64,000 nucleotides of DNA from the NCBI GenBank assembly GCA_011391635.1, contig JAABQD010000005.1, positions 1 through 64,000 on the forward strand, read 5' to 3'. Origin of the DNA: Sulfurimonas sp. Its GTDB lineage: Bacteria > Campylobacterota > Campylobacteria > Campylobacterales > Sulfurimonadaceae. Below the pieces are notes generated by a model. It was not told the origin of the DNA. It did not search any database and saw only the letters and a program-made list of their open reading frames with translations. Both the position numbers and the translations under genes were made by a program. Position 1 is the stretch's first letter, and every line of letters begins with the position of its first letter. Of this stretch, positions 1 to 64,000 are shown one piece after another.

Positions 1-1451
1 CACTGATTGAGTCTTGTGCCAAAGTCATCAAATGCGTTGTGAATGGACTCTTTGGCAAATAAATTTCGCCCTAAGCCCAAATCTGTTTGAATACCTACAA
101 GAGATAAAACAGTAGGTGCTTCATCAAAAGGCACTCCCATTTTTTCTATCTTTTTGTGTTCACTGCTATTGGAATCAAAGACAACAAAAAGATTTCTTCG
201 ATTTTCTACCTTTTCTAAGAACTTACTCGCTGTATTTCGCATCGCTAAATGGTCGGAAGTGACAACAATAATCGTATTGTTTGCATCTTGAGAGTTTTGG
301 ATTTTTTGAATAAATGTAGAAACTAATTTATCAGAACACTTCACAGTATTTAAAATCGAATTTTTGCCATCGCCATAGAGATATTTTGAGCAAGATTTGG
401 AGAGTTGTCCCTCTGGGTGGTGCGTATCAAGCGTATGCATGAAGAGTGCAAAAGGCTCTTTAGATGCACTCAATTTTTCATATTTCTCATACGCTAAATC
501 AAACATGGTGTCATCATACAAACCCCAGCCATTGACATACTTTTTATCACTCACTTTAGCAAGCAACTCTTCTCTTCCCTCTGCACTCTCAAAACCATGC
601 GTTTTATAAAATTTATCCATGCCAGAAAATTTGACACTCCCACCTTGAAGCATACTCAGATGGTAGTTCTCTTTTTTAAGTACATCGCCTATACAGACCG
701 CTTTTGGGTAGAATTTATCCACACCATCCATAGAATTGCCATCAGAAGTAGAAAAAAGAGGAATACCACACTGCGTAGAAACTGTCCCCGCAATCGTGTA
801 GTTTGTTCCCGTTGTTTGAGCGATATTTGTAAACTCAATGGCATTTTGGCTTTTGATAAGTTCACTCAAATGTGGCACAAGGTCTGGAAAAATTGTCGTG
901 TTAAAATAGGTAGTTTCAAGACTCTCCGTATAAATAAAGACAATATTTTTTTTCTTCTGCTCTTGTGTGAGAGCTGTGTTTTTTGGAGTTTTATAATACT
1001 CATAAAAATCATTCGCCTGTTCAAGCGTCATAGATTGGTAAATATTTTTCAAATCATGGAGTGTCGGATGCACCAAAAATGCCAAAACTAAAAAACCATT
1101 ATGCAAAAATGCTTTTATCTTCTTTGGACTCTCCTGTGCAACACTCCCCAGATGATGATAATAAAAATATGCCATCACAAAAAGAGCGATAAAACCACCA
1201 AATGAGGCTATTATGAGTAAAATATACTCTTCAAACCCAGCATTTCCAAGACCTAGATTGAGTGTAGCGATAACGGTTTCATTGATTCCGTTTCCTGTAA
1301 AATAGGTCGCTACAAAATAGGCTATTGTAAGCAAACCAAAGAGAATAAAAAAAGAAACATCCAAATAGATTCTTCCTTTTTTCTTTGATTTGTACTTCAT
1401 TGTTAGAATTGCAAAAAGAAAAAAGAGCGACGACAATAAAATCATATTCAT
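1..1451 (-). CDS. Sulfatase / phosphoglycerol transferase (LTA synthase-like) membrane protein, truncated at window edge (3' end missing)
   Basis: Manual reverse-strand translation gives an open frame MNMILLSSLFFLFAILTMKYKSKKK...IVFIYTESLETTYFN...TGTNYTIAGTVSTQCGIPL...FALFMHTLDTHHPEG...NNTIIVVTSDHL, with N-terminal TM helices and sulfatase motifs. Absent from the ORF track because it runs off the window. Confidence 0.85.
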   Translation of the reverse strand, partial: MNMILLSSLFFLFAILTMKYKSKKKGRIYLDVSFFILFGLLTIAYFVATYFTGNGINETVIATLNLGLGNAGFEEYILLIIASFGGFIALFVMAYFYYHHLGSVAQESPKKIKAFLHNGFLVLAFLVHPTLHDLKNIYQSMTLEQANDFYEYYKTPKNTALTQEQKKKNIVFIYTESLETTYFNTTIFPDLVPHLSELIKSQNAIEFTNIAQTTGTNYTIAGTVSTQCGIPLFSTSDGNSMDGVDKFYPKAVCIGDVLKKENYHLSMLQGGSVKFSGMDKFYKTHGFESAEGREELLAKVSDKKYVNGWGLYDDTMFDLAYEKYEKLSASKEPFALFMHTLDTHHPEGQLSKSCSKYLYGDGKNSILNTVKCSDKLVSTFIQKIQNSQDANNTIIVVTSDHLAMRNTASKFLEKVENRRNLFVVFDSNSSEHKKIEKMGVPFDEAPTVLSLVGIQTDLGLGRNLFAKESIHNAFDDFGTRLNQ

Positions 1452-1514
1452 AATAAAAAAAGCTCCAAAAAGTGTATTAAGTTTAGGGGTGCAATTATAG
1501 CGGTTAAAACAAGA

Positions 1515-2765
1515 TTACGCTCTTGTTTGTCCGCTTCCGTAGATTTTATATTTGTAGGTTGTAAGCCCTTCGATTCCCATTGGTCCACGAGCGTGAAGTT
1601 TGTTCGTACTGATGCCTACTTCTGCCCCAAAACCAAACTCTCCACCGTCTGTAAATTGTGTGGAAGCATTGAGATAAACACATGCAGAATCGACACCGTT
1701 TAGAAACTCTTCGGCTGTTGTATAGTTTTCTGTGATGATAGCGTCAGAGTGTGCTGAACCATAAGTTTGGATATGCTCTAGTGCACCTTGGACATCTTTG
1801 ACTATTTTGATAGAAAGGATATTATCAAGATATTCTGTATGAAAATCTTCCTCAGTGGCATGTGGAACTTCTATAATTTTGGCTGTATTTTCACACCCTT
1901 TGAGTGTTGTTCCTTGAAGGTCATACTGCTTTTTTAAAAGAGGTAGAATCTCATTTGCGATACTTTCATGCACCAAAAGTGTCTCCATCGCACCACAAAT
2001 CCCTACTCTTCGACACTTCGCATTCACACATATGCTCAAAGCTTTTTGTATCTCCGCATCTTTGTCGATGAAAGTATGACAAAGCCCTTTATCGTGCTTA
2101 ACTACGCTCACGGTTGCATTCTCACTCACATAACGAATAAGCCCTTCCCCACCTCTTGGGATAATCAAATCTACATATTTATCCATTTTAATAAGCTTCG
2201 AAACACCCTCTCTTGAAGAGTCTGGAATGAGAGAAATCAAAGCTTTTGGCAGGTTGTTCTTCTCTAGTGTTGCTTGAAGTATTTGAGCAATTGAGCGATT
2301 AGAATTTTCCGCCTCTTTCCCACCTTTGAGGACACACACATTGGAGCTTTTAAAACACAGAGCTGCTGTGTCACTTGTCACATTTGGACGCGATTCGTAG
2401 ATGATACCGATGACCCCTATCGGGATGCTCACTTTTTCTATTTTGAGGTTTGTCTCCGTAACCCAGCCATCGAGAACACGCCCTACTGGCTCTTTGAGTG
2501 CGGCGATATCTTCGATAGCTTTTGCCATGCCCTCGATTCTTTTCTCATCCAAAAGGAGTCTATCTTTGAGTGCAGCTGAGAGATTGTTTTTATCCGCATC
2601 CGACATATCCTGAGCATTTGCTTCGATTAAATTCATCGTATTTGCACGAAGTGCGTTCGCCATATCTCTTAAAATTCTATTTTTCTCACGACCGCTTAGA
2701 GCTGATAATACGCGACTCGCAGATTTTGCTTCTTCTAAAAATTGTTCCACTGTTTTAGCCTTCAT
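1515..2765 (-). CDS. proA: Gamma-glutamyl phosphate reductase
   Basis: ORF 416 aa with GVIGIIYESRPNVTSDTAALCFKSSN and GRGPMGIEGLTTYKY-type C-terminus. Confidence 0.97.
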   Translation of the reverse strand: MKAKTVEQFLEEAKSASRVLSALSGREKNRILRDMANALRANTMNLIEANAQDMSDADKNNLSAALKDRLLLDEKRIEGMAKAIEDIAALKEPVGRVLDGWVTETNLKIEKVSIPIGVIGIIYESRPNVTSDTAALCFKSSNVCVLKGGKEAENSNRSIAQILQATLEKNNLPKALISLIPDSSREGVSKLIKMDKYVDLIIPRGGEGLIRYVSENATVSVVKHDKGLCHTFIDKDAEIQKALSICVNAKCRRVGICGAMETLLVHESIANEILPLLKKQYDLQGTTLKGCENTAKIIEVPHATEEDFHTEYLDNILSIKIVKDVQGALEHIQTYGSAHSDAIITENYTTAEEFLNGVDSACVYLNASTQFTDGGEFGFGAEVGISTNKLHARGPMGIEGLTTYKYKIYGSGQTRA

Positions 2766-2830
2766 ATATGCCTAGGTAGGCAGATTGGTATCATAAATGC
2801 TATACTACCATAAAATCATTTGGGACGACT

Positions 2831-3589
2831 ATGAAAACTATCACTTTTATCGGAAATGGAAATATGGCACTGGGTATTGCGAAGGGCTTGAAGAGTAAGT
2901 ATAAAATAGAAGTCGTTGGCAGAGAGATGAAAAAGCTCGAACAATTTGAAAAAAGTATTGGTGTGAGTGTAGAAAAACATCTTTTGGACGGGTTTGATAT
3001 GACGGACAAAATGGTACTTTTATGCGTAAAACCTGCGAATGTTGCAGAAGTTTCACAAAAGATAAATGGCAAAGCAAAAGTTCTCTTTTCTGTTTTAGCG
3101 GGAACTTCACTTGAAAAACTTCGCACCCATTTCAATCCACATGCCGTTGTAAGAACAATGCCAAACTTAGCAGCGAGTATTGGCAAATCTATGACAACAC
3201 TCACAGGCGATGAAGCGTACAAAGATGAAGCAGAAAAACTCTTAGGTACTATTGGTGCAACGCTCTGGTTAGCAAGTGAGAAAGAGATAGATATCGCAAC
3301 AGCTTTAGCTGGAAGTGGACCAGCCTATTTAGCACTTATAGCTGAAGCATTTACAGATGGAGCAGTCAAACAAGGCTTAAAACGAGAGGATGCAATGAAG
3401 CTCATGCGAGGTTTATTTGATGGATTTGGCTCACTTATACAAGTGATACACCCTGCACTTCTCAAAGATGGTGTCATGAGTCCTGGAGGTACAACAGCTG
3501 CTGGATACAGTGCCTTGGAAGATGGTGGTGTACGAAGTGCGTGTATCAATGCAGTTGAAAAAGCGTACAAAAAAGCTACAGAGCTTTAA
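2831..3589 (+). CDS. proC: Pyrroline-5-carboxylate reductase
   Basis: ITFIGNGNMALGIAKGL Rossmann start; AGSGPAYLALIAEAFTDGAVKQGL; MSPGGTTAAGYSALEDGGVR. Confidence 0.97.
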   Translation: MKTITFIGNGNMALGIAKGLKSKYKIEVVGREMKKLEQFEKSIGVSVEKHLLDGFDMTDKMVLLCVKPANVAEVSQKINGKAKVLFSVLAGTSLEKLRTHFNPHAVVRTMPNLAASIGKSMTTLTGDEAYKDEAEKLLGTIGATLWLASEKEIDIATALAGSGPAYLALIAEAFTDGAVKQGLKREDAMKLMRGLFDGFGSLIQVIHPALLKDGVMSPGGTTAAGYSALEDGGVRSACINAVEKAYKKATEL

Positions 3590-3599
3590 CGCATAAATA

Positions 3600-3633
3600 T
3601 TTCCACATGCCAAAAGAAGTTGGCATGTGGAAA
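3600..3633. terminator. Perfect 14-bp stem / 6-nt loop hairpin made of two inverted copies of the repeated motif, between convergent proC and thrC
   Basis: TTTCCACATGCCAA-AAGAAG-TTGGCATGTGGAAA, 11 nt after the proC stop and 6 nt before the thrC stop. Confidence 0.75.
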
Positions 3634-3639
3634 TCTAAA

Positions 3640-5112
3640 CTATAAAAACTTCAATATCTCTTGTTCAATATTTTCTTTTTCTATAATTGTATCTTGTGCT
3701 ATTTTTTTAGAAAATAGCCCTTTAATCATTGCTGGAATCTCAAGCTTTGCAGTTTTTGAGATAGATTCAAGAGCTACACTGTCCTCAGCATCCACTTCGC
3801 CCGTAAGTGCATTTGCAATCACTGGAGAAAATTTTGTCCACTCAGCTGTTGAATAGACGATAGTTTTAATCGCAGGGTTTGAGCAAGTCTCAAATGCTTT
3901 AAAACATGTCGCAGTATGAGGATCCATCAAATAACCATCATTTTGGAATGTATCTTTGATATACTTTTTACCCTCATCCCCAGTACAAAAATCTGCATCA
4001 AAACACTCTCGAAGTGTTGCAAGTTCATCTTCACTCAATTCATACACATTTTTACTCTCTAAATCATCCATCAACTCTTTTGTTCTTTTATCTCCAAACA
4101 AATCATAAAGAACTCTCTCTACATTCGAAGATTTCAAGATATCCATCGCTGGAGAAGTCGTACAAATGACTTTTGAGTCTCTGAGGTCATATTTTCCTGT
4201 TTTGATGAGTTTTGTGAGAACATTGTTTTCATTGGAAGAGATGATGATTTTCTCTACAGGAAGTCCCATTTTCCATGCATAATAGCCACCAAGAGCATTA
4301 CCGAAATTTCCACTTGGAACATTTAGATACACTTTTTCGCCCATAGCAATTGCATTTTGACGCACTAGTTCTAAATAACTGTGAATATGATAGATAATTT
4401 GAAAAATAATGCGTCCAAAGTTTACAGAGTTTGCAGCAGAAAGAAGAACATTTTTCTCTTTTAATGCTTTGTTAAATTCAGGTGAAGCCAGAAGTCTTTT
4501 AAGAGCATTTTGTGCATCATCAAAAACACCGTTAATCCCGATAACTTTGAGGTTTGTTGCATCTTCTGTAACCATCTGAAGTCTTTGAACATCACTCGTT
4601 CCGCCATCAGGATAGAGACAAGCGACTCTAACATTTGCACGGTTTTTGAATGTTTCTAATGCTGCTGGACCTGTGTCTCCACTTGTAGCAGCTAAGATGA
4701 GATAGTTTTCGTTATTTTTTTGTGCTATTGAAGAGAGTACAACGCCAAAAGGTTGCAGTGCCATATCTTTAAATGCACGAGTTGGTCCATGATAGAGTTC
4801 ACTCACAAAGAGATTCTCTTTTACTTTAACAACAGGAACAGGATTTTTTGAATCATCAAAATTATCATAGAGTGCAAGAGCCTCTTCTATCACACTTTTG
4901 TCTATATCTATCTCAAATCTTGCCAACATGTCACTTGCCAACTCTTTATACGAAGAGTTCAGATGTTTAGTTAAAAACTCTTCGCCTAAATCTGGAAGTA
5001 TCTCAGGGACATAAAGACCGCCAAAAGAGGCAATCGGACTTAAAATAGCTTGTGAAAATGTTACACTCTTTGGTTTTGTTGCATCGCATCCGCGTGTTTG
5101 AATAAAGTTCAT
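3640..5112 (-). CDS. thrC: Threonine synthase
   Basis: LFVSELYHGPTRAFKDMALQPFG; LAATSGDTGPAALE; VPSGNFGNALGGYYA. Confidence 0.97.
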   Translation of the reverse strand: MNFIQTRGCDATKPKSVTFSQAILSPIASFGGLYVPEILPDLGEEFLTKHLNSSYKELASDMLARFEIDIDKSVIEEALALYDNFDDSKNPVPVVKVKENLFVSELYHGPTRAFKDMALQPFGVVLSSIAQKNNENYLILAATSGDTGPAALETFKNRANVRVACLYPDGGTSDVQRLQMVTEDATNLKVIGINGVFDDAQNALKRLLASPEFNKALKEKNVLLSAANSVNFGRIIFQIIYHIHSYLELVRQNAIAMGEKVYLNVPSGNFGNALGGYYAWKMGLPVEKIIISSNENNVLTKLIKTGKYDLRDSKVICTTSPAMDILKSSNVERVLYDLFGDKRTKELMDDLESKNVYELSEDELATLRECFDADFCTGDEGKKYIKDTFQNDGYLMDPHTATCFKAFETCSNPAIKTIVYSTAEWTKFSPVIANALTGEVDAEDSVALESISKTAKLEIPAMIKGLFSKKIAQDTIIEKENIEQEILKFL

Positions 5113-5224
5113 TAGTATGCTCTTTTTTAATTTTTTGAAATTGTAGCGAATTGTCTATAAAACTTATTTGAGAGTGGCATGTCCAAAATTAATTTTTGTA
5201 TTTCCACATGCCAGAAAGTAGAAC

Positions 5225-6499
5225 TTACTGAAAAAGTTCTACTGGATTGATATGATATGACTTTTGTGTCACTTCAAACACAAGTTCATCCGTAATACGC
5301 CCTATTGTAAACCCTTTTTTGACTTTTTGACCCTTTTCTATATTCGGTGCTATTTGTGCAAGATTTGCATAAATTGTATGCAGACCACCATCGTGTTCTA
5401 CAATGACGATATTATTTAAAACAGCTGTCTTATCTGCATAAATAATCTTACCATTGAGTACCGTTTTTACTTTTGCATTTTGCTCCGTTGATTTGAGGGA
5501 GATAGATTCATTAAAAATTTTCAGACCATAGACAGGGTCTGTGTACGCTCCATATTTTTTTGTAACGGTATAGGAATCAAGCGGTGCAATAGTTTTTTCA
5601 CCAGCATATTTTGCAGTTTTTGCCTCTTGAAAACTATCGCCTACTTTTTTTACAGAGGGGGCATCCTTACTTAAAACTATAGGTTTATTATCAAAAGCAA
5701 CTTTGATATCCTCTTTCTCTTGTGCTTCTTTAATCGCATCCAACTTGATGATATTTAATTTCTCAAGCGTCTTTTTAAGTTCATCTTGTTTACCAAGAAG
5801 CTCTTTTAACTCTTTTTTATACGCTTGTTCGTCAATCTCAAGCTTTTCTAACAACTTTTTATTAGCTGTATGAGCAGCCGCTATCTGTTTTCTTTTTGCA
5901 TCAATAGTCGCTATTTCAAGCTCTAAACCACTCGTTTGTTCCTTAAGTACCTCTATTACCTTCGAATTATCAAAAAAGTTTTGATTCAAATTGTTTACTT
6001 TATTTTTAGAGGCATTGAGCATTTTTTGAAGTACCTCAAACTCAATCAATGATTCAGCATCAACTGCGTACGCTTCTTCTACAATGAGAGAGAGTGAAAC
6101 ACTCTGTGCAATCACAAAAACCAACTCTTGTTCTATACTATCTTGCTCATTTTTCAACTTGCCGTTGTATGTTTTAAGTTCAGTGAGTTGTGTTTTAATA
6201 TTTTTATAATTTGCTTCTTTATCTTGAAACTCGAGCTGAACTTGTTTCAAACTCTCTTGCTGCTTGCTTATTTCCTCTTTTTGCTTGATGATTGCATCTG
6301 CATTCTCTTGCATTTTTTTATTCACATTTGTGTAATCTTTACTGTAAGAGTCTAGCTCATTACTTGTTGTATCAATTTTTTTATTGATTTCCTCTTTTTT
6401 GGGGACTTCAATTTTTTTAGGAGAATCAGCTTTTTTGCTCGAATCCTCTTTTGCATCTAAAATTATAAAAAAAAGACAAATTATAAATAAACGAATCAT
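5225..6499 (-). CDS. Murein hydrolase activator / M23-type peptidase, EnvC-like (coiled coil plus LytM domain)
   Basis: N-terminal signal sequence, long coiled coil, C-terminal IVIVEHDGGLHTIYANLAQIAPNIEKGQKVKKGFTIG; adjacent to ftsX/ftsE. Confidence 0.88.
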   Translation of the reverse strand: MIRLFIICLFFIILDAKEDSSKKADSPKKIEVPKKEEINKKIDTTSNELDSYSKDYTNVNKKMQENADAIIKQKEEISKQQESLKQVQLEFQDKEANYKNIKTQLTELKTYNGKLKNEQDSIEQELVFVIAQSVSLSLIVEEAYAVDAESLIEFEVLQKMLNASKNKVNNLNQNFFDNSKVIEVLKEQTSGLELEIATIDAKRKQIAAAHTANKKLLEKLEIDEQAYKKELKELLGKQDELKKTLEKLNIIKLDAIKEAQEKEDIKVAFDNKPIVLSKDAPSVKKVGDSFQEAKTAKYAGEKTIAPLDSYTVTKKYGAYTDPVYGLKIFNESISLKSTEQNAKVKTVLNGKIIYADKTAVLNNIVIVEHDGGLHTIYANLAQIAPNIEKGQKVKKGFTIGRITDELVFEVTQKSYHINPVELFQ

Positions 6500-7320
6500 G
6501 CCTCTTCTTTATGCCCTAACACTATTAACATCGCCAATAAAACAGATAAAAAGATAGAGACACTAAAGAGAAGTATAAAGTCATCTATCTTGTTAAATAT
6601 TACGACACTAATGCCTATATTGCTAAATTGTTGTAAAACATACGGTTCCATTGAAATATAGGTAAAAACACCAAAAGCAATAAGACTAGCAATAAATGCA
6701 TCCACAATAGAGAGTCTAAATAAAACAGCAGAACGCAACCACATCGGAGCACCAAAAAGCCCCATAATACTCATTCTCTCACTATGTTTGAGTTGCCAAA
6801 TTCTTAACTCTTTAAAAATAAGCAATGAAGTCACGATAAATATAGTGATTGCAAATATTCCTATCATTCCTTTAAAAAGAAGCAGTAGCTTATAAATTTT
6901 GTCATGATTATGTGCAAAATCTTCTACTTTTGTGACGGAAGGATTTTGCAGGATACTTTTTGTCAACTCTTTTATCTCATCAGGCGAAGGATAAGTATTG
7001 AGTTGCAATTTATAAAATTTTGGAAGAGAAACTTTAAGGAGTTCTATATTTTTATTATTCATATTTGTATTTAGTCGCTTGATAACACTATCGGGAGTTA
7101 TTTCTGAAACACTGCTCACGAGTGGACTAAAATTCATACTTGTATTTGTATCAATACTCTTTTGACTCACCACAATAACAGAGTAACTATCTGTCAAACC
7201 TTGCTTATAAGCATTGATAGACCTATCCACGACAATAAAAACCTGCATAGAAAAAATAATACTAAAAAGGGCAATAATAAGAGAGAGATGATTTTTAATT
7301 GACTGCATGAATTCTCCCAT
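6496..7320 (-). CDS. ftsX: Cell division protein FtsX-like permease
   Basis: 4-TM FtsX topology, adjacent to FtsE ATPase and EnvC-like gene. Confidence 0.85.
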   Translation of the reverse strand: MGEFMQSIKNHLSLIIALFSIIFSMQVFIVVDRSINAYKQGLTDSYSVIVVSQKSIDTNTSMNFSPLVSSVSEITPDSVIKRLNTNMNNKNIELLKVSLPKFYKLQLNTYPSPDEIKELTKSILQNPSVTKVEDFAHNHDKIYKLLLLFKGMIGIFAITIFIVTSLLIFKELRIWQLKHSERMSIMGLFGAPMWLRSAVLFRLSIVDAFIASLIAFGVFTYISMEPYVLQQFSNIGISVVIFNKIDDFILLFSVSIFLSVLLAMLIVLGHKEEA

Positions 7321-7978
7321 ACTCTATATGAAAATGTTTAAACTCAACATTCATACTATCAGGAATATGGTGTGTAACGACAATAACTGTTGTCTTTAAC
7401 TGCGTATTTGCACCCTCTAAAAGATTCCAAATAAGTTGTGATGAATAATCATCAAGATTTCCTGTTGGCTCATCTGCTAAAATGAGAATAGGATTATGTG
7501 CCAAAGCTCTCGCCATTGCGACCCTTTGCTGTTCACCCCCACTCAGTTCAAGTGGGTATTTTCCAGCTTGATGCTTGAGTCGCACATGTTTTAATAGACT
7601 ATCTACTTGTTTTGTTGTTACGCTTTTTTCATATCCATTGATAATAAGTGGAAGCATTATATTTTTCTCAATCGTCCACTCTTTTACGAGTTTGTAATCT
7701 TGAAAAACTATGCCTATGTGCTTTCTTAAAAAATTAAGTTTTGAGTTAGAGACTTTTCTAAGCTCCACTCCACCGACAATCAAACTTCCATTTTTAGGTT
7801 TTAATGCCCCATAAAGTGATTTGAGAAGTGTTGATTTACCACTTCCACTCGCACCTGTAATAAAAACAAAACTGCCAGAATTTATAGAAAAACTCACCTG
7901 ATTGATAATCGCTTCATCATTAGAATACGATAAAGATAAATTATCAGCAATTATGACTTTATCCATGCAATACTCCAT
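7295..7978 (-). CDS. ftsE: Cell division ATP-binding protein FtsE
   Basis: Walker [11 protein letters not shown], signature [15 protein letters not shown], Walker [14 protein letters not shown]. Confidence 0.9.
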
Positions 7979-9131
7979 CTAAAATTTTATGCGACTCTAA
8001 ATTAGCTCTCGATTTCAACGGCAAATAAGGGTAGTATGATACTTTGTTTTTGTCAATGACCACATAAAGATGCTCTGGTCGATCGTAACTTCCCATTGAA
8101 ATTCTTGCCATAACTCCATTTTGTGTTGTATAAACTCTCTCAAAATGTAAAAAACCTGCATCAAATCTTTTGGTTACACCATGAAGTTCAAGTATCTTGG
8201 CATGTGGAAGTGTTGCAGGAGCAAAATCAAAACTGCCTTCAACGATGAGAGGAGCAGACTCCTCTTCATTAATCATCGTAACATCATAAATGTTTTTTTC
8301 CATCTTTTTCCATCGGTCTTCATACTTACTGCTGATGGCGATATCTCTATTTTTATTGATATGAAGCACTGTTTTATGAAAAGCGATAAAAGTTTCATAC
8401 GAATAAGCATAATAATTTTCACTATCTGTACGAAGTTCAAGTGTTCCACCTACTTTTAAAACTCTTCTTGCTTCTTCAATAAAGGAGGTAGAGATAACTC
8501 TGCGATGTGGTTTTTTATCCCAAGGAACAGGAAAATGAACATAGATTTTTCCAACAATATTCGATGGAACAAGCTCCATGAAAAGTCTTGCATCATAATC
8601 AAGTACAAGTAAATTATCAAGTTTTTGGATATTGACTTGCTTAAGCACCTGTTCTATCGAAGGTCTATGAATCTCAATCCCAATAAATAAAATATCTGGA
8701 TTTTGTGCTGCTTGATGGAGGATATGTCGCCCTGAACCAAATCCCACCTCTATACGCACTTCTCTGTCTTGTGGAAAATTTGAAGCAAAAAATTCTATAC
8801 TTTTAAGAAAATCCACCTCTTCTAAATGCATATTTTTTGCATTTGTTGGAACATTTGAAGAGAGAATTTTCAATCCCGCTACCTTGGCATAACACATCAA
8901 TGCCTTATGCACATTAAAGATAGAAGCCGGTCTTGTCAGCTTATCTGATTTGAGTAGGTTTTTGTTCTCCTCTTCTTTGACAAGTAAAAAGAACTCATCT
9001 TCATCAACTTTAACACCAATAAGTTTTTCATCACTATGGTTTGCATTTTTTGCTATAAAATCAAATGTCACACCATCTTCGGCATGTGGAAACTCTATCT
9101 CTTTAAACTCTTCTATATGTAAATGTGGCAT
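7959..9131 (-). CDS. trmB: tRNA (guanine-N7)-methyltransferase
   Basis: [53 protein letters not shown]. Confidence 0.93.
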
Positions 9132-10519
9132 TAAATCTCAATTAAATCTTGGATTGGTTGTACAACTTCTTGGCTATTGTCTGGATTTTGCATTAGCTCT
9201 TGATCATCATTACTTGGAGCTTTTGTTGCACCCTGTTTTGAACTACTTTTTGGGATAACTCTCCCTTGTGCTTTGGTCGTTGTGAATTTTGCTTCGATAC
9301 TTGGATCGGATTTTATAGAGTTTTGATCTACTCCATATACCTGATACGTGTAAGTTGTCTCAGGCTCTATTGCAGAATCTACGAAAGTGTGTCCACTTAT
9401 ACCTGTAAACTCTTCACTGTTTGAGCTAAACAAACCTTTTCTCGATTTTTTTGTCACAGTAAAATTGACAATATTCGCATCTCCGCCCATCCAGCTAAGA
9501 ATTATTTTATTATCTTCTAATCTCGCCTCAGTAATTGATAAAGCACCCATTTTACCAAGTGTTTGTCCTTGAACAGACTGTTTTGTATTGTCACTCTCAA
9601 GCCCATCTCTATCCACAACACTTACACGATAAAAATAATTTTTCCCATCTTCATTGATAGACTCAATAAGTGAAGTCTCTTTCGTGCGTTTAAGAAGTTT
9701 ATAACTTCCATCGAGCTTATCAGATTTATAAACACTATATCCACTAAAATCTTCCGCATCTGTTGGTGTCCAAGTAACTTTGATTCTTTTTGGTAAATCT
9801 CTTGTTGCTGTGATTTCTGTAACACCTATTGGTAGTACTTTTGTCGTTGTTGTTACTTCCATACTTGGTGCAGAGGTAACACCCTCATAGGTTAAAACAC
9901 GAATGCGATACTTATAGACATGCCCATCTTCCAATTTTGTGTCTATGTACTCTATGTTTGTGCGTCCTTCAACTGTTGCAATTTTCTCCCAATCCGTATC
10001 TTCGAGAGTGCTTCGCTCTATAATATAGGCTTTAATTAACTTACTTTCATGAGGCTTCCAGATAATTTTTGCACTTCGTGGCATACTTTGAGCTGTATGC
10101 ACCCATGGTACAGATTTAATTGGAGCAAGAGAACTTACTACAGTAGGTCTGCTCTTTTGTGACTCTGTTGTATCTGAGAATGTTTTGAATGAGTAACTAT
10201 ATTTTGTGTCTGGTTCTATTTTTGTATCGACATAATGTGTAGCAAAGCGACTTTCAATAGTATCATAATACTCTTGTTGCGGTTCACCCTTTCTCATAAT
10301 TTGTCTATAAACATACACACCTTTGACTCTTGGATCATTGATACTTTGCCACTCAAATGCGATAGAGCTTGTATCAACAAAAACTCCATTTTGTGTTAAT
10401 GTAACAACTGGAAGTGTTCCATCTAACTGTGCTTTGTCACTTGGTCTAGGTTTATTAGAACAACCATTAAGAATGAGGAGTGAAACTGTGCAGAATGTAG
10501 CGAGTGTCCATAACTTCAT
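9131..10519 (-). CDS. Fibronectin type III domain lipoprotein
   Basis: Lipobox [10 protein letters not shown]; repeated FN3-type units ([33 protein letters not shown]). Confidence 0.85.
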
Positions 10520-11438
10520 CTATTTGCTCCTTTGTAAATTTAGAATCTATATAATTTTTAACTGTTTTATCAAGCTCGGCTACAAAAAATAGCTTCTCTT
10601 TTGTTGTTGGATGAATGAAATATATTACATATGCGTGGAGCAAAATTCGTTCCGATTTCTCCTCTTTTGGGCTTAATGCATAAATATGATCACCAATAAT
10701 ATGTCGATTAAGTGTCTCTAAGTGAACACGAATTTGATGCGTTCTTCCTGTAAAAAGTTTACATGCTATCAATTGACTCTTCTCATCCTCTGAGAGTGCC
10801 AAAGTATGAAACACTGTTTTTGCATATTTTCCACTCTCTACACATGCCATCTTCAATCGATTCGAGGCACTTCTGCCAATACTTTTTTCAATCGTTGTGC
10901 TATCTTCTTTGAGAGGTGGAGTTATTACTGCGATGTAGTATCTTCCCATACTTTTATCTTGAAGCTGTGCTGATAAAAACTCATGTGCTTCATTATTTTT
11001 TGCAATTACCATTGCACCACTCGTACCCTTATCAAGTCTATGAACGATACCATGTCTCTCTTCACCGCTCAAAGTGGACAATCGTATCCCTTTGTGTTTG
11101 AGCCAATCTACTAGAGTTGCCTCTTTTACACTTGGTGCTGGATGCACAGTGACGCCACTTGGTTTATTGATAACTAAAACAGCTTCATCTTCATAAAGAA
11201 CTTCTACATCAAAATCTACCGCCAAAGCTTTTTCTATCTTGGCATGTGGAAACTCTACTTTAATTATTTGTTCTAGCTTTAGTTTAACACCTGGACGCGA
11301 GATGAGTTTATTATCCACATAGACACACTCTTGTTTAATAAGTTGAGCGATTTGTGAACGAGTTTGCCCTATTTGCGAAGCTAAAAAAGTGTCTAATCGT
11401 TCTGTTGTATCGCTTACATAGCTTTTTATATCGCTCAT
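10467..11438 (-). CDS. RluA/RluD family pseudouridine synthase
   Basis: S4 domain; HRLDKGTSGAMVIAKNNEAHEFL; LFTGRTHQIRVHL. Confidence 0.93.
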   Translation of the reverse strand: MSDIKSYVSDTTERLDTFLASQIGQTRSQIAQLIKQECVYVDNKLISRPGVKLKLEQIIKVEFPHAKIEKALAVDFDVEVLYEDEAVLVINKPSGVTVHPAPSVKEATLVDWLKHKGIRLSTLSGEERHGIVHRLDKGTSGAMVIAKNNEAHEFLSAQLQDKSMGRYYIAVITPPLKEDSTTIEKSIGRSASNRLKMACVESGKYAKTVFHTLALSEDEKSQLIACKLFTGRTHQIRVHLETLNRHIIGDHIYALSPKEEKSERILLHAYVIYFIHPTTKEKLFFVAELDKTVKNYIDSKFTKEQIDEVMDTRYILHSFTPHS

Positions 11439-11490
11439 TTGTGTCCCTTATTGTGATACAATTTCATAATTTTAACTTGGAGTTACGAAT

Positions 11491-12603
11491 TTGTGGAGAT
11501 TTGATAAGCATATTTTATCACAATTTGACTTTTTTTCCATCATTTTAATCATCCCGCTTGTCTTAACTTCGAATTGGCTCATCTCTGAAGCTGTTCCAAT
11601 GCTTGCACAAAAACAGATTGCCTATATTGGCGTATCTTTGTTATTTTTTATTTTTATACTTTTTTTGCCTATACGACGCATGAATTGGCTTATTCCACTT
11701 ATTTATTGGCTTAGTATCGCTCTCTTGCTAGGAGTTGAATTTTTTGGACACTCACGACTCGGTGCACAGAGATGGATAGATATACCCTTTATCAATGCAA
11801 CTATTCAACCTTCTGAATTTGTCAAACCAGCACTTATTCTCATGTTAGCCTATTTGATTCAGAAAAACCCTCCTCCGCTCTACGGCTATAAACTCAAAGA
11901 TTTTTCTATCATCAGTGCATATATACTTTTGCCATTTTTTCTTATTGCAAAAGAGCCCGATTTAGGGACAGCTCTCGTACTTTTACTGATAGGATATGGT
12001 GTTTTATTTTTTGTAGGAATTCACTGGAAAATAGTAGCTGGAGTAGTCATTGTCATAGGTATAATGGCTCCTGTTACCTATGAATTTTTACTCCATGATT
12101 ACCAACGAACGAGAATCACAGATTTCGTCAGCGAAAAACCATCCTATCATGTGCAACAGTCAATTATAGCCATTGGTTCGGGAGGATTTACTGGTAAGTC
12201 CAAAGAGGATGCGACACAGACACAAATGAAATTTTTACCCATCGCCACAAGTGATTTTATTTTTGCATTTTTAGTTGAGAGAGCTGGTTTTGCTGGGGCG
12301 TTGGGGGTCATTGTACTCTATATGGCCATCATACTGCATCTCATGAGTTTGAGCTACTACAATAAAGATTACTATATCAAGGTCGTGACCATATCTATCT
12401 CTTTTATGTTTTTTATTTATATGTCTGTCAATATTGCAATGACTATGGGTTTTGCCCCTGTTGTCGGAATTCCTTTACCTATGTTTAGCTATGGGGGAAG
12501 TAGTTTTATCACCTTTATCATTCTCTTTGCTATTATGCAAAATTTGATTACCTTTCGATATAGAGATATGTATGATAACCGTGGAACTAAAAGATTTGTA
12601 TAA
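11491..12603 (+). CDS. rodA: Rod shape-determining protein RodA (FtsW/RodA/SpoVE family)
   Basis: RLGAQRWIDIPF...QPSEFVKPALIL; MGFAPVVGIPLPMFSYGGSSFITF. Confidence 0.93.
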   Translation: MWRFDKHILSQFDFFSIILIIPLVLTSNWLISEAVPMLAQKQIAYIGVSLLFFIFILFLPIRRMNWLIPLIYWLSIALLLGVEFFGHSRLGAQRWIDIPFINATIQPSEFVKPALILMLAYLIQKNPPPLYGYKLKDFSIISAYILLPFFLIAKEPDLGTALVLLLIGYGVLFFVGIHWKIVAGVVIVIGIMAPVTYEFLLHDYQRTRITDFVSEKPSYHVQQSIIAIGSGGFTGKSKEDATQTQMKFLPIATSDFIFAFLVERAGFAGALGVIVLYMAIILHLMSLSYYNKDYYIKVVTISISFMFFIYMSVNIAMTMGFAPVVGIPLPMFSYGGSSFITFIILFAIMQNLITFRYRDMYDNRGTKRFV

Positions 12604-12628
12604 CTTTTTAACCCTCTAAGAAATAAAA

Positions 12629-14311
12629 ATGCAGCCCACCCATGTACTCGTAATAGACGATAGCAAACTCATCACAAAACTTGTCACAAAAGCTCTTCTG
12701 ACAAATAAAATAAAAAATCATCACTTTACCCCAGAGAATATTTATATTGCACATGATGGGATGCAAGCTTTTGAAATTTTAGGAAAAAATAAAAATATCT
12801 CCCTTGTCATCTCAGATGTCATGATGCCTATACTCAACGGTGAAGAGCTTATAGAGATATTAATTGATATTGGCAAAATCGATAGTTTAGAGTTGTATTT
12901 TATTACAACTCCCAATGTTGCAACTAGTATGAGTCCAACCAGCAAAGAGTACAGTGTGGGAATTATTCATAAGCCATTTAATGACATCACTTTTTGCGAA
13001 CAAGTCAATATCCTCCAATTGCAATATAAGACAAAAGTACAAAAGCAAACGGAGATAAAACTCGTTCACGAGAAACAAAAAAGACATATTTGCACATGGA
13101 TAGATAGTTACTTTGCACAAAAAGGGTTCATACTCTCGACACAAATACTTCTTCCCTTTGTAGAATCCGAATTCAAACACTACAACACTATTGATAATGA
13201 TGAACTCTATATGATGCTAAGCTCCATCCTAGAAAACTATTTTGCAGAGATAAAAAGTGAAAATATTATCGATTTTGGAGTGCTTCGCGAGATATATAAC
13301 TCTTGGCATAAGCCTGATGCATACAGCTCTCTGGATTTAGAAAATAATTTTCAAGATATCATTACACATGCCAAAGAGATTCTTGAAGATACTTCTACAA
13401 AAGAGGAGATACAATATGCTCTTATCCATCCTATCAATCACATCTTATCTCTTGCTAAAAAAAATATAAAGCATACAATTCCTCTCTGTTATGATGACTT
13501 TTTTCCCTATTTTTTTGACTTAATAGAGCTACTTTCCAAACTAGATGCAAATTTTCAAACGAAGCGTGTTTTAGCACTCATAAGCCATATCGATGAAATT
13601 CAAAATATGAAAAGCAAAATATTTAACTATACAGATGCTTCAAAAATTGTAGAGGTATTTCCTATTTTTAAAGAAAACAAGAAAACTCTCTCTTTATTAC
13701 AACACCATTTTAAGCATTTTTATAATCAAATTCAAAATGAACTTGTTCCCTATTATGTTTATGAAGTCAATAGTACACTTTGGAATCAAGCAAAAAGTAC
13801 ACCTGTTATTGCAAATTATTTAAAAGAAAAACTCAAAAATAAAATGCCAAATACTCATAATGCTCTCTACTATTTTAAAAAAATAGAAAAAGAAGAGATG
13901 AAAAAATTTATAAAATATGACAAAGTCAAAATTGGAATCCTCAGTAACAATAGAGAACTATTAAGTATTTTCAAGAATAAACTTACTGAACATTTGCCTC
14001 TATTGGAAATTTCAGTCCATACGAACGCTGCCATACTTCAAAGTAGTATGAGCATCACGCAGTACAATACGCTCATAATAGATTTAGATTTCCAAGATAC
14101 AGTTTTTAATAATGGACTACAACTTTTTAATTACTTTCAAAAAAAAGTTCCACCCACACTCGAAATTACTAATAATAAAGGAATATATTTTTTAGCATCT
14201 GCAAAACAGGTAGAAGTATTACATAAAAAAGCAACTAAAACAGACTATAATATACTCTTAAAACCTATAAATGAAAAAAATATTTACAATAAAATGTTTT
14301 GGGAATCATAA
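12629..14311 (+). CDS. Response regulator with N-terminal receiver domain and long uncharacterised C-terminal region
   Basis: HVLVIDDSKLITKLV...LVISDVMMPILNGEELIEIL; remaining ~420 aa unassigned. Confidence 0.8.
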   Translation: MQPTHVLVIDDSKLITKLVTKALLTNKIKNHHFTPENIYIAHDGMQAFEILGKNKNISLVISDVMMPILNGEELIEILIDIGKIDSLELYFITTPNVATSMSPTSKEYSVGIIHKPFNDITFCEQVNILQLQYKTKVQKQTEIKLVHEKQKRHICTWIDSYFAQKGFILSTQILLPFVESEFKHYNTIDNDELYMMLSSILENYFAEIKSENIIDFGVLREIYNSWHKPDAYSSLDLENNFQDIITHAKEILEDTSTKEEIQYALIHPINHILSLAKKNIKHTIPLCYDDFFPYFFDLIELLSKLDANFQTKRVLALISHIDEIQNMKSKIFNYTDASKIVEVFPIFKENKKTLSLLQHHFKHFYNQIQNELVPYYVYEVNSTLWNQAKSTPVIANYLKEKLKNKMPNTHNALYYFKKIEKEEMKKFIKYDKVKIGILSNNRELLSIFKNKLTEHLPLLEISVHTNAAILQSSMSITQYNTLIIDLDFQDTVFNNGLQLFNYFQKKVPPTLEITNNKGIYFLASAKQVEVLHKKATKTDYNILLKPINEKNIYNKMFWES

Positions 14312-14362
14312 GATACTTCAACTCTTTTTAGGCTCTCACTAAAACTATTCCAAGGGGACACA

Positions 14363-14812
14363 ATGCCAGCGAATCAATCTATATTATGGGATAATGCGTA
14401 CAGTTTAGGTATCCAAGAGATAGATATACAACACAAAAAATTATTTGAAATTGTTAATAGACTCTATGCTTTAGATGAAGAACATAGCACAAAAGAGGAA
14501 CTCAAAACTATTTTATATGAATTTAGCGACTATATGCGTACACACTTCAAAGATGAAGAGGAGTATATGAATTCTATACACTTCCCTGAACTGAGTGAAC
14601 ATAAAAATATTCATGAAACTATCATACAACATCTTGCAGAACTTATCAAAACACCAGCAAGATTAGGAATCATAAAAACAAAAATGAAAGTTTTAGCCAA
14701 ACATACGCTTATAGACCATATCATGCATGAAGATATTAAAATAAAACTCTTTAAGCTCTCCGATAAAACAAAACAAAATAAAATAGATGAAGAGATATTT
14801 GAGTTGGCTTAA
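14363..14812 (+). CDS. Bacteriohemerythrin
   Basis: WDNAYSLGIQEIDIQHKKLFEIVNRL...HFKDEEEYM...HKNIHETIIQHL...HIMHEDIKI. Confidence 0.93.
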   Translation: MPANQSILWDNAYSLGIQEIDIQHKKLFEIVNRLYALDEEHSTKEELKTILYEFSDYMRTHFKDEEEYMNSIHFPELSEHKNIHETIIQHLAELIKTPARLGIIKTKMKVLAKHTLIDHIMHEDIKIKLFKLSDKTKQNKIDEEIFELA

Positions 14813-14885
14813 TGTCAATAAATTGAAAAAACAGTTTAGTAAAAATTATTGTGATTGAAATGAATATTTTGGAGATGAAAGGTAG

Positions 14886-14962
14886 TGGCGCGGTGGACGG
14901 GACTCGAACCCGCGACCCCCTGCGTGACAGGCAGGTATTCTAACCAACTGAACTACCACCGC
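14886..14962 (-). tRNA. tRNA-Asp(GTC), CCA encoded
   Basis: Reverse strand GCGGTGGTAGTTCAGTTGGTTAGAATACCTGCCTGTCACGCAGGGGGTCGCGGGTTCGAGTCCCGTCCACCGCGCCA; cloverleaf folds, anticodon GTC. Confidence 0.96.
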
Positions 14963-15068
14963 GCATATAATAAAAAAAAACTTGTATTTTTTGATAGATG
15001 TGCTAAGGTTGAAGCGAAGCATACTAAAAGTATGTGAGTTTCAGGCTTTGTGCATATATCACAAAATA

Positions 15069-15144
15069 TGGTGGGCATTACAGGACTCGAACCTGTGACA
15101 TCTACCTTGTAAGGGTAGCGCTCTACCAACTGAGCTAAACGCCC
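15069..15144 (-). tRNA. tRNA-Val(TAC), CCA encoded
   Basis: Reverse strand GGGCGTTTAGCTCAGTTGGTAGAGCGCTACCCTTACAAGGTAGATGTCACAGGTTCGAGTCCTGTAATGCCCACCA. Confidence 0.96.
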
Positions 15145-15162
15145 TTTAAAAACACCAAAAAA

Positions 15163-15238
15163 TGGCGACCCCTAAAGGATTTGAACCTCTGTCCCTACCA
15201 TGAAGTGATAGTGTCCTTGGCCACTAGACGAAAGGGTC
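15163..15238 (-). tRNA. tRNA-Glu(TTC), CCA encoded
   Basis: Reverse strand GACCCTTTCGTCTAGTGGCCAAGGACACTATCACTTCATGGTAGGGACAGAGGTTCAAATCCTTTAGGGGTCGCCA. Confidence 0.95.
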
Positions 15239-15272
15239 ACTTTCATAAACAATAAGGTTTATAACAAAAAAA

Positions 15273-15349
15273 TGGCGCGGTGGACGGGACTCGAACCCGC
15301 GACCCCCTGCGTGACAGGCAGGTATTCTAACCAACTGAACTACCACCGC
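15273..15349 (-). tRNA. tRNA-Asp(GTC), second copy
   Basis: Same tRNA sequence as 14886-14962. Confidence 0.96.
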
Positions 15350-15478
15350 GTATATAAAAAATTTGTCTTTCATTAATATTTAAAGAAAAACTTGTATTTT
15401 TTGATAGATGTGCTAAGGTTGAAGCGAAGCATACTACAAGTATGTGAGTTTCAAGCTTTGTGCATATATCACAAAATA

Positions 15479-15554
15479 TGGTGGGCATTACAGGACTCGA
15501 ACCTGTGACATCTACCTTGTAAGGGTAGCGCTCTACCAACTGAGCTAAACGCCC
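15479..15554 (-). tRNA. tRNA-Val(TAC), second copy
   Basis: Same tRNA sequence as 15069-15144. Confidence 0.96.
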
Positions 15555-15569
15555 ATAAATCGAACTTTA

Positions 15570-15645
15570 TGGTGTCCTGTGATGGATTCGAACCATCGGC
15601 CACATCATTAAAAGTGACGTGCTCTACCAGCTGAGCTAACAAGAC
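15570..15645 (-). tRNA. tRNA-Lys(TTT), CCA encoded
   Basis: Reverse strand GTCTTGTTAGCTCAGCTGGTAGAGCACGTCACTTTTAATGATGTGGCCGATGGTTCGAATCCATCACAGGACACCA. Confidence 0.95.
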
Positions 15646-15718
15646 ATTTTCCTCTATTTCTTAAGAGGTCGAAATTATAGGCAAATAGATTTTGTTTGTC
15701 AAGTTTTTGCCATTAAAT

Positions 15719-16807
15719 TTAGAAAAATAACTCTTTGTCTATGAGAATAAGCATTTTGATAGCATATAATACACTTTGATGTTGTATATAGTTTCTATCG
15801 CCCTTTAAATTCAAATGTACTTCTTTGTGTTTTGTCCTACTTCTTACCCCGATAAAGACAGTTCCAACGGGTTTAAGAGGAGTTCCACCACCCTCTCCTG
15901 CTATGCCACTAATGGAGAGAGCATAATCCGAATGACTCACATTCATAGCACCTTCACTCATTTGTGAAACGATTTCCGCACTTACTGCACCAAACTCTTC
16001 TATAGAGTTATGTTCAACACCGAGCCAATTCTCTTTGAGTTCATTCGAATATGTGACAAGTGTGCCATCCACGATTTTTGATGCCCCATTGTTTTTTGTA
16101 AAATAGTAGCTCAAAAGCCCGCCTGTACAACTCTCAGCAAATGAAACTTTTTTTTGATTTTTTGAAAGAGTTTCTATAATATACTGCACAATATTTGATG
16201 CAGATATCAAATTATTTGGTATGAGCTGTTTTGCAGAATTGATAAACTTCGAGATATTTCCATATTTTTTACTCTCTATGTCTATTCGAAGCCATCCATC
16301 TACCAAGATGAGAATATCAAGTGTTACATCATACATTTGTGCTATTGGAGTAAGAATTGCCAAAGCACTCTCTTTGTCTTCATCAAAAATATGAATTACC
16401 GCATTCGACTCTTTTTTTTGTATCAGCACCTCTGGGAATTCTTGCATTTCATCTACATGCATCACATTAATAACAGAATTTTGATACTCCAAAAGATAAC
16501 TTCCATCTTCATATATTGAACTATTCGAGGGAATAAGCATATTTTCTTTGAGAATTTGATTATCACTTGTAACTGTACTTATAAGTTTACCAATTGTTGA
16601 AAAATTTTGTTTTGTCGTAACTATCACTAGTTTTGTAGTGGAGTGAATCTCTTTTTCTAGGTATAAAAAAAGTGAATTATCATTCTCTTTAAAATAGGTG
16701 ACTTGTGTTATATAGTTCGTATTTTGTTCTACTTTTCTTATGACATATTCTCTCAAAGATGTATTGTGTAAAAACTTATTTCCTATAAATAAAAGATGTA
16801 ATTTCAT
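15719..16807 (-). CDS. CinA family protein (nicotinamide-nucleotide amidohydrolase C-terminal domain)
   Basis: VSFAESCTGGLLSYYFTKNNGASKIVDGTLVTYSNELKENWLGV...ALSISGIAGEGGGTPLKPVGTVFIGV. Confidence 0.88.
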   Translation of the reverse strand: MKLHLLFIGNKFLHNTSLREYVIRKVEQNTNYITQVTYFKENDNSLFLYLEKEIHSTTKLVIVTTKQNFSTIGKLISTVTSDNQILKENMLIPSNSSIYEDGSYLLEYQNSVINVMHVDEMQEFPEVLIQKKESNAVIHIFDEDKESALAILTPIAQMYDVTLDILILVDGWLRIDIESKKYGNISKFINSAKQLIPNNLISASNIVQYIIETLSKNQKKVSFAESCTGGLLSYYFTKNNGASKIVDGTLVTYSNELKENWLGVEHNSIEEFGAVSAEIVSQMSEGAMNVSHSDYALSISGIAGEGGGTPLKPVGTVFIGVRSRTKHKEVHLNLKGDRNYIQHQSVLYAIKMLILIDKELFF

Positions 16808-16933
16808 GCTGTTGGAGCCTCTTCAAACTAGATTCATTTTGGTTATTGTAGCACCTTTCATTCCTCTTTAAAGAAGCTTTTAAACCCTTTAGAGATATAA
16901 TGCAAAACTTTTTACATAATTTTCGAGGTACAG

Positions 16934-19696
16934 ATGGACTACAAAGAAACACTACTTTTACCTACTACAGAGTTTGCCATGCGAGGCAACTTAACACAAA
17001 ATGAACCTCTTCGATATGCCGCATGGTATGAGAAAAAAGTCTATGACAAAATGAAAACTTTGCGTAAAGATGCACCAAGTTTTACACTTCATGATGGTCC
17101 TCCCTATGCAAATGGTCATACGCACATCGGTCATGCACTCAATAAAATCCTCAAAGATATCATTGTAAAACACAACTATTTTAACGGCAAATCTGTTCGT
17201 TTTACTCCAGGCTGGGATTGTCATGGTTTACCGATTGAACAGCAAGTTGAGAAAAAACTTGGCGGAAAACAGAAAAAAGAGTTACTTGAAACTGCAAAAA
17301 TCCGTGAACTTTGTCGTGCACATGCCTCAGAATTTGTAAACATTCAAAGAGATGAGTTCAAAAAACTTGGTATTTTGGCGGACTGGGAAAATCCTTATGT
17401 CACGATGGATTATAAGTTTGAAGCGAACATCTACCGCACACTCTGCGGTGTTGCAAAAAAAGGTCTTTTGATTGAGCGAAGCAAACCAGTTTTTTGGTCA
17501 TGGGCGGAGAGAACTGCACTCGCTGAAGCAGAAGTTGAGTACGAAGACAAAGAGTCTCACTCAATTTTTATCGCTTTTGAACTGAGTGATGAAGCAAAAG
17601 CTAAACTTGGCATAAATGGTAAAGCTGCACCAGTTATCTGGACAACAACGCCTTGGACAATCCCTGCAAATACGGGAATTTCACTCAATCCAAATGAAGA
17701 GTATGTACTCACAACTACGGGCTATATCGTAGCAAAAGAACTTCTAAACTCTCTCATAGAGCAGAATGTTTTAAGCGGAGATATCGCACAAACATTCAAA
17801 GCAACAGAGTTTGAAAACTTACTTGCAATCAACCCACTCAACGCTAGAACTTCTCGCATAGTTTTAGGTGAGCATGTTTTGATTGACAACGGAACAGGTT
17901 GTGTTCACACTGCTCCAGGACATGGTGAAGATGACTACCGTGTTGGACTTGTATATGATTTAGAAGTGGTTATGCCAGTTGATGAAACGGGTTGTTTTGA
18001 TGAGACAGTTGTAGGGCTTGGTCTGATTCCACATGCCGAAACTTTTGTGGGCAAACATATCTTTAAATCAAACGATGAAATTATCGAACTTATGGGTGAA
18101 AGTGTTTTAAAAGTAAGTAAATTTACGCACTCCTACCCACATTGTTGGAGAAGTCATACTCCACTTATTTTTAGAGCGACGAAACAGTGGTTTATCTCCG
18201 TAGATGAAAAACCGCTAGGCGAAGATAAAACTTTAAGAGAGATAGCTCTGAGCGAAGTAGAAAAAACATTATTCGTGCCTGAGAGTGGAAGAAAAAGACT
18301 CACTTCTATGGTTGCAAACCGCCCTGATTGGTGTATTTCTCGTCAGCGTGACTGGGGTGTGCCGATAGCATTTTTCAGAGTAAAAGCAACTGGCGAAGTT
18401 CTTTTGGATGAAAAAGTTTTAAACTTTACAGCTATGATTTTTGAGATGAAGGGAAGTGATGTTTGGTACTCGATGCCAATTGAAGAGCTACTTTATGCAG
18501 GAAGTGGTTACAAAGCAGACGAACTTGAAAAAGTAACGGACATTTTAGATGTTTGGTTTGACAGCGGTTCCACATGGAATGCGGTTTTAAAATCTCGCAA
18601 CTATGATGCAGGTGCATATCAAGCTGACCTTTATGTAGAAGGAAGCGACCAACACCGCGGATGGTTTCAATCTTCTCTCTTTTTAAGTGCAGCAGTCGAA
18701 CACAAAGCTCCTTACAAAGGCGTTTTAACGCACGGTTTCACAGTCGATGAAAAGGGCGAAAAAATGTCCAAATCCAAGGGCAATGTTGTTGCTCCTGAGA
18801 GCGTTTTGAAAGAGTACGGAAGTGAAATTCTTCGTCTTTGGGTTGCTTCAAGCGACTACCAAAGTGACCTAAAAATCTCAGATGGCATCTTAAAACAGAC
18901 TGCTGAAAACTACAGAAAACTTAGAAATACTTTTAGATTTTTGATGGCAAATATCAATGACTTGGAGAGTTTAGTTCCACATGCCGAGATGGGCGAACTT
19001 GACCAATGGATAGTTGGAGTTGCAAAAAAAGTTTTCGACGACACACACAAAGCATTTTCAAACTACAACTTTGTGCATGGAATGAGTTTGTTAAATAACT
19101 TCATCGTTAATGAGTTAAGCGGGATTTATCTTGACATCACAAAAGACAGACTCTACTGTGACGGTGCAAATGACAAACACCGCCGTGCAAGTCAGAGTGC
19201 AATGGCTATCATCACAAAATCACTCCTGCTTTTAATCGCTCCGATTTTGACTTATACAGCGGATGAGATTATCGACAATGCACCAGCGATTATCAAAGGC
19301 GATGCAAAAGATATTTTTGAGTTAATGTACGCTCCAATCGAAGCTGGAGAGAGTAGTTTCAACGCCGAGTATATGAATGAAGCAAGAGAAGGTTTTTACG
19401 AAGTAGTCGATAAACTCAAAAAAGAGAAAATCATCAAAAGTACACTTGAGCTTGTTTTGCATACCGAATCCAAAATAGCACTTGATATGAACACAACGGA
19501 AGCTGAGGATTGGTTCGTCGTCTCTGGCATATTTGAAGATAAACCAGAAGAAGAGATACTTGGAACTTTTAAAGTCAATGAAGATACTTTTATTATCTCA
19601 AAAGCGACAAAAGCAAAATGCCCAAGATGTTGGAAATACCATTCAGAAAATGAAGAATCCACATGCCAAAGATGTAGCGAGGTTCTAAGTGCCTAA
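16934..19696 (+). CDS. ileS: Isoleucyl-tRNA synthetase
   Basis: [42 protein letters not shown]-terminal zinc site CPRCWKYH...CQRC. Confidence 0.98.
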
Positions 19697-19820
19697 CTTC
19701 ACAGAGCCAGTTTCTTTCACATTTATCGCAGTTACCGTAGCTGTGATATTTGTCATAATAGGTGTCGGGATTGCACTTGTTCAATTAGGAAAAAAGTCTA
19801 GGAAATTAGAGGATTTATAA
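19689..19820 (+). CDS. Small single-TM protein (43 aa, GTG start) overlapping the ileS stop
   Basis: GTG-initiated frame [43 protein letters not shown]; below the ORF-track length cutoff. Confidence 0.55.
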
Positions 19821-19830
19821 CTTTAACTTT

Positions 19831-21579
19831 TTACAATAAACGCTCCAGCTCTTTAAAACTACAAATATTTTTATCGGCTGTATGAATTGAATTGTGGTGT
19901 ATGTTTACAAGAGTTCCTTGCATCATCTCAAGGTTCATATAAAAAGATTCTTCAATTGGTGTCTCCTCATCATGGAGAACAATAAAATCATCTCCATGCA
20001 CCCTAAAAACTATAGAATCTTTAAATGCATTTTTTAAATACTGTGCAAATGCAGCAAGAAGTTTGCTCCCCTCACTCCATCCATGTTTAGTGTTATACTG
20101 ATTAAAATTACTCATAAAAAAAATATTTAGGTATGCACTTTTTTGCTCATGGCATTTTTTAGTTAACATAAAATCTAAATATTCTTCATTAAATATGCCA
20201 GAGACTTTATCTTTATAAAAATAGGAAAATCTTTCCATCTCAAGGATATTTATTGGAAGCTGAGAAATATTAGCGTCAATTGTTACATTTTTCAATACTT
20301 TAATAGTCGCAATTACAACATCTGGATGGAACTGCGTGCCAGAGAACTTTTCAATCTCGATTAAGGCTTCTTCAATATTTTTTCTACCCTTATATATACG
20401 ACTTGTAGTCATAGCATCAAAGGCATCTGCGACGGAAAGGATATAGGAAAAAATATCTATCTGCGTACCTTGTTTTCCTGATGGATACCCTTTGCCGTCA
20501 TAGTGTTCATGATGGAAATGAATAATATTTGCCAACTCTAAATACATAGGAATCTGTTTTAAAAATACATACCCGTTTTCAGCATGGCTTTTGATAAGGG
20601 CATACTCAATGTCATCCAGTTTTCCCGGTTTTAGGAGTATAGAATCGGGAATATTCATCTTCCCTATATCATGCAGCATCCCTGCTTGATAAATCTTTTC
20701 GAGTTCATTTTTTTCATACCCCATCTCTTGAGCAATCATGACAGAATATTTTGCAACTCTCTGAGAATGTCCACCCGTATAGGTATCTCTTTCTTCCAAT
20801 ATCTTAACCAATGCGAACAATGTTTTTTCATAATTTTCTAAGATTTCACTGTTTAACAACTCTTTTTCATCATTGGATATTTTGAGCTCTTTTAAGGAGT
20901 TTATGAGTTTTTCTTCAACTTTGGATATCAAGTTAACCACATAATATAAAATACTAAAAGAGAGAAGTATAAAAATAGAGATAAAAATAGCCCCCGCCTC
21001 TTTAGCTTTATTTATTTGACCGAATATATGGCTTAACTTTTGAGATTGTATCAGTTTAAGCTCATCAAGTAAAAACTCTTCATATTGTTTTATATAATCT
21101 ATAGAGTTCTTTAAGTCTGATAGTGCCAAGTAATAATCACTGCTTTTATTTGTATTGAGACCTTCGCCAAGCCTTCTTAACAGTGAGCGTTCATGAGTGT
21201 TACTCTTATCAAATAAGTTGTTTTGAAGCTTTATTTCTATTTTTTTTGATTCATCATCTATGACATGCCAAAAAGTCACAAAGTCTTCATAGTTTATTTC
21301 TTTATTGTCTTCTATTGCTTTAAAATACTTGTCAAAATTACCTTTAGAGTTCGACCAAAGGAGCATTTCTGCTTTTAAATTTTCTGTAGTTAGAAGTCTT
21401 TCCGTATAATATTTAAACTCAAAAAGTGAATTATATGATTTTTCATAAAAGTTAGATTCCTTCTCAAGCATTTCTATCTCATTAAAATAAAAAATAGTTA
21501 CAACTATAGCAATAATAAAAGTTGTAAAGACAGCACCAAATCCATAAAGTGCTATTTTTTTAATGCTTAGGTGTTTCAT
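19831..21579 (-). CDS. Membrane HD-GYP domain protein with C-terminal GGDEF-like remnant
   Basis: Two TM segments around a ~170-aa extracytoplasmic region; HDIGKMNIPDSILLKPGKL...HHEHYDGKGYPSG; C-terminal region resembling GGDEF without a canonical GGDEF motif. Confidence 0.88.
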   Translation of the reverse strand: MKHLSIKKIALYGFGAVFTTFIIAIVVTIFYFNEIEMLEKESNFYEKSYNSLFEFKYYTERLLTTENLKAEMLLWSNSKGNFDKYFKAIEDNKEINYEDFVTFWHVIDDESKKIEIKLQNNLFDKSNTHERSLLRRLGEGLNTNKSSDYYLALSDLKNSIDYIKQYEEFLLDELKLIQSQKLSHIFGQINKAKEAGAIFISIFILLSFSILYYVVNLISKVEEKLINSLKELKISNDEKELLNSEILENYEKTLFALVKILEERDTYTGGHSQRVAKYSVMIAQEMGYEKNELEKIYQAGMLHDIGKMNIPDSILLKPGKLDDIEYALIKSHAENGYVFLKQIPMYLELANIIHFHHEHYDGKGYPSGKQGTQIDIFSYILSVADAFDAMTTSRIYKGRKNIEEALIEIEKFSGTQFHPDVVIATIKVLKNVTIDANISQLPINILEMERFSYFYKDKVSGIFNEEYLDFMLTKKCHEQKSAYLNIFFMSNFNQYNTKHGWSEGSKLLAAFAQYLKNAFKDSIVFRVHGDDFIVLHDEETPIEESFYMNLEMMQGTLVNIHHNSIHTADKNICSFKELERLL

Positions 21580-21591
21580 ATTCTCTCTATC

Positions 21592-23100
21592 TTATTGGTT
21601 TAGACTTGCTTTATAGTACTGAATCTGTTTTTCTCTGCCTATGGTATCGGTAATGACATTCCATTTTTTGGCTGCTTCATCTAAGGAGTCATCTACACTA
21701 AGCTTACCTTTGAGTGCTTGATAAACAGATTCATCTAGGGCTTGATAATATTCCCCCGCCCCTGGAAGAGTGATATCATACACCATATTTGCGTGTGTCA
21801 ATGATTTGGATATTTCTTCTAAATACCTTTTAGCCGCGTCTTCAGTAAAGCCGCTTTTTGTCCATGAAGCATACTCTTTAAAATGTGAAAACCTAGACGG
21901 ATTTACGGCACTCCCACTCACAGTAATATATTTCGTTGTCATCTCTTTTGAGGTCATAAATGAGGCAAACTCAAAAGCTAGTTTTTTATTTTTAGAATCT
22001 TTATTGACAAAAAAGCTCCAGCTTCCACTAATGGAGGAGGCATCGTTATATCTGTTTTCCCATTTTTTTGATTTTGAGTTATACACTCTATCTGAACCGG
22101 GTATTTGAGCAAAACCGACTTGATGGTCTTTTAAAACCGATATCTTATTTTCGACTGCATATATGCCAAGATCTGCCCAATCGAGTGCCATAGCAACCTC
22201 CCCTGTCACAAAACTATTTCTTACATCATGTCCTGCAAAATTAAGAACTCCTTGCGGGGCATAATCAACTAACTCAATATAGTCTTTTAAGCCCTGTTTA
22301 AATGCAGGATTATTAATTCTTGGATTCATTGTATCGGGATCAAAAAAGTATGCTTTGTCATTCGGATGTTTAGCATAAGTTGCAGCTGTTGCAAAGAACT
22401 GCAACATCGAGACATCACCTTTTTTTCTTAAAAGTGCATTGCCATATTCAATTTTTCCATCACCATCCCAATCCCATCCTGTGAAAAATTTGGCAATACG
22501 CTTATATTCTTCCCATGTTTTTGGTACACCCAGCTCATTTCCTGTAGCTTTTTTAAATTTGTTTTTTATGTCAGGATTCTCAAATAAATCTTTTCTATAA
22601 TAAAGATTTATACAGTCTCCATCATAAGGCATACCGTACGCTATATTATTATGCGACAATACCGAGTTTTTATAGATAGGCAGTACATCTTCCCACTCAA
22701 TTTTTTCTTTTACCCAATCCGGAACAGGTTCAATATTGCCATTCTCGAGCAAAGTACCACTCCACATTGATATCACGACAAAAATATCATAGTGAAGATT
22801 TTTATCATTTAAAGATTGTTTTATTTTACTAATAGTCTCATCCCAACTAGGTGTAACAACCCTTATTTTTGCCCCGGTTTTTGCTTCAAACAGCTTCGCC
22901 TGTTCAAGAATAGGACCCCGTATCAAGTCTGCATGAAGGGTCGGAACTATTACCATAATAGACTGGTTTTTATAAGGCATGGTAAAAATCTCTTTTTGCA
23001 CTTCTTCATGCTGCGTATTTTCACTACAAGCACCGAGAAAAAGTATGAGACTCAAAACAAATAGCTTTTTTAGAACTCTCAAGAATTTATACACGAACAT
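21592..23100 (-). CDS. Extracellular solute-binding lipoprotein (sugar-type ABC SBP)
   Basis: Lipobox ILFLGACSEN; GMPYDGDCINLYYRKDLFE; WSFFVNKDSKNKKLAFEFASFMTSKEMTTKY. Confidence 0.88.
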   Translation of the reverse strand: MFVYKFLRVLKKLFVLSLILFLGACSENTQHEEVQKEIFTMPYKNQSIMVIVPTLHADLIRGPILEQAKLFEAKTGAKIRVVTPSWDETISKIKQSLNDKNLHYDIFVVISMWSGTLLENGNIEPVPDWVKEKIEWEDVLPIYKNSVLSHNNIAYGMPYDGDCINLYYRKDLFENPDIKNKFKKATGNELGVPKTWEEYKRIAKFFTGWDWDGDGKIEYGNALLRKKGDVSMLQFFATAATYAKHPNDKAYFFDPDTMNPRINNPAFKQGLKDYIELVDYAPQGVLNFAGHDVRNSFVTGEVAMALDWADLGIYAVENKISVLKDHQVGFAQIPGSDRVYNSKSKKWENRYNDASSISGSWSFFVNKDSKNKKLAFEFASFMTSKEMTTKYITVSGSAVNPSRFSHFKEYASWTKSGFTEDAAKRYLEEISKSLTHANMVYDITLPGAGEYYQALDESVYQALKGKLSVDDSLDEAAKKWNVITDTIGREKQIQYYKASLNQ

Positions 23101-23211
23101 CCTTCATACAATTATTATTAGTTTAAATAGTAGTAAAATAAAACTTACTCTTAGCTGACACACTGACAACTATTGTATGGCTTCATTTCATATTACACTA
23201 TAAAAATAAAT

Positions 23212-23430
23212 ACATTTTGCTATCATACACCCCATAATTTATAACCATAGGAAAACTAGTGATTACATTAAAAGAAGCATTAAAATTAAGTAAAGAAGAA
23301 CTAGAAAATTTCAAAAACGATTTAAAAGCGAAGATAGAAGTGCGTCCTGAATTAAACGCGTACATCGATGTACTCAACATGGGCGGAGGTGTGCCGATAG
23401 CTATTAAGGACAATATCCAAGTTAAAGATT
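23212..23430 (+). pseudogene. Duplicated 5' fragment of gatA plus its upstream region
   Basis: About 95% identical to 29212-29430 (offset exactly 6000 bp); frame ends after ...[14 protein letters not shown]. Confidence 0.9.
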
Positions 23431-23607
23431 GCTCACAATATTGATTTAGCACCAAAAGTAAATTCACTTAAAGAAGGTGGTTTTGTAAAGTTTTGTGGCG
23501 AATATGAAAATAACGCAAAGGGTGGAGTTGTACGTTGGACGCACCGTGATCCAAATAAGCGTCATGTTGGTGGTTGGCTAGAATATAACGGTCAAAAGTA
23601 TGAATAA
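23431..23607 (+). pseudogene. C-terminal fragment of a DUF3465 family gene joined to the gatA fragment
   Basis: AHNIDLAPKVNSLKEGGFVKFCGEYENNAKGGVVRWTHRDPNKRHVGGWLEYNGQKYE*, in a different frame from the gatA fragment; N-terminal half absent. Confidence 0.7.
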
Positions 23608-23662
23608 CTGAATTGTTACATTGAGGTATGCCCATATTTAATTTTTACTTCTTCCAACTCTT

Positions 23663-24547
23663 TTAATTTCTAAACATCACTTTATTTTTCCCGTTTTCTT
23701 TTGCTTTATAGAGAGCCGTATCTGCATGTTTTAGTAGCTCATCTATTTTATAAATATCGGGTGTTAATTTTGAAAATCCGCAACTAACGGTAAATCTTAT
23801 TACATCGCTATTGTCTGCAATAACTTCTAATTTTTCCACCTCAGCCCTTAAGAGTTCCACTTTTTTTTCTACCTCGCTAAAACTTGTATTGGCACATATA
23901 ATAGCAAATTCTTCTCCGCCAAGTCTCCCGAATACAGAATGAGAATCAAGCAAATTGCTTATGGTTTTTGTTCCTGCTTTTATAACCTTATCACCGTCTG
24001 GATGACCGTATTTATCGTTAATATCTTTGAAATTATCAATATCTATCATAACGGCAAAAATATCCTCTTTCTTGGCATTAAATAATTTTTCACTCATTTC
24101 AAAGAACTTTCTTCTATTATAAATACCAGTCATTTGATCATAAGAAGAGATATATTCAAGATGTTGAATAAAAAATTTAAGCTGAATCTGTGTCTTAACC
24201 TTTGCTCGTAACTCTTTGAGTTTAAAAGGTTTTGTGACATAGTCAATCCCACCTACATCATACCCATGTTCTATGCTCTCTTCATCAGTTTTTGCCGTTA
24301 TAAATATTACTGGGATATGTTTTGTCTCTTCATTATTTTTAAGATTCTTACATGTTTCAAACCCGTCCATATCCGGCATCACAATATCAAGCAAAATCAA
24401 ATCAATCTTTTTAGTATTTGCTATTTTAATGCCTCTTTCACCACTCATGGCGACAATTACATCATATTCGTCACCTAAAAGTTCTACTAAAATATCTATA
24501 TTTGATTCTGTGTCATCCACAATTAAAATTGTTGCAGTTTCTCTCAA
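23663..24547 (-). CDS. Response regulator with GGDEF domain (diguanylate cyclase)
   Basis: ATILIVDDTESNIDILVELL...DLILLDIVMPDMDGFETC...RLGGEEFAIIC. Confidence 0.93.
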   Translation of the reverse strand: MRETATILIVDDTESNIDILVELLGDEYDVIVAMSGERGIKIANTKKIDLILLDIVMPDMDGFETCKNLKNNEETKHIPVIFITAKTDEESIEHGYDVGGIDYVTKPFKLKELRAKVKTQIQLKFFIQHLEYISSYDQMTGIYNRRKFFEMSEKLFNAKKEDIFAVMIDIDNFKDINDKYGHPDGDKVIKAGTKTISNLLDSHSVFGRLGGEEFAIICANTSFSEVEKKVELLRAEVEKLEVIADNSDVIRFTVSCGFSKLTPDIYKIDELLKHADTALYKAKENGKNKVMFRN

Positions 24548-27486
24548 TTTGAACGCTCCATCAACTCAAGTGCTTCTTCAAACATATACTTTTTAGCCAT
24601 CTTTTTTACTCCGTCAAATATTTTTTCATCACTCTCATGTAATTTATACTTTTGTATCTCTTGTATCACCGGAGCTATTTTTTTTGGCATTGCCGTTTTG
24701 AGCGACTCTTTGAGTTGCAAAAAGAGTTCATCTCTTTTTTGTTGATTCAGTTCGTCGGAGGAAACACTCTGTTTTTTTAGTTGCACAATCTTTGAGAGTT
24801 CATTGAGAACTATTTTAAGCTCCGTGTCTAAAAGTTCCTGCAACTCTTTATTTTGTGTTTCATCTATCTCTTTGGCTATTCTATTGAGGGATGAAGCACC
24901 TATATTTGCACTTAACCCCTTGAGTGTATGGATTGCTCTTTTAAACTCTTCATTGCCCAGTGTTTTAAAGTTATAGTTAGTATAGTTATTATAAAAATCA
25001 TTTAATATTTTTAGGTAGAGTTTTTGATTTCCTGCTAAATATTTTAACCCTATAACCGTATCTATATTTTCAAAAATAGGAATCTCCGATTCCTCTTCGA
25101 TTTTTTCCGTATTTAAAACCGTACTCTTTTTAGAAATATATTTTAAAAGCGTAGCATAGAGTTTTTCTACATCTATTGGTTTGTTGAGATGTTCATTCAT
25201 GCCCGTATTTTTACTACGCTCTATATCCTCTTTCATAGCATTTGCAGTAAGAGCGATGATTGGTATCTCTTTATTGAAGCTTCTGATGATTTTTGTAGCC
25301 TCATAGCCGTCCATAATCGGCATTTGGATGTCCATAAAAATAAGCTCATAACTGTTTGCCTGAACCATCTCTACTGCCTCTTTACCGTTATTGGCTATAT
25401 CAACAATAATGCCGCTGTTTTCCAAAAGTCCTAAAATTATTTCCTGATTTGTGGTGTTATCTTCAGTTAATAATATTTTGCTGCCGATTAAAAGAGAGAT
25501 GTCACTTTTGAGAGTAATTTCATGAGCAAAATCATTATACGCATATTCCACATCATTTAAAAATATTCCGCTTAAAATATCATTCAAAATTGATGGATTT
25601 ATAGGCTTTTGCAAAAATATATCTATCCCTGCCTCTTTAGCCAACTTTACAATAGTCTCTTGTCTAAAACTGCTTACCATAATAACAGCCGGTGGCATAT
25701 CTTTTTGACAAATATTTTTTTTCCTACAAAGTGTGCACATCTGATTTATCATTTTTGTAGCTTCAATTCCATCAATTTCAGGCATATTCCAATCCATTAA
25801 TATCACATCAAAAGAACCTTCACATTCATAAGCTTTTTCTATCGCCTCTTTTGCACAGTAGGCATGTTCGGCTTTTATATCAAACATATCCAAAATGTTT
25901 TCTAAAATTTCGTGCCATGTTTTGTTGTCATCGACAATCAAAACTTTTTTATCACTAAACTGTTTGTAGCTTCTTTTTTTTGTTTCAAGTGCGAGTAATT
26001 CTATCTCAAAAATAAAACTGCTTCCTTGTTCTAATGCACTCTCTACCCAAATTTTTCCGTCCATGAGTTCAACAAGCTGTTTACATATCGTAAGTCCCAA
26101 ACCTGTGCCACCGTATTTTCTAGTGGTGCTTCCATCCGCCTGAGAAAAGGATTGGAAAAGTTTAGTTTGTTGTTCTAAACTGAGTCCGATTCCAGTATCT
26201 TTTACCTCAAATCGAAATCTATTTTCACAGACTTTATGAATATAAATACCTATCTCACCATTATGAGTGAATTTCACGGCATTACTCATAAGGTTTGTAA
26301 GAATCTGAGATATTCTTAGGCTATCCCCATAAAACTCTTTTCCTACTTCCGTCCCGTAGTTTACGATTATCTCAAGATTTTTTTCATGTGCATTAAACTC
26401 TATAAGATTTACGACACGATCCATCACTTTAAACATATCAAACTCAATTTTTTCAATTGTGAGTTTTCCGGCTTCTATTTTGCTGAAATCTAAAATATCG
26501 TTTATAATATTTAAAAGTGATTTTGCAGAATTGTCTATTTTTTGAATATAACTTTTTTGTTTGTTACCCAATTGTGTTTGAAGTGCTAAATGGCTCATCC
26601 CTATGATACCATTCATCGGTGTTCTTATCTCATGCGACATATTTGCCAAAAACTCTGATTTTGCTTTTGTTGCAAGTTCAGCTTTTTGTTTAGCAATTTC
26701 TAACTCCTTGGTTCTTAGCTCAAGTTCCATTTGAAGATTTTTGATATTTGTTATATCAATATGTACTCCATTCATGCGGATTGCAGTTCCATCTTCATCT
26801 CTTTGGAACACTTGTCCCAAATCATAAATCCATCTGTACTTGCCATCACCACACATCATTCTAAATTCGGCTTCATAAATCTCTGTTTCACCTTTTAAAT
26901 GCTGTTCAATCAAAGCACCCGTAGCTGCTAAATCATCAGGATGGACGATAGAAGCCCATTTGTTGAGTCCGTCTATTATATTTGAAAACAGAGCTTTATC
27001 TGCTCTAAAATCTTCATCTTTATATTTTTTTTGTGTTACCCATGTTTCATTGGCTAAAATACGCCCCTCTTGAGGGAAAAAGTCCCAAAAACCTATATTT
27101 GCACCCCTTACGGCATCATCAAGCCTTTTTATATCCTCTTCATTGTCAGCTAATTTTTGCTGCATCTTTTTTTCATCGCTAACATTTGTAAGGGTACTGA
27201 CTATATCACCGTTTTCATCTCTAAGTAGCCTCATTTGAAAATAATTTAAGCCCTCTTGGTACTCAAAAAATGCCTCATATTCTTTTAAATGAACTAACTT
27301 TTCAAATAGATTTTCTAGCTTCTCTTTTTCATCATTTATAAAAAAATCAAAAATATTAAATTGTTTAGCATCTTCATGTGAAATATTTCTTAGTTTTTGT
27401 TCCTCTTTATTGGCAAAAAGGTAATTACCCTCAGGCGAAAATTTGGCAATTGCATAGGGTTGATTATCCAGTATCTGTTTATACAT
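24544..27486 (-). CDS. Soluble PAS-containing hybrid sensor histidine kinase with two receiver domains and Hpt
   Basis: PAS/PAC repeats; FLANMSHEIRTPMNGIIGMSHLAL; KYGGTGLGLTICKQLVELM; two REC domains; C-terminal AIHTLKGLSANIG Hpt; no clear TM segment. Confidence 0.93.
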   Translation of the reverse strand: MYKQILDNQPYAIAKFSPEGNYLFANKEEQKLRNISHEDAKQFNIFDFFINDEKEKLENLFEKLVHLKEYEAFFEYQEGLNYFQMRLLRDENGDIVSTLTNVSDEKKMQQKLADNEEDIKRLDDAVRGANIGFWDFFPQEGRILANETWVTQKKYKDEDFRADKALFSNIIDGLNKWASIVHPDDLAATGALIEQHLKGETEIYEAEFRMMCGDGKYRWIYDLGQVFQRDEDGTAIRMNGVHIDITNIKNLQMELELRTKELEIAKQKAELATKAKSEFLANMSHEIRTPMNGIIGMSHLALQTQLGNKQKSYIQKIDNSAKSLLNIINDILDFSKIEAGKLTIEKIEFDMFKVMDRVVNLIEFNAHEKNLEIIVNYGTEVGKEFYGDSLRISQILTNLMSNAVKFTHNGEIGIYIHKVCENRFRFEVKDTGIGLSLEQQTKLFQSFSQADGSTTRKYGGTGLGLTICKQLVELMDGKIWVESALEQGSSFIFEIELLALETKKRSYKQFSDKKVLIVDDNKTWHEILENILDMFDIKAEHAYCAKEAIEKAYECEGSFDVILMDWNMPEIDGIEATKMINQMCTLCRKKNICQKDMPPAVIMVSSFRQETIVKLAKEAGIDIFLQKPINPSILNDILSGIFLNDVEYAYNDFAHEITLKSDISLLIGSKILLTEDNTTNQEIILGLLENSGIIVDIANNGKEAVEMVQANSYELIFMDIQMPIMDGYEATKIIRSFNKEIPIIALTANAMKEDIERSKNTGMNEHLNKPIDVEKLYATLLKYISKKSTVLNTEKIEEESEIPIFENIDTVIGLKYLAGNQKLYLKILNDFYNNYTNYNFKTLGNEEFKRAIHTLKGLSANIGASSLNRIAKEIDETQNKELQELLDTELKIVLNELSKIVQLKKQSVSSDELNQQKRDELFLQLKESLKTAMPKKIAPVIQEIQKYKLHESDEKIFDGVKKMAKKYMFEEALELMERSN

Positions 27487-28925
27487 TAGAGTTCCTCACT
27501 CTTTAAAAGTTCAAAAAAGTTAAAATGATGAAAAGTACCTTGATTGGCGGGAAAATCATCTATTGCCAACCAAAAATCGCCACTTGCAGGATATGAGACC
27601 AAACTCCACAAATTAGCAACACCTGCTTTAAATTCGCCGTTAGGGTTATCGGTAAAAAGCTCTTTCGGATAATTTGCACTGATGGTGGCTAAAATATTAT
27701 TTGTGTAAGATGTAGCCATTTTAGGTCTGGTTTGTTTTGTGTAAGGGTCATATCTGTCAGACATAATCTTTATCGCCGTATCTACATCAATATTTCCGTA
27801 ATTTTCATGAAGCAAAATATCGTATCTCTCAAACCGACAAGGAGCAGGAACAACAAAATTATAAGGATCCTTTTGACTGTTTAAATACTTTTCAATACTG
27901 CTGACATCGTTTAGTTGATATACAAGTTGCTGATCATAAACCATATTGTACCCCTCATAATCTTGATATCCGGGATAACAGATAGAATCATTGGCCTGCC
28001 ATAGCCGAGTATTATTTTGCATAGGGTGTCTCACGACTACCATTTTTGCCGAAGTTTCTACGACTGCAGCTTTTTTGGCATGAGCATCGGCACAATGGTA
28101 CGCTATACCGGTACATCTTGGATGATTGTAAAAAGTTTGAACCGCTTCATCAAGATTATTTGCATGAGTCAATAAAAGGCGTGTAAAAATACCGATACCG
28201 CAACCATCCATCGTTTCATAGATTGAAGCGTTATATTGCGTCATCATAGAGATACCTTTTTCGTTGAAACCACCATCCATTCCAATCATACCCGGAAAAC
28301 ACATATAAAGATGGGCATTTCCTATATCTGGGTTTACAATATACAAGTAGCGATTTTCAAGCTGATAAGGTAAATCTAAATTATCTTCATTCTTACAAAA
28401 AATCATATCTCCGTTGCCACCAACCGAATCGCCCCAAGCACTGAAGCTGCTGCATCCGGAGCCAGTAAGTACTGTTGTACCGGGACCATCAGGAGGATAT
28501 TGCCCCTTCACGCTTTCATCATCAATATTCCAATAATGGGGATGTGCATATATACACCATTGGTCATACATCGTGTTCCACAGTTTAATCTCATCGAAAG
28601 TTACATCGTATCCCGCTGCATTAGCTCCATCGGTTATCCCCTGCATCTCTTCTAAAAGCTCTAAAGGTGTATTTTTTTCCGCAATTTTTGCACCCTTTAC
28701 CATTTTTTTGTATGCTTCTTCATAACTGCTTTGTAGCGTCATAGAAACGACGGACGCTGCTGCCGGCAATGTTTGCGTTATCATAAGTTTAATTTTATCG
28801 GCCAAAAGGTACCCATGTTGATATCCGATTTCATAGTTACTGCCGCTTAACTTCACTATTTTCACACTCTCTTTATTTACAAGATTCCCTTTAGCCAATA
28901 TTTTTTGATTCGGTGAATAAAACAT
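27486..28925 (-). CDS. C45 / phospholipase B-like Ntn-hydrolase (acyltransferase/hydrolase) family protein
   Basis: KLSGSNYEIGYQHGYLLADKI; candidate nucleophile in TGSGCSSFSAWGDSVGGNGDMIFCKNEDN; PGMIGMDGGFNEKGISMM. Confidence 0.7.
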   Translation of the reverse strand: MFYSPNQKILAKGNLVNKESVKIVKLSGSNYEIGYQHGYLLADKIKLMITQTLPAAASVVSMTLQSSYEEAYKKMVKGAKIAEKNTPLELLEEMQGITDGANAAGYDVTFDEIKLWNTMYDQWCIYAHPHYWNIDDESVKGQYPPDGPGTTVLTGSGCSSFSAWGDSVGGNGDMIFCKNEDNLDLPYQLENRYLYIVNPDIGNAHLYMCFPGMIGMDGGFNEKGISMMTQYNASIYETMDGCGIGIFTRLLLTHANNLDEAVQTFYNHPRCTGIAYHCADAHAKKAAVVETSAKMVVVRHPMQNNTRLWQANDSICYPGYQDYEGYNMVYDQQLVYQLNDVSSIEKYLNSQKDPYNFVVPAPCRFERYDILLHENYGNIDVDTAIKIMSDRYDPYTKQTRPKMATSYTNNILATISANYPKELFTDNPNGEFKAGVANLWSLVSYPASGDFWLAIDDFPANQGTFHHFNFFELLKSEEL

Positions 28926-29258
28926 AGCCCATCCTTAGATTTTAATTTTTGCCAACATGAAAAAACTTTTTTAAAACAATGTTTAATTTTAACATATTTA
29001 TTATGATTTTATTTCATTGCCAAAAACTTGTACAATGACGATGAAATTCAAAAATAGTGTGGTTTATTCGTTAAATGGGTTTGATATTAAATTAAGAGGT
29101 TGTTTTGAGAATTTGAAAGTGGCTCCATAAAAAAATTTATAAATATTTTCCATAGCTTTTTGGTTTTTCTTCTTTTTCATCTTATAAAACACCGCTAAAG
29201 AAAAAACAGACACATTTTGCTATAATACACCCCATAATTTATAACCATAGGAAAACTA

Positions 29259-30605
29259 GTGATTACATTAAAAGAAGCATTAAAATTAAGTAAAGAAGAA
29301 CTAGAAAATTTCAAAAACGATTTAAAAGCGAAGATACAAGCGCATCCTGAACTTAACGCTTACATCGATGTACTCAACATCGGCGAAGGTGTGCCGATAG
29401 CTATTAAGGACAATATCCAAGTCAAAGATTGGTCGGTAACATCTGGCTCAAACATCCTTCAAGGTTACATCGCTCCTTACAATGCAACTGTTATCGAGAA
29501 GATGATGGCATCAGGTTTAAGCCCGTTTGGTAGAACAAATATGGATGAATTTGCTATGGGTTCAACAACAGAATCAAGCTTTTATGGCAAAACATTAAAT
29601 CCACATGCCAATGACCGTGTTCCTGGCGGAAGCAGTGGCGGAAGTGCCGCGGCTGTTGGAGCGGGTCTTGCCATCGCTGCACTTGGAAGTGACACGGGTG
29701 GAAGTATCCGCCAACCTGCTGCATTTTGTGGAATTGTTGGGATGAAACCAACTTATGGACGCGTGAGCCGTTATGGTTTAGGTGCGTATGCTTCTTCACT
29801 TGACCAAATAGGACCAATGACGCAAAATGTGGAAGATGCGGCGATTTTGTACGACATTATCAGCGGACATGATGCAAAAGACTCCACAAGTGCAGACATG
29901 AATGACAAAGTTTGCGACAAACTCAATCCAGACCGTAAACTCCGCATCGCAGTACTTCCAAAGTACATTGAAAACGCTTCACAAGATGTAAAAGATGCGT
30001 ATGCAAAAGCGACACAAGCACTCAAAGACGCTGGACATGAGATAGTAGAAAAAGAGCTTATGGACGCAAAATATGACATTTCAGCGTACTACATCACAGC
30101 GACCGCAGAGGCTACAACAAACTTGGCTAGATATGACGGTATCAGATATGGAAACCGTAAAATCGGCAAAGACCTGAATGACACTTTTGTAAAAACAAGA
30201 AGTGAAGGCTTCGGCGATGAAGTAAAACGCCGTATCTTACTTGGCAACTTCGTTCTCTCAAGCGGATATTATGATGCATACTATGTCAAAGCACAAAAAG
30301 TGCGTCACCTTATCAAAGATGAGTATGCAAAAATATTTGAAACAGTGGATTTGATTCTCTCTCCAGTTGCACCAAGTGTTGCAAACAAATTCGGCGAGTT
30401 TTCAAACCCGATGGAGATGTATTTGAGCGACATTTACACTATCAGCGTAAACCTAGCAGGACTTCCAGCCATCGCACTTCCAATCTCAAAAAGCAGTGAA
30501 GGAATGCCAGTAGGACTTCAACTTATCGCTAAAGCATACGATGAGCAGACACTATTTGATGGGGCTTTGAGTTTGGAAAAAGCTATAAACTATGCACAAG
30601 AGTAA
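29259..30605 (+). CDS. gatA: Asp-tRNA(Asn)/Glu-tRNA(Gln) amidotransferase subunit A
   Basis: [23 protein letters not shown]...[38 protein letters not shown] amidase signature. Confidence 0.97.
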
Positions 30606-30639
30606 AGTGTAAATATACAACTAAGAAGAGTGAACTCTA

Positions 30640-31146
30640 ATGAATAAATACTCAAAAGCTTATACAAAATTAGCTCAGTTTGGAAGAGAGTTACTTGACA
30701 AACCATCCCTTATGGATGGACTACCACTCATTTCGCAATATGCAAAAGATGTTATTGGAGCTCAAAGATGTTCCATATTTATCTATGATACACAAAAAAA
30801 TGAGTTATGGACTACATTAGCGGATGGGGTTGAAAAAATCGTTGTACCTTCAGATAAAGGAATTGTAGGCTATACAATACAAAGCCAAGAGCCTTGCATA
30901 GAAAATGATGCCTATTCAAGTCCTCATTTCTTGGCTGACATCGATAAACAAACCGGATATATTACAAAAAATATCGGTACTTCTCCTATCTTTGATTCAC
31001 AAAAAAAGATTTTAGGTGTTTTGCAAATCCTCAACAAAGAGGGTGATTTTGTTGCAGAAGATGTGAAATTTATGACTTTTTTTTCTCATTACATTAGTGG
31101 ATTTCTTGAGTTAGTCAATTTATATGAAAAAATCAAAAAACAGTAG
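30640..31146 (+). CDS. GAF domain protein
   Basis: AKDVIGAQRCSIFIYDTQKNELWTTLADGVEKIVVPSDKGIVGYTIQSQEP. Confidence 0.85.
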   Translation: MNKYSKAYTKLAQFGRELLDKPSLMDGLPLISQYAKDVIGAQRCSIFIYDTQKNELWTTLADGVEKIVVPSDKGIVGYTIQSQEPCIENDAYSSPHFLADIDKQTGYITKNIGTSPIFDSQKKILGVLQILNKEGDFVAEDVKFMTFFSHYISGFLELVNLYEKIKKQ

Positions 31147-31156
31147 AGGAACTCCA

Positions 31157-31726
31157 ATGCTTCAAAAAACTTTTTTTCATCTCCTACTCACACTCTCACT
31201 CTTTTCATTTACACATGCCGAGGAGGCTGACCCTCTTGAATTATATTGGTGGATAGAAGCACTTGATGGCAATTGGACGCTCTCCCCTGCTCAAAATCAG
31301 ACAGGAACTGACTCCTACAAACATGAAGCAGTTTTACCTCTGGCTGGTACAGATGCGACAGGAATAGCTTTTAAATCTATCGGTGCAAAAAGCACCGTCC
31401 AAGAGGACCTCTTGCCAAATACAAAAAAACAGATGGTTACCATGTATCACTGTAAAAGTTCTGAGTGCCAACAAGTCAAAGCAACACACTACTGTGTCAA
31501 ACAAAATCAGCCAGAATTTTTAGCCAATCTTGCTGTGAGCACCAAGGAAAGAATTGTTTTTGACTGTGACATGAGTACAGAGTTATGTCGCTCCAATGAA
31601 GACCATGTGCACCAAATCATCCATGAACTCTCCAACAATGGCAAACACCTCAAAAGCTCCTATCTCAGCTGGGAAAATCAAAAACCAAAAGAAAATAGTT
31701 CCATCTATCACTTCGATAGAAAATAG
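31157..31726 (+). CDS. Secreted hypothetical protein
   Basis: Start moved from 31124 to MLQKTFFHLLLTLSLFSFTHAEEA (signal peptide); no recognised family. Confidence 0.65.
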   Translation: MLQKTFFHLLLTLSLFSFTHAEEADPLELYWWIEALDGNWTLSPAQNQTGTDSYKHEAVLPLAGTDATGIAFKSIGAKSTVQEDLLPNTKKQMVTMYHCKSSECQQVKATHYCVKQNQPEFLANLAVSTKERIVFDCDMSTELCRSNEDHVHQIIHELSNNGKHLKSSYLSWENQKPKENSSIYHFDRK

Positions 31727-31729
31727 CTT

Positions 31730-32533
31730 TTAAATAAAATTTGGCTTTATAATATACTCATAGGTTGAAAAAAGTATCTCAATAGCGATAAGCCAAATAA
31801 TAATCCACTCCAAAAATTCACTCGATTTTTGGTTCACTCTGTCTGTTATAAACTCTACAGACTCTTTTAAAAATGATATCTTATACTCTACAGTCTCAAA
31901 TCTTGACTTTAACTCCAATTGAAGTGCAAGTTGATTATAGAGAGACTCAAGCTCTAAATCATCCCAAACAATATCTGGTTTATCGAGTAAATAGAGCTGA
32001 CTTAGTATTTCAAATCTCTCTTTTGCGATACCTCCTGCAAAACTCATTAAATTTTTTCTGTCTTTTGCTTTAATATTTTCTATTTTGTCATAGAGTTTTT
32101 TACTCTCAAGCATTTTTTTCTCAAGCGATTTTTCTCTTATTTCAAGTCCGACACTTTGAGAAAGAGCAAGTGATATTATAGATGCAACAGAGTTGTTAAA
32201 CTTATTATATTTAATAGTATGTGTGTCAATAAGCGGTTTTTCATACAATATATCTATCAACATTGGATAATCCTGATTAATCAACGCTGTTTCATAGTTG
32301 TTTGCTTCTTTAATTTTGAGGCGTTGAAGAAATGATTTTATTTCATCATGGCTGAAGTTACAAAAGGTTATAACCCCAAAAGAGGTAGTAAATATAAATT
32401 TATTATTTGCAATTTCTCCTATAAATGACTTTTCTATGGTGCTTAACACCAAGCCAGGAAACTCTTTTTCTAAATCTTGCTTAGTTATCACTATAGGAAT
32501 TTCTACAGATACAAAGAGTACATTTGATTTCAT
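31730..32533 (-). CDS. RMD1/DUF155 family protein with C-terminal TM segment
   Basis: FIGEIANNKFIFTTSFGVITFCNFSHDEIKSFL...VEYKISFLKESVEFITDRVNQKSSEFLEWIIIWLIAIEILF. Confidence 0.75.
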   Translation of the reverse strand: MKSNVLFVSVEIPIVITKQDLEKEFPGLVLSTIEKSFIGEIANNKFIFTTSFGVITFCNFSHDEIKSFLQRLKIKEANNYETALINQDYPMLIDILYEKPLIDTHTIKYNKFNNSVASIISLALSQSVGLEIREKSLEKKMLESKKLYDKIENIKAKDRKNLMSFAGGIAKERFEILSQLYLLDKPDIVWDDLELESLYNQLALQLELKSRFETVEYKISFLKESVEFITDRVNQKSSEFLEWIIIWLIAIEILFSTYEYIIKPNFI

Positions 32534-32637
32534 TTTTTTACCTTAATCATTTTTTTATCTTCTTTAATTATACACATTTAAAACTCTCTTTACCTCTTTT
32601 TAACCACACAAAAGCTATAATCCAAAGAATTTTATAG

Positions 32638-34110
<1,473 letters not shown>

Positions 34111-34117
34111 CACCCTT

Positions 34118-34147
34118 TTGGCATGTGGAACTATTTCCACATGCCAA
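34118..34147. terminator. Perfect 13-bp stem / 4-nt loop hairpin of two inverted motif copies after guaB
   Basis: TTGGCATGTGGAA-CTAT-TTCCACATGCCAA, 7 nt after the guaB stop. Confidence 0.75.
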
Positions 34148-34164
34148 CTTCTATGGAGTCCACA

Positions 34165-34656
34165 ATGAACAACATTACATACGCTGGTTTTTGGATTCGT
34201 TTCATCGCCTCACTTTTAGATTTTTTTATTTTAGCCCTTCCTATTGGTGTAGTTATCTACTTTTTGAGTGATGGAAACTGGTTTGATTTTGCTCAGTACC
34301 AACAAAATATGAATATGGCAATGAGCGGAAATCCACATGCCACAGATATACAACCAAAAACTTCTACAGAGTGGGAACTTCTTTTTCAATTATCTGTGTT
34401 AGCTATTACTCTGTTTTTTTGGAAAAAATGGAGTGGAGCCACTCCTGGCAAAAAAATGTTGCACATAAAAATTGTCGATGCCACTACATTTGGTGCTATC
34501 AGCAACAAACAAGCAATTATCCGCTCACTTGGCTATGTTCTCTCGACACTTCCTCTTTTGTTTGGTTTTTTTATGGCAGTTTTGAGAAAAGATAAAAGAA
34601 CTTTGCATGATTTAGTAGCAGGAACAGCCGTTATATACGATGAGACACGAGAGTAA
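34165..34656 (+). CDS. RDD family membrane protein
   Basis: NNITYAGFWIRFIASLLDFFILALPIGVVIYFL...WSGATPGKKMLHIKIVD...; start moved from 34123, which lies inside the hairpin. Confidence 0.85.
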   Translation: MNNITYAGFWIRFIASLLDFFILALPIGVVIYFLSDGNWFDFAQYQQNMNMAMSGNPHATDIQPKTSTEWELLFQLSVLAITLFFWKKWSGATPGKKMLHIKIVDATTFGAISNKQAIIRSLGYVLSTLPLLFGFFMAVLRKDKRTLHDLVAGTAVIYDETRE

Positions 34657-34732
34657 AACGCTCTCTTAAGTCATTTTTGCTAAAATACCGAAAATATTTC
34701 AGACTCGTAATTTTAAAAATGGGGAAAACAAG

Positions 34733-36004
34733 ATGGATTTACAGACAAGAGCATTACACGCAGGATATGAAAAAGATTCTAACAGAACTATGGCTGTTCC
34801 TATTTATCAAACAACTGCTTATGATTTTGGAACAACAGATTTTGCAGCAAGTAGTTTTAATTTAGAGCAAGGTACAGACCATGTCTATACAAGAGTTGGA
34901 AACCCAACAAATGCTATTTTAGAGAGAAGATTTGCTGAACTTGAAGATGGAAGTGGATGTTTAGCTGTTGCTAGTGGAATGGCAGCCATATTTTACTCTA
35001 TTTTAAATATAACCGAAGCTGGTGACAATATAGTTGTATCTAATCAACTTTATGGAGGAACTGTCACTCTATTTACTCAAACACTGAAAAAACTAGGCAT
35101 AGAAGCAAGATTTTTTGATGTTCACTCCCTGCACGAAATAGAACCTTTGATTGATAATAAAACAAAGTGTATCTTTTTTGAGGCAATTTCTAACCCTAGC
35201 ATTGATGTACCTGATTTTGATGAAATTATCAAAATTTCTAATAAACACAATATTCTTACAATCGTTGATAATACTGTTGCTACACCAATGTTACTCCAAC
35301 CTCTTCTTTTGGGTGCAGATGTTGTTGTGCATAGTGCAAGTAAATATACAACAGGGCAAGGTACTGCAATCGGCGGACTCATTGTTGAAAGAAAGAACCT
35401 ATCTGAAAAAATAAAAGGCAATACTCGTTATCCATATTTTAATGAACCAGAACCTAGCTACAATGGTTTAGTTTTTGCAGATTCTGTTGTAAGTGGAATA
35501 CTTTTTACTTTTAGAGCAAGAATGGTGTTGTTAAGAGATACGGGTGCGGTAATCAGTCCATTTAATGCTTGGTTATTGATACAAGGATTGGAGACCTTAT
35601 ATCTTAGAATAAAACAACATTCACAAAATGCTTTAGAAATGGCACAATGGCTCGAATCTCAAAGCATAGTGGTTAAAGTGAATTATCCTTTACTTAAAGG
35701 AAATAAAAACTATGAAAATGCATTAAAATATTTAACAAAAGGTGCAAGTGGTATTCTTAGTTTTGAAGTCAAAAACTTTGAAACGGCAAAAAAGATTTTA
35801 GACAAAGTGAATATTTTTTCCATTGTTGCAAACATCGGTGACTCTAAATCAATTATCACACACCCAGCCTCTACAACGCATCAACAACTCAATGATGCAG
35901 AACTTTTGGCATGTGGAGTTCCTGCTGGACTTATCCGTATCTCTTGCGGATTAGAGTCTGCAAAAGATTTGATTGCAGATATGAAACAGGCATTAGAGGC
36001 GTAA
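34733..36004 (+). CDS. metY: O-acetylhomoserine aminocarboxypropyltransferase / cysteine synthase
   Basis: TRALHAGYEKDSNRTMAVPIYQTTAYDFG...HSASKYTTGQGTAIGG...NIGDSKSIITHPASTTHQQL. Confidence 0.93.
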   Translation: MDLQTRALHAGYEKDSNRTMAVPIYQTTAYDFGTTDFAASSFNLEQGTDHVYTRVGNPTNAILERRFAELEDGSGCLAVASGMAAIFYSILNITEAGDNIVVSNQLYGGTVTLFTQTLKKLGIEARFFDVHSLHEIEPLIDNKTKCIFFEAISNPSIDVPDFDEIIKISNKHNILTIVDNTVATPMLLQPLLLGADVVVHSASKYTTGQGTAIGGLIVERKNLSEKIKGNTRYPYFNEPEPSYNGLVFADSVVSGILFTFRARMVLLRDTGAVISPFNAWLLIQGLETLYLRIKQHSQNALEMAQWLESQSIVVKVNYPLLKGNKNYENALKYLTKGASGILSFEVKNFETAKKILDKVNIFSIVANIGDSKSIITHPASTTHQQLNDAELLACGVPAGLIRISCGLESAKDLIADMKQALEA

Positions 36005-36007
36005 CTT

Positions 36008-37126
36008 TTGTCACTCAACCTACAAACACACACTGAGCATTTTACCAATCCACTCTACTTGGAGAGTGGGCGTATTTTAGAGCCGTATGATATTATTTAT
36101 GAGACATACGGAACGCTCAATGATGATAAAAGTAATGTCATCGTCATCTGCCATGCACTCACAGGTTCACACCACTGTGCAGGAGTTTATGAAGATGATA
36201 ATAAAGCTGGTTGGTGGGATGGTCTTATCGGCTCAGGCAAAGCAATCGACACAGATAAATATTTTGTCATCTGCTCTAATGTTATCGGAAGTTGTTTTGG
36301 TTCTACTGGACCGATGAGTCTAAGATATCCACACAATGAACACTACCGCTATAAATTTCCAGTCGTCACAATCAAAGACATGGTAAAAGCACAAAGAATC
36401 CTCTTTGACAGACTGGGTATTCACAATGTTTATGCCATTATCGGTGGTTCTATGGGCGGAATGCAGGCACTTGTTTTTGCAGTACATTATCCCAATTTTG
36501 CCAAAAAAATCATCACTATGGCTACAACGTATGCAACACAGCCATGGGCAATAGCTTTTAATAAAATCGCTCAAGAGGCAATTTTAAAAGACCCTGATTT
36601 TAAACATGGCTACTATGAAAGTGAACATGTCAAAAAATATGGACTCTCTGGCATGTCCATTGGACGCATGGCTGGACATATCAGCTTCTTATCTCCTGAG
36701 AGTATGCAAAGTAAATTTGGTCGCGATTATAAGCTTACAGATGGACTTTATGAACTTTTTGGCAAGTTTCAAGTGGAATCCTATCTCGAGTATAATAGCT
36801 ACAATTTTGCAAAGTGGTTTGACCCGCTCACGCATCTCTACATCACAAAAGCTATCAATATTTTTGATATCACAAGAGGTTTTGATTCGCTTGAAGAAGC
36901 GATGCAAAAAGTTCAAGCCCAGTTACACCTTATGAGCTTCAAAAATGACCTCCTCTTTCGAAGTTCTGAGATGCAAGAGATAGAAAATGTATTCAAAAAA
37001 ATCGGAAATACAAACCATACATATCTCGATATAGAGAGCGATTATGGACATGATGCTTTTTTAGTAGAGCTTGATAAATTTGAAGATTATGTAAAGGATA
37101 TACTCGATGGCAAAAGAGAAGTTTGA
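36008..37126 (+). CDS. metX: Homoserine O-acetyltransferase
   Basis: VICHALTGSHHCAGVYEDDNKAGWWDGLIGSGKAIDTDKYFVICSNVIG...GGSMGGMQAL; TTG start, adjacent to metY. Confidence 0.94.
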   Translation: MSLNLQTHTEHFTNPLYLESGRILEPYDIIYETYGTLNDDKSNVIVICHALTGSHHCAGVYEDDNKAGWWDGLIGSGKAIDTDKYFVICSNVIGSCFGSTGPMSLRYPHNEHYRYKFPVVTIKDMVKAQRILFDRLGIHNVYAIIGGSMGGMQALVFAVHYPNFAKKIITMATTYATQPWAIAFNKIAQEAILKDPDFKHGYYESEHVKKYGLSGMSIGRMAGHISFLSPESMQSKFGRDYKLTDGLYELFGKFQVESYLEYNSYNFAKWFDPLTHLYITKAINIFDITRGFDSLEEAMQKVQAQLHLMSFKNDLLFRSSEMQEIENVFKKIGNTNHTYLDIESDYGHDAFLVELDKFEDYVKDILDGKREV

Positions 37127-37292
37127 AACAAAACTAGAGAGTGCGAAAAAGATTTTAGAGACACTCATGAATCCTGAAATTACACTTGAAGAGAGTGTAA
37201 AAGCTTATGAAAAAGGGATGGGCGAACTCACAGAGGCACAAAAAATGCTTGAAGAAGCAGTCATCAAAATCAATGAAATAAAGAGTAACTAG
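37107..37292 (+). CDS. xseB: Exodeoxyribonuclease VII small subunit
   Basis: FETKLESAKKILETLMNPEITLEESVKAYEKGMGELTEAQKMLEEA. Confidence 0.85.
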   Translation: MAKEKFETKLESAKKILETLMNPEITLEESVKAYEKGMGELTEAQKMLEEAVIKINEIKSN

Positions 37293-38089
37293 TGAAAGCA
37301 GCCGTCCTTCAGCTCAGTGCCCAAGGCATGAGTTCTACCAAACTTTACAACTATATCCGTATCGCTTCAAAAAATGGCGTCAAAGTTTTGCTCTTAGGCG
37401 AATATATCCTCAACCCTTTTTTTAAAGAGCTTAAATCTCTCTCTGTTGCAATGATAAAAGAACAAGCAGAGCATCAAACAAAAGTACTCAAAGAGTTGGC
37501 AACAACCTATCGCATGACGATTGTAGCTCCTCTTGTCATTGTTAAAAAACAAAAAGTATATAAAACTATTGTCAAATTTTCTCCAACATCCACAGCATAC
37601 TATCAGCAACAACTTCTCATCAACTACCCACACTGGAATGAAGAAAAATTCTTTGCAAACGAAGCCAAACCACTCAAATCGCCTTTAACTTTTAAAGTAG
37701 ATAACTTTAAATTTGCCATCCTAAGTGGCTTTGAACTCCATTTTGATGAACTTTGGTCGCATATATCCGAAAAAAATATCGACTGTGTTCTTGTACCAAG
37801 CGTCTCCACTTTTGACTCGTTTGAGCGATGGAAAATGCTCGTACAAACCCGTGCATTTACGCATAACTGCTTTGTTCTACGAGCAAACCGTATCGGCGAA
37901 TATCAGGACAAAGATGTGACTTGGCACTTTTATGGAGACTCTCTTTTGGTCTCTCCAGATGGTGATATCCTCAACCATCTTGGCAACAAAGAGGAGCTTA
38001 TGATAGTCGATATGCACCACAGTGAGGTAGTTCACTCTCGTCGCACTTGGGGATTTCATGAGATGACACACAAAAGAAAAGCTCTATGA
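37292..38089 (+). CDS. Carbon-nitrogen hydrolase (nitrilase superfamily)
   Basis: LLLGEYILNPFF; nitrilase-like fold KTIVKFSPTSTAYYQQQLLINYP. Confidence 0.8.
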   Translation: MKAAVLQLSAQGMSSTKLYNYIRIASKNGVKVLLLGEYILNPFFKELKSLSVAMIKEQAEHQTKVLKELATTYRMTIVAPLVIVKKQKVYKTIVKFSPTSTAYYQQQLLINYPHWNEEKFFANEAKPLKSPLTFKVDNFKFAILSGFELHFDELWSHISEKNIDCVLVPSVSTFDSFERWKMLVQTRAFTHNCFVLRANRIGEYQDKDVTWHFYGDSLLVSPDGDILNHLGNKEELMIVDMHHSEVVHSRRTWGFHEMTHKRKAL

Positions 38090-38754
38090 TGCACTATTTT
38101 CATCGTCAAATCCAACTTTGGGGCGAAGAGACACAAAAGCAACTTCAAAGTAAAAAAATCGCCATTATAGGCTCAGGTGGACTTGGAAGTTCTCTTGCTT
38201 TTGCTCTGGGTGCGAGTGGTATCGGTGAAATTCACATGGTCGATTTTGACGAAGTCAGTTTACACAATATACACAGACAAATTGCTTTCAAAATGGGTGA
38301 CGAGGGCAAAAATAAAGCTCTTTTAAATGCAGAATTGATTCAAGAGAGATGTCCACATGCCAAAGCTATGGCACATCAGTGCAACTTTCAAGAGTTTAGT
38401 GAAAAAAACATAGGTGTAGATTTACTTATCGACGCAACCGACAATCTCCCTACCCGTGCAGAGATAAACGCCTATGCAAAAAATAAAAATCTCCCGTGGG
38501 TCTATGGAAGTGTTGAAGCTTTTCATGGTCAAGTTGCGTTCATTGAGGAGTCCTCTTTTACCGATGCTTTTAAAATAGTGAACAAAACCCCGGCAGGAAT
38601 CGCAGCACCCATCGTCATGCACATCGCATCACTCCAAGCAAATTTGGCATTAAGATATTTAGCAGGGCTAAGTGTCAAAAAAGATATGCTTTACTATCTC
38701 TTTTTTAATGAAGAGGGTGAGTTGATAACACAAAAATTTGGACTTCCAAAATAA
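38086..38754 (+). CDS. ThiF/HesA/MoeB family ubiquitin-activating-like enzyme
   Basis: HRQIQLWGEETQKQLQSKKIAIIGSGGLGSSLAFALGASGIGEIHMVDFDEVSLHNIHRQ. Confidence 0.9.
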   Translation: MMHYFHRQIQLWGEETQKQLQSKKIAIIGSGGLGSSLAFALGASGIGEIHMVDFDEVSLHNIHRQIAFKMGDEGKNKALLNAELIQERCPHAKAMAHQCNFQEFSEKNIGVDLLIDATDNLPTRAEINAYAKNKNLPWVYGSVEAFHGQVAFIEESSFTDAFKIVNKTPAGIAAPIVMHIASLQANLALRYLAGLSVKKDMLYYLFFNEEGELITQKFGLPK

Positions 38755-38762
38755 TAAATAAA

Positions 38763-39440
38763 ATGAAATATATCGCAATCCTAGCATTTGTATGTAGCAG
38801 TATATGGGCAACAGAAACTCTTGTAACTGTTTCAGAGCTCACTACAACCAAACCTAGCTCTGAAGTTGAATTAAAAAAAGGATTAGATGCACATAGCAAA
38901 AATGATTTTGCTACTGCTGTACAATGTTTAGAACCATTAGCTAAAAATGGTGAGCCAACTGCACAACTCACGATGGGGACTATGTGCTATTGGGGTAGAA
39001 ATTGTGTCACAAAAGATATAGATGAAGCGATAAAATGGTACACACTCTCAGCAAATCAGGGGAACGCATCAGCACAATACAAACTAGGCGAATTGTATTA
39101 TCATGGCATAGAAGTGAAACAAAATTTACCTGAAGCTGTACGATGGTATCTTGCATCTGCAAATCAAGGTAATGCTGTCGCTCAATCAAGATTAGGGTAT
39201 ATGTACACACATGGAGAAGGGATTTCAGTTGACTACAAAGAGGCTATGCGATGGTACTCTCTAGCAATTAAAAGTGGTGATAAAAAGGCACAATGTGAAA
39301 TATGTGAGCCATGTTTGGCATCAAAAGATACAAAAGAAGTGAAACAAAAAGCGAAAGCTCATCTAACAAAAGCCTATAACGATACACGCGAATATCAATG
39401 TAAAATAATATATGATAGATATAAATTGCAAAATTATTAA
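38763..39440 (+). CDS. SEL1-like repeat protein
   Basis: Repeats such as IDEAIKWYTLSANQGNASAQYKLGELYYHGIEVKQNLPEAVRWYLASANQGNAVAQSRLGYMY. Confidence 0.9.
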   Translation: MKYIAILAFVCSSIWATETLVTVSELTTTKPSSEVELKKGLDAHSKNDFATAVQCLEPLAKNGEPTAQLTMGTMCYWGRNCVTKDIDEAIKWYTLSANQGNASAQYKLGELYYHGIEVKQNLPEAVRWYLASANQGNAVAQSRLGYMYTHGEGISVDYKEAMRWYSLAIKSGDKKAQCEICEPCLASKDTKEVKQKAKAHLTKAYNDTREYQCKIIYDRYKLQNY

Positions 39441-39449
39441 CAAAAGAAC

Positions 39450-39477
39450 TGGCATGTGGAAGTTTCCACATGTGCCG
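39450..39477. terminator. Degenerate inverted motif pair (one perfect, one with a 2-nt insertion) between convergent genes
   Basis: TGGCATGTGGAA-GT-TTCCACATGtGCCG, 9 nt after the SEL1 gene stop. Confidence 0.55.
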
Positions 39478-39519
39478 TGAGCAAAGCGAAGAAATGCCCT
39501 TGGGGTGCCAAGAATTGAG

Positions 39520-40083
39520 TTAGAGTTTAGAAATATACTCTGAAACTGCTTGAATGTCGCTATCGCTGAGTTTAGATGCTTGACCTTTCATGATACCTTT
39601 CATACTGCTACCATAAGTATCTGCTTTGTAGCCATGAAGAGCATTTGCTACTTTTGAAGCACTCCAGCCTTTGATGATTTGAGATTTATTTAATGCCGCT
39701 TTTTCACCATTTTGACCATGGCAAGTTGCACACACTTTGTAAATATTTTCTCCTGAAGCAGTTGGTGTAGCTGTTGTGGGCATCATGGATGTCATTGTAT
39801 CCGCCATAGAAGTTACAACATCTTTTGCTGAATCCGCAGCCTTGTTTGTCACCTCTTTGGATTTATCGGCTACATCATGAACCGCTGTTTTTACCTTGTC
39901 TGCTGTCTCATTTGTGACTACCGCCTCTTTTGCAGGAGCAGCAGGAGTAGCTGCAACTGCTGCAACTGGAGTAACAGTAGCTGAAGTTTCTACTTTTGTT
40001 GTATTTGCTTCTACCTCTTTTTTACTCTCTTGTCCACATCCTAGTAAAAAGAGTGCCACAACCAACGAAATCGCTATTTTCAT
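39520..40083 (-). CDS. c-type cytochrome lipoprotein
   Basis: MKIAISLVVALFLLGCGQE lipobox; VCATCHGQNGEKAALNKSQIIKGW; start moved from 40122. Confidence 0.88.
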   Translation of the reverse strand: MKIAISLVVALFLLGCGQESKKEVEANTTKVETSATVTPVAAVAATPAAPAKEAVVTNETADKVKTAVHDVADKSKEVTNKAADSAKDVVTSMADTMTSMMPTTATPTASGENIYKVCATCHGQNGEKAALNKSQIIKGWSASKVANALHGYKADTYGSSMKGIMKGQASKLSDSDIQAVSEYISKL

Positions 40084-40208
40084 ATTTAATCCTTGAAATT
40101 TAAAGTGAAGTATTATACACAACTCTAAGCTCGAATTGACTTATGTACATAAACAGAGATAAAGTAATTTTAGCTACAATTACGCGAATAAATAAAAGGA
40201 ACAAAAAT

Positions 40209-41345
40209 ATGAATTTCGAACCCTATCCGTTTGAAAAACTAAATAATTTACTCCAAAATATCACACCTAACAATAATTATGCTCCATCCGTTTTGACCAT
40301 TGGCGAACCTCAGTTTGAGACACCTGCATTTATCCAAAAAGCACTTTGTGACAATGCACATCTACTTAGAAAATATCCTAAAACTTCTGGCGAAGAGTCA
40401 CTTATCCAAGCTCAAATCAATTTTGTTCAAAAAAGATTTAACACGAAACTAAAAAGTGAGCAAATCATCCCTACTTTTGGTACGCGTGAAGTGCTTTTTA
40501 ACTTTCCACAATTTCTACTGTTTGACAAAAAAAATCCTGTTATGGCGTACACAAATCCTTTTTATCAGATTTATGAGGGTGCTGCTATCGCTTCAAGAGC
40601 AAAAGTAATCCACCTAAACATGGATGAGAGCAACAACTTCAAACCTCTTATAAACGAAGAGGAATTAAGCAGTTGTGATTTGGTAATTTTAAACTTTCCT
40701 AACAATCCAACTTCATCTACACTGAGCCTAGAAGAGCTGAGCGAATGGGTGTATCTGGCTCTTAAACACGATTTTATTCTTATAAATGATGAGTGTTACA
40801 GCGAAATTTACACAGATAAACCAATTCCCTCACTTCTTGAAGCATCTTGGCATGTGGGAAACACAACATTTAAAAATATTTTAGTTATCAACTCTATCTC
40901 CAAACGCTCCTCAGCTCCAGGTCTTCGCTCAGGATTTATCGCAGGAGATGAGACAATTTTAAAAGAGTACATGAAGTACAGAACTTACATAGGGTGTGCT
41001 TCTCCTCTTCCTCTTCAAAGTGCCGCAGCTGTTGCTTGGAATGATGAAGAGCATGTTGCAATTTCCCGTGAGATTTACAAAAAAAACTTTGAATTAGCCA
41101 AAGAGATTCTCGGTGTAGAGATTCCACATGCCACCTTTTACCTTTGGCTTAAAGTTGCAGAGCCAATAGAGTTTACAAAAAAGCTCTACGAAGAGTATAA
41201 TGTAAAAGTTTTGCCAGGGGAATATTTGGCACGAGAAGATAAAAACGGTGTGAATCCAGCAAAAGATTTTATCCGTATCGCTTTAGTTGAGAGCGTAGAA
41301 CAGACAAAAAGTGCATTACTAAGAATCAAGGAGGCTCTTGCATGA
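40209..41345 (+). CDS. PLP-dependent aminotransferase (DapC-like)
   Basis: MNFEPYPFEKLNNLLQ; LNFPNNPTSSTLSLEEL; SISKRSSAPGLRSGFIAGD; start moved from 40143. Confidence 0.85.
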   Translation: MNFEPYPFEKLNNLLQNITPNNNYAPSVLTIGEPQFETPAFIQKALCDNAHLLRKYPKTSGEESLIQAQINFVQKRFNTKLKSEQIIPTFGTREVLFNFPQFLLFDKKNPVMAYTNPFYQIYEGAAIASRAKVIHLNMDESNNFKPLINEEELSSCDLVILNFPNNPTSSTLSLEELSEWVYLALKHDFILINDECYSEIYTDKPIPSLLEASWHVGNTTFKNILVINSISKRSSAPGLRSGFIAGDETILKEYMKYRTYIGCASPLPLQSAAAVAWNDEEHVAISREIYKKNFELAKEILGVEIPHATFYLWLKVAEPIEFTKKLYEEYNVKVLPGEYLAREDKNGVNPAKDFIRIALVESVEQTKSALLRIKEALA

Positions 41346-41845
41346 GCAGTGTTGAAGATTTAAAAGCAAAAGTTCTCGAAGCACAACAAAACTCCGATAT
41401 CGCATCCCTCTATGTTTTGGAGCAAAAAGCACAAGATCTATTTGATGAAGATACACTCATGGCATTTTATGCAAATATCCTTGATTTAGCCCTAGAGAGG
41501 CTCACAGAGACACTCGAAGCACACCGCGTAATGGATATGAGTGAAGTACAGGATTTTGCAACCATCAGAGCCTTGTATGAGTACGCAATTGAACATTACA
41601 GTGCAGGGAAAATTGCAGATGCAAGTGCATTGTTTGAAGTGCTCAGTGGACTTACAAATGATACAAAATTTGCATCCGCTCTCAAACTCCATTGGATAGC
41701 TTCAGCAGAAGGGATTTCTCTCGATAATTTCATCGAAAATATTGCAGATATTGATGCAACACAAAACGCTGGTCTCTTTTATATAAGTTGCTTTACAAAA
41801 AAGGCACAAAATTTGCTAGAAAAATCAAAAACAGTTACGGAGTAA
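41342..41845 (+). CDS. Hypothetical protein between the aminotransferase and murC
   Basis: Uninterrupted 167-aa ORF with tight start/stop spacing to its neighbours. Confidence 0.75.
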   Translation: MSSVEDLKAKVLEAQQNSDIASLYVLEQKAQDLFDEDTLMAFYANILDLALERLTETLEAHRVMDMSEVQDFATIRALYEYAIEHYSAGKIADASALFEVLSGLTNDTKFASALKLHWIASAEGISLDNFIENIADIDATQNAGLFYISCFTKKAQNLLEKSKTVTE

Positions 41846-41848
41846 TCT

Positions 41849-43168
41849 ATGAAAATACATTTTATTGGTATCGGGGGCATAGGTATCTCAGGACTCGCAC
41901 AATTCATGCGATTTAAAGGGCATGAAGTGAGCGGTTCAGACATTTCTGATTCGGCTATCACAAAAAAATTACGCACTTTAGGCATAACTGTAACAGTTCC
42001 ACATGCTGCAGAGGCGATTACAGACCAAGATTTGGTCGTACACTCTGCCATCATTCGACCTGACAATCCAGAAGTGGTTGCTGCAAAAGCCAAAGGGATA
42101 GAAGTTTTAGCACGAAGAGAAGCACTTTTACAAATTTTGAATGACAAAAAAGTTTACTCTATCGCAGGAGCTCATGGTAAGAGTACAACAACTGCCATAC
42201 TTGCAGCTATTATGAGTGGCTCGGCTATCATCGGTGCAGAATCCAAAGCATTTGGCTCAAATGTTCGTTATGATGCACAAACAGATGTGATGGTTTTTGA
42301 AGCAGATGAGAGCGATGGAAGTTTTATCAACTCTAATCCACATTGTGCGATAGTGATCAACGCTGAGCCTGAGCATATGGAGTATTATGACTACAATTAT
42401 GCAAGATTTTATGATTCGTACCGTACTTTTATAAATTCCGCAACATGCCGTGTTTTAAATGCTGAAGACCCATTTCTCAAAATCTTAAAAGAGGAAGAGA
42501 ATATCCAAGCACACTGGCTCACTCCAAGTATTGACATCAAAAACTTAGAGTATATTCTCATCGATAATGAACCACATACAAGATTTACACTCAAAGATTT
42601 GGGTGCATTCGATGTTTGGGGATTTGGAGCACACATCGCACTGGACGCTTCTTTGGCAATTTTGGCCGCCCATGAATCAATGGATATCGAAACTATACGC
42701 GAAAATATCTTGACATTCAAGGGTATCAAAAAACGTTTTGATATTGTCTCATCTGAGGAAAATAGCGTTATTATTGATGATTATGGACATCATCCAACGG
42801 AGATAAGAGCAACTTTCCAATCCGTCAAAGAGTACGCTTTACTCAAAGGTTTTGACAAAATTACAGCTATCTGGCAACCACACAAATACTCTCGCACGAT
42901 TGATAATCTCGAAGAGTTTATCAAATGTTTTGAAGGGGCTGGGGAACTTATCATCTTACCTGTTTGGTCTGCTGGAGAAGCACCGCGTGAAATTGACTTT
43001 AAAGAGAAATTTAAAGGCTACAACCTCACAATGGCGGATACTATCACAAGAGCCAATAATCAAATCAGAGTCATCAAAAACAAAGAAGATATTAAAACAC
43101 TTGATCGTGGTCTTATTATCGGCTTTGGTGCAGGAGACCTTACCTACCAAATACGAGGAACTGCATAA
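41849..43168 (+). CDS. murC: UDP-N-acetylmuramate--L-alanine ligase
   Basis: HFIGIGGIGISGLAQF; AGAHGKSTTTA; DDYGHHPTEIRAT. Confidence 0.97.
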   Translation: MKIHFIGIGGIGISGLAQFMRFKGHEVSGSDISDSAITKKLRTLGITVTVPHAAEAITDQDLVVHSAIIRPDNPEVVAAKAKGIEVLARREALLQILNDKKVYSIAGAHGKSTTTAILAAIMSGSAIIGAESKAFGSNVRYDAQTDVMVFEADESDGSFINSNPHCAIVINAEPEHMEYYDYNYARFYDSYRTFINSATCRVLNAEDPFLKILKEEENIQAHWLTPSIDIKNLEYILIDNEPHTRFTLKDLGAFDVWGFGAHIALDASLAILAAHESMDIETIRENILTFKGIKKRFDIVSSEENSVIIDDYGHHPTEIRATFQSVKEYALLKGFDKITAIWQPHKYSRTIDNLEEFIKCFEGAGELIILPVWSAGEAPREIDFKEKFKGYNLTMADTITRANNQIRVIKNKEDIKTLDRGLIIGFGAGDLTYQIRGTA

Positions 43169-43497
43169 TGGCGTATCTCATCGGAGTCAGTGTTGTAGCC
43201 CTCTTCTTCTTGGCTATGCACTACTTTACAGAGTTTACAAGCTCTCAAAAGATAACAGTTACAACCATCTTATTGACTATCGTTCTGAGTGCAATTTCTT
43301 ACAACAGTTACTCCAATGCACAAAGCGAAAAACTACTCAATGCTGTGAGAGAATTTGAGCAAAACAAAACTATAAAATGTAAAAATGAAGATGTAAACAG
43401 CACCAATTACACCCTTAGCATCGGAACTTACACCTTTATAGGCAAACCAAATACTCCACATGCCAACCAAATGATTAGTGCCTCAGAGTGCGAGTAG
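43168..43497 (+). CDS. Small membrane/exported hypothetical protein
   Basis: Start overlaps the murC stop (ATGA-type coupling), two TM segments. Confidence 0.75.
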   Translation: MAYLIGVSVVALFFLAMHYFTEFTSSQKITVTTILLTIVLSAISYNSYSNAQSEKLLNAVREFEQNKTIKCKNEDVNSTNYTLSIGTYTFIGKPNTPHANQMISASECE

Positions 43498-45713
43498 AAA
43501 CTTCTAACAAATCTAAAATTGAGTTGTTAATTACACAACTTGACTTAGACGAGCATATCAACGCATTTAAAAACTTCTTCTCCCGTGAGGCTTCTCTCTT
43601 CATCGAAGGGGATCAAGAGCTTCATTTTCGTTACATCAAAGCACTCGATGCCATCGAATTTAATGCACCTCCAAAAATTGCGAACTTTGCAAATATCAAA
43701 GCACATCTGAGCAAACGAGGTGTTTTAAATTTCGAGCAAATTTTTGAAATCATCAAAGTTGTGCGATATTTTCGTTACTTCAAAAACCGTGAGTTAAGTG
43801 GAATTATTGGCGAGTGGATGAGTAAGTTTATCATCGATGAAAGATTTAATGAGATAGAAGAGTATTTTAGTGCTGATGGACATTTTAATGAGGGGCTTGA
43901 TGAGACACTTTTTGGTTTGAGTGCAAGAATCAAAGAGCATAAAGCCAACATGAACGGCTCACTCAAACGCATGATGTCAAGCCCAAAACTGACTGGATAT
44001 TTGGTCGATACGCAGGTTCACTTTATCAATGATGAAGAGTGTCTTTTAGTGCGTGGTGGTTTTAACCATGTCCTCAAAGGTGCGGTTATCGCAAGAAGCA
44101 GCGGTGGATTTTTTTATGTCTCCCCTGACATCATCTTAAAAACAAAAGAGCAGATTCGCTATATTCAACAAGAGCGAGAGAGCATCTTTTACTCCTACGC
44201 AAAAAGTTTCTCTGCAAAACTAGCCGAACTTCAGCCTTTTATCGCGTTCATAGACAAAGAGTTTGACAAGTTCGACAACTACCAAGCAAGAGTTTTGTTT
44301 GCAAGAGCCAAAAATTTGAGCCTCATAAAATCCAAAAATGACTCTAAAATAGTTCTCGATACCTTCATCCACCCTGCTCTGCACAAAGCAAAACCTATCC
44401 ATGTGGATTTTTCTAAAAACATTCTTATGATTACAGGTGTGAATGCAGGTGGAAAAACGATGTTGCTCAAGTCCATATTGGCATCAGCGTTTATGGCAAA
44501 GTACATTATTCCCATGAGTATCAACGAGCATAAATCGCATATCGGCTCATTTAAAAATGTACTGGCAATCATTGATGACCCGCAAAATGTCAAAAATGAT
44601 ATCTCAACTTTTGCAGGAAGAATGCAAGAGTTTTCTAAAATCTTTGAGTACAAATCAGCACTCGTGGGTGTCGATGAGATAGAACTCGGAACAGACAGCG
44701 ACGAGGCGGCGGCACTTTTTAAAGTTATCCTTGAAGAACTCGTTGCAAAAAACCAAAAGATAATAGTTACGACCCACCACAAACGACTTGCCGCTCTTAT
44801 GGCTGACCGTGATGATGTCGAACTTATGGCAGCAATTTACAACGAAGAGGCTCGAACGCCGACTTATGAGTTTATGCAGGGAATTATCGGAAAAAGTTAC
44901 GCTTTTGAAACTGCAAGTCGCTATGGCATCTCTAATAAAATCGTCCAAGAAGCAAAAGTGGTCTATGGCGATAACAGTGAAAAACTCAATATCCTCATCG
45001 AGCGAGGTTCACAGCTAGAGCGAGAATTAAAGCAAAAACACAAAGCTGTCGATGAAAAACTTGAAGAGCTACGAGCAAGAGAGTTGGCACTCAAAGAGCA
45101 GAGAGAACAACTCTTTTTGGAGATACAAAAACAAAAAGATACACTTCAACTCAGCTACGATGCGGCGATAAACGAAGCAAAAAATGCCGCAAAAGCTGGA
45201 GATAGTGCCGCAATCCACAGAGCGATGGACAAAGCCAAAAAAGCAATCCCTCAGCCAAAACTGCAAGAGCAAACTCGGCATGTGGAATTTCATGTAGGCG
45301 ATAAAGTAAAGTACCACAGCAAAAAAGGTGTCATCGTTTCTCTCACAAGCAACAACGACGCGATGATAGAGATAGAGGGAATGAAACTTCGTGTCAAAAC
45401 AAAACAGTTAAAACATACCGAAATTATCAAACCAAAACACAAAACCGATGTAAAAATCAGTGTAGAAAAAAGAGCTGGTTTAAAATGCGATTTACACGGA
45501 ATGCGAGCTGAAGAAGCGGAAGAAGTTTTAGATAAATTTATCTCCGATGCACTCATAAATGGCTGGGATGAAGTTTTGGTTTACCATGGGATAGGTACTG
45601 GAAAACTTTCATATGCGGTGAAAAACTTTCTCGCATCCCACCCAAAAGTTAAAAAGTTTGAAGATGCACCGCAATACATGGGCGGATTTGGTGCAAAAGT
45701 CGTGACGCTTTAA
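43488..45713 (+). CDS. mutS2: Endonuclease MutS2
   Basis: MITGVNAGGKTMLLKS; C-terminal Smr domain KCDLHGMRAEEAEEVLDKFI...VYHGIGTGKL. Confidence 0.93.
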   Translation: MRVETSNKSKIELLITQLDLDEHINAFKNFFSREASLFIEGDQELHFRYIKALDAIEFNAPPKIANFANIKAHLSKRGVLNFEQIFEIIKVVRYFRYFKNRELSGIIGEWMSKFIIDERFNEIEEYFSADGHFNEGLDETLFGLSARIKEHKANMNGSLKRMMSSPKLTGYLVDTQVHFINDEECLLVRGGFNHVLKGAVIARSSGGFFYVSPDIILKTKEQIRYIQQERESIFYSYAKSFSAKLAELQPFIAFIDKEFDKFDNYQARVLFARAKNLSLIKSKNDSKIVLDTFIHPALHKAKPIHVDFSKNILMITGVNAGGKTMLLKSILASAFMAKYIIPMSINEHKSHIGSFKNVLAIIDDPQNVKNDISTFAGRMQEFSKIFEYKSALVGVDEIELGTDSDEAAALFKVILEELVAKNQKIIVTTHHKRLAALMADRDDVELMAAIYNEEARTPTYEFMQGIIGKSYAFETASRYGISNKIVQEAKVVYGDNSEKLNILIERGSQLERELKQKHKAVDEKLEELRARELALKEQREQLFLEIQKQKDTLQLSYDAAINEAKNAAKAGDSAAIHRAMDKAKKAIPQPKLQEQTRHVEFHVGDKVKYHSKKGVIVSLTSNNDAMIEIEGMKLRVKTKQLKHTEIIKPKHKTDVKISVEKRAGLKCDLHGMRAEEAEEVLDKFISDALINGWDEVLVYHGIGTGKLSYAVKNFLASHPKVKKFEDAPQYMGGFGAKVVTL

Positions 45714-45774
45714 CAACAATATCAAGAGAAAGTGTTACAATCTAAAGTAGTATCAATTTTATAAAGGTTGGAAA

Positions 45775-46575
45775 ATGAAATTTTTTATTCTCTTATTTAT
45801 GGCTCTCTCAACACTCTCTCTTCTTGCGAAAGATGTTATTTTTGGTGTTGTTCCACAGCAAAGTCCAGCTATTTTAATAGAAAAATGGACACCTGTCGTC
45901 AATTATTTATCAAAAACGACAGGTTTAAATATTGTACTAAATATTGAAAAATCTATACCAGAGTTTGAAAAACATCTCAATAATGGAGCATATGACATAG
46001 CCTATATGAATCCATATCACTATGTTGTGGCAAATAAAAAACAGGGGTATCTAGCCTCTGTAAGAGATACTGAGATGATTGTCGGCATTTTGGTATCACG
46101 CAAAGATGCTGATATAAATTCAATTGATTTTAGCAAGATGAAATATCTTTTTCCCTCTCCTTTGGCATTTGCTGCCACACTTGTAACCAAATATGAAATC
46201 GAAGAAAAATATAGCATTAATATAGATAAAAACTGCTCTCTCATGTATGTAAATTCACATGATTCTGTCTATAAAGGCGTTGCAAGAGGTATTGGAGATA
46301 TTGGTGGAGGAATTGAAAGAACATTCAACAATATAGAAGATAAAGAGACCAAAGAGAAACTAAAAATCATCTATACGACTGCACCCTATCCAAGCCATCC
46401 TATAGCTTTTCATCCTCGTATGAGTGCAAAGGAATCTAAACTTTTACAAGATGCATTCCTCTCTATTCCTAGCAATATTTTAAATGATTTAAGTATGAAA
46501 AAACTGATTGAAATTAATGATAGTGAATATGCTACTGTGAGAAAATTATCAGAAAAACTAGAGATTAAAGAGTAG
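45775..46575 (+). CDS. PhnD-like phosphate/phosphite/phosphonate substrate-binding protein
   Basis: Signal peptide; GVVPQQSPAILIEKWTPVVNYLSKTTGLNI...YDIAYMNPYHYVVANK. Confidence 0.88.
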   Translation: MKFFILLFMALSTLSLLAKDVIFGVVPQQSPAILIEKWTPVVNYLSKTTGLNIVLNIEKSIPEFEKHLNNGAYDIAYMNPYHYVVANKKQGYLASVRDTEMIVGILVSRKDADINSIDFSKMKYLFPSPLAFAATLVTKYEIEEKYSINIDKNCSLMYVNSHDSVYKGVARGIGDIGGGIERTFNNIEDKETKEKLKIIYTTAPYPSHPIAFHPRMSAKESKLLQDAFLSIPSNILNDLSMKKLIEINDSEYATVRKLSEKLEIKE

Positions 46576-46577
46576 AT

Positions 46578-49070
46578 GTGAATTCGTTTAAATACCGTTT
46601 TATTCTCTCTTTTGTTTTAATAGAAGCTTTTTTTATTCTTCTAATTGTAGGAGCCAATTTTTTACTTTTTGAAAAATCTTCAAAATCTTTTTTGGATAAT
46701 AAAGTCAAAGAGCTCACAAATCTAACTATAAGCTTAGTGAAAATTCCAACAGCGACATACGATGTAGCGACACTTGATGATGTTATTAACAATCTTTTAA
46801 ATATTCAAGAGATTGAGGCTGTTATTATCTACGATACCCAAGAGACTCTCTTATCTGGAAAAAGTAGATGTGATATTCATACTTTAGAACAATTCAACAA
46901 CATGAAAAACCTGCCAAAAGAGCATGAGCATTTAATTCTTCGTCATTCACAACTCAGTATGAATAACTCTGTTATCGGTAGTATTAAAATACTCTTTGAC
47001 ACAACACAAAATATCGAATCAATCAATGAAAATCGTTTTTATGCTTTTATTTTAGTTCTTTTAGAGATTTTGTTTTCATCTCTTATCACTTGGCTTATAG
47101 TACGTAAACTAACATCCAATCTTGAAAAGATAAAAAAAGCTGCAGATAAAATATCCAATAATGAAAAAATAGAAAAAATCAAATTTGAAGGGCATGATGA
47201 GTTGTCTGATTTGGCGGACACACTCTATTTCATGCAAGAAAAAATCGATGAGAGAACCAATCAAATGAAAAAAGCAAAGGATGAAGCTGAGAGTGCCAAT
47301 AGAGCCAAATCCGACTTTTTGGCAAATATGTCTCATGAGATAAGAACCCCTCTCAATGGAGTTTTAGGTTTAACAGATTTAGCATTAAAAACAGATCTCA
47401 ACCCAAAACAAAAAGAGTATCTTGAAAAGGTAAAAACCTCTTCAAAGGCACTTTTATATGTCATCAATGATGTTTTAGATTACTCTAAAATAGAAGCAGG
47501 AAGATTAGATTTAGAAAACAATATTTTTGAACTTGAGAATGTTTTACAAAATATAAGAGATTTGTTTGAATATGAAATTCATAAAAAAGGTTTAGAATTT
47601 CATATACACAGCGTTGCAAACACAACCCTCATTGGTGATGCACTTCGTTTGACGCAAATACTCACAAATCTTGTAGGCAATGCAGTGAAGTTCACAAACT
47701 ACGGCTCTATTAGCATAGATGTTAAAATTATCCAAGAGGATGAGCACTACAAAAAATTAAAATTTTCCATCAAAGATAGTGGAATTGGAGTAAGTAAAGA
47801 GGTACAAGAGAATCTCTTTAAAGAGTTTAGCCAAGCAGATAGCTCTATTACTCGTAAATATGGCGGAACTGGATTGGGACTCGCTATCTCGAAGCAGTTA
47901 GCAAATCTTATGAGTGGCGATATTTGGGTCAAAAGCGTTGAAGGAGTTGGAAGTGAGTTTCTTTTTACGGCTACCTTTGGAAAAGTAAACGAGAATGAGA
48001 TTTCTCAAGAACAAAAAAGTGATTTAGAAGCAGATGAAAGTAGTCTCTCCTACAGTACAGATGCACTCAAAGGTTCTAAAATACTTTTAGTCGAAGACAA
48101 TAAAATAAATCAAATAGTTGCCCTTGGGATGTTAGAACATTTAGAGGTGCAAACAGAAGTTGCTTTTAACGGAAAAGAGGCTCTTGATTTGGCAAGAGAG
48201 AATGATTATGATTTAATTCTCATGGATTTACAGATGCCAATCATGGATGGTTATGAAGCAACAAAGCAGATACTAGAGCTTCCAAATCATAAAAATACAC
48301 CTATCATTGCCCTAAGTGCAGCTGTAATGTTGCAAGACAAAGAAAATACTAAAGCCTCAGGGATGGTAGCACACCTTGCAAAACCCATAGATCAAGATGA
48401 ACTTGTTGCAATACTCCTGAAATGGATACAACCACAAACACATGCTGACACAAAAAGCAAAGAGGCTAAAATCAAAGATATACCAGAGACACAACTCGAT
48501 ATCAAAGGTTTTGATCTCAATAATTTAATAAAAAAAATACACTCTTTTGAACTCGCCATCCAACTCTTAGAAAAATTTGCTCTCCAATATGAAAATCCAG
48601 CACAGCTCTTTGGCAATAATGCGATGGATGCAAAAGAGCTCAATAGTCTCATCCACTCGCTCAAAGGCGTAAGTGGAAATCTAGACCTTTATGATATTCA
48701 CATGCTCTCAAAAAATATCTACGAAATAGAAGATATAAACGAGCAAAAAAAAGTTCTTCCTAAGCTTATAAAGTTGCTCGATGAGACAGTTCAAAGTATC
48801 AGAAACAACACAAAAAAAAGTCAAAAAGAGAAGGTGATTCAAAAATATGAGACGCAAGAAAAAATAAATTTTTTAGAACTCTTACAAGATGATTTAATTC
48901 ATTTTAAAGCTGTAAAAAATGATAGTGTAGAGACTATGAGTGATATGCTCTTCGATGTTATTCCACAAGATACCCTTAGAGAGTTAAAGAATTATATGAA
49001 CAGTTATAAATACAAAGAAGCGAATCAAATCATTACAAATATATTGGAGAAAATCCGTGAAAAACTTTAA
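46578..49070 (+). CDS. Membrane hybrid sensor histidine kinase (HAMP, HisKA, HATPase, REC, Hpt)
   Basis: FLANMSHEIRTPLNGVLGLTDLAL; KYGGTGLGLAISKQLANLM; LILMDLQMPIMDGYEATKQ; SLIHSLKGVSGNL. Confidence 0.93.
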   Translation: MNSFKYRFILSFVLIEAFFILLIVGANFLLFEKSSKSFLDNKVKELTNLTISLVKIPTATYDVATLDDVINNLLNIQEIEAVIIYDTQETLLSGKSRCDIHTLEQFNNMKNLPKEHEHLILRHSQLSMNNSVIGSIKILFDTTQNIESINENRFYAFILVLLEILFSSLITWLIVRKLTSNLEKIKKAADKISNNEKIEKIKFEGHDELSDLADTLYFMQEKIDERTNQMKKAKDEAESANRAKSDFLANMSHEIRTPLNGVLGLTDLALKTDLNPKQKEYLEKVKTSSKALLYVINDVLDYSKIEAGRLDLENNIFELENVLQNIRDLFEYEIHKKGLEFHIHSVANTTLIGDALRLTQILTNLVGNAVKFTNYGSISIDVKIIQEDEHYKKLKFSIKDSGIGVSKEVQENLFKEFSQADSSITRKYGGTGLGLAISKQLANLMSGDIWVKSVEGVGSEFLFTATFGKVNENEISQEQKSDLEADESSLSYSTDALKGSKILLVEDNKINQIVALGMLEHLEVQTEVAFNGKEALDLARENDYDLILMDLQMPIMDGYEATKQILELPNHKNTPIIALSAAVMLQDKENTKASGMVAHLAKPIDQDELVAILLKWIQPQTHADTKSKEAKIKDIPETQLDIKGFDLNNLIKKIHSFELAIQLLEKFALQYENPAQLFGNNAMDAKELNSLIHSLKGVSGNLDLYDIHMLSKNIYEIEDINEQKKVLPKLIKLLDETVQSIRNNTKKSQKEKVIQKYETQEKINFLELLQDDLIHFKAVKNDSVETMSDMLFDVIPQDTLRELKNYMNSYKYKEANQIITNILEKIREKL

Positions 49071-50724
49071 AATACTTTTAGTCGATGATGAGCCATCAAA
49101 TATATCCATACTCATGGGGATATTTGGCTCTGATTATGAAATGTATGTAGCAACGGATGGAAAATCTGCATTGGAAATAGCTACATCTCAAAACAGACCA
49201 GATTTAATTCTACTGGATATTTCTATGCCTGAGATGGATGGATTTGAGGTTGCATACCATCTTAAACATACAAAATACACATCTACTATCCCTTTTATAT
49301 TTTTAACCGCTAAAGATGATGAAGAGAGCATGATTCGAGGCTTTAATGAGGGAGCAGTTGATTATCTCACCAAACCTTTTAGAAAAGAGGAACTCCTTGT
49401 CAGAGTAAAAAATCATCTCCTCAAGCAAAAATTGCAAAATTCACTCTCAGAAGCGATGAATAATCTCCAAGAAAAAATGAAAGAGTTAGATCAAGCCGAG
49501 CAAGAGTTTGAGACTATCTTCAATCAATCACAAAATGGTATCGCACTTACAGATTTAGAGACGAATTTTCTTCTCGTCAACAACTCTTACTCACGCATAA
49601 CAGGCTTTACAAAAGAGGAACTCCTCACAAGAAGCTGTGTGGAGCTTACAGATATAGATGATGTAGAAAAGTCGCAAGAGGCTATAAGAACTGTCATGAG
49701 CAACGGATATGTTGAAAATTTGGAAAAAAAATGTATTGCAAACAACAAATCTCCTAATGTAAATATTTCTATCTCTATGATGCCCGATAAGCAAAGACTT
49801 CTTTTAAATACATCCGATGTAACAAAATTAAAAATTGCAGAAAAAAAAATAGCCCAATACGCTCATATTATGGATAAAAATATTATCTCTTCTTCAACAG
49901 ATTTAGATGGAAACATCATAGAAGTTTCAGAAGCTTTTTGTAAACTCACAGGCTATTCCAGAGAGGAATTTCTCGGAGAAAATCATAATATGCTTAAAGA
50001 CATAGATACGCCAGAGTCAACATATAAACAGATGTGGGATACCATCACTCAAGATATAACATGGAGTGGTGAAGTCAAAAATCTTAAAAAAGATGGTTCA
50101 CTCTATTGGGTCAATGCAACCATTTTTCCAATTTTTAATGATGATAATATTAAAACAGGCTATATGGCAATCAGGCAAGATATCACAGATAAAAAACGCA
50201 TAGAAGAGTTATCCATAACCGATGCATTAACAAAACTCTATAACCGTCGCTACTTTAATGAAGTTCTTGAGAAAGAACTTCGCAGAGTCCAAAGAGATGC
50301 TACTAGCATAACTTTTTTGATGCTTGATGTGGATCATTTTAAACTTTACAATGATACCTATGGACATCAAGAGGGAGATATCGTTCTTGCAAAAATTGGT
50401 ACAGTTCTGAGTGAATTTGCAAATCGTGCAGGAGATTATGCCTTTCGATTAGGTGGAGAAGAGTTTGGTTTGCTTTATCACTCAGAAGATCTTCAAAAGG
50501 CTGAAGAGTATGCACTTCATCTTGCGGATACAATTACAAATCTGCAAATTCCACATGCCAACAACTCAGCATCTAGCTTTGTAACAGTCTCTATTGGTGT
50601 TGTTTTTAAAGATTCACAAAACAGTTTAACATCCAACGAAATGTATAAAATTGCTGATGATTGTCTCTATCTTGCCAAAGAAAATGGTAGAAATCAAATC
50701 CAAATCTATAAATATGACAATTAA
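49057..50724 (+). CDS. Response regulator with PAS domains and GGDEF domain
   Basis: KILLVDDEPSNISILM; DLILLDISMPEMDGFEV; two PAS; FRLGGEEFGLLYH. Confidence 0.93.
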   Translation: MKNFKILLVDDEPSNISILMGIFGSDYEMYVATDGKSALEIATSQNRPDLILLDISMPEMDGFEVAYHLKHTKYTSTIPFIFLTAKDDEESMIRGFNEGAVDYLTKPFRKEELLVRVKNHLLKQKLQNSLSEAMNNLQEKMKELDQAEQEFETIFNQSQNGIALTDLETNFLLVNNSYSRITGFTKEELLTRSCVELTDIDDVEKSQEAIRTVMSNGYVENLEKKCIANNKSPNVNISISMMPDKQRLLLNTSDVTKLKIAEKKIAQYAHIMDKNIISSSTDLDGNIIEVSEAFCKLTGYSREEFLGENHNMLKDIDTPESTYKQMWDTITQDITWSGEVKNLKKDGSLYWVNATIFPIFNDDNIKTGYMAIRQDITDKKRIEELSITDALTKLYNRRYFNEVLEKELRRVQRDATSITFLMLDVDHFKLYNDTYGHQEGDIVLAKIGTVLSEFANRAGDYAFRLGGEEFGLLYHSEDLQKAEEYALHLADTITNLQIPHANNSASSFVTVSIGVVFKDSQNSLTSNEMYKIADDCLYLAKENGRNQIQIYKYDN

Positions 50725-50733
50725 AAGAGACGC

Positions 50734-51948
50734 ATGAAAAAAGTAGCAATTGTAGGCGGTGGTGCTTCTGGACTTTTGTGTGCCATATTTTGTGCGAAAT
50801 CCACCCTCAACCAAGGAGGACAGGCATGGCATGTGGAAATCTTCGAGCAAAACAACAGATGTGCCAAAAAGATTTTAGTCTCTGGAAATGGGCGTTGTAA
50901 CATTACCAATATAAAACTTAGTCAAAATGATTTCTTCGGTGCAAACCCCTCTTTTGTCAATGATGCACTCAAAAATTTCGGTTTTAAAGAGTTTGAAAAA
51001 TTTGCTTTAGAGATTGGACTGTTGCTTGATATTAAAGAAGATGGACGCGTTTATCCGCTGAGTAATGAAGCCAAATCTGTTGCGAAACTTCTCGAAGAAG
51101 TTGCAAAAAATCTAGGTGTTATTTTTCATACAGATACCAAAATAACAGACATCAAAGCACTCCTCAAAACACATGATAAAGTTGTTGTAGCCACAGGTTC
51201 AGAAGCAGCAAGTCATCTTGGTGGCAACAGCGATGGACACAACTTTGCCCAAGCCTTTGGACATACCATCATTCCGACTTATCCATCCCTTGTGCAACTC
51301 CATCTGAGTTCCAAAATCGCTCATAAAATGTCGGGAGCAAAAACTTTTGGCGAAGTTACACTTTTTATAAATAATAAAAAAGATTCCACATGCCGCGGTG
51401 ATATTCTCTTCACGGATTACGGGGTTTCAGGTTTTGCGATTCTTGATATTTCTCAAAAAGCAAGTGTCGCTTTGATGAACTCTTGGCATGTGGAAATATC
51501 TATCAATCTCCTCCCAAACTTCAATGCTCAAACACTCACAGAACATATCGCCAATGTTGCACTCCACATGCCAAAGTTCACACTGCTTGATATTTTAGTA
51601 GGCTTAATTCCTACCAAAATCGCCTCTTCCCTGCTTGATGATTTGAAGATTCCACATGCCAAAGTAGCGAAAGAAGTAGAGATAAAACTAATAAAAAAGA
51701 TAGCAAATCAAATGCTTAACTGGAGATTTGAAGTCAAAGAGACACATGGTTTTCGTCATGCTGAAGTGAGCGGCGGTGGAGTCGATACGAGAGAAATAAA
51801 TCCAAAAACTATGGAATCTCTCAAACAAAAAAACCTCTACTTTTGTGGAGAGGTTTTAGATGTGGTAGGAAAAAGAGGCGGTTACAACTTCGCTTTTGCA
51901 TGGGCGAGTGGCTATGCCGCAGCAAAAGCGATTACTCAAAATGTATAA
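50734..51948 (+). CDS. HI0933-like NAD(P)/FAD-dependent oxidoreductase
   Basis: VAIVGGGASGLLCAIFCAK; KKILVSGNGRCNITN; FCGEVLDVVGKRGGYNFAFAWASGYAAA. Confidence 0.92.
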   Translation: MKKVAIVGGGASGLLCAIFCAKSTLNQGGQAWHVEIFEQNNRCAKKILVSGNGRCNITNIKLSQNDFFGANPSFVNDALKNFGFKEFEKFALEIGLLLDIKEDGRVYPLSNEAKSVAKLLEEVAKNLGVIFHTDTKITDIKALLKTHDKVVVATGSEAASHLGGNSDGHNFAQAFGHTIIPTYPSLVQLHLSSKIAHKMSGAKTFGEVTLFINNKKDSTCRGDILFTDYGVSGFAILDISQKASVALMNSWHVEISINLLPNFNAQTLTEHIANVALHMPKFTLLDILVGLIPTKIASSLLDDLKIPHAKVAKEVEIKLIKKIANQMLNWRFEVKETHGFRHAEVSGGGVDTREINPKTMESLKQKNLYFCGEVLDVVGKRGGYNFAFAWASGYAAAKAITQNV

Positions 51949-54062
51949 GAGTAGCTAAGAAGAAAATTACGCCCTTCTCTCAAAATCCCACCATCAGATG
52001 TATAGTAGTAATAGCTTGGTTGACGTACATCCGTGTCAAAAATATTTTTTATACTGAGTCTAGCTTGTGCATTTGCAGTGATTCGATACGTAATCGTTTC
52101 ATCAAATATGTGTGCTTCTCTCGCCGTAGCATCATATAAATCTGCTTCATCAAGCACCCATTGAAGTTCTGTGGATGTCGTTCGTGCGAAATATTTCCAT
52201 GTTGTCCCAAAAGAGAGTTTACTTACCGGAGTATAGATATACATCGCTTTGTACATTATTTTAGAGATATCTGGCATACTCTGATTTTTTGAGATTTCAC
52301 CCTCTTCTGGCGGTATCGTATAAATTGCATCGATATAGGTCGCATTCAAATAGAAATTGTGTGCCATATTTTTAAAATAGTATTCAAACTCCACACCTCT
52401 GCTATATCTATCTTTATAATTTGCGTACCCATCAATTGTAAATTCATCCTCTTCGAGATCAATAACATTATCAAGTTCAGAATAAAAAAGATTTAAGGAG
52501 AACTTGTTATTCAAATTTGGTGCATAAATTGCCATGGCTTCATAGGTGTTCGTCTCTTCTGGGCGAAGATTTTCATCCCCTGCACGATAATTAATATGCC
52601 CATTGTGATAGGCTTCTGTAAATGTCGGTGCACGGAATGCAGAACCATAGAGAAGTTTATAAGTGAATTCATCACTTGATCGATAAACAATTCCCGCTCG
52701 TGAGCTATATTTTGTACCAAAATCTGAATAGTTATCAGCTCTAAGTCCTAGAATTAAATCTGTTTTTTCATTGAGTGAAATTAAATCCTCGGCATTTGCA
52801 TAGAAAATATTACGACTTGGATTACCATTCAAAAGTGTTGTTTGTGGATTTGCCCAAAATGCTGGTTCTTTTGTTTGTCTATATCTAAAATCATTATAAT
52901 TTGGATGATTCAAAATTGCACTCAAGTTTTTAGTGATTGTATTTTCAACACTGCTATAAAAATCATCCTCTTTTATCTCTGCTCTTTGTACACCTACACC
53001 TACGGAAATATCATTCGATGCGATTGTAGGGAGCGTCAAAATGGTCTCTACTTGCATATTGATCTCTTGGGTTTTTTCTTCTGTTACAAACCCCTCTTGC
53101 ATAGTAATGCCAACTTTTTCAAATCTACTTGCCGCATCCTCGACATTGTACATATTGATTGCCGTATCCAACTCTCTATGTGAAATACTTGCTTTTGTTT
53201 CCAGCTTATATGCATTCAAAGGGATTTTATAAGAGAGTTGTGTAAAAAAGTAAGCATTTGCATGCTCCTCATTTTTATCAGGTATAGGATTATACTCTCC
53301 CTCATAACTGTAAAAATTTCCAGAGACATTTCGCTTGTAACGACTCAAAAGCTCAAATCCGCCATTGACAGCTTTGATGCCAAGTGAGAGATCTCGGAGT
53401 GCTTCATCGGTGCTATTGTCTTTGTCTTGGTCATAGATTGCTTTATCATTGTTTTGATAATAGGCATCTGTAAATATTTTCCAATCCCCATCGACGACAT
53501 TGAGATTACCACCCAAAATTTTAGAATTGTAGCTCCCAATACCAACAAAAACCTGATTTTCACCAATAGAATTTCCAAGCTTTGTAATTACATTTACCAC
53601 ACCATAAAATGCACCAGCACCATAAGTCGTAGAGCCTGGGCCTCGCAAAACTTCAATTTTATCTACGAGTTGTATAGGAAAATCCATATAAAAATTGCTA
53701 CTGCCCGTGATTTCATTATTAATTGCGACACCATCAACCATTACTTTGATTTTGTCAGATATATACGCATTTGGATTTTTAAGTCCTCGTACAGTCGTCA
53801 TTGTGTAGCCCATAGGGCTGAGTTGCATCTGAATACCAGGAAGCATACCAAGAGCCTCGCCAAGTGTTGTAACACCACCACTCAGGTAAGTTTGAGCATC
53901 TATAACTGTAACAACAGAAGGGAGATAATCCACATTGAGAGATTTTTTTGTCGCAATATCACTCACTTCGTTTACAAGGGATTCAAAATCATCTGATTCA
54001 CTGGCATGTGCAACTGTAAACATGAGCCCTAGTGCAATAGTCGATAAGATAACTTTTTTCAT
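51936..54062 (-). CDS. TonB-dependent receptor
   Basis: Signal peptide; VVTVIDAQTYLSGGVTTLGEALGMLPGIQM plug; VDKIEVLRGPGSTTYGAGAFYGVVNVIT; C-terminal aromatic FLLSYSYTF. Confidence 0.94.
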   Translation of the reverse strand: MKKVILSTIALGLMFTVAHASESDDFESLVNEVSDIATKKSLNVDYLPSVVTVIDAQTYLSGGVTTLGEALGMLPGIQMQLSPMGYTMTTVRGLKNPNAYISDKIKVMVDGVAINNEITGSSNFYMDFPIQLVDKIEVLRGPGSTTYGAGAFYGVVNVITKLGNSIGENQVFVGIGSYNSKILGGNLNVVDGDWKIFTDAYYQNNDKAIYDQDKDNSTDEALRDLSLGIKAVNGGFELLSRYKRNVSGNFYSYEGEYNPIPDKNEEHANAYFFTQLSYKIPLNAYKLETKASISHRELDTAINMYNVEDAASRFEKVGITMQEGFVTEEKTQEINMQVETILTLPTIASNDISVGVGVQRAEIKEDDFYSSVENTITKNLSAILNHPNYNDFRYRQTKEPAFWANPQTTLLNGNPSRNIFYANAEDLISLNEKTDLILGLRADNYSDFGTKYSSRAGIVYRSSDEFTYKLLYGSAFRAPTFTEAYHNGHINYRAGDENLRPEETNTYEAMAIYAPNLNNKFSLNLFYSELDNVIDLEEDEFTIDGYANYKDRYSRGVEFEYYFKNMAHNFYLNATYIDAIYTIPPEEGEISKNQSMPDISKIMYKAMYIYTPVSKLSFGTTWKYFARTTSTELQWVLDEADLYDATAREAHIFDETITYRITANAQARLSIKNIFDTDVRQPSYYYYTSDGGILREGRNFLLSYSYTF

Positions 54063-54162
54063 GCTATACTTTCCTCTAAAATGACTTTATAATACTCTAT
54101 TATATTATAAATCTAGTTGCTTGTAGGGTTGAAATATAAAAAATAAGAGAGTTGGTATCAGA

Positions 54163-54738
54163 GTGAGTAAACGGGGCATACGAAATGTTTTTATTCTTTT
54201 TTCTTTGCTTTTATCGATGAATGCATCTAATTTATATGCTTCGTATGATGAAGACACTTTAGATATTTTTGCAAAAATGCTTCCTCGTTTTGTTTTGATG
54301 AGTTCTCAGCTTCACAAAGTCAAAGAAGAGATTGAGATGTGTGTGCTTTATGAGAAACTTGATGAGAGAAGTGCTATTTCTTTGATGGGAAAAATTCATG
54401 CAAATTATCCCGCTGGTATTAAAAATTATAAAATTAAACTCATTGACAAATACTACCAACACTTAGAATCATGTAAAAATGCCCAGCTTCTTTTTATGTT
54501 TGATACAACAGAAGAGAACATCCAACAAAGTCTCCATTTTGCAAAGCTACACCAAATATTAACTATCTCTTATAATGCCGATTTGTTGGCGGATGGAGTC
54601 AATATTTCACTCTACCTTGGGAGAAAAATCATCCCTTTTCTCAATGTTTCTTCTATCAATGCAAATGGCATAGAGTTTGACAACACCCTGTTAAGAGTAT
54701 CGAAAATATACTCTGCGGATATGAAAAATGAATATTAA
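54163..54738 (+). CDS. YfiR/DUF4154 family periplasmic protein
   Basis: Signal peptide; LHFAKLHQILTISYNADLLADGVNISLYLGRKIIPFLNVSSINANGIEFDNTLLRVSKIY. Confidence 0.75.
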   Translation: MSKRGIRNVFILFSLLLSMNASNLYASYDEDTLDIFAKMLPRFVLMSSQLHKVKEEIEMCVLYEKLDERSAISLMGKIHANYPAGIKNYKIKLIDKYYQHLESCKNAQLLFMFDTTEENIQQSLHFAKLHQILTISYNADLLADGVNISLYLGRKIIPFLNVSSINANGIEFDNTLLRVSKIYSADMKNEY

Positions 54739-56020
54739 AAATATAAGCCTTGAAATCAAAGCAATTATTGGGATTATTGTCTTTACGCTCTTTATTGTTG
54801 GACTTGATAGATACCTGCTTTCCCAAAATATTACAAATCAGTTTGTCGAATCTAAAAAATCAAAAAATGATTTGCTTCTCAATACTATCTCACCAATTAT
54901 CAGCTTAAATATATCTCTAGGTTTGAGTTCTTCCAATAACGAGTATCTTGAACAGATAACAGAACAAAATAAAGATTTACAATTACTTCAAATCATAGAT
55001 AAACAGGGTATCTTAATTTATAACTATGGCGAAAAGTGTACAGAACAAAACGAAACACAACACAAAAATAATTTAAACTATGTAACAAAAGAACTTATTG
55101 ACTCTATTACAGATGAAAAACTTGGAACTATTCATATGCATTTCTCAGATTCAGAGTTTGAAATCATGCAAATGAAAAATAGAGTTACAACCATTCAGAT
55201 TTTCATAACTTCTTTTGTTTTACTTCTCATTTTTATATTTATGACACGAAAAGAGTTTAAACATATCAGAGAACTCAGCAAAAATGTTCTCTCGTATGAC
55301 CCAAAACTCAACAATTTTCACCTCACAAAACTCGATAGAAAAGATGAAGTTGGCATTATCCATAATGCAATTGTATCGATGGTCGAAAAAATAAATTCAC
55401 ATGCCAAACTCCTCGATGAAGCCAATAATTCACTCGAACAAAAAGTGCAAGAGAGAACACAAGAACTCGAAGAGGCAAATAAAAAACTACTCCAACTCTC
55501 TATCACTGACCCACTCACAAATATAGCAAATCGAAGACATTTTGAAAATTATTTTTCCAATATTTGGACACTTGCAAAAAGAAGCAATGCAAAAGTTTCG
55601 GTTATCATGTGCGACATTGACCACTTCAAAGATATCAATGATACTTTTGGACATGCTGTGGGTGATTATGTTCTTATAGAAGTGGCAAAAACGATGAAAA
55701 ATACTCTCAAACGAGAGAGTGACCTTGTCGCAAGATACGGTGGAGAGGAGTTTATCATAGCACTCTATGATACAAATATTTATGAGGCAACAATGCTTTG
55801 TGAAAATATTCAAAATGCACTCACACAACTCAATCTTTTTGAAAATCAGCCACAAAAACATAAGCCAGTTACACTTAGTTTTGGTATAAGTAGCACAGTG
55901 CCTCAAATAGCTGATGAGGCAGAAGAGCTTATAAAAATAGCTGATAAATGTCTCTATGAAGCAAAAAACAGAGGAAGAGATTGTATCATCACTCCAAGTG
56001 AATTTATTCAAATTTCATAA
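54728..56020 (+). CDS. Membrane diguanylate cyclase (GGDEF)
   Basis: N-terminal TM plus HAMP-like region; SITDPLTNIANRRHFENYF; ARYGGEEFIIAL. Confidence 0.93.
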   Translation: MNIKNISLEIKAIIGIIVFTLFIVGLDRYLLSQNITNQFVESKKSKNDLLLNTISPIISLNISLGLSSSNNEYLEQITEQNKDLQLLQIIDKQGILIYNYGEKCTEQNETQHKNNLNYVTKELIDSITDEKLGTIHMHFSDSEFEIMQMKNRVTTIQIFITSFVLLLIFIFMTRKEFKHIRELSKNVLSYDPKLNNFHLTKLDRKDEVGIIHNAIVSMVEKINSHAKLLDEANNSLEQKVQERTQELEEANKKLLQLSITDPLTNIANRRHFENYFSNIWTLAKRSNAKVSVIMCDIDHFKDINDTFGHAVGDYVLIEVAKTMKNTLKRESDLVARYGGEEFIIALYDTNIYEATMLCENIQNALTQLNLFENQPQKHKPVTLSFGISSTVPQIADEAEELIKIADKCLYEAKNRGRDCIITPSEFIQIS

Positions 56021-56035
56021 AAAAAGGATTTCCAC

Positions 56036-56590
56036 ATGCCAATATCGCTTATAGTTCTCATCATTGTCGTACTAATCTTAGTGTTGATGTACAACTCACT
56101 CGTTTCTAAGAAAAATCAGGTTGAAAATATCTTTGCAGGTGTTGATACCGTCCTTAAAAAACGCTACGACCTTATCCCAAATCTCGTCGCTTCTGTGAGC
56201 AAATATATGGAGCATGAAAAATCTCTTCTTGAAGAGGTGACAAAACTTCGTGCCAACGCTTCAAAACCAAATGTAGATACACATGAAAAAATGGCTCTGG
56301 ATGCAAAAATGAGTTCAGCTCTTGGCTCTATCATGGTGGCGGTTGAGAACTATCCAGAGCTAAAAGCAAATGAAAATGTAATGCATTTGCAACACTCTCT
56401 TAACGAAGTAGAAGAGCAAATCTCAGCGGCTAGACGCGCTTATAATCAAGCAGTGACTGACTATAACAATGCAATTGAGATGCTTCCTACAAACTTCATG
56501 GCAAATGCTATGGGCTATACAAAAAAAGAGGTTTTTACGATAGTAGAGAGCCAGAGACAAAATGTAAATGTCAAAGAGCTTTTTAAATAA
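56036..56590 (+). CDS. lemA: LemA family protein
   Basis: YNSLVSKKNQVENIFAGVDTVLKKRYDLIPNLVASVSKYMEHEKSLLEEVTKLRA. Confidence 0.93.
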   Translation: MPISLIVLIIVVLILVLMYNSLVSKKNQVENIFAGVDTVLKKRYDLIPNLVASVSKYMEHEKSLLEEVTKLRANASKPNVDTHEKMALDAKMSSALGSIMVAVENYPELKANENVMHLQHSLNEVEEQISAARRAYNQAVTDYNNAIEMLPTNFMANAMGYTKKEVFTIVESQRQNVNVKELFK

Positions 56591-56593
56591 CTT

Positions 56594-57559
56594 ATGAAAA
56601 GTGTGAGCGAACTTACCGATTATTACTATAAATCACTCTACCCTACGCTTGAAAAATTAGAGATTGAGCGAAAAAATTTAAGATATAGAATCGCCATCAT
56701 TGGTATGTTTTATACGCTCATCTTTTTTCTTCTTTTTATGGCTTTGGCTGGGCATGTGCAAATGAGTATTGAATTTCTGGGCTTTTTTGTGGTTGTATAT
56801 CTTGGAATCGGTGGATTTTTGTACAAATATCTTACCAAAGATTATACCAATGAATTCAAAGACAAAATCATCCAGCCACTTGTGTATGCCATCGATGAGA
56901 AACTCACCTACGCACAAGATTCCCACATGCCACAACATCTTTTTGAACGCTCAGAACTCTTTACCTCTTCACCTGATAGAATAAGTGGAAATGACCTTGT
57001 ACAAGGTGAAATTGATGGAATAAAAATAGAGTTTTCAGACCTGCATGTAGAAACCAAACATCGAAATTCAAAGGGCAAAGATGAGTGGCAAACTCTCTTT
57101 CGTGGACTTTTTCTCGTCTGTGAATTTAACAAAAATTTTCATGGCAAAACAATCGTACTCCCCGACACAGCACAAAGCACTTTTGGGAATCTCATAGGCG
57201 GTTGGTTACAATCCAAAAATTTCACAAGGGGCGAACTTGTAAAAATGGACGATACAGAGTTTGAAAAAGAGTTTGTTGTCTATTCGGATGACCAAATCGA
57301 AGCTCGATATATTCTCTCCCACTCGCTTATGCAAAGAGTTCTTGGCTTCAAACAAAAGTCAAAACATCCTCTTTATCTTTCATTTATAGGCGAATCTATC
57401 CATATGGCAATTGACTACAACAAAGACCTTTTTGAACCTGCCATCTTTCACTCACTCCTAGATTATAAAGTGGCGATGGAGTATGTAAAAACCTTGCACC
57501 TAGCGGTGAGCATCGTCGAAGAACTCAAACTCAATCAAAAATTATGGAGCAAACGATGA
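56594..57559 (+). CDS. DUF3137 family membrane protein
   Basis: Two TM segments then EIDGIKIEFSDLHVETK...LFRGLFLVCEFNKNFHGKTIVLPD; adjacent to lemA. Confidence 0.8.
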   Translation: MKSVSELTDYYYKSLYPTLEKLEIERKNLRYRIAIIGMFYTLIFFLLFMALAGHVQMSIEFLGFFVVVYLGIGGFLYKYLTKDYTNEFKDKIIQPLVYAIDEKLTYAQDSHMPQHLFERSELFTSSPDRISGNDLVQGEIDGIKIEFSDLHVETKHRNSKGKDEWQTLFRGLFLVCEFNKNFHGKTIVLPDTAQSTFGNLIGGWLQSKNFTRGELVKMDDTEFEKEFVVYSDDQIEARYILSHSLMQRVLGFKQKSKHPLYLSFIGESIHMAIDYNKDLFEPAIFHSLLDYKVAMEYVKTLHLAVSIVEELKLNQKLWSKR

Positions 57560-58344
57560 ACCAAAACACGAACCTACTTCTGCAAAGCGTCAACGATTTT
57601 TTGACACCTAAAATGCTCAAATTTGCACTCATGCCTTTTCTAGTAACCGTCGTAATTATGTATATACTTTTTTTTGTTATCGCGGGTATGGGACTTGAAC
57701 AACTTGGCACTTTAAGCATAGAAAGCTCACAGACAACGATGCAAAATGGAGTAACTCACACAGAGAGTAGTTCAGCACTCCTTGAAGGCTCTGCGATTGT
57801 ACAATTTTTGATGAGTCATGCCATTACCTCATGGATTGTAAGCTTTTTGGTCTATGCAGTCGGTGGTTTTTTTATGCTTTATGTCTCAATTTTTATAGCG
57901 GTTATCGTGATAGGATTTTTAACTCCAAGTGTACTCAAAGAGCTTCAGCAAAGACACTACAGAGATGTTGCAATGAGTGGAGATTCAAATATAATCGAGG
58001 CTGTTTTTAATCTCCTCAAATGGGCATTTATCATGCTTTTACTCTTTTTTGCACTTATTCCATTTTATCTTATACCACTTGTGAACATCATCGCTTTAAA
58101 CTTCCCACTCTACTACTTTTTCCACAAAGCGATGACCTACGACATCGCATCCAACATCTGTACAAAAGAGGAAGCAAAAAAGATAAAATATTTCAATGCC
58201 AACGCACTCAGAGTAAAAACTCTCGCAATTTATCTCCTCTCTCTTATCCCATTTACCATATTCTTTGGAGCTATTTTTTATGTGATTTATCTAGGACATG
58301 TTTATTTTGTGGAGGTTAGAAAATTGCGTGGTTCAGAGCTATAA
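57544..58344 (+). CDS. EI24/CysZ-like multi-TM membrane protein
   Basis: Multi-TM; LPLYYFFHKAMTYDIASNICTKEEAKKI. Confidence 0.75.
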   Translation: MEQTMNQNTNLLLQSVNDFLTPKMLKFALMPFLVTVVIMYILFFVIAGMGLEQLGTLSIESSQTTMQNGVTHTESSSALLEGSAIVQFLMSHAITSWIVSFLVYAVGGFFMLYVSIFIAVIVIGFLTPSVLKELQQRHYRDVAMSGDSNIIEAVFNLLKWAFIMLLLFFALIPFYLIPLVNIIALNFPLYYFFHKAMTYDIASNICTKEEAKKIKYFNANALRVKTLAIYLLSLIPFTIFFGAIFYVIYLGHVYFVEVRKLRGSEL

Positions 58345-58349
58345 TAAAA

Positions 58350-58401
58350 CTTAAATTATACTATTTATTGATGTTTCCTAAATAAAACAGTATAATTTAA
58401 G
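58350..58401. repeat. Perfect 13-bp inverted repeat, CTTAAATTATACT...AGTATAATTTAAG
   Basis: Arms 58350-58362 and 58389-58401; inner TTTATT/AATAAA complementarity. Confidence 0.7.
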
Positions 58402-58421
58402 AAATACAAAAAAGGTTATGC

Positions 58422-59435
58422 ATGAATTTTGATTTTATCCCCTATTCTGATGAACAAAGAAAAACTTTCATAAATGCAGAATTGATGTATAAAAATTTTA
58501 TATCTAAGAAAAAAAAGTATGACAAATCGTTTAGATATAGAATGAGTTGGCAAAAAGTAAAAGAGAGAGAATACCTTTTTAGAGAATGTCTTGATACTAA
58601 AAAAAGAAAATCACTTGGGGTGAGAAGTGAAGATACTGAAATTATTTATAACTCATTTAAGCTCCAGAAAAAAGAGTTAAAAGAGAGCATTAAAGAGACT
58701 AAAATACTACTGGAAAGACAAGAAAAAATAAATAAGTTCACAAAAATATCAAGAGTACCAAATGTTCTTATAAATCTTTTTAGACGAATTAACGAATTGG
58801 GTCTTGATGATAAAGTGATAGTGATAGGGACAAACAGTCTCTATGCTTATGAAGCATATAGTGGTGTATTTATAGAAAATAAACATTTGGCAACATTGGA
58901 TATTGACATACTCAATAAAAGAGATAAAAAGGTGTCCATAGCTTTTAAAGAAAAAATACCAAATAAAACCCTAAAAGGGATATTGTTAGACATAGACAAG
59001 AGTTTCAAAAAAAGTGATGAAGCCCCATATAGATTTTATAATAAAGATGAAGTTGTTGTAGAGCTGATAACACCTATTCCAACAAAAAATTATAAACCAG
59101 AAGCTTTTAGTGGCGTAATCAATTTAGAAATGGAAGGTATAAAATGGCTAGAAAGCTCAAAACTTCATAAACAACTGCTTATTGGGGATAGTGGAAAATG
59201 TGCCTTTATAACCACTATAAACCCTTTAGAATATGCTGTTTACAAAAAGTGGTTGAGTTCACAAACATACAGAGACCCAATGAAAAGAGATAGAGATTTG
59301 AAACAATCTTTTTTGGTAACAGAGCTAATAAAAGAGTTTATGTTTACTATTGATATAGATACAGAACTCAAAAGTATTAAAAATATGTCTATCGAAGCAA
59401 TAGAAGATTATAAAAACAGTGTATCAAAAAAATAA
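58422..59435 (+). CDS. GSU2403-type nucleotidyltransferase-fold protein
   Basis: KVIVIGTNSLYAYEAYSGVFI...ATLDIDILNKRDKKVS; EVVVELITPIPT. Confidence 0.65.
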   Translation: MNFDFIPYSDEQRKTFINAELMYKNFISKKKKYDKSFRYRMSWQKVKEREYLFRECLDTKKRKSLGVRSEDTEIIYNSFKLQKKELKESIKETKILLERQEKINKFTKISRVPNVLINLFRRINELGLDDKVIVIGTNSLYAYEAYSGVFIENKHLATLDIDILNKRDKKVSIAFKEKIPNKTLKGILLDIDKSFKKSDEAPYRFYNKDEVVVELITPIPTKNYKPEAFSGVINLEMEGIKWLESSKLHKQLLIGDSGKCAFITTINPLEYAVYKKWLSSQTYRDPMKRDRDLKQSFLVTELIKEFMFTIDIDTELKSIKNMSIEAIEDYKNSVSKK

Positions 59436-59497
59436 AATTTTCATATGTATCTTTCTTGGCATGTGGATATGTTTTAATGCCTATACAGCCCAATATT

Positions 59498-59803
59498 TTA
59501 CTCAAACTCTATGCAAGCGGGGAGTTTTTTTGGAGCTTTAATTCGTAGTTGTTTATTGATATTCATACGACCATACACAACCTCAAAATCTGAGGCACTC
59601 ACCCCAAACTCTTTGGCTAGAAATTTCACCATATGATCCGTTGCCTTCCCAGCCACAGGTGCGGCGGTAACGCTTACTTTGAGTTGATGTGCTTTTACTT
59701 TTCCGATAACATCGCGTTTGGCACTAGGCGTTCCTAAGATATTTAGCACAAGAATATCGCCCTCCCATTGATAAAAAATATGTGCAAGTTTTTTGGATTT
59801 CAT
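59498..59803 (-). CDS. DUF167 (YggU) family protein
   Basis: VLNILGTPSAKRDVIGKVKAHQLKVSVTAAPVAGKATDHMVKFLAKEFGVSASDFEVVYG. Confidence 0.88.
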   Translation of the reverse strand: MKSKKLAHIFYQWEGDILVLNILGTPSAKRDVIGKVKAHQLKVSVTAAPVAGKATDHMVKFLAKEFGVSASDFEVVYGRMNINKQLRIKAPKKLPACIEFE

Positions 59804-59854
59804 CGTTGATTTCTAGGTGAATATGTAAGTGCTAAATAAAATTCCACATGCCAA

Positions 59855-61936
59855 CTATGCATCCTCTTTCTCCTCACCCTTCATAACCAAACCTCTATAG
59901 ACTTCATCTTTTGGGACAAGTCCTGCTTCGTACAAGAACTGCGAAGCGACGAAATTTGTCTTTTTTATCTTGTCATACTTGGCATAACTTAGGTACAAAA
60001 TATCTTTGGCTCTGGTGACGGCGACATAAAAAAGGCGTCGCTCTTCATCGAGTGAACCGCCTCGTTGCATGAGTTTGCGGTTTGGAAATCTGCCGTCCAT
60101 CAAATCGACAACAAAAACCTCTTTGTACTCCAAACCTTTTGAAGCGTGAACACTGAGCAGGTTTACCCCCTCGCCTTGCGTAAGGTCAGATGAGCCTAAA
60201 ATCATGGCATTTAAAAATCGCTCATGTTCGGAGTATGGCTTCGATAACTCTTCTAAAAGTATCATTTTTCGAGCAATTCTACTGAGTGATTCAGTTTGCT
60301 GTTTTTCATCTATAGAACCATCTTTGAGTGTCGCTCTTTTGGTGGACAACACATCTGAAATATGTTTATACAAAGAGGATGCAGCAATTTTACTGACTAT
60401 GGTTTTAGGCTGTTTTATCCCCTTTAAATCACGATACAAAAGATAAAAATCATGCAAAAAAGTTGCTCCGTCTTTTGTCAGTTTTGGATGTTTTAAAATC
60501 GGATTATTCATAAACTTATCTTCAAATCCAAGCTTTGCAAATTTTCCAACAGCACCAAGCTCTAAAAAATCATCAAAGAGCCCTAATTGGTGGCTTACTT
60601 TTCTCTTCTCAAAAGGGTTCGTTATGGAGACATCAGGTGCATAAAGTCCATAAAAAATAGAACCATGCCCTAAAATTTTCAGTGCACTGTACATCTCTTT
60701 TGCCATCGCACTTCCTATCCCTTTTGCAAACTCAAAAAGGTGGATAAACGCCATCATATCGGATTCATTGACAAGTAAAGTATATAAATCAAGAACGGCT
60801 TTGACCTCTTTAGAGTCAAAAAAACTTGTCCCGCCTTTTCTTTTACAAGGAATTCCAAGCTCTCGCAAACCTACTTCGATACCATCGGCTGAAGAGTTAT
60901 TTCTAAAGATAACTGCTATCTCCTCTTTTGGCGTTTGTGAATCACGGATTTGTGCAGCCATTGCATGATACTGGTCGAAAAGTTCATCGTATGCGAGAAG
61001 TTTTGGAGGTTGTGCATTATAAATCCGTGTCACTTCGAGCTGTTTTGGATAGATTCGCTCGTTGTATTCGATGACTTTTGTCGCAAGTGAGAGTATCGGC
61101 TGAGATGAGCGATAATTTTTTGTGAGAGTGTGAACCTTGGCATGTGGAAATTTGGTAGCGAATGAACCGATGATAGAGATATCCGCTCCATTAAAAGCGT
61201 AAATACTCTGGTCATAATCCCCCACACAAAAGAGTGAAGGCGGTTTCATCGCCTCTATAAGTGTGCCTTGAAGTGCGTTTGTGTCTTGGTATTCATCTAC
61301 CAAAACTTCTTTATAGCCCAAATCATTTGTCTTGCACATCTCTCGAAAATTGATAAGCAAGTCATTAAAATTGACAAAACCGTACTCTTTTTTAAGTGCT
61401 TCAAACTCATCGACAATGTCCGCATAAATCATGGCAAAAAGCTCGTGTTCTGGGTATTTCTCTTTTATCCACTCTTCAAAACTCATCTCTAGTTCTGTGT
61501 TTTGATAAAACGAATAAACATCATAGAGATAGTTTCCGCCATACGAAGTTATCTCCGCTCCGATTTGCGAAAATGTGCGTTTTTCAAAAACACTTCTAAA
61601 GAGTGTTTTTAGCTCTCTTTGCTGTTTTAAAACCACTTTTTTATCATGCTTTTTGAGCCATCTGTAGCTTACCGCATGGAAAGTTCCCGCATCAATTTTA
61701 GCAGCTATCTCTTTACCAAAATACTCGGCAACTCGCTCGACCATCTCGGCGGCGGCTTTGTTTGTAAAAGTGAGCAGTAAAATTTCTTGTGGTTTTACAC
61801 CTGAGCCTAATAAATGCCCTATTCTTCCAACGATAGTAGAGGTTTTTCCTGTTCCAGCTGAAGCGATGATGAGATTTTCTGTAGATAAAGAAGTTGCAGC
61901 TGCATATTGCTCTGAATTTAAACGAGATAGTGGCAA
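59855..61936 (-). CDS. UvrD/Rep/PcrA-type ATP-dependent DNA helicase
   Basis: LNSEQYAAATSLSTENLIIASAGTGKTSTIVGRI; LLLTFTNKAAAEMVERV; VDEYQDTNALQ; EERRLFYVAVTRAKDILYLSYA. Confidence 0.95.
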   Translation of the reverse strand: MPLSRLNSEQYAAATSLSTENLIIASAGTGKTSTIVGRIGHLLGSGVKPQEILLLTFTNKAAAEMVERVAEYFGKEIAAKIDAGTFHAVSYRWLKKHDKKVVLKQQRELKTLFRSVFEKRTFSQIGAEITSYGGNYLYDVYSFYQNTELEMSFEEWIKEKYPEHELFAMIYADIVDEFEALKKEYGFVNFNDLLINFREMCKTNDLGYKEVLVDEYQDTNALQGTLIEAMKPPSLFCVGDYDQSIYAFNGADISIIGSFATKFPHAKVHTLTKNYRSSQPILSLATKVIEYNERIYPKQLEVTRIYNAQPPKLLAYDELFDQYHAMAAQIRDSQTPKEEIAVIFRNNSSADGIEVGLRELGIPCKRKGGTSFFDSKEVKAVLDLYTLLVNESDMMAFIHLFEFAKGIGSAMAKEMYSALKILGHGSIFYGLYAPDVSITNPFEKRKVSHQLGLFDDFLELGAVGKFAKLGFEDKFMNNPILKHPKLTKDGATFLHDFYLLYRDLKGIKQPKTIVSKIAASSLYKHISDVLSTKRATLKDGSIDEKQQTESLSRIARKMILLEELSKPYSEHERFLNAMILGSSDLTQGEGVNLLSVHASKGLEYKEVFVVDLMDGRFPNRKLMQRGGSLDEERRLFYVAVTRAKDILYLSYAKYDKIKKTNFVASQFLYEAGLVPKDEVYRGLVMKGEEKEDA

Positions 61937-62030
61937 ATCTGCTCCTCCTTTGAAAATTTTAGGAGCGTGATTATAGCAAAATATATTATTTCAAGGTTTA
62001 TATAGTAGAATAAGGACTATTTTTAAGTAA

Positions 62031-63065
62031 TTGGCACTGGAGCATAAGGTGAAGAAAGAGATATTTCAGAGAAAAGCACTCAAAGAGAATGCAGAAAAAT
62101 TAAATGTACTGTATGTTGAAAATCATGCAGGAACAAGACTACGACTAGGCAGACTCTTAAGACGCTATTTCAATAAAGTTTTTGTCACAACTTATGCTGA
62201 TAATGCCATCAAAATTTTTCAAAGTGGTCACTTTGATTTAATCATCACAAGTGCATCTCTTCCAGATATGAAGACAACAGAAATCTGTAGAAAAATCAAA
62301 AACATTGCTTTCAAAAAACCAATTATTATCGTCTCTAAAAATAAAAATCCTGATGAAATTATAGAATTAATCAACATGGGTATCGCTGGATTTATCACAA
62401 CTCCTCTCGAAGAGAAAAAAATCATACCTATTTTATCGAGAGTCACACTCGAGATCAGTGATTTACAGTTAATTTACAACTTTCAAGACCTTATGGAACA
62501 AGAATTAGACCAAGAGTTGAAATTTGAGGAACATCATGAAGAACGGATAGAAGAAGATGCTTTTGATGACAAAGAGGATAACCTCTTAGAAGAGAGTAAT
62601 ATAGACCTGCTCATTACACGCTACGACCCAATTTCTGCAAAAGAATTCATCGAAGATTATCCAACAGAACTCACTTTAACTGCCGATAAATTAATTTCAA
62701 TCAATGAGGGTATTGATTTACATATCAACAAGTTTATTAACAATCCATCCTATGCAAATGCTATTACAGTTGCAGATGAGTTTAAAAAATTTGCAACTGT
62801 TTTGTCTGAAATTGACGAATTATCAAATATGACTTTTTCTATAAACAAGCTCTCTATAATATTTGAAACAATTGATTACACACAAAATTACAAAGAGTAT
62901 TATGATATTATCTTAGCAGTTTCTGATGAGCTTATGCATTGGTGCTACAGTATTTTCATCCATCAAAATGTAGATGATATTCACTATCTTGATAAATCAT
63001 TTTTGGCAGATGCACTTATGCTTGAGTCTCTCTTTAGAAGAAATCTAAAAAAAAATCACGCCTAG
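62031..63065 (+). CDS. Response regulator with receiver domain and uncharacterised helical C-terminal region
   Basis: LNVLYVENHAGTRLRLGRLLRRYF...HFDLIITSASLPDMKTTEICRKI; C-terminal ~150 aa unassigned. Confidence 0.75.
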   Translation: MALEHKVKKEIFQRKALKENAEKLNVLYVENHAGTRLRLGRLLRRYFNKVFVTTYADNAIKIFQSGHFDLIITSASLPDMKTTEICRKIKNIAFKKPIIIVSKNKNPDEIIELINMGIAGFITTPLEEKKIIPILSRVTLEISDLQLIYNFQDLMEQELDQELKFEEHHEERIEEDAFDDKEDNLLEESNIDLLITRYDPISAKEFIEDYPTELTLTADKLISINEGIDLHINKFINNPSYANAITVADEFKKFATVLSEIDELSNMTFSINKLSIIFETIDYTQNYKEYYDIILAVSDELMHWCYSIFIHQNVDDIHYLDKSFLADALMLESLFRRNLKKNHA

Positions 63066-63137
63066 GCTTAATTTTTTGATGACACTTTAGATATAATCGC
63101 GAATTATTTAAAAGATTATATTTACAAGGCTACAACG

Positions 63138-64000
63138 ATGTCAACAAATGGTTATGAACCACAAAAAGTAGAAGAACAATTTTATAAAATTTGGGAAAGT
63201 CGAAAATACTTCGAGATAGATGGCAATAAATCTATCCAAGAAGAGGGAAAAAACTTCTCTATCATGATGCCTCCACCCAATGTTACAGGGCGTCTTCACA
63301 TAGGTCACGCACTTACATTTACACTCCAAGATATTATTACTCGCTACAAACGCATGGATGGCTACAAAACTCTCTGGCAACCAGGAACGGACCACGCAGG
63401 AATCGCTACACAAAATGTTGTAGAAAAACAACTCTTAGCAGAGGGAACAACCAAAGAGGAACTCGGAAGAGAGAAATTCCTCGAGAGAGCTTGGGCTTGG
63501 AAAGCAGAATCCGCTGGAATTATGACAGATCAACTTCGTAAAATGGGTGTCTCTCCAGCATGGGAGAGAGAGCGATTTACGATGGATGATGGACTTCAAA
63601 AATCTGTAAAAGAGGCTTTTGTACATCTCTACAACCAAGGGCTTATCGTTCGTGGAAACTACATGGTCAATTGGTGTACACATGATGGTGCACTCAGCGA
63701 CATCGAAGTAGAACACGAAGACCATGATGGCAAGTTTTATCACATCAAGTACCCTTTTGCAGATGGAAGCGGGCATGTGGAAGTGGCAACGACGCGACCT
63801 GAGACTTACTTCGGAGACACCGCTGTAATGGTACATCCTGAGGATGAGCGATATAAACACCTTTTAGGCAAAAAAATCCGTCTTCCACTCTTAGAGCGTG
63901 AAGTAGCAATCATTGCCGATGAGCATGTGGATATGGAGTTTGGAACTGGTGTGGTAAAAGTAACTCCAGCCCACGATACAAACGACTACGAAGTTGGAAA
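63138..64000 (+). CDS. valS: Valyl-tRNA synthetase, truncated at window end
   Basis: MSTNGYEPQKVEEQFYKIWESRKYFE...MMPPPNVTGRLHIGHALTFTLQDIITRYKRM...WQPGTDHAGIATQ (manual translation). Confidence 0.97.
   Translation, partial: MSTNGYEPQKVEEQFYKIWESRKYFEIDGNKSIQEEGKNFSIMMPPPNVTGRLHIGHALTFTLQDIITRYKRMDGYKTLWQPGTDHAGIATQNVVEKQLLAEGTTKEELGREKFLERAWAWKAESAGIMTDQLRKMGVSPAWERERFTMDDGLQKSVKEAFVHLYNQGLIVRGNYMVNWCTHDGALSDIEVEHEDHDGKFYHIKYPFADGSGHVEVATTRPETYFGDTAVMVHPEDERYKHLLGKKIRLPLLEREVAIIADEHVDMEFGTGVVKVTPAHDTNDYEVG

Follow-up and report, generated by a model that had tools for sequence, protein, structure and literature searches.

In the window, i.e. the 64,000-nucleotide stretch of Sulfurimonas sp. 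DNA that was analysed, the genes proC and thrC are convergent, with 50 nt between their stops (3589 and 3640), and this gap contains a hairpin (Table 1). A sequence-only reading of this DNA had described a 14-bp perfect stem with a 6-nt loop between the two converging stop codons, about 50 bp apart; its coordinates, sequence and placement were all borne out, and a flanking A-T pair (3599/3634) extends the stem to 15 bp. RNA folding of the hairpin yielded about -21.8 kcal/mol, with a z of about -7.7 versus shuffled sequence, on either strand. A U-tract directly after the stem was absent (T then CTAAAC on the + strand and ATTTATG on the - strand, past the AAA of the arm), the site was not among the predictions of a terminator scan, and the comparison with Rfam returned no match close to the gathering score.

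Table 1. Features of the proC/thrC junction and further copies of the repeat in the window
Feature	Position	Strand	Remarks
proC, pyrroline-5-carboxylate reductase	2831..3589	+	TIGR00112 above cut-off; hairpin begins 10 nt past the stop
5' arm of hairpin	3600..3613	+	Exact repeat copy TTTCCACATGCCAA
Hairpin loop AAGAAG, 6 nt	3614..3619		ACTCTC in the relative G107, with the arms intact there
3' arm of hairpin, TTGGCATGTGGAAA	3620..3633	-	Second exact repeat copy, in opposite orientation to the 5' arm
thrC, threonine synthase	3640..5112	-	TIGR00260 above cut-off; stop 6 nt from the hairpin
Second inverted pair, opposite geometry (GGCATGTGGAACTATTTCCACATGCC)	34118..34147		7-9 nt past the stop of the gene at 32665-34110
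Copies of the core CACATGCC, n = 41	1857..63779	both	E.g. 1857, 5205, 8199, 9081, 11241, 18030, 29602, 38354, 51485, 56033, 61139

Each arm of the hairpin is one copy of a repeat, of which the aligned copies have the consensus (A)TTCCACATGCCAA. Exact TCCACATGCCA occurred 1041 times in the assembly (2.35 Mb, 84 contigs), divided 530/511 over the strands, versus once for the reversed control. Similarly, the exact 14-mer of the arm was found 257 times in the whole assembly versus 0 for the reversed pattern, and 34 copies with at most two mismatches were present in the window versus 0.8 expected, indicating that the arm is not a product of chance. The most common 9-mers of the window were CCACATGCC and TCCACATGC with their complements, at 34 copies each. 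In an unbiased sample of 464 kb, composite sites had a mean spacing of 1.9 kb and were more clustered than random (CV of 1.19 versus 0.95), the gaps between motifs reaching 16 kb. One region of the window without the repeat (19670-29600; 9.9 kb) contains mainly signal-transduction-like genes and may be a recent acquisition. Gene context was analysed in about 0.46 Mb of unbiased sequence plus 20 stretches picked around pairs. According to gene models from a simple ORF caller, which makes the genic and intergenic fractions approximate, about 70% of the copies were located within coding genes, and the intergenic copies of the unbiased sample amounted to 80 versus about 20 expected, an excess of about four-fold. 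Coding copies favoured one frame: of the 104 copies in sense orientation, 78 encode Pro-His-Ala.

The repeat was conserved far above its surroundings between the genome of the window (G000) and G107, which, like all other G-numbers, denotes a genome of the same genus. Nucleotide identity between the two was 82.6%, and 60 of the 65 aligned copies were intact, versus 21.5% of random 10-mers; for intergenic sites alone, these values were 15/17 and 28%. The alignment revealed a conserved footprint of about 12 bp, with an identity of 0.97-1.00 over the repeat core and of about 0.83 across the alignment. Third codon positions were 97.8% identical within copies versus 65.3% elsewhere; the word is under strong selection or drive. 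At the proC/thrC junction, both arms were kept in G107 with a different loop, and the hairpin was kept with one mismatch in G083; the thrC end carried rebuilt triples of the repeat in G105 and G144. Between the motif pair and thrC, G107 also possesses an insert that contains a long inverted repeat distinct from the motif (AAGATTGCTTC...GAAGCAATCTT, about 13690-13790 of the stretch compared), which is not present in the window. The hundreds of copies and the palindromic pairs in intergenic DNA would suit a selfish or mobile short repeat (REP- or MITE-like), although most copies are in coding genes and in a preferred frame, the surroundings of the aligned copies shared no longer sequence, and orthologous positions were retained across 17% divergence. 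This origin is already disfavoured and is considered very improbable.

Maintenance of the repeat was probably lost in one line of the genus. In G143 and G148 (about 80% identity), TCCACATGCCA counts were 86 and 73, with two and zero pairs, respectively; only 3 of 32 aligned sites were intact, and most of the remaining ones were still recognisable with few changes, i.e. copies in decay. A thrC tree (single gene, 30 genomes) placed G143/G148 as sisters of G000/G107 (100/99), and the more distant relatives G083 and G105 retained 6/12 and 11/16 sites, respectively, which makes loss the simpler reading.

Besides single copies, head-to-head inverted TCCACATGCC pairs at most 30 nt apart were found 52 times genome-wide versus 0 in the control, and this order was favoured among close pairs (11/21, p 0.006, unbiased sample). 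Short-loop inverted pairs were mostly situated 1-22 nt past stop codons. Of the intergenic pairs, 20/39 lay between convergent genes, versus 26/193 intergenic gaps (Fisher p about 9e-7), and pairs between tandem genes adjoined the upstream stop and not the downstream start (p about 1e-5 or less); some pairs came from stretches picked for holding pairs, a choice that leaves their position relative to genes unbiased. Hence, the expectation that inverted pairs would be enriched downstream of genes held in the genome-wide tally, the intergenic pairs hugging stops and favouring convergent genes. Loops were mostly 5-16 nt long in intergenic pairs and mostly 17-29 nt in intragenic ones. When 85,462 species were searched for a head-to-head pair, the named records that had one were MAGs carrying the label Sulfurimonas, Sulfuricurvum, Helicobacteraceae, Campylobacterales or simply 'bacterium'; the inverted pair was not found in viral contigs. 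A 3.3-kb contig binned with the archaeal MAG Candidatus ainarchaeum STB_43 also ended in a pair, but it probably belongs to Sulfurimonas and was misbinned.

The position of the pairs and the hairpin that they form are consistent with a plausible role at 3' ends, either as a looser kind of terminator or in protection against exonucleases. A stricter interpretation is that the hairpin itself is a bidirectional transcription terminator, with an uptake word recruited as in Neisseria. This concerns the pair and not the word, is compatible with a function of the word in DNA uptake, and is regarded as possible but somewhat doubtful. It agrees with a hairpin that is stable from both strands, with the preference for convergent genes and upstream stops, and with loops that are short between genes and longer within them. 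However, T-rich flanks (at least 5 T in 8) occurred in 26/80 flanks of head-to-head pairs versus 78/266 flanks of all copies, thus without excess and with no indication that a U-tract is selected for, so that the label of terminator is not established. A canonical terminator rule was satisfied at only 11/51 gene ends with a pair, but this test is weak, since the same rule is seldom satisfied in this genome, as seen at pair-free gene ends (19/266). Consequently, the terminator proposed in the sequence-only reading is upheld as far as the stability of the hairpin and its position after stops are concerned, and not with respect to the U-tract, which was no commoner at pairs, or to the terminator scan, in which the site was unlisted. 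Compared with known bidirectional intrinsic terminators, the convergent position and the both-strand hairpin are alike, whereas the Sulfurimonas pairs lack an enriched U-tract.

Among more than 100 members of the genus sampled, the first word was dense in a minority. In other congeners (noted in G095, G117, G140, G142, G138 and G053), a palindromic second word, YTACATGTAR, reached about 300-550 copies per genome versus 3-10 in controls; in the first-word-dense genomes, it was at background. The second word displayed a 2.9-fold intergenic enrichment and a dominant coding frame, and was rarely paired, although a pair of it occurred at the thrC end in G140 and an imperfect one in G142. In G125 and G223, ACATGCCA pairs with a different 5' part were present. 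G001 contained an over-represented GCTCACGCAG-like word (33 CTCACGCA in 80 kb versus 1.3 expected), possibly a third dialect, and AGATGC was a weaker over-represented word in G163, G129 and G099. In 40-kb samples of G091, G073 and G089, no word stood out as strongly over-represented. Because of the shared ACATG core, the mutual exclusivity and the location, we infer that all these words may be dialects of one system; the palindromic nature of the second word and its rare pairing count against such a joint reading.

Two further explanations of the word were considered. Firstly, its many copies and strong site-specific conservation might suggest that it is bound by a protein of chromosome organisation, segregation or recombination, in the manner of KOPS, matS or Chi. 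From general knowledge, however, the equal use of both strands, the intergenic excess and the inverted pairs at gene ends are unlike KOPS or Chi, as are the clade-specific presence, the decay in sister species and the replacement by another word in congeners, which renders this function unlikely. Secondly, the word could mark self-DNA by methylation, a methyltransferase modifying a base that the uptake machine then reads. A precedent exists within the phylum, as self-DNA recognition in Campylobacter jejuni relies on CtsM-methylated RAATTY (PMC8468864), and the second word, being a palindrome, would be apt as the target of a methyltransferase. Yet, the first word is long and has no palindromic symmetry, and a label of this kind is judged quite improbable. 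The precedent also counts against an uptake word as such, since C. jejuni, although of the same phylum, recognises a short methylated motif instead of an over-represented word of about 12 bp (PMC8468864).

The explanation that we consider likely is that the repeat represents a DNA uptake sequence of a Sulfurimonas clade, i.e. a self-recognition label for natural transformation, the hairpin consisting of two facing copies past converging genes. Comparatively, the analogy with uptake sequences, which had been put forward for this DNA before, is well supported by the density of the word, its presence on both strands, the intergenic enrichment, the conservation of sites, the clade-specific dialects and the decay after loss. 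A surface DNA receptor of a type IV pilus- or type II-like competence machine would bind the word of about 12 bp in free double-stranded DNA, which would result in preferential uptake of same-clade DNA. Uptake and recombination would then spread and keep the word where it is harmless, chiefly at gene ends and in the permissive Pro-His-Ala frame. Paired copies might build up right past stops, where a stable RNA hairpin does no harm or is of use, and such a hairpin would end or protect both converging transcripts at their 3' ends. We infer uptake, the receptor and any role in transcription or RNA stability from these comparative patterns.

Regarding the machinery, genes for ComEC (partial at a contig edge), DprA and seven type IV pilin-like proteins were retrieved, as well as a cluster encoding a secretin, an MshE-type ATPase and GspF/PilC (C15:76-83 kb), the GspF of which has homologues across nearly the whole genus. 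These competence genes fit an uptake system, but represent weak evidence because such genes are widespread. A type II secretion cluster (G000 C1:264-275 kb) was dropped as a candidate uptake machine, its GspF being without a close match in several dense genomes. One possible receptor, a very divergent FimT/GspH-like pilin (G000 C52; gene at 124-771 of the stretch examined), was tracked across the genus; it occurred in motif-bearing and motif-losing genomes alike, so that its presence does not follow the word, a point that may count against the uptake reading. The same pilin shares only 50% identity with its best G107 match, versus 96% for ThrC, pointing to very fast evolution or exchange. The literature yielded neither uptake nor transformation data for these organisms, and searches of its open-access part for uptake sequences of Sulfurimonas, Epsilonproteobacteria or Campylobacterota met with no report on point, an absence that is no proof.

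To our knowledge, uptake sequences are well established in two lineages, namely Neisseriaceae and Pasteurellaceae. On balance, we favour an independent system in Sulfurimonas (Campylobacterota), whose words bear no sequence relation to DUS or USS and whose dialects, at least two in number (TCCACATGCCA and YTACATGTAR), split the genus into exchange groups; some lineages would be in the course of losing it. If true, this would be a further independent case of uptake sequences, in environmental sulfur-oxidising bacteria, and would open to testing the causes for which such words arise, the splitting of gene pools by dialects and the consequences of loss; indeed, the sister pairs G000/G107 and G143/G148 would constitute a ready natural experiment on loss. 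Under the uptake reading, natural transformability is also to be expected of these chemolithotrophs, which are mostly uncultured. The USS of Pasteurellaceae occurs throughout the genome, both within coding frames and as pairs between genes. The Sulfurimonas word is likewise genome-wide and found in coding frames and intergenic pairs, but its sequence and host are unrelated to those of USS, and its conserved footprint stops after about 12 bp. It also differs from DUS in that it has an unrelated sequence, belongs to another phylum, occurs at about 0.5 per kb, forms pairs without a U-tract bias and has probably been lost within a group of close species. In Neisseria, DUS are conserved at 97% identity versus about 85% (PMC2397512), and the DUS of Neisseriaceae come in dialects across related species (PMC3630211). 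The Sulfurimonas word resembles them in being a short, non-palindromic word with about a thousand or more copies on both strands, conserved far above its flanks, with inverted pairs near gene ends and with different words in related species (PMC3630211, PMC2397512).
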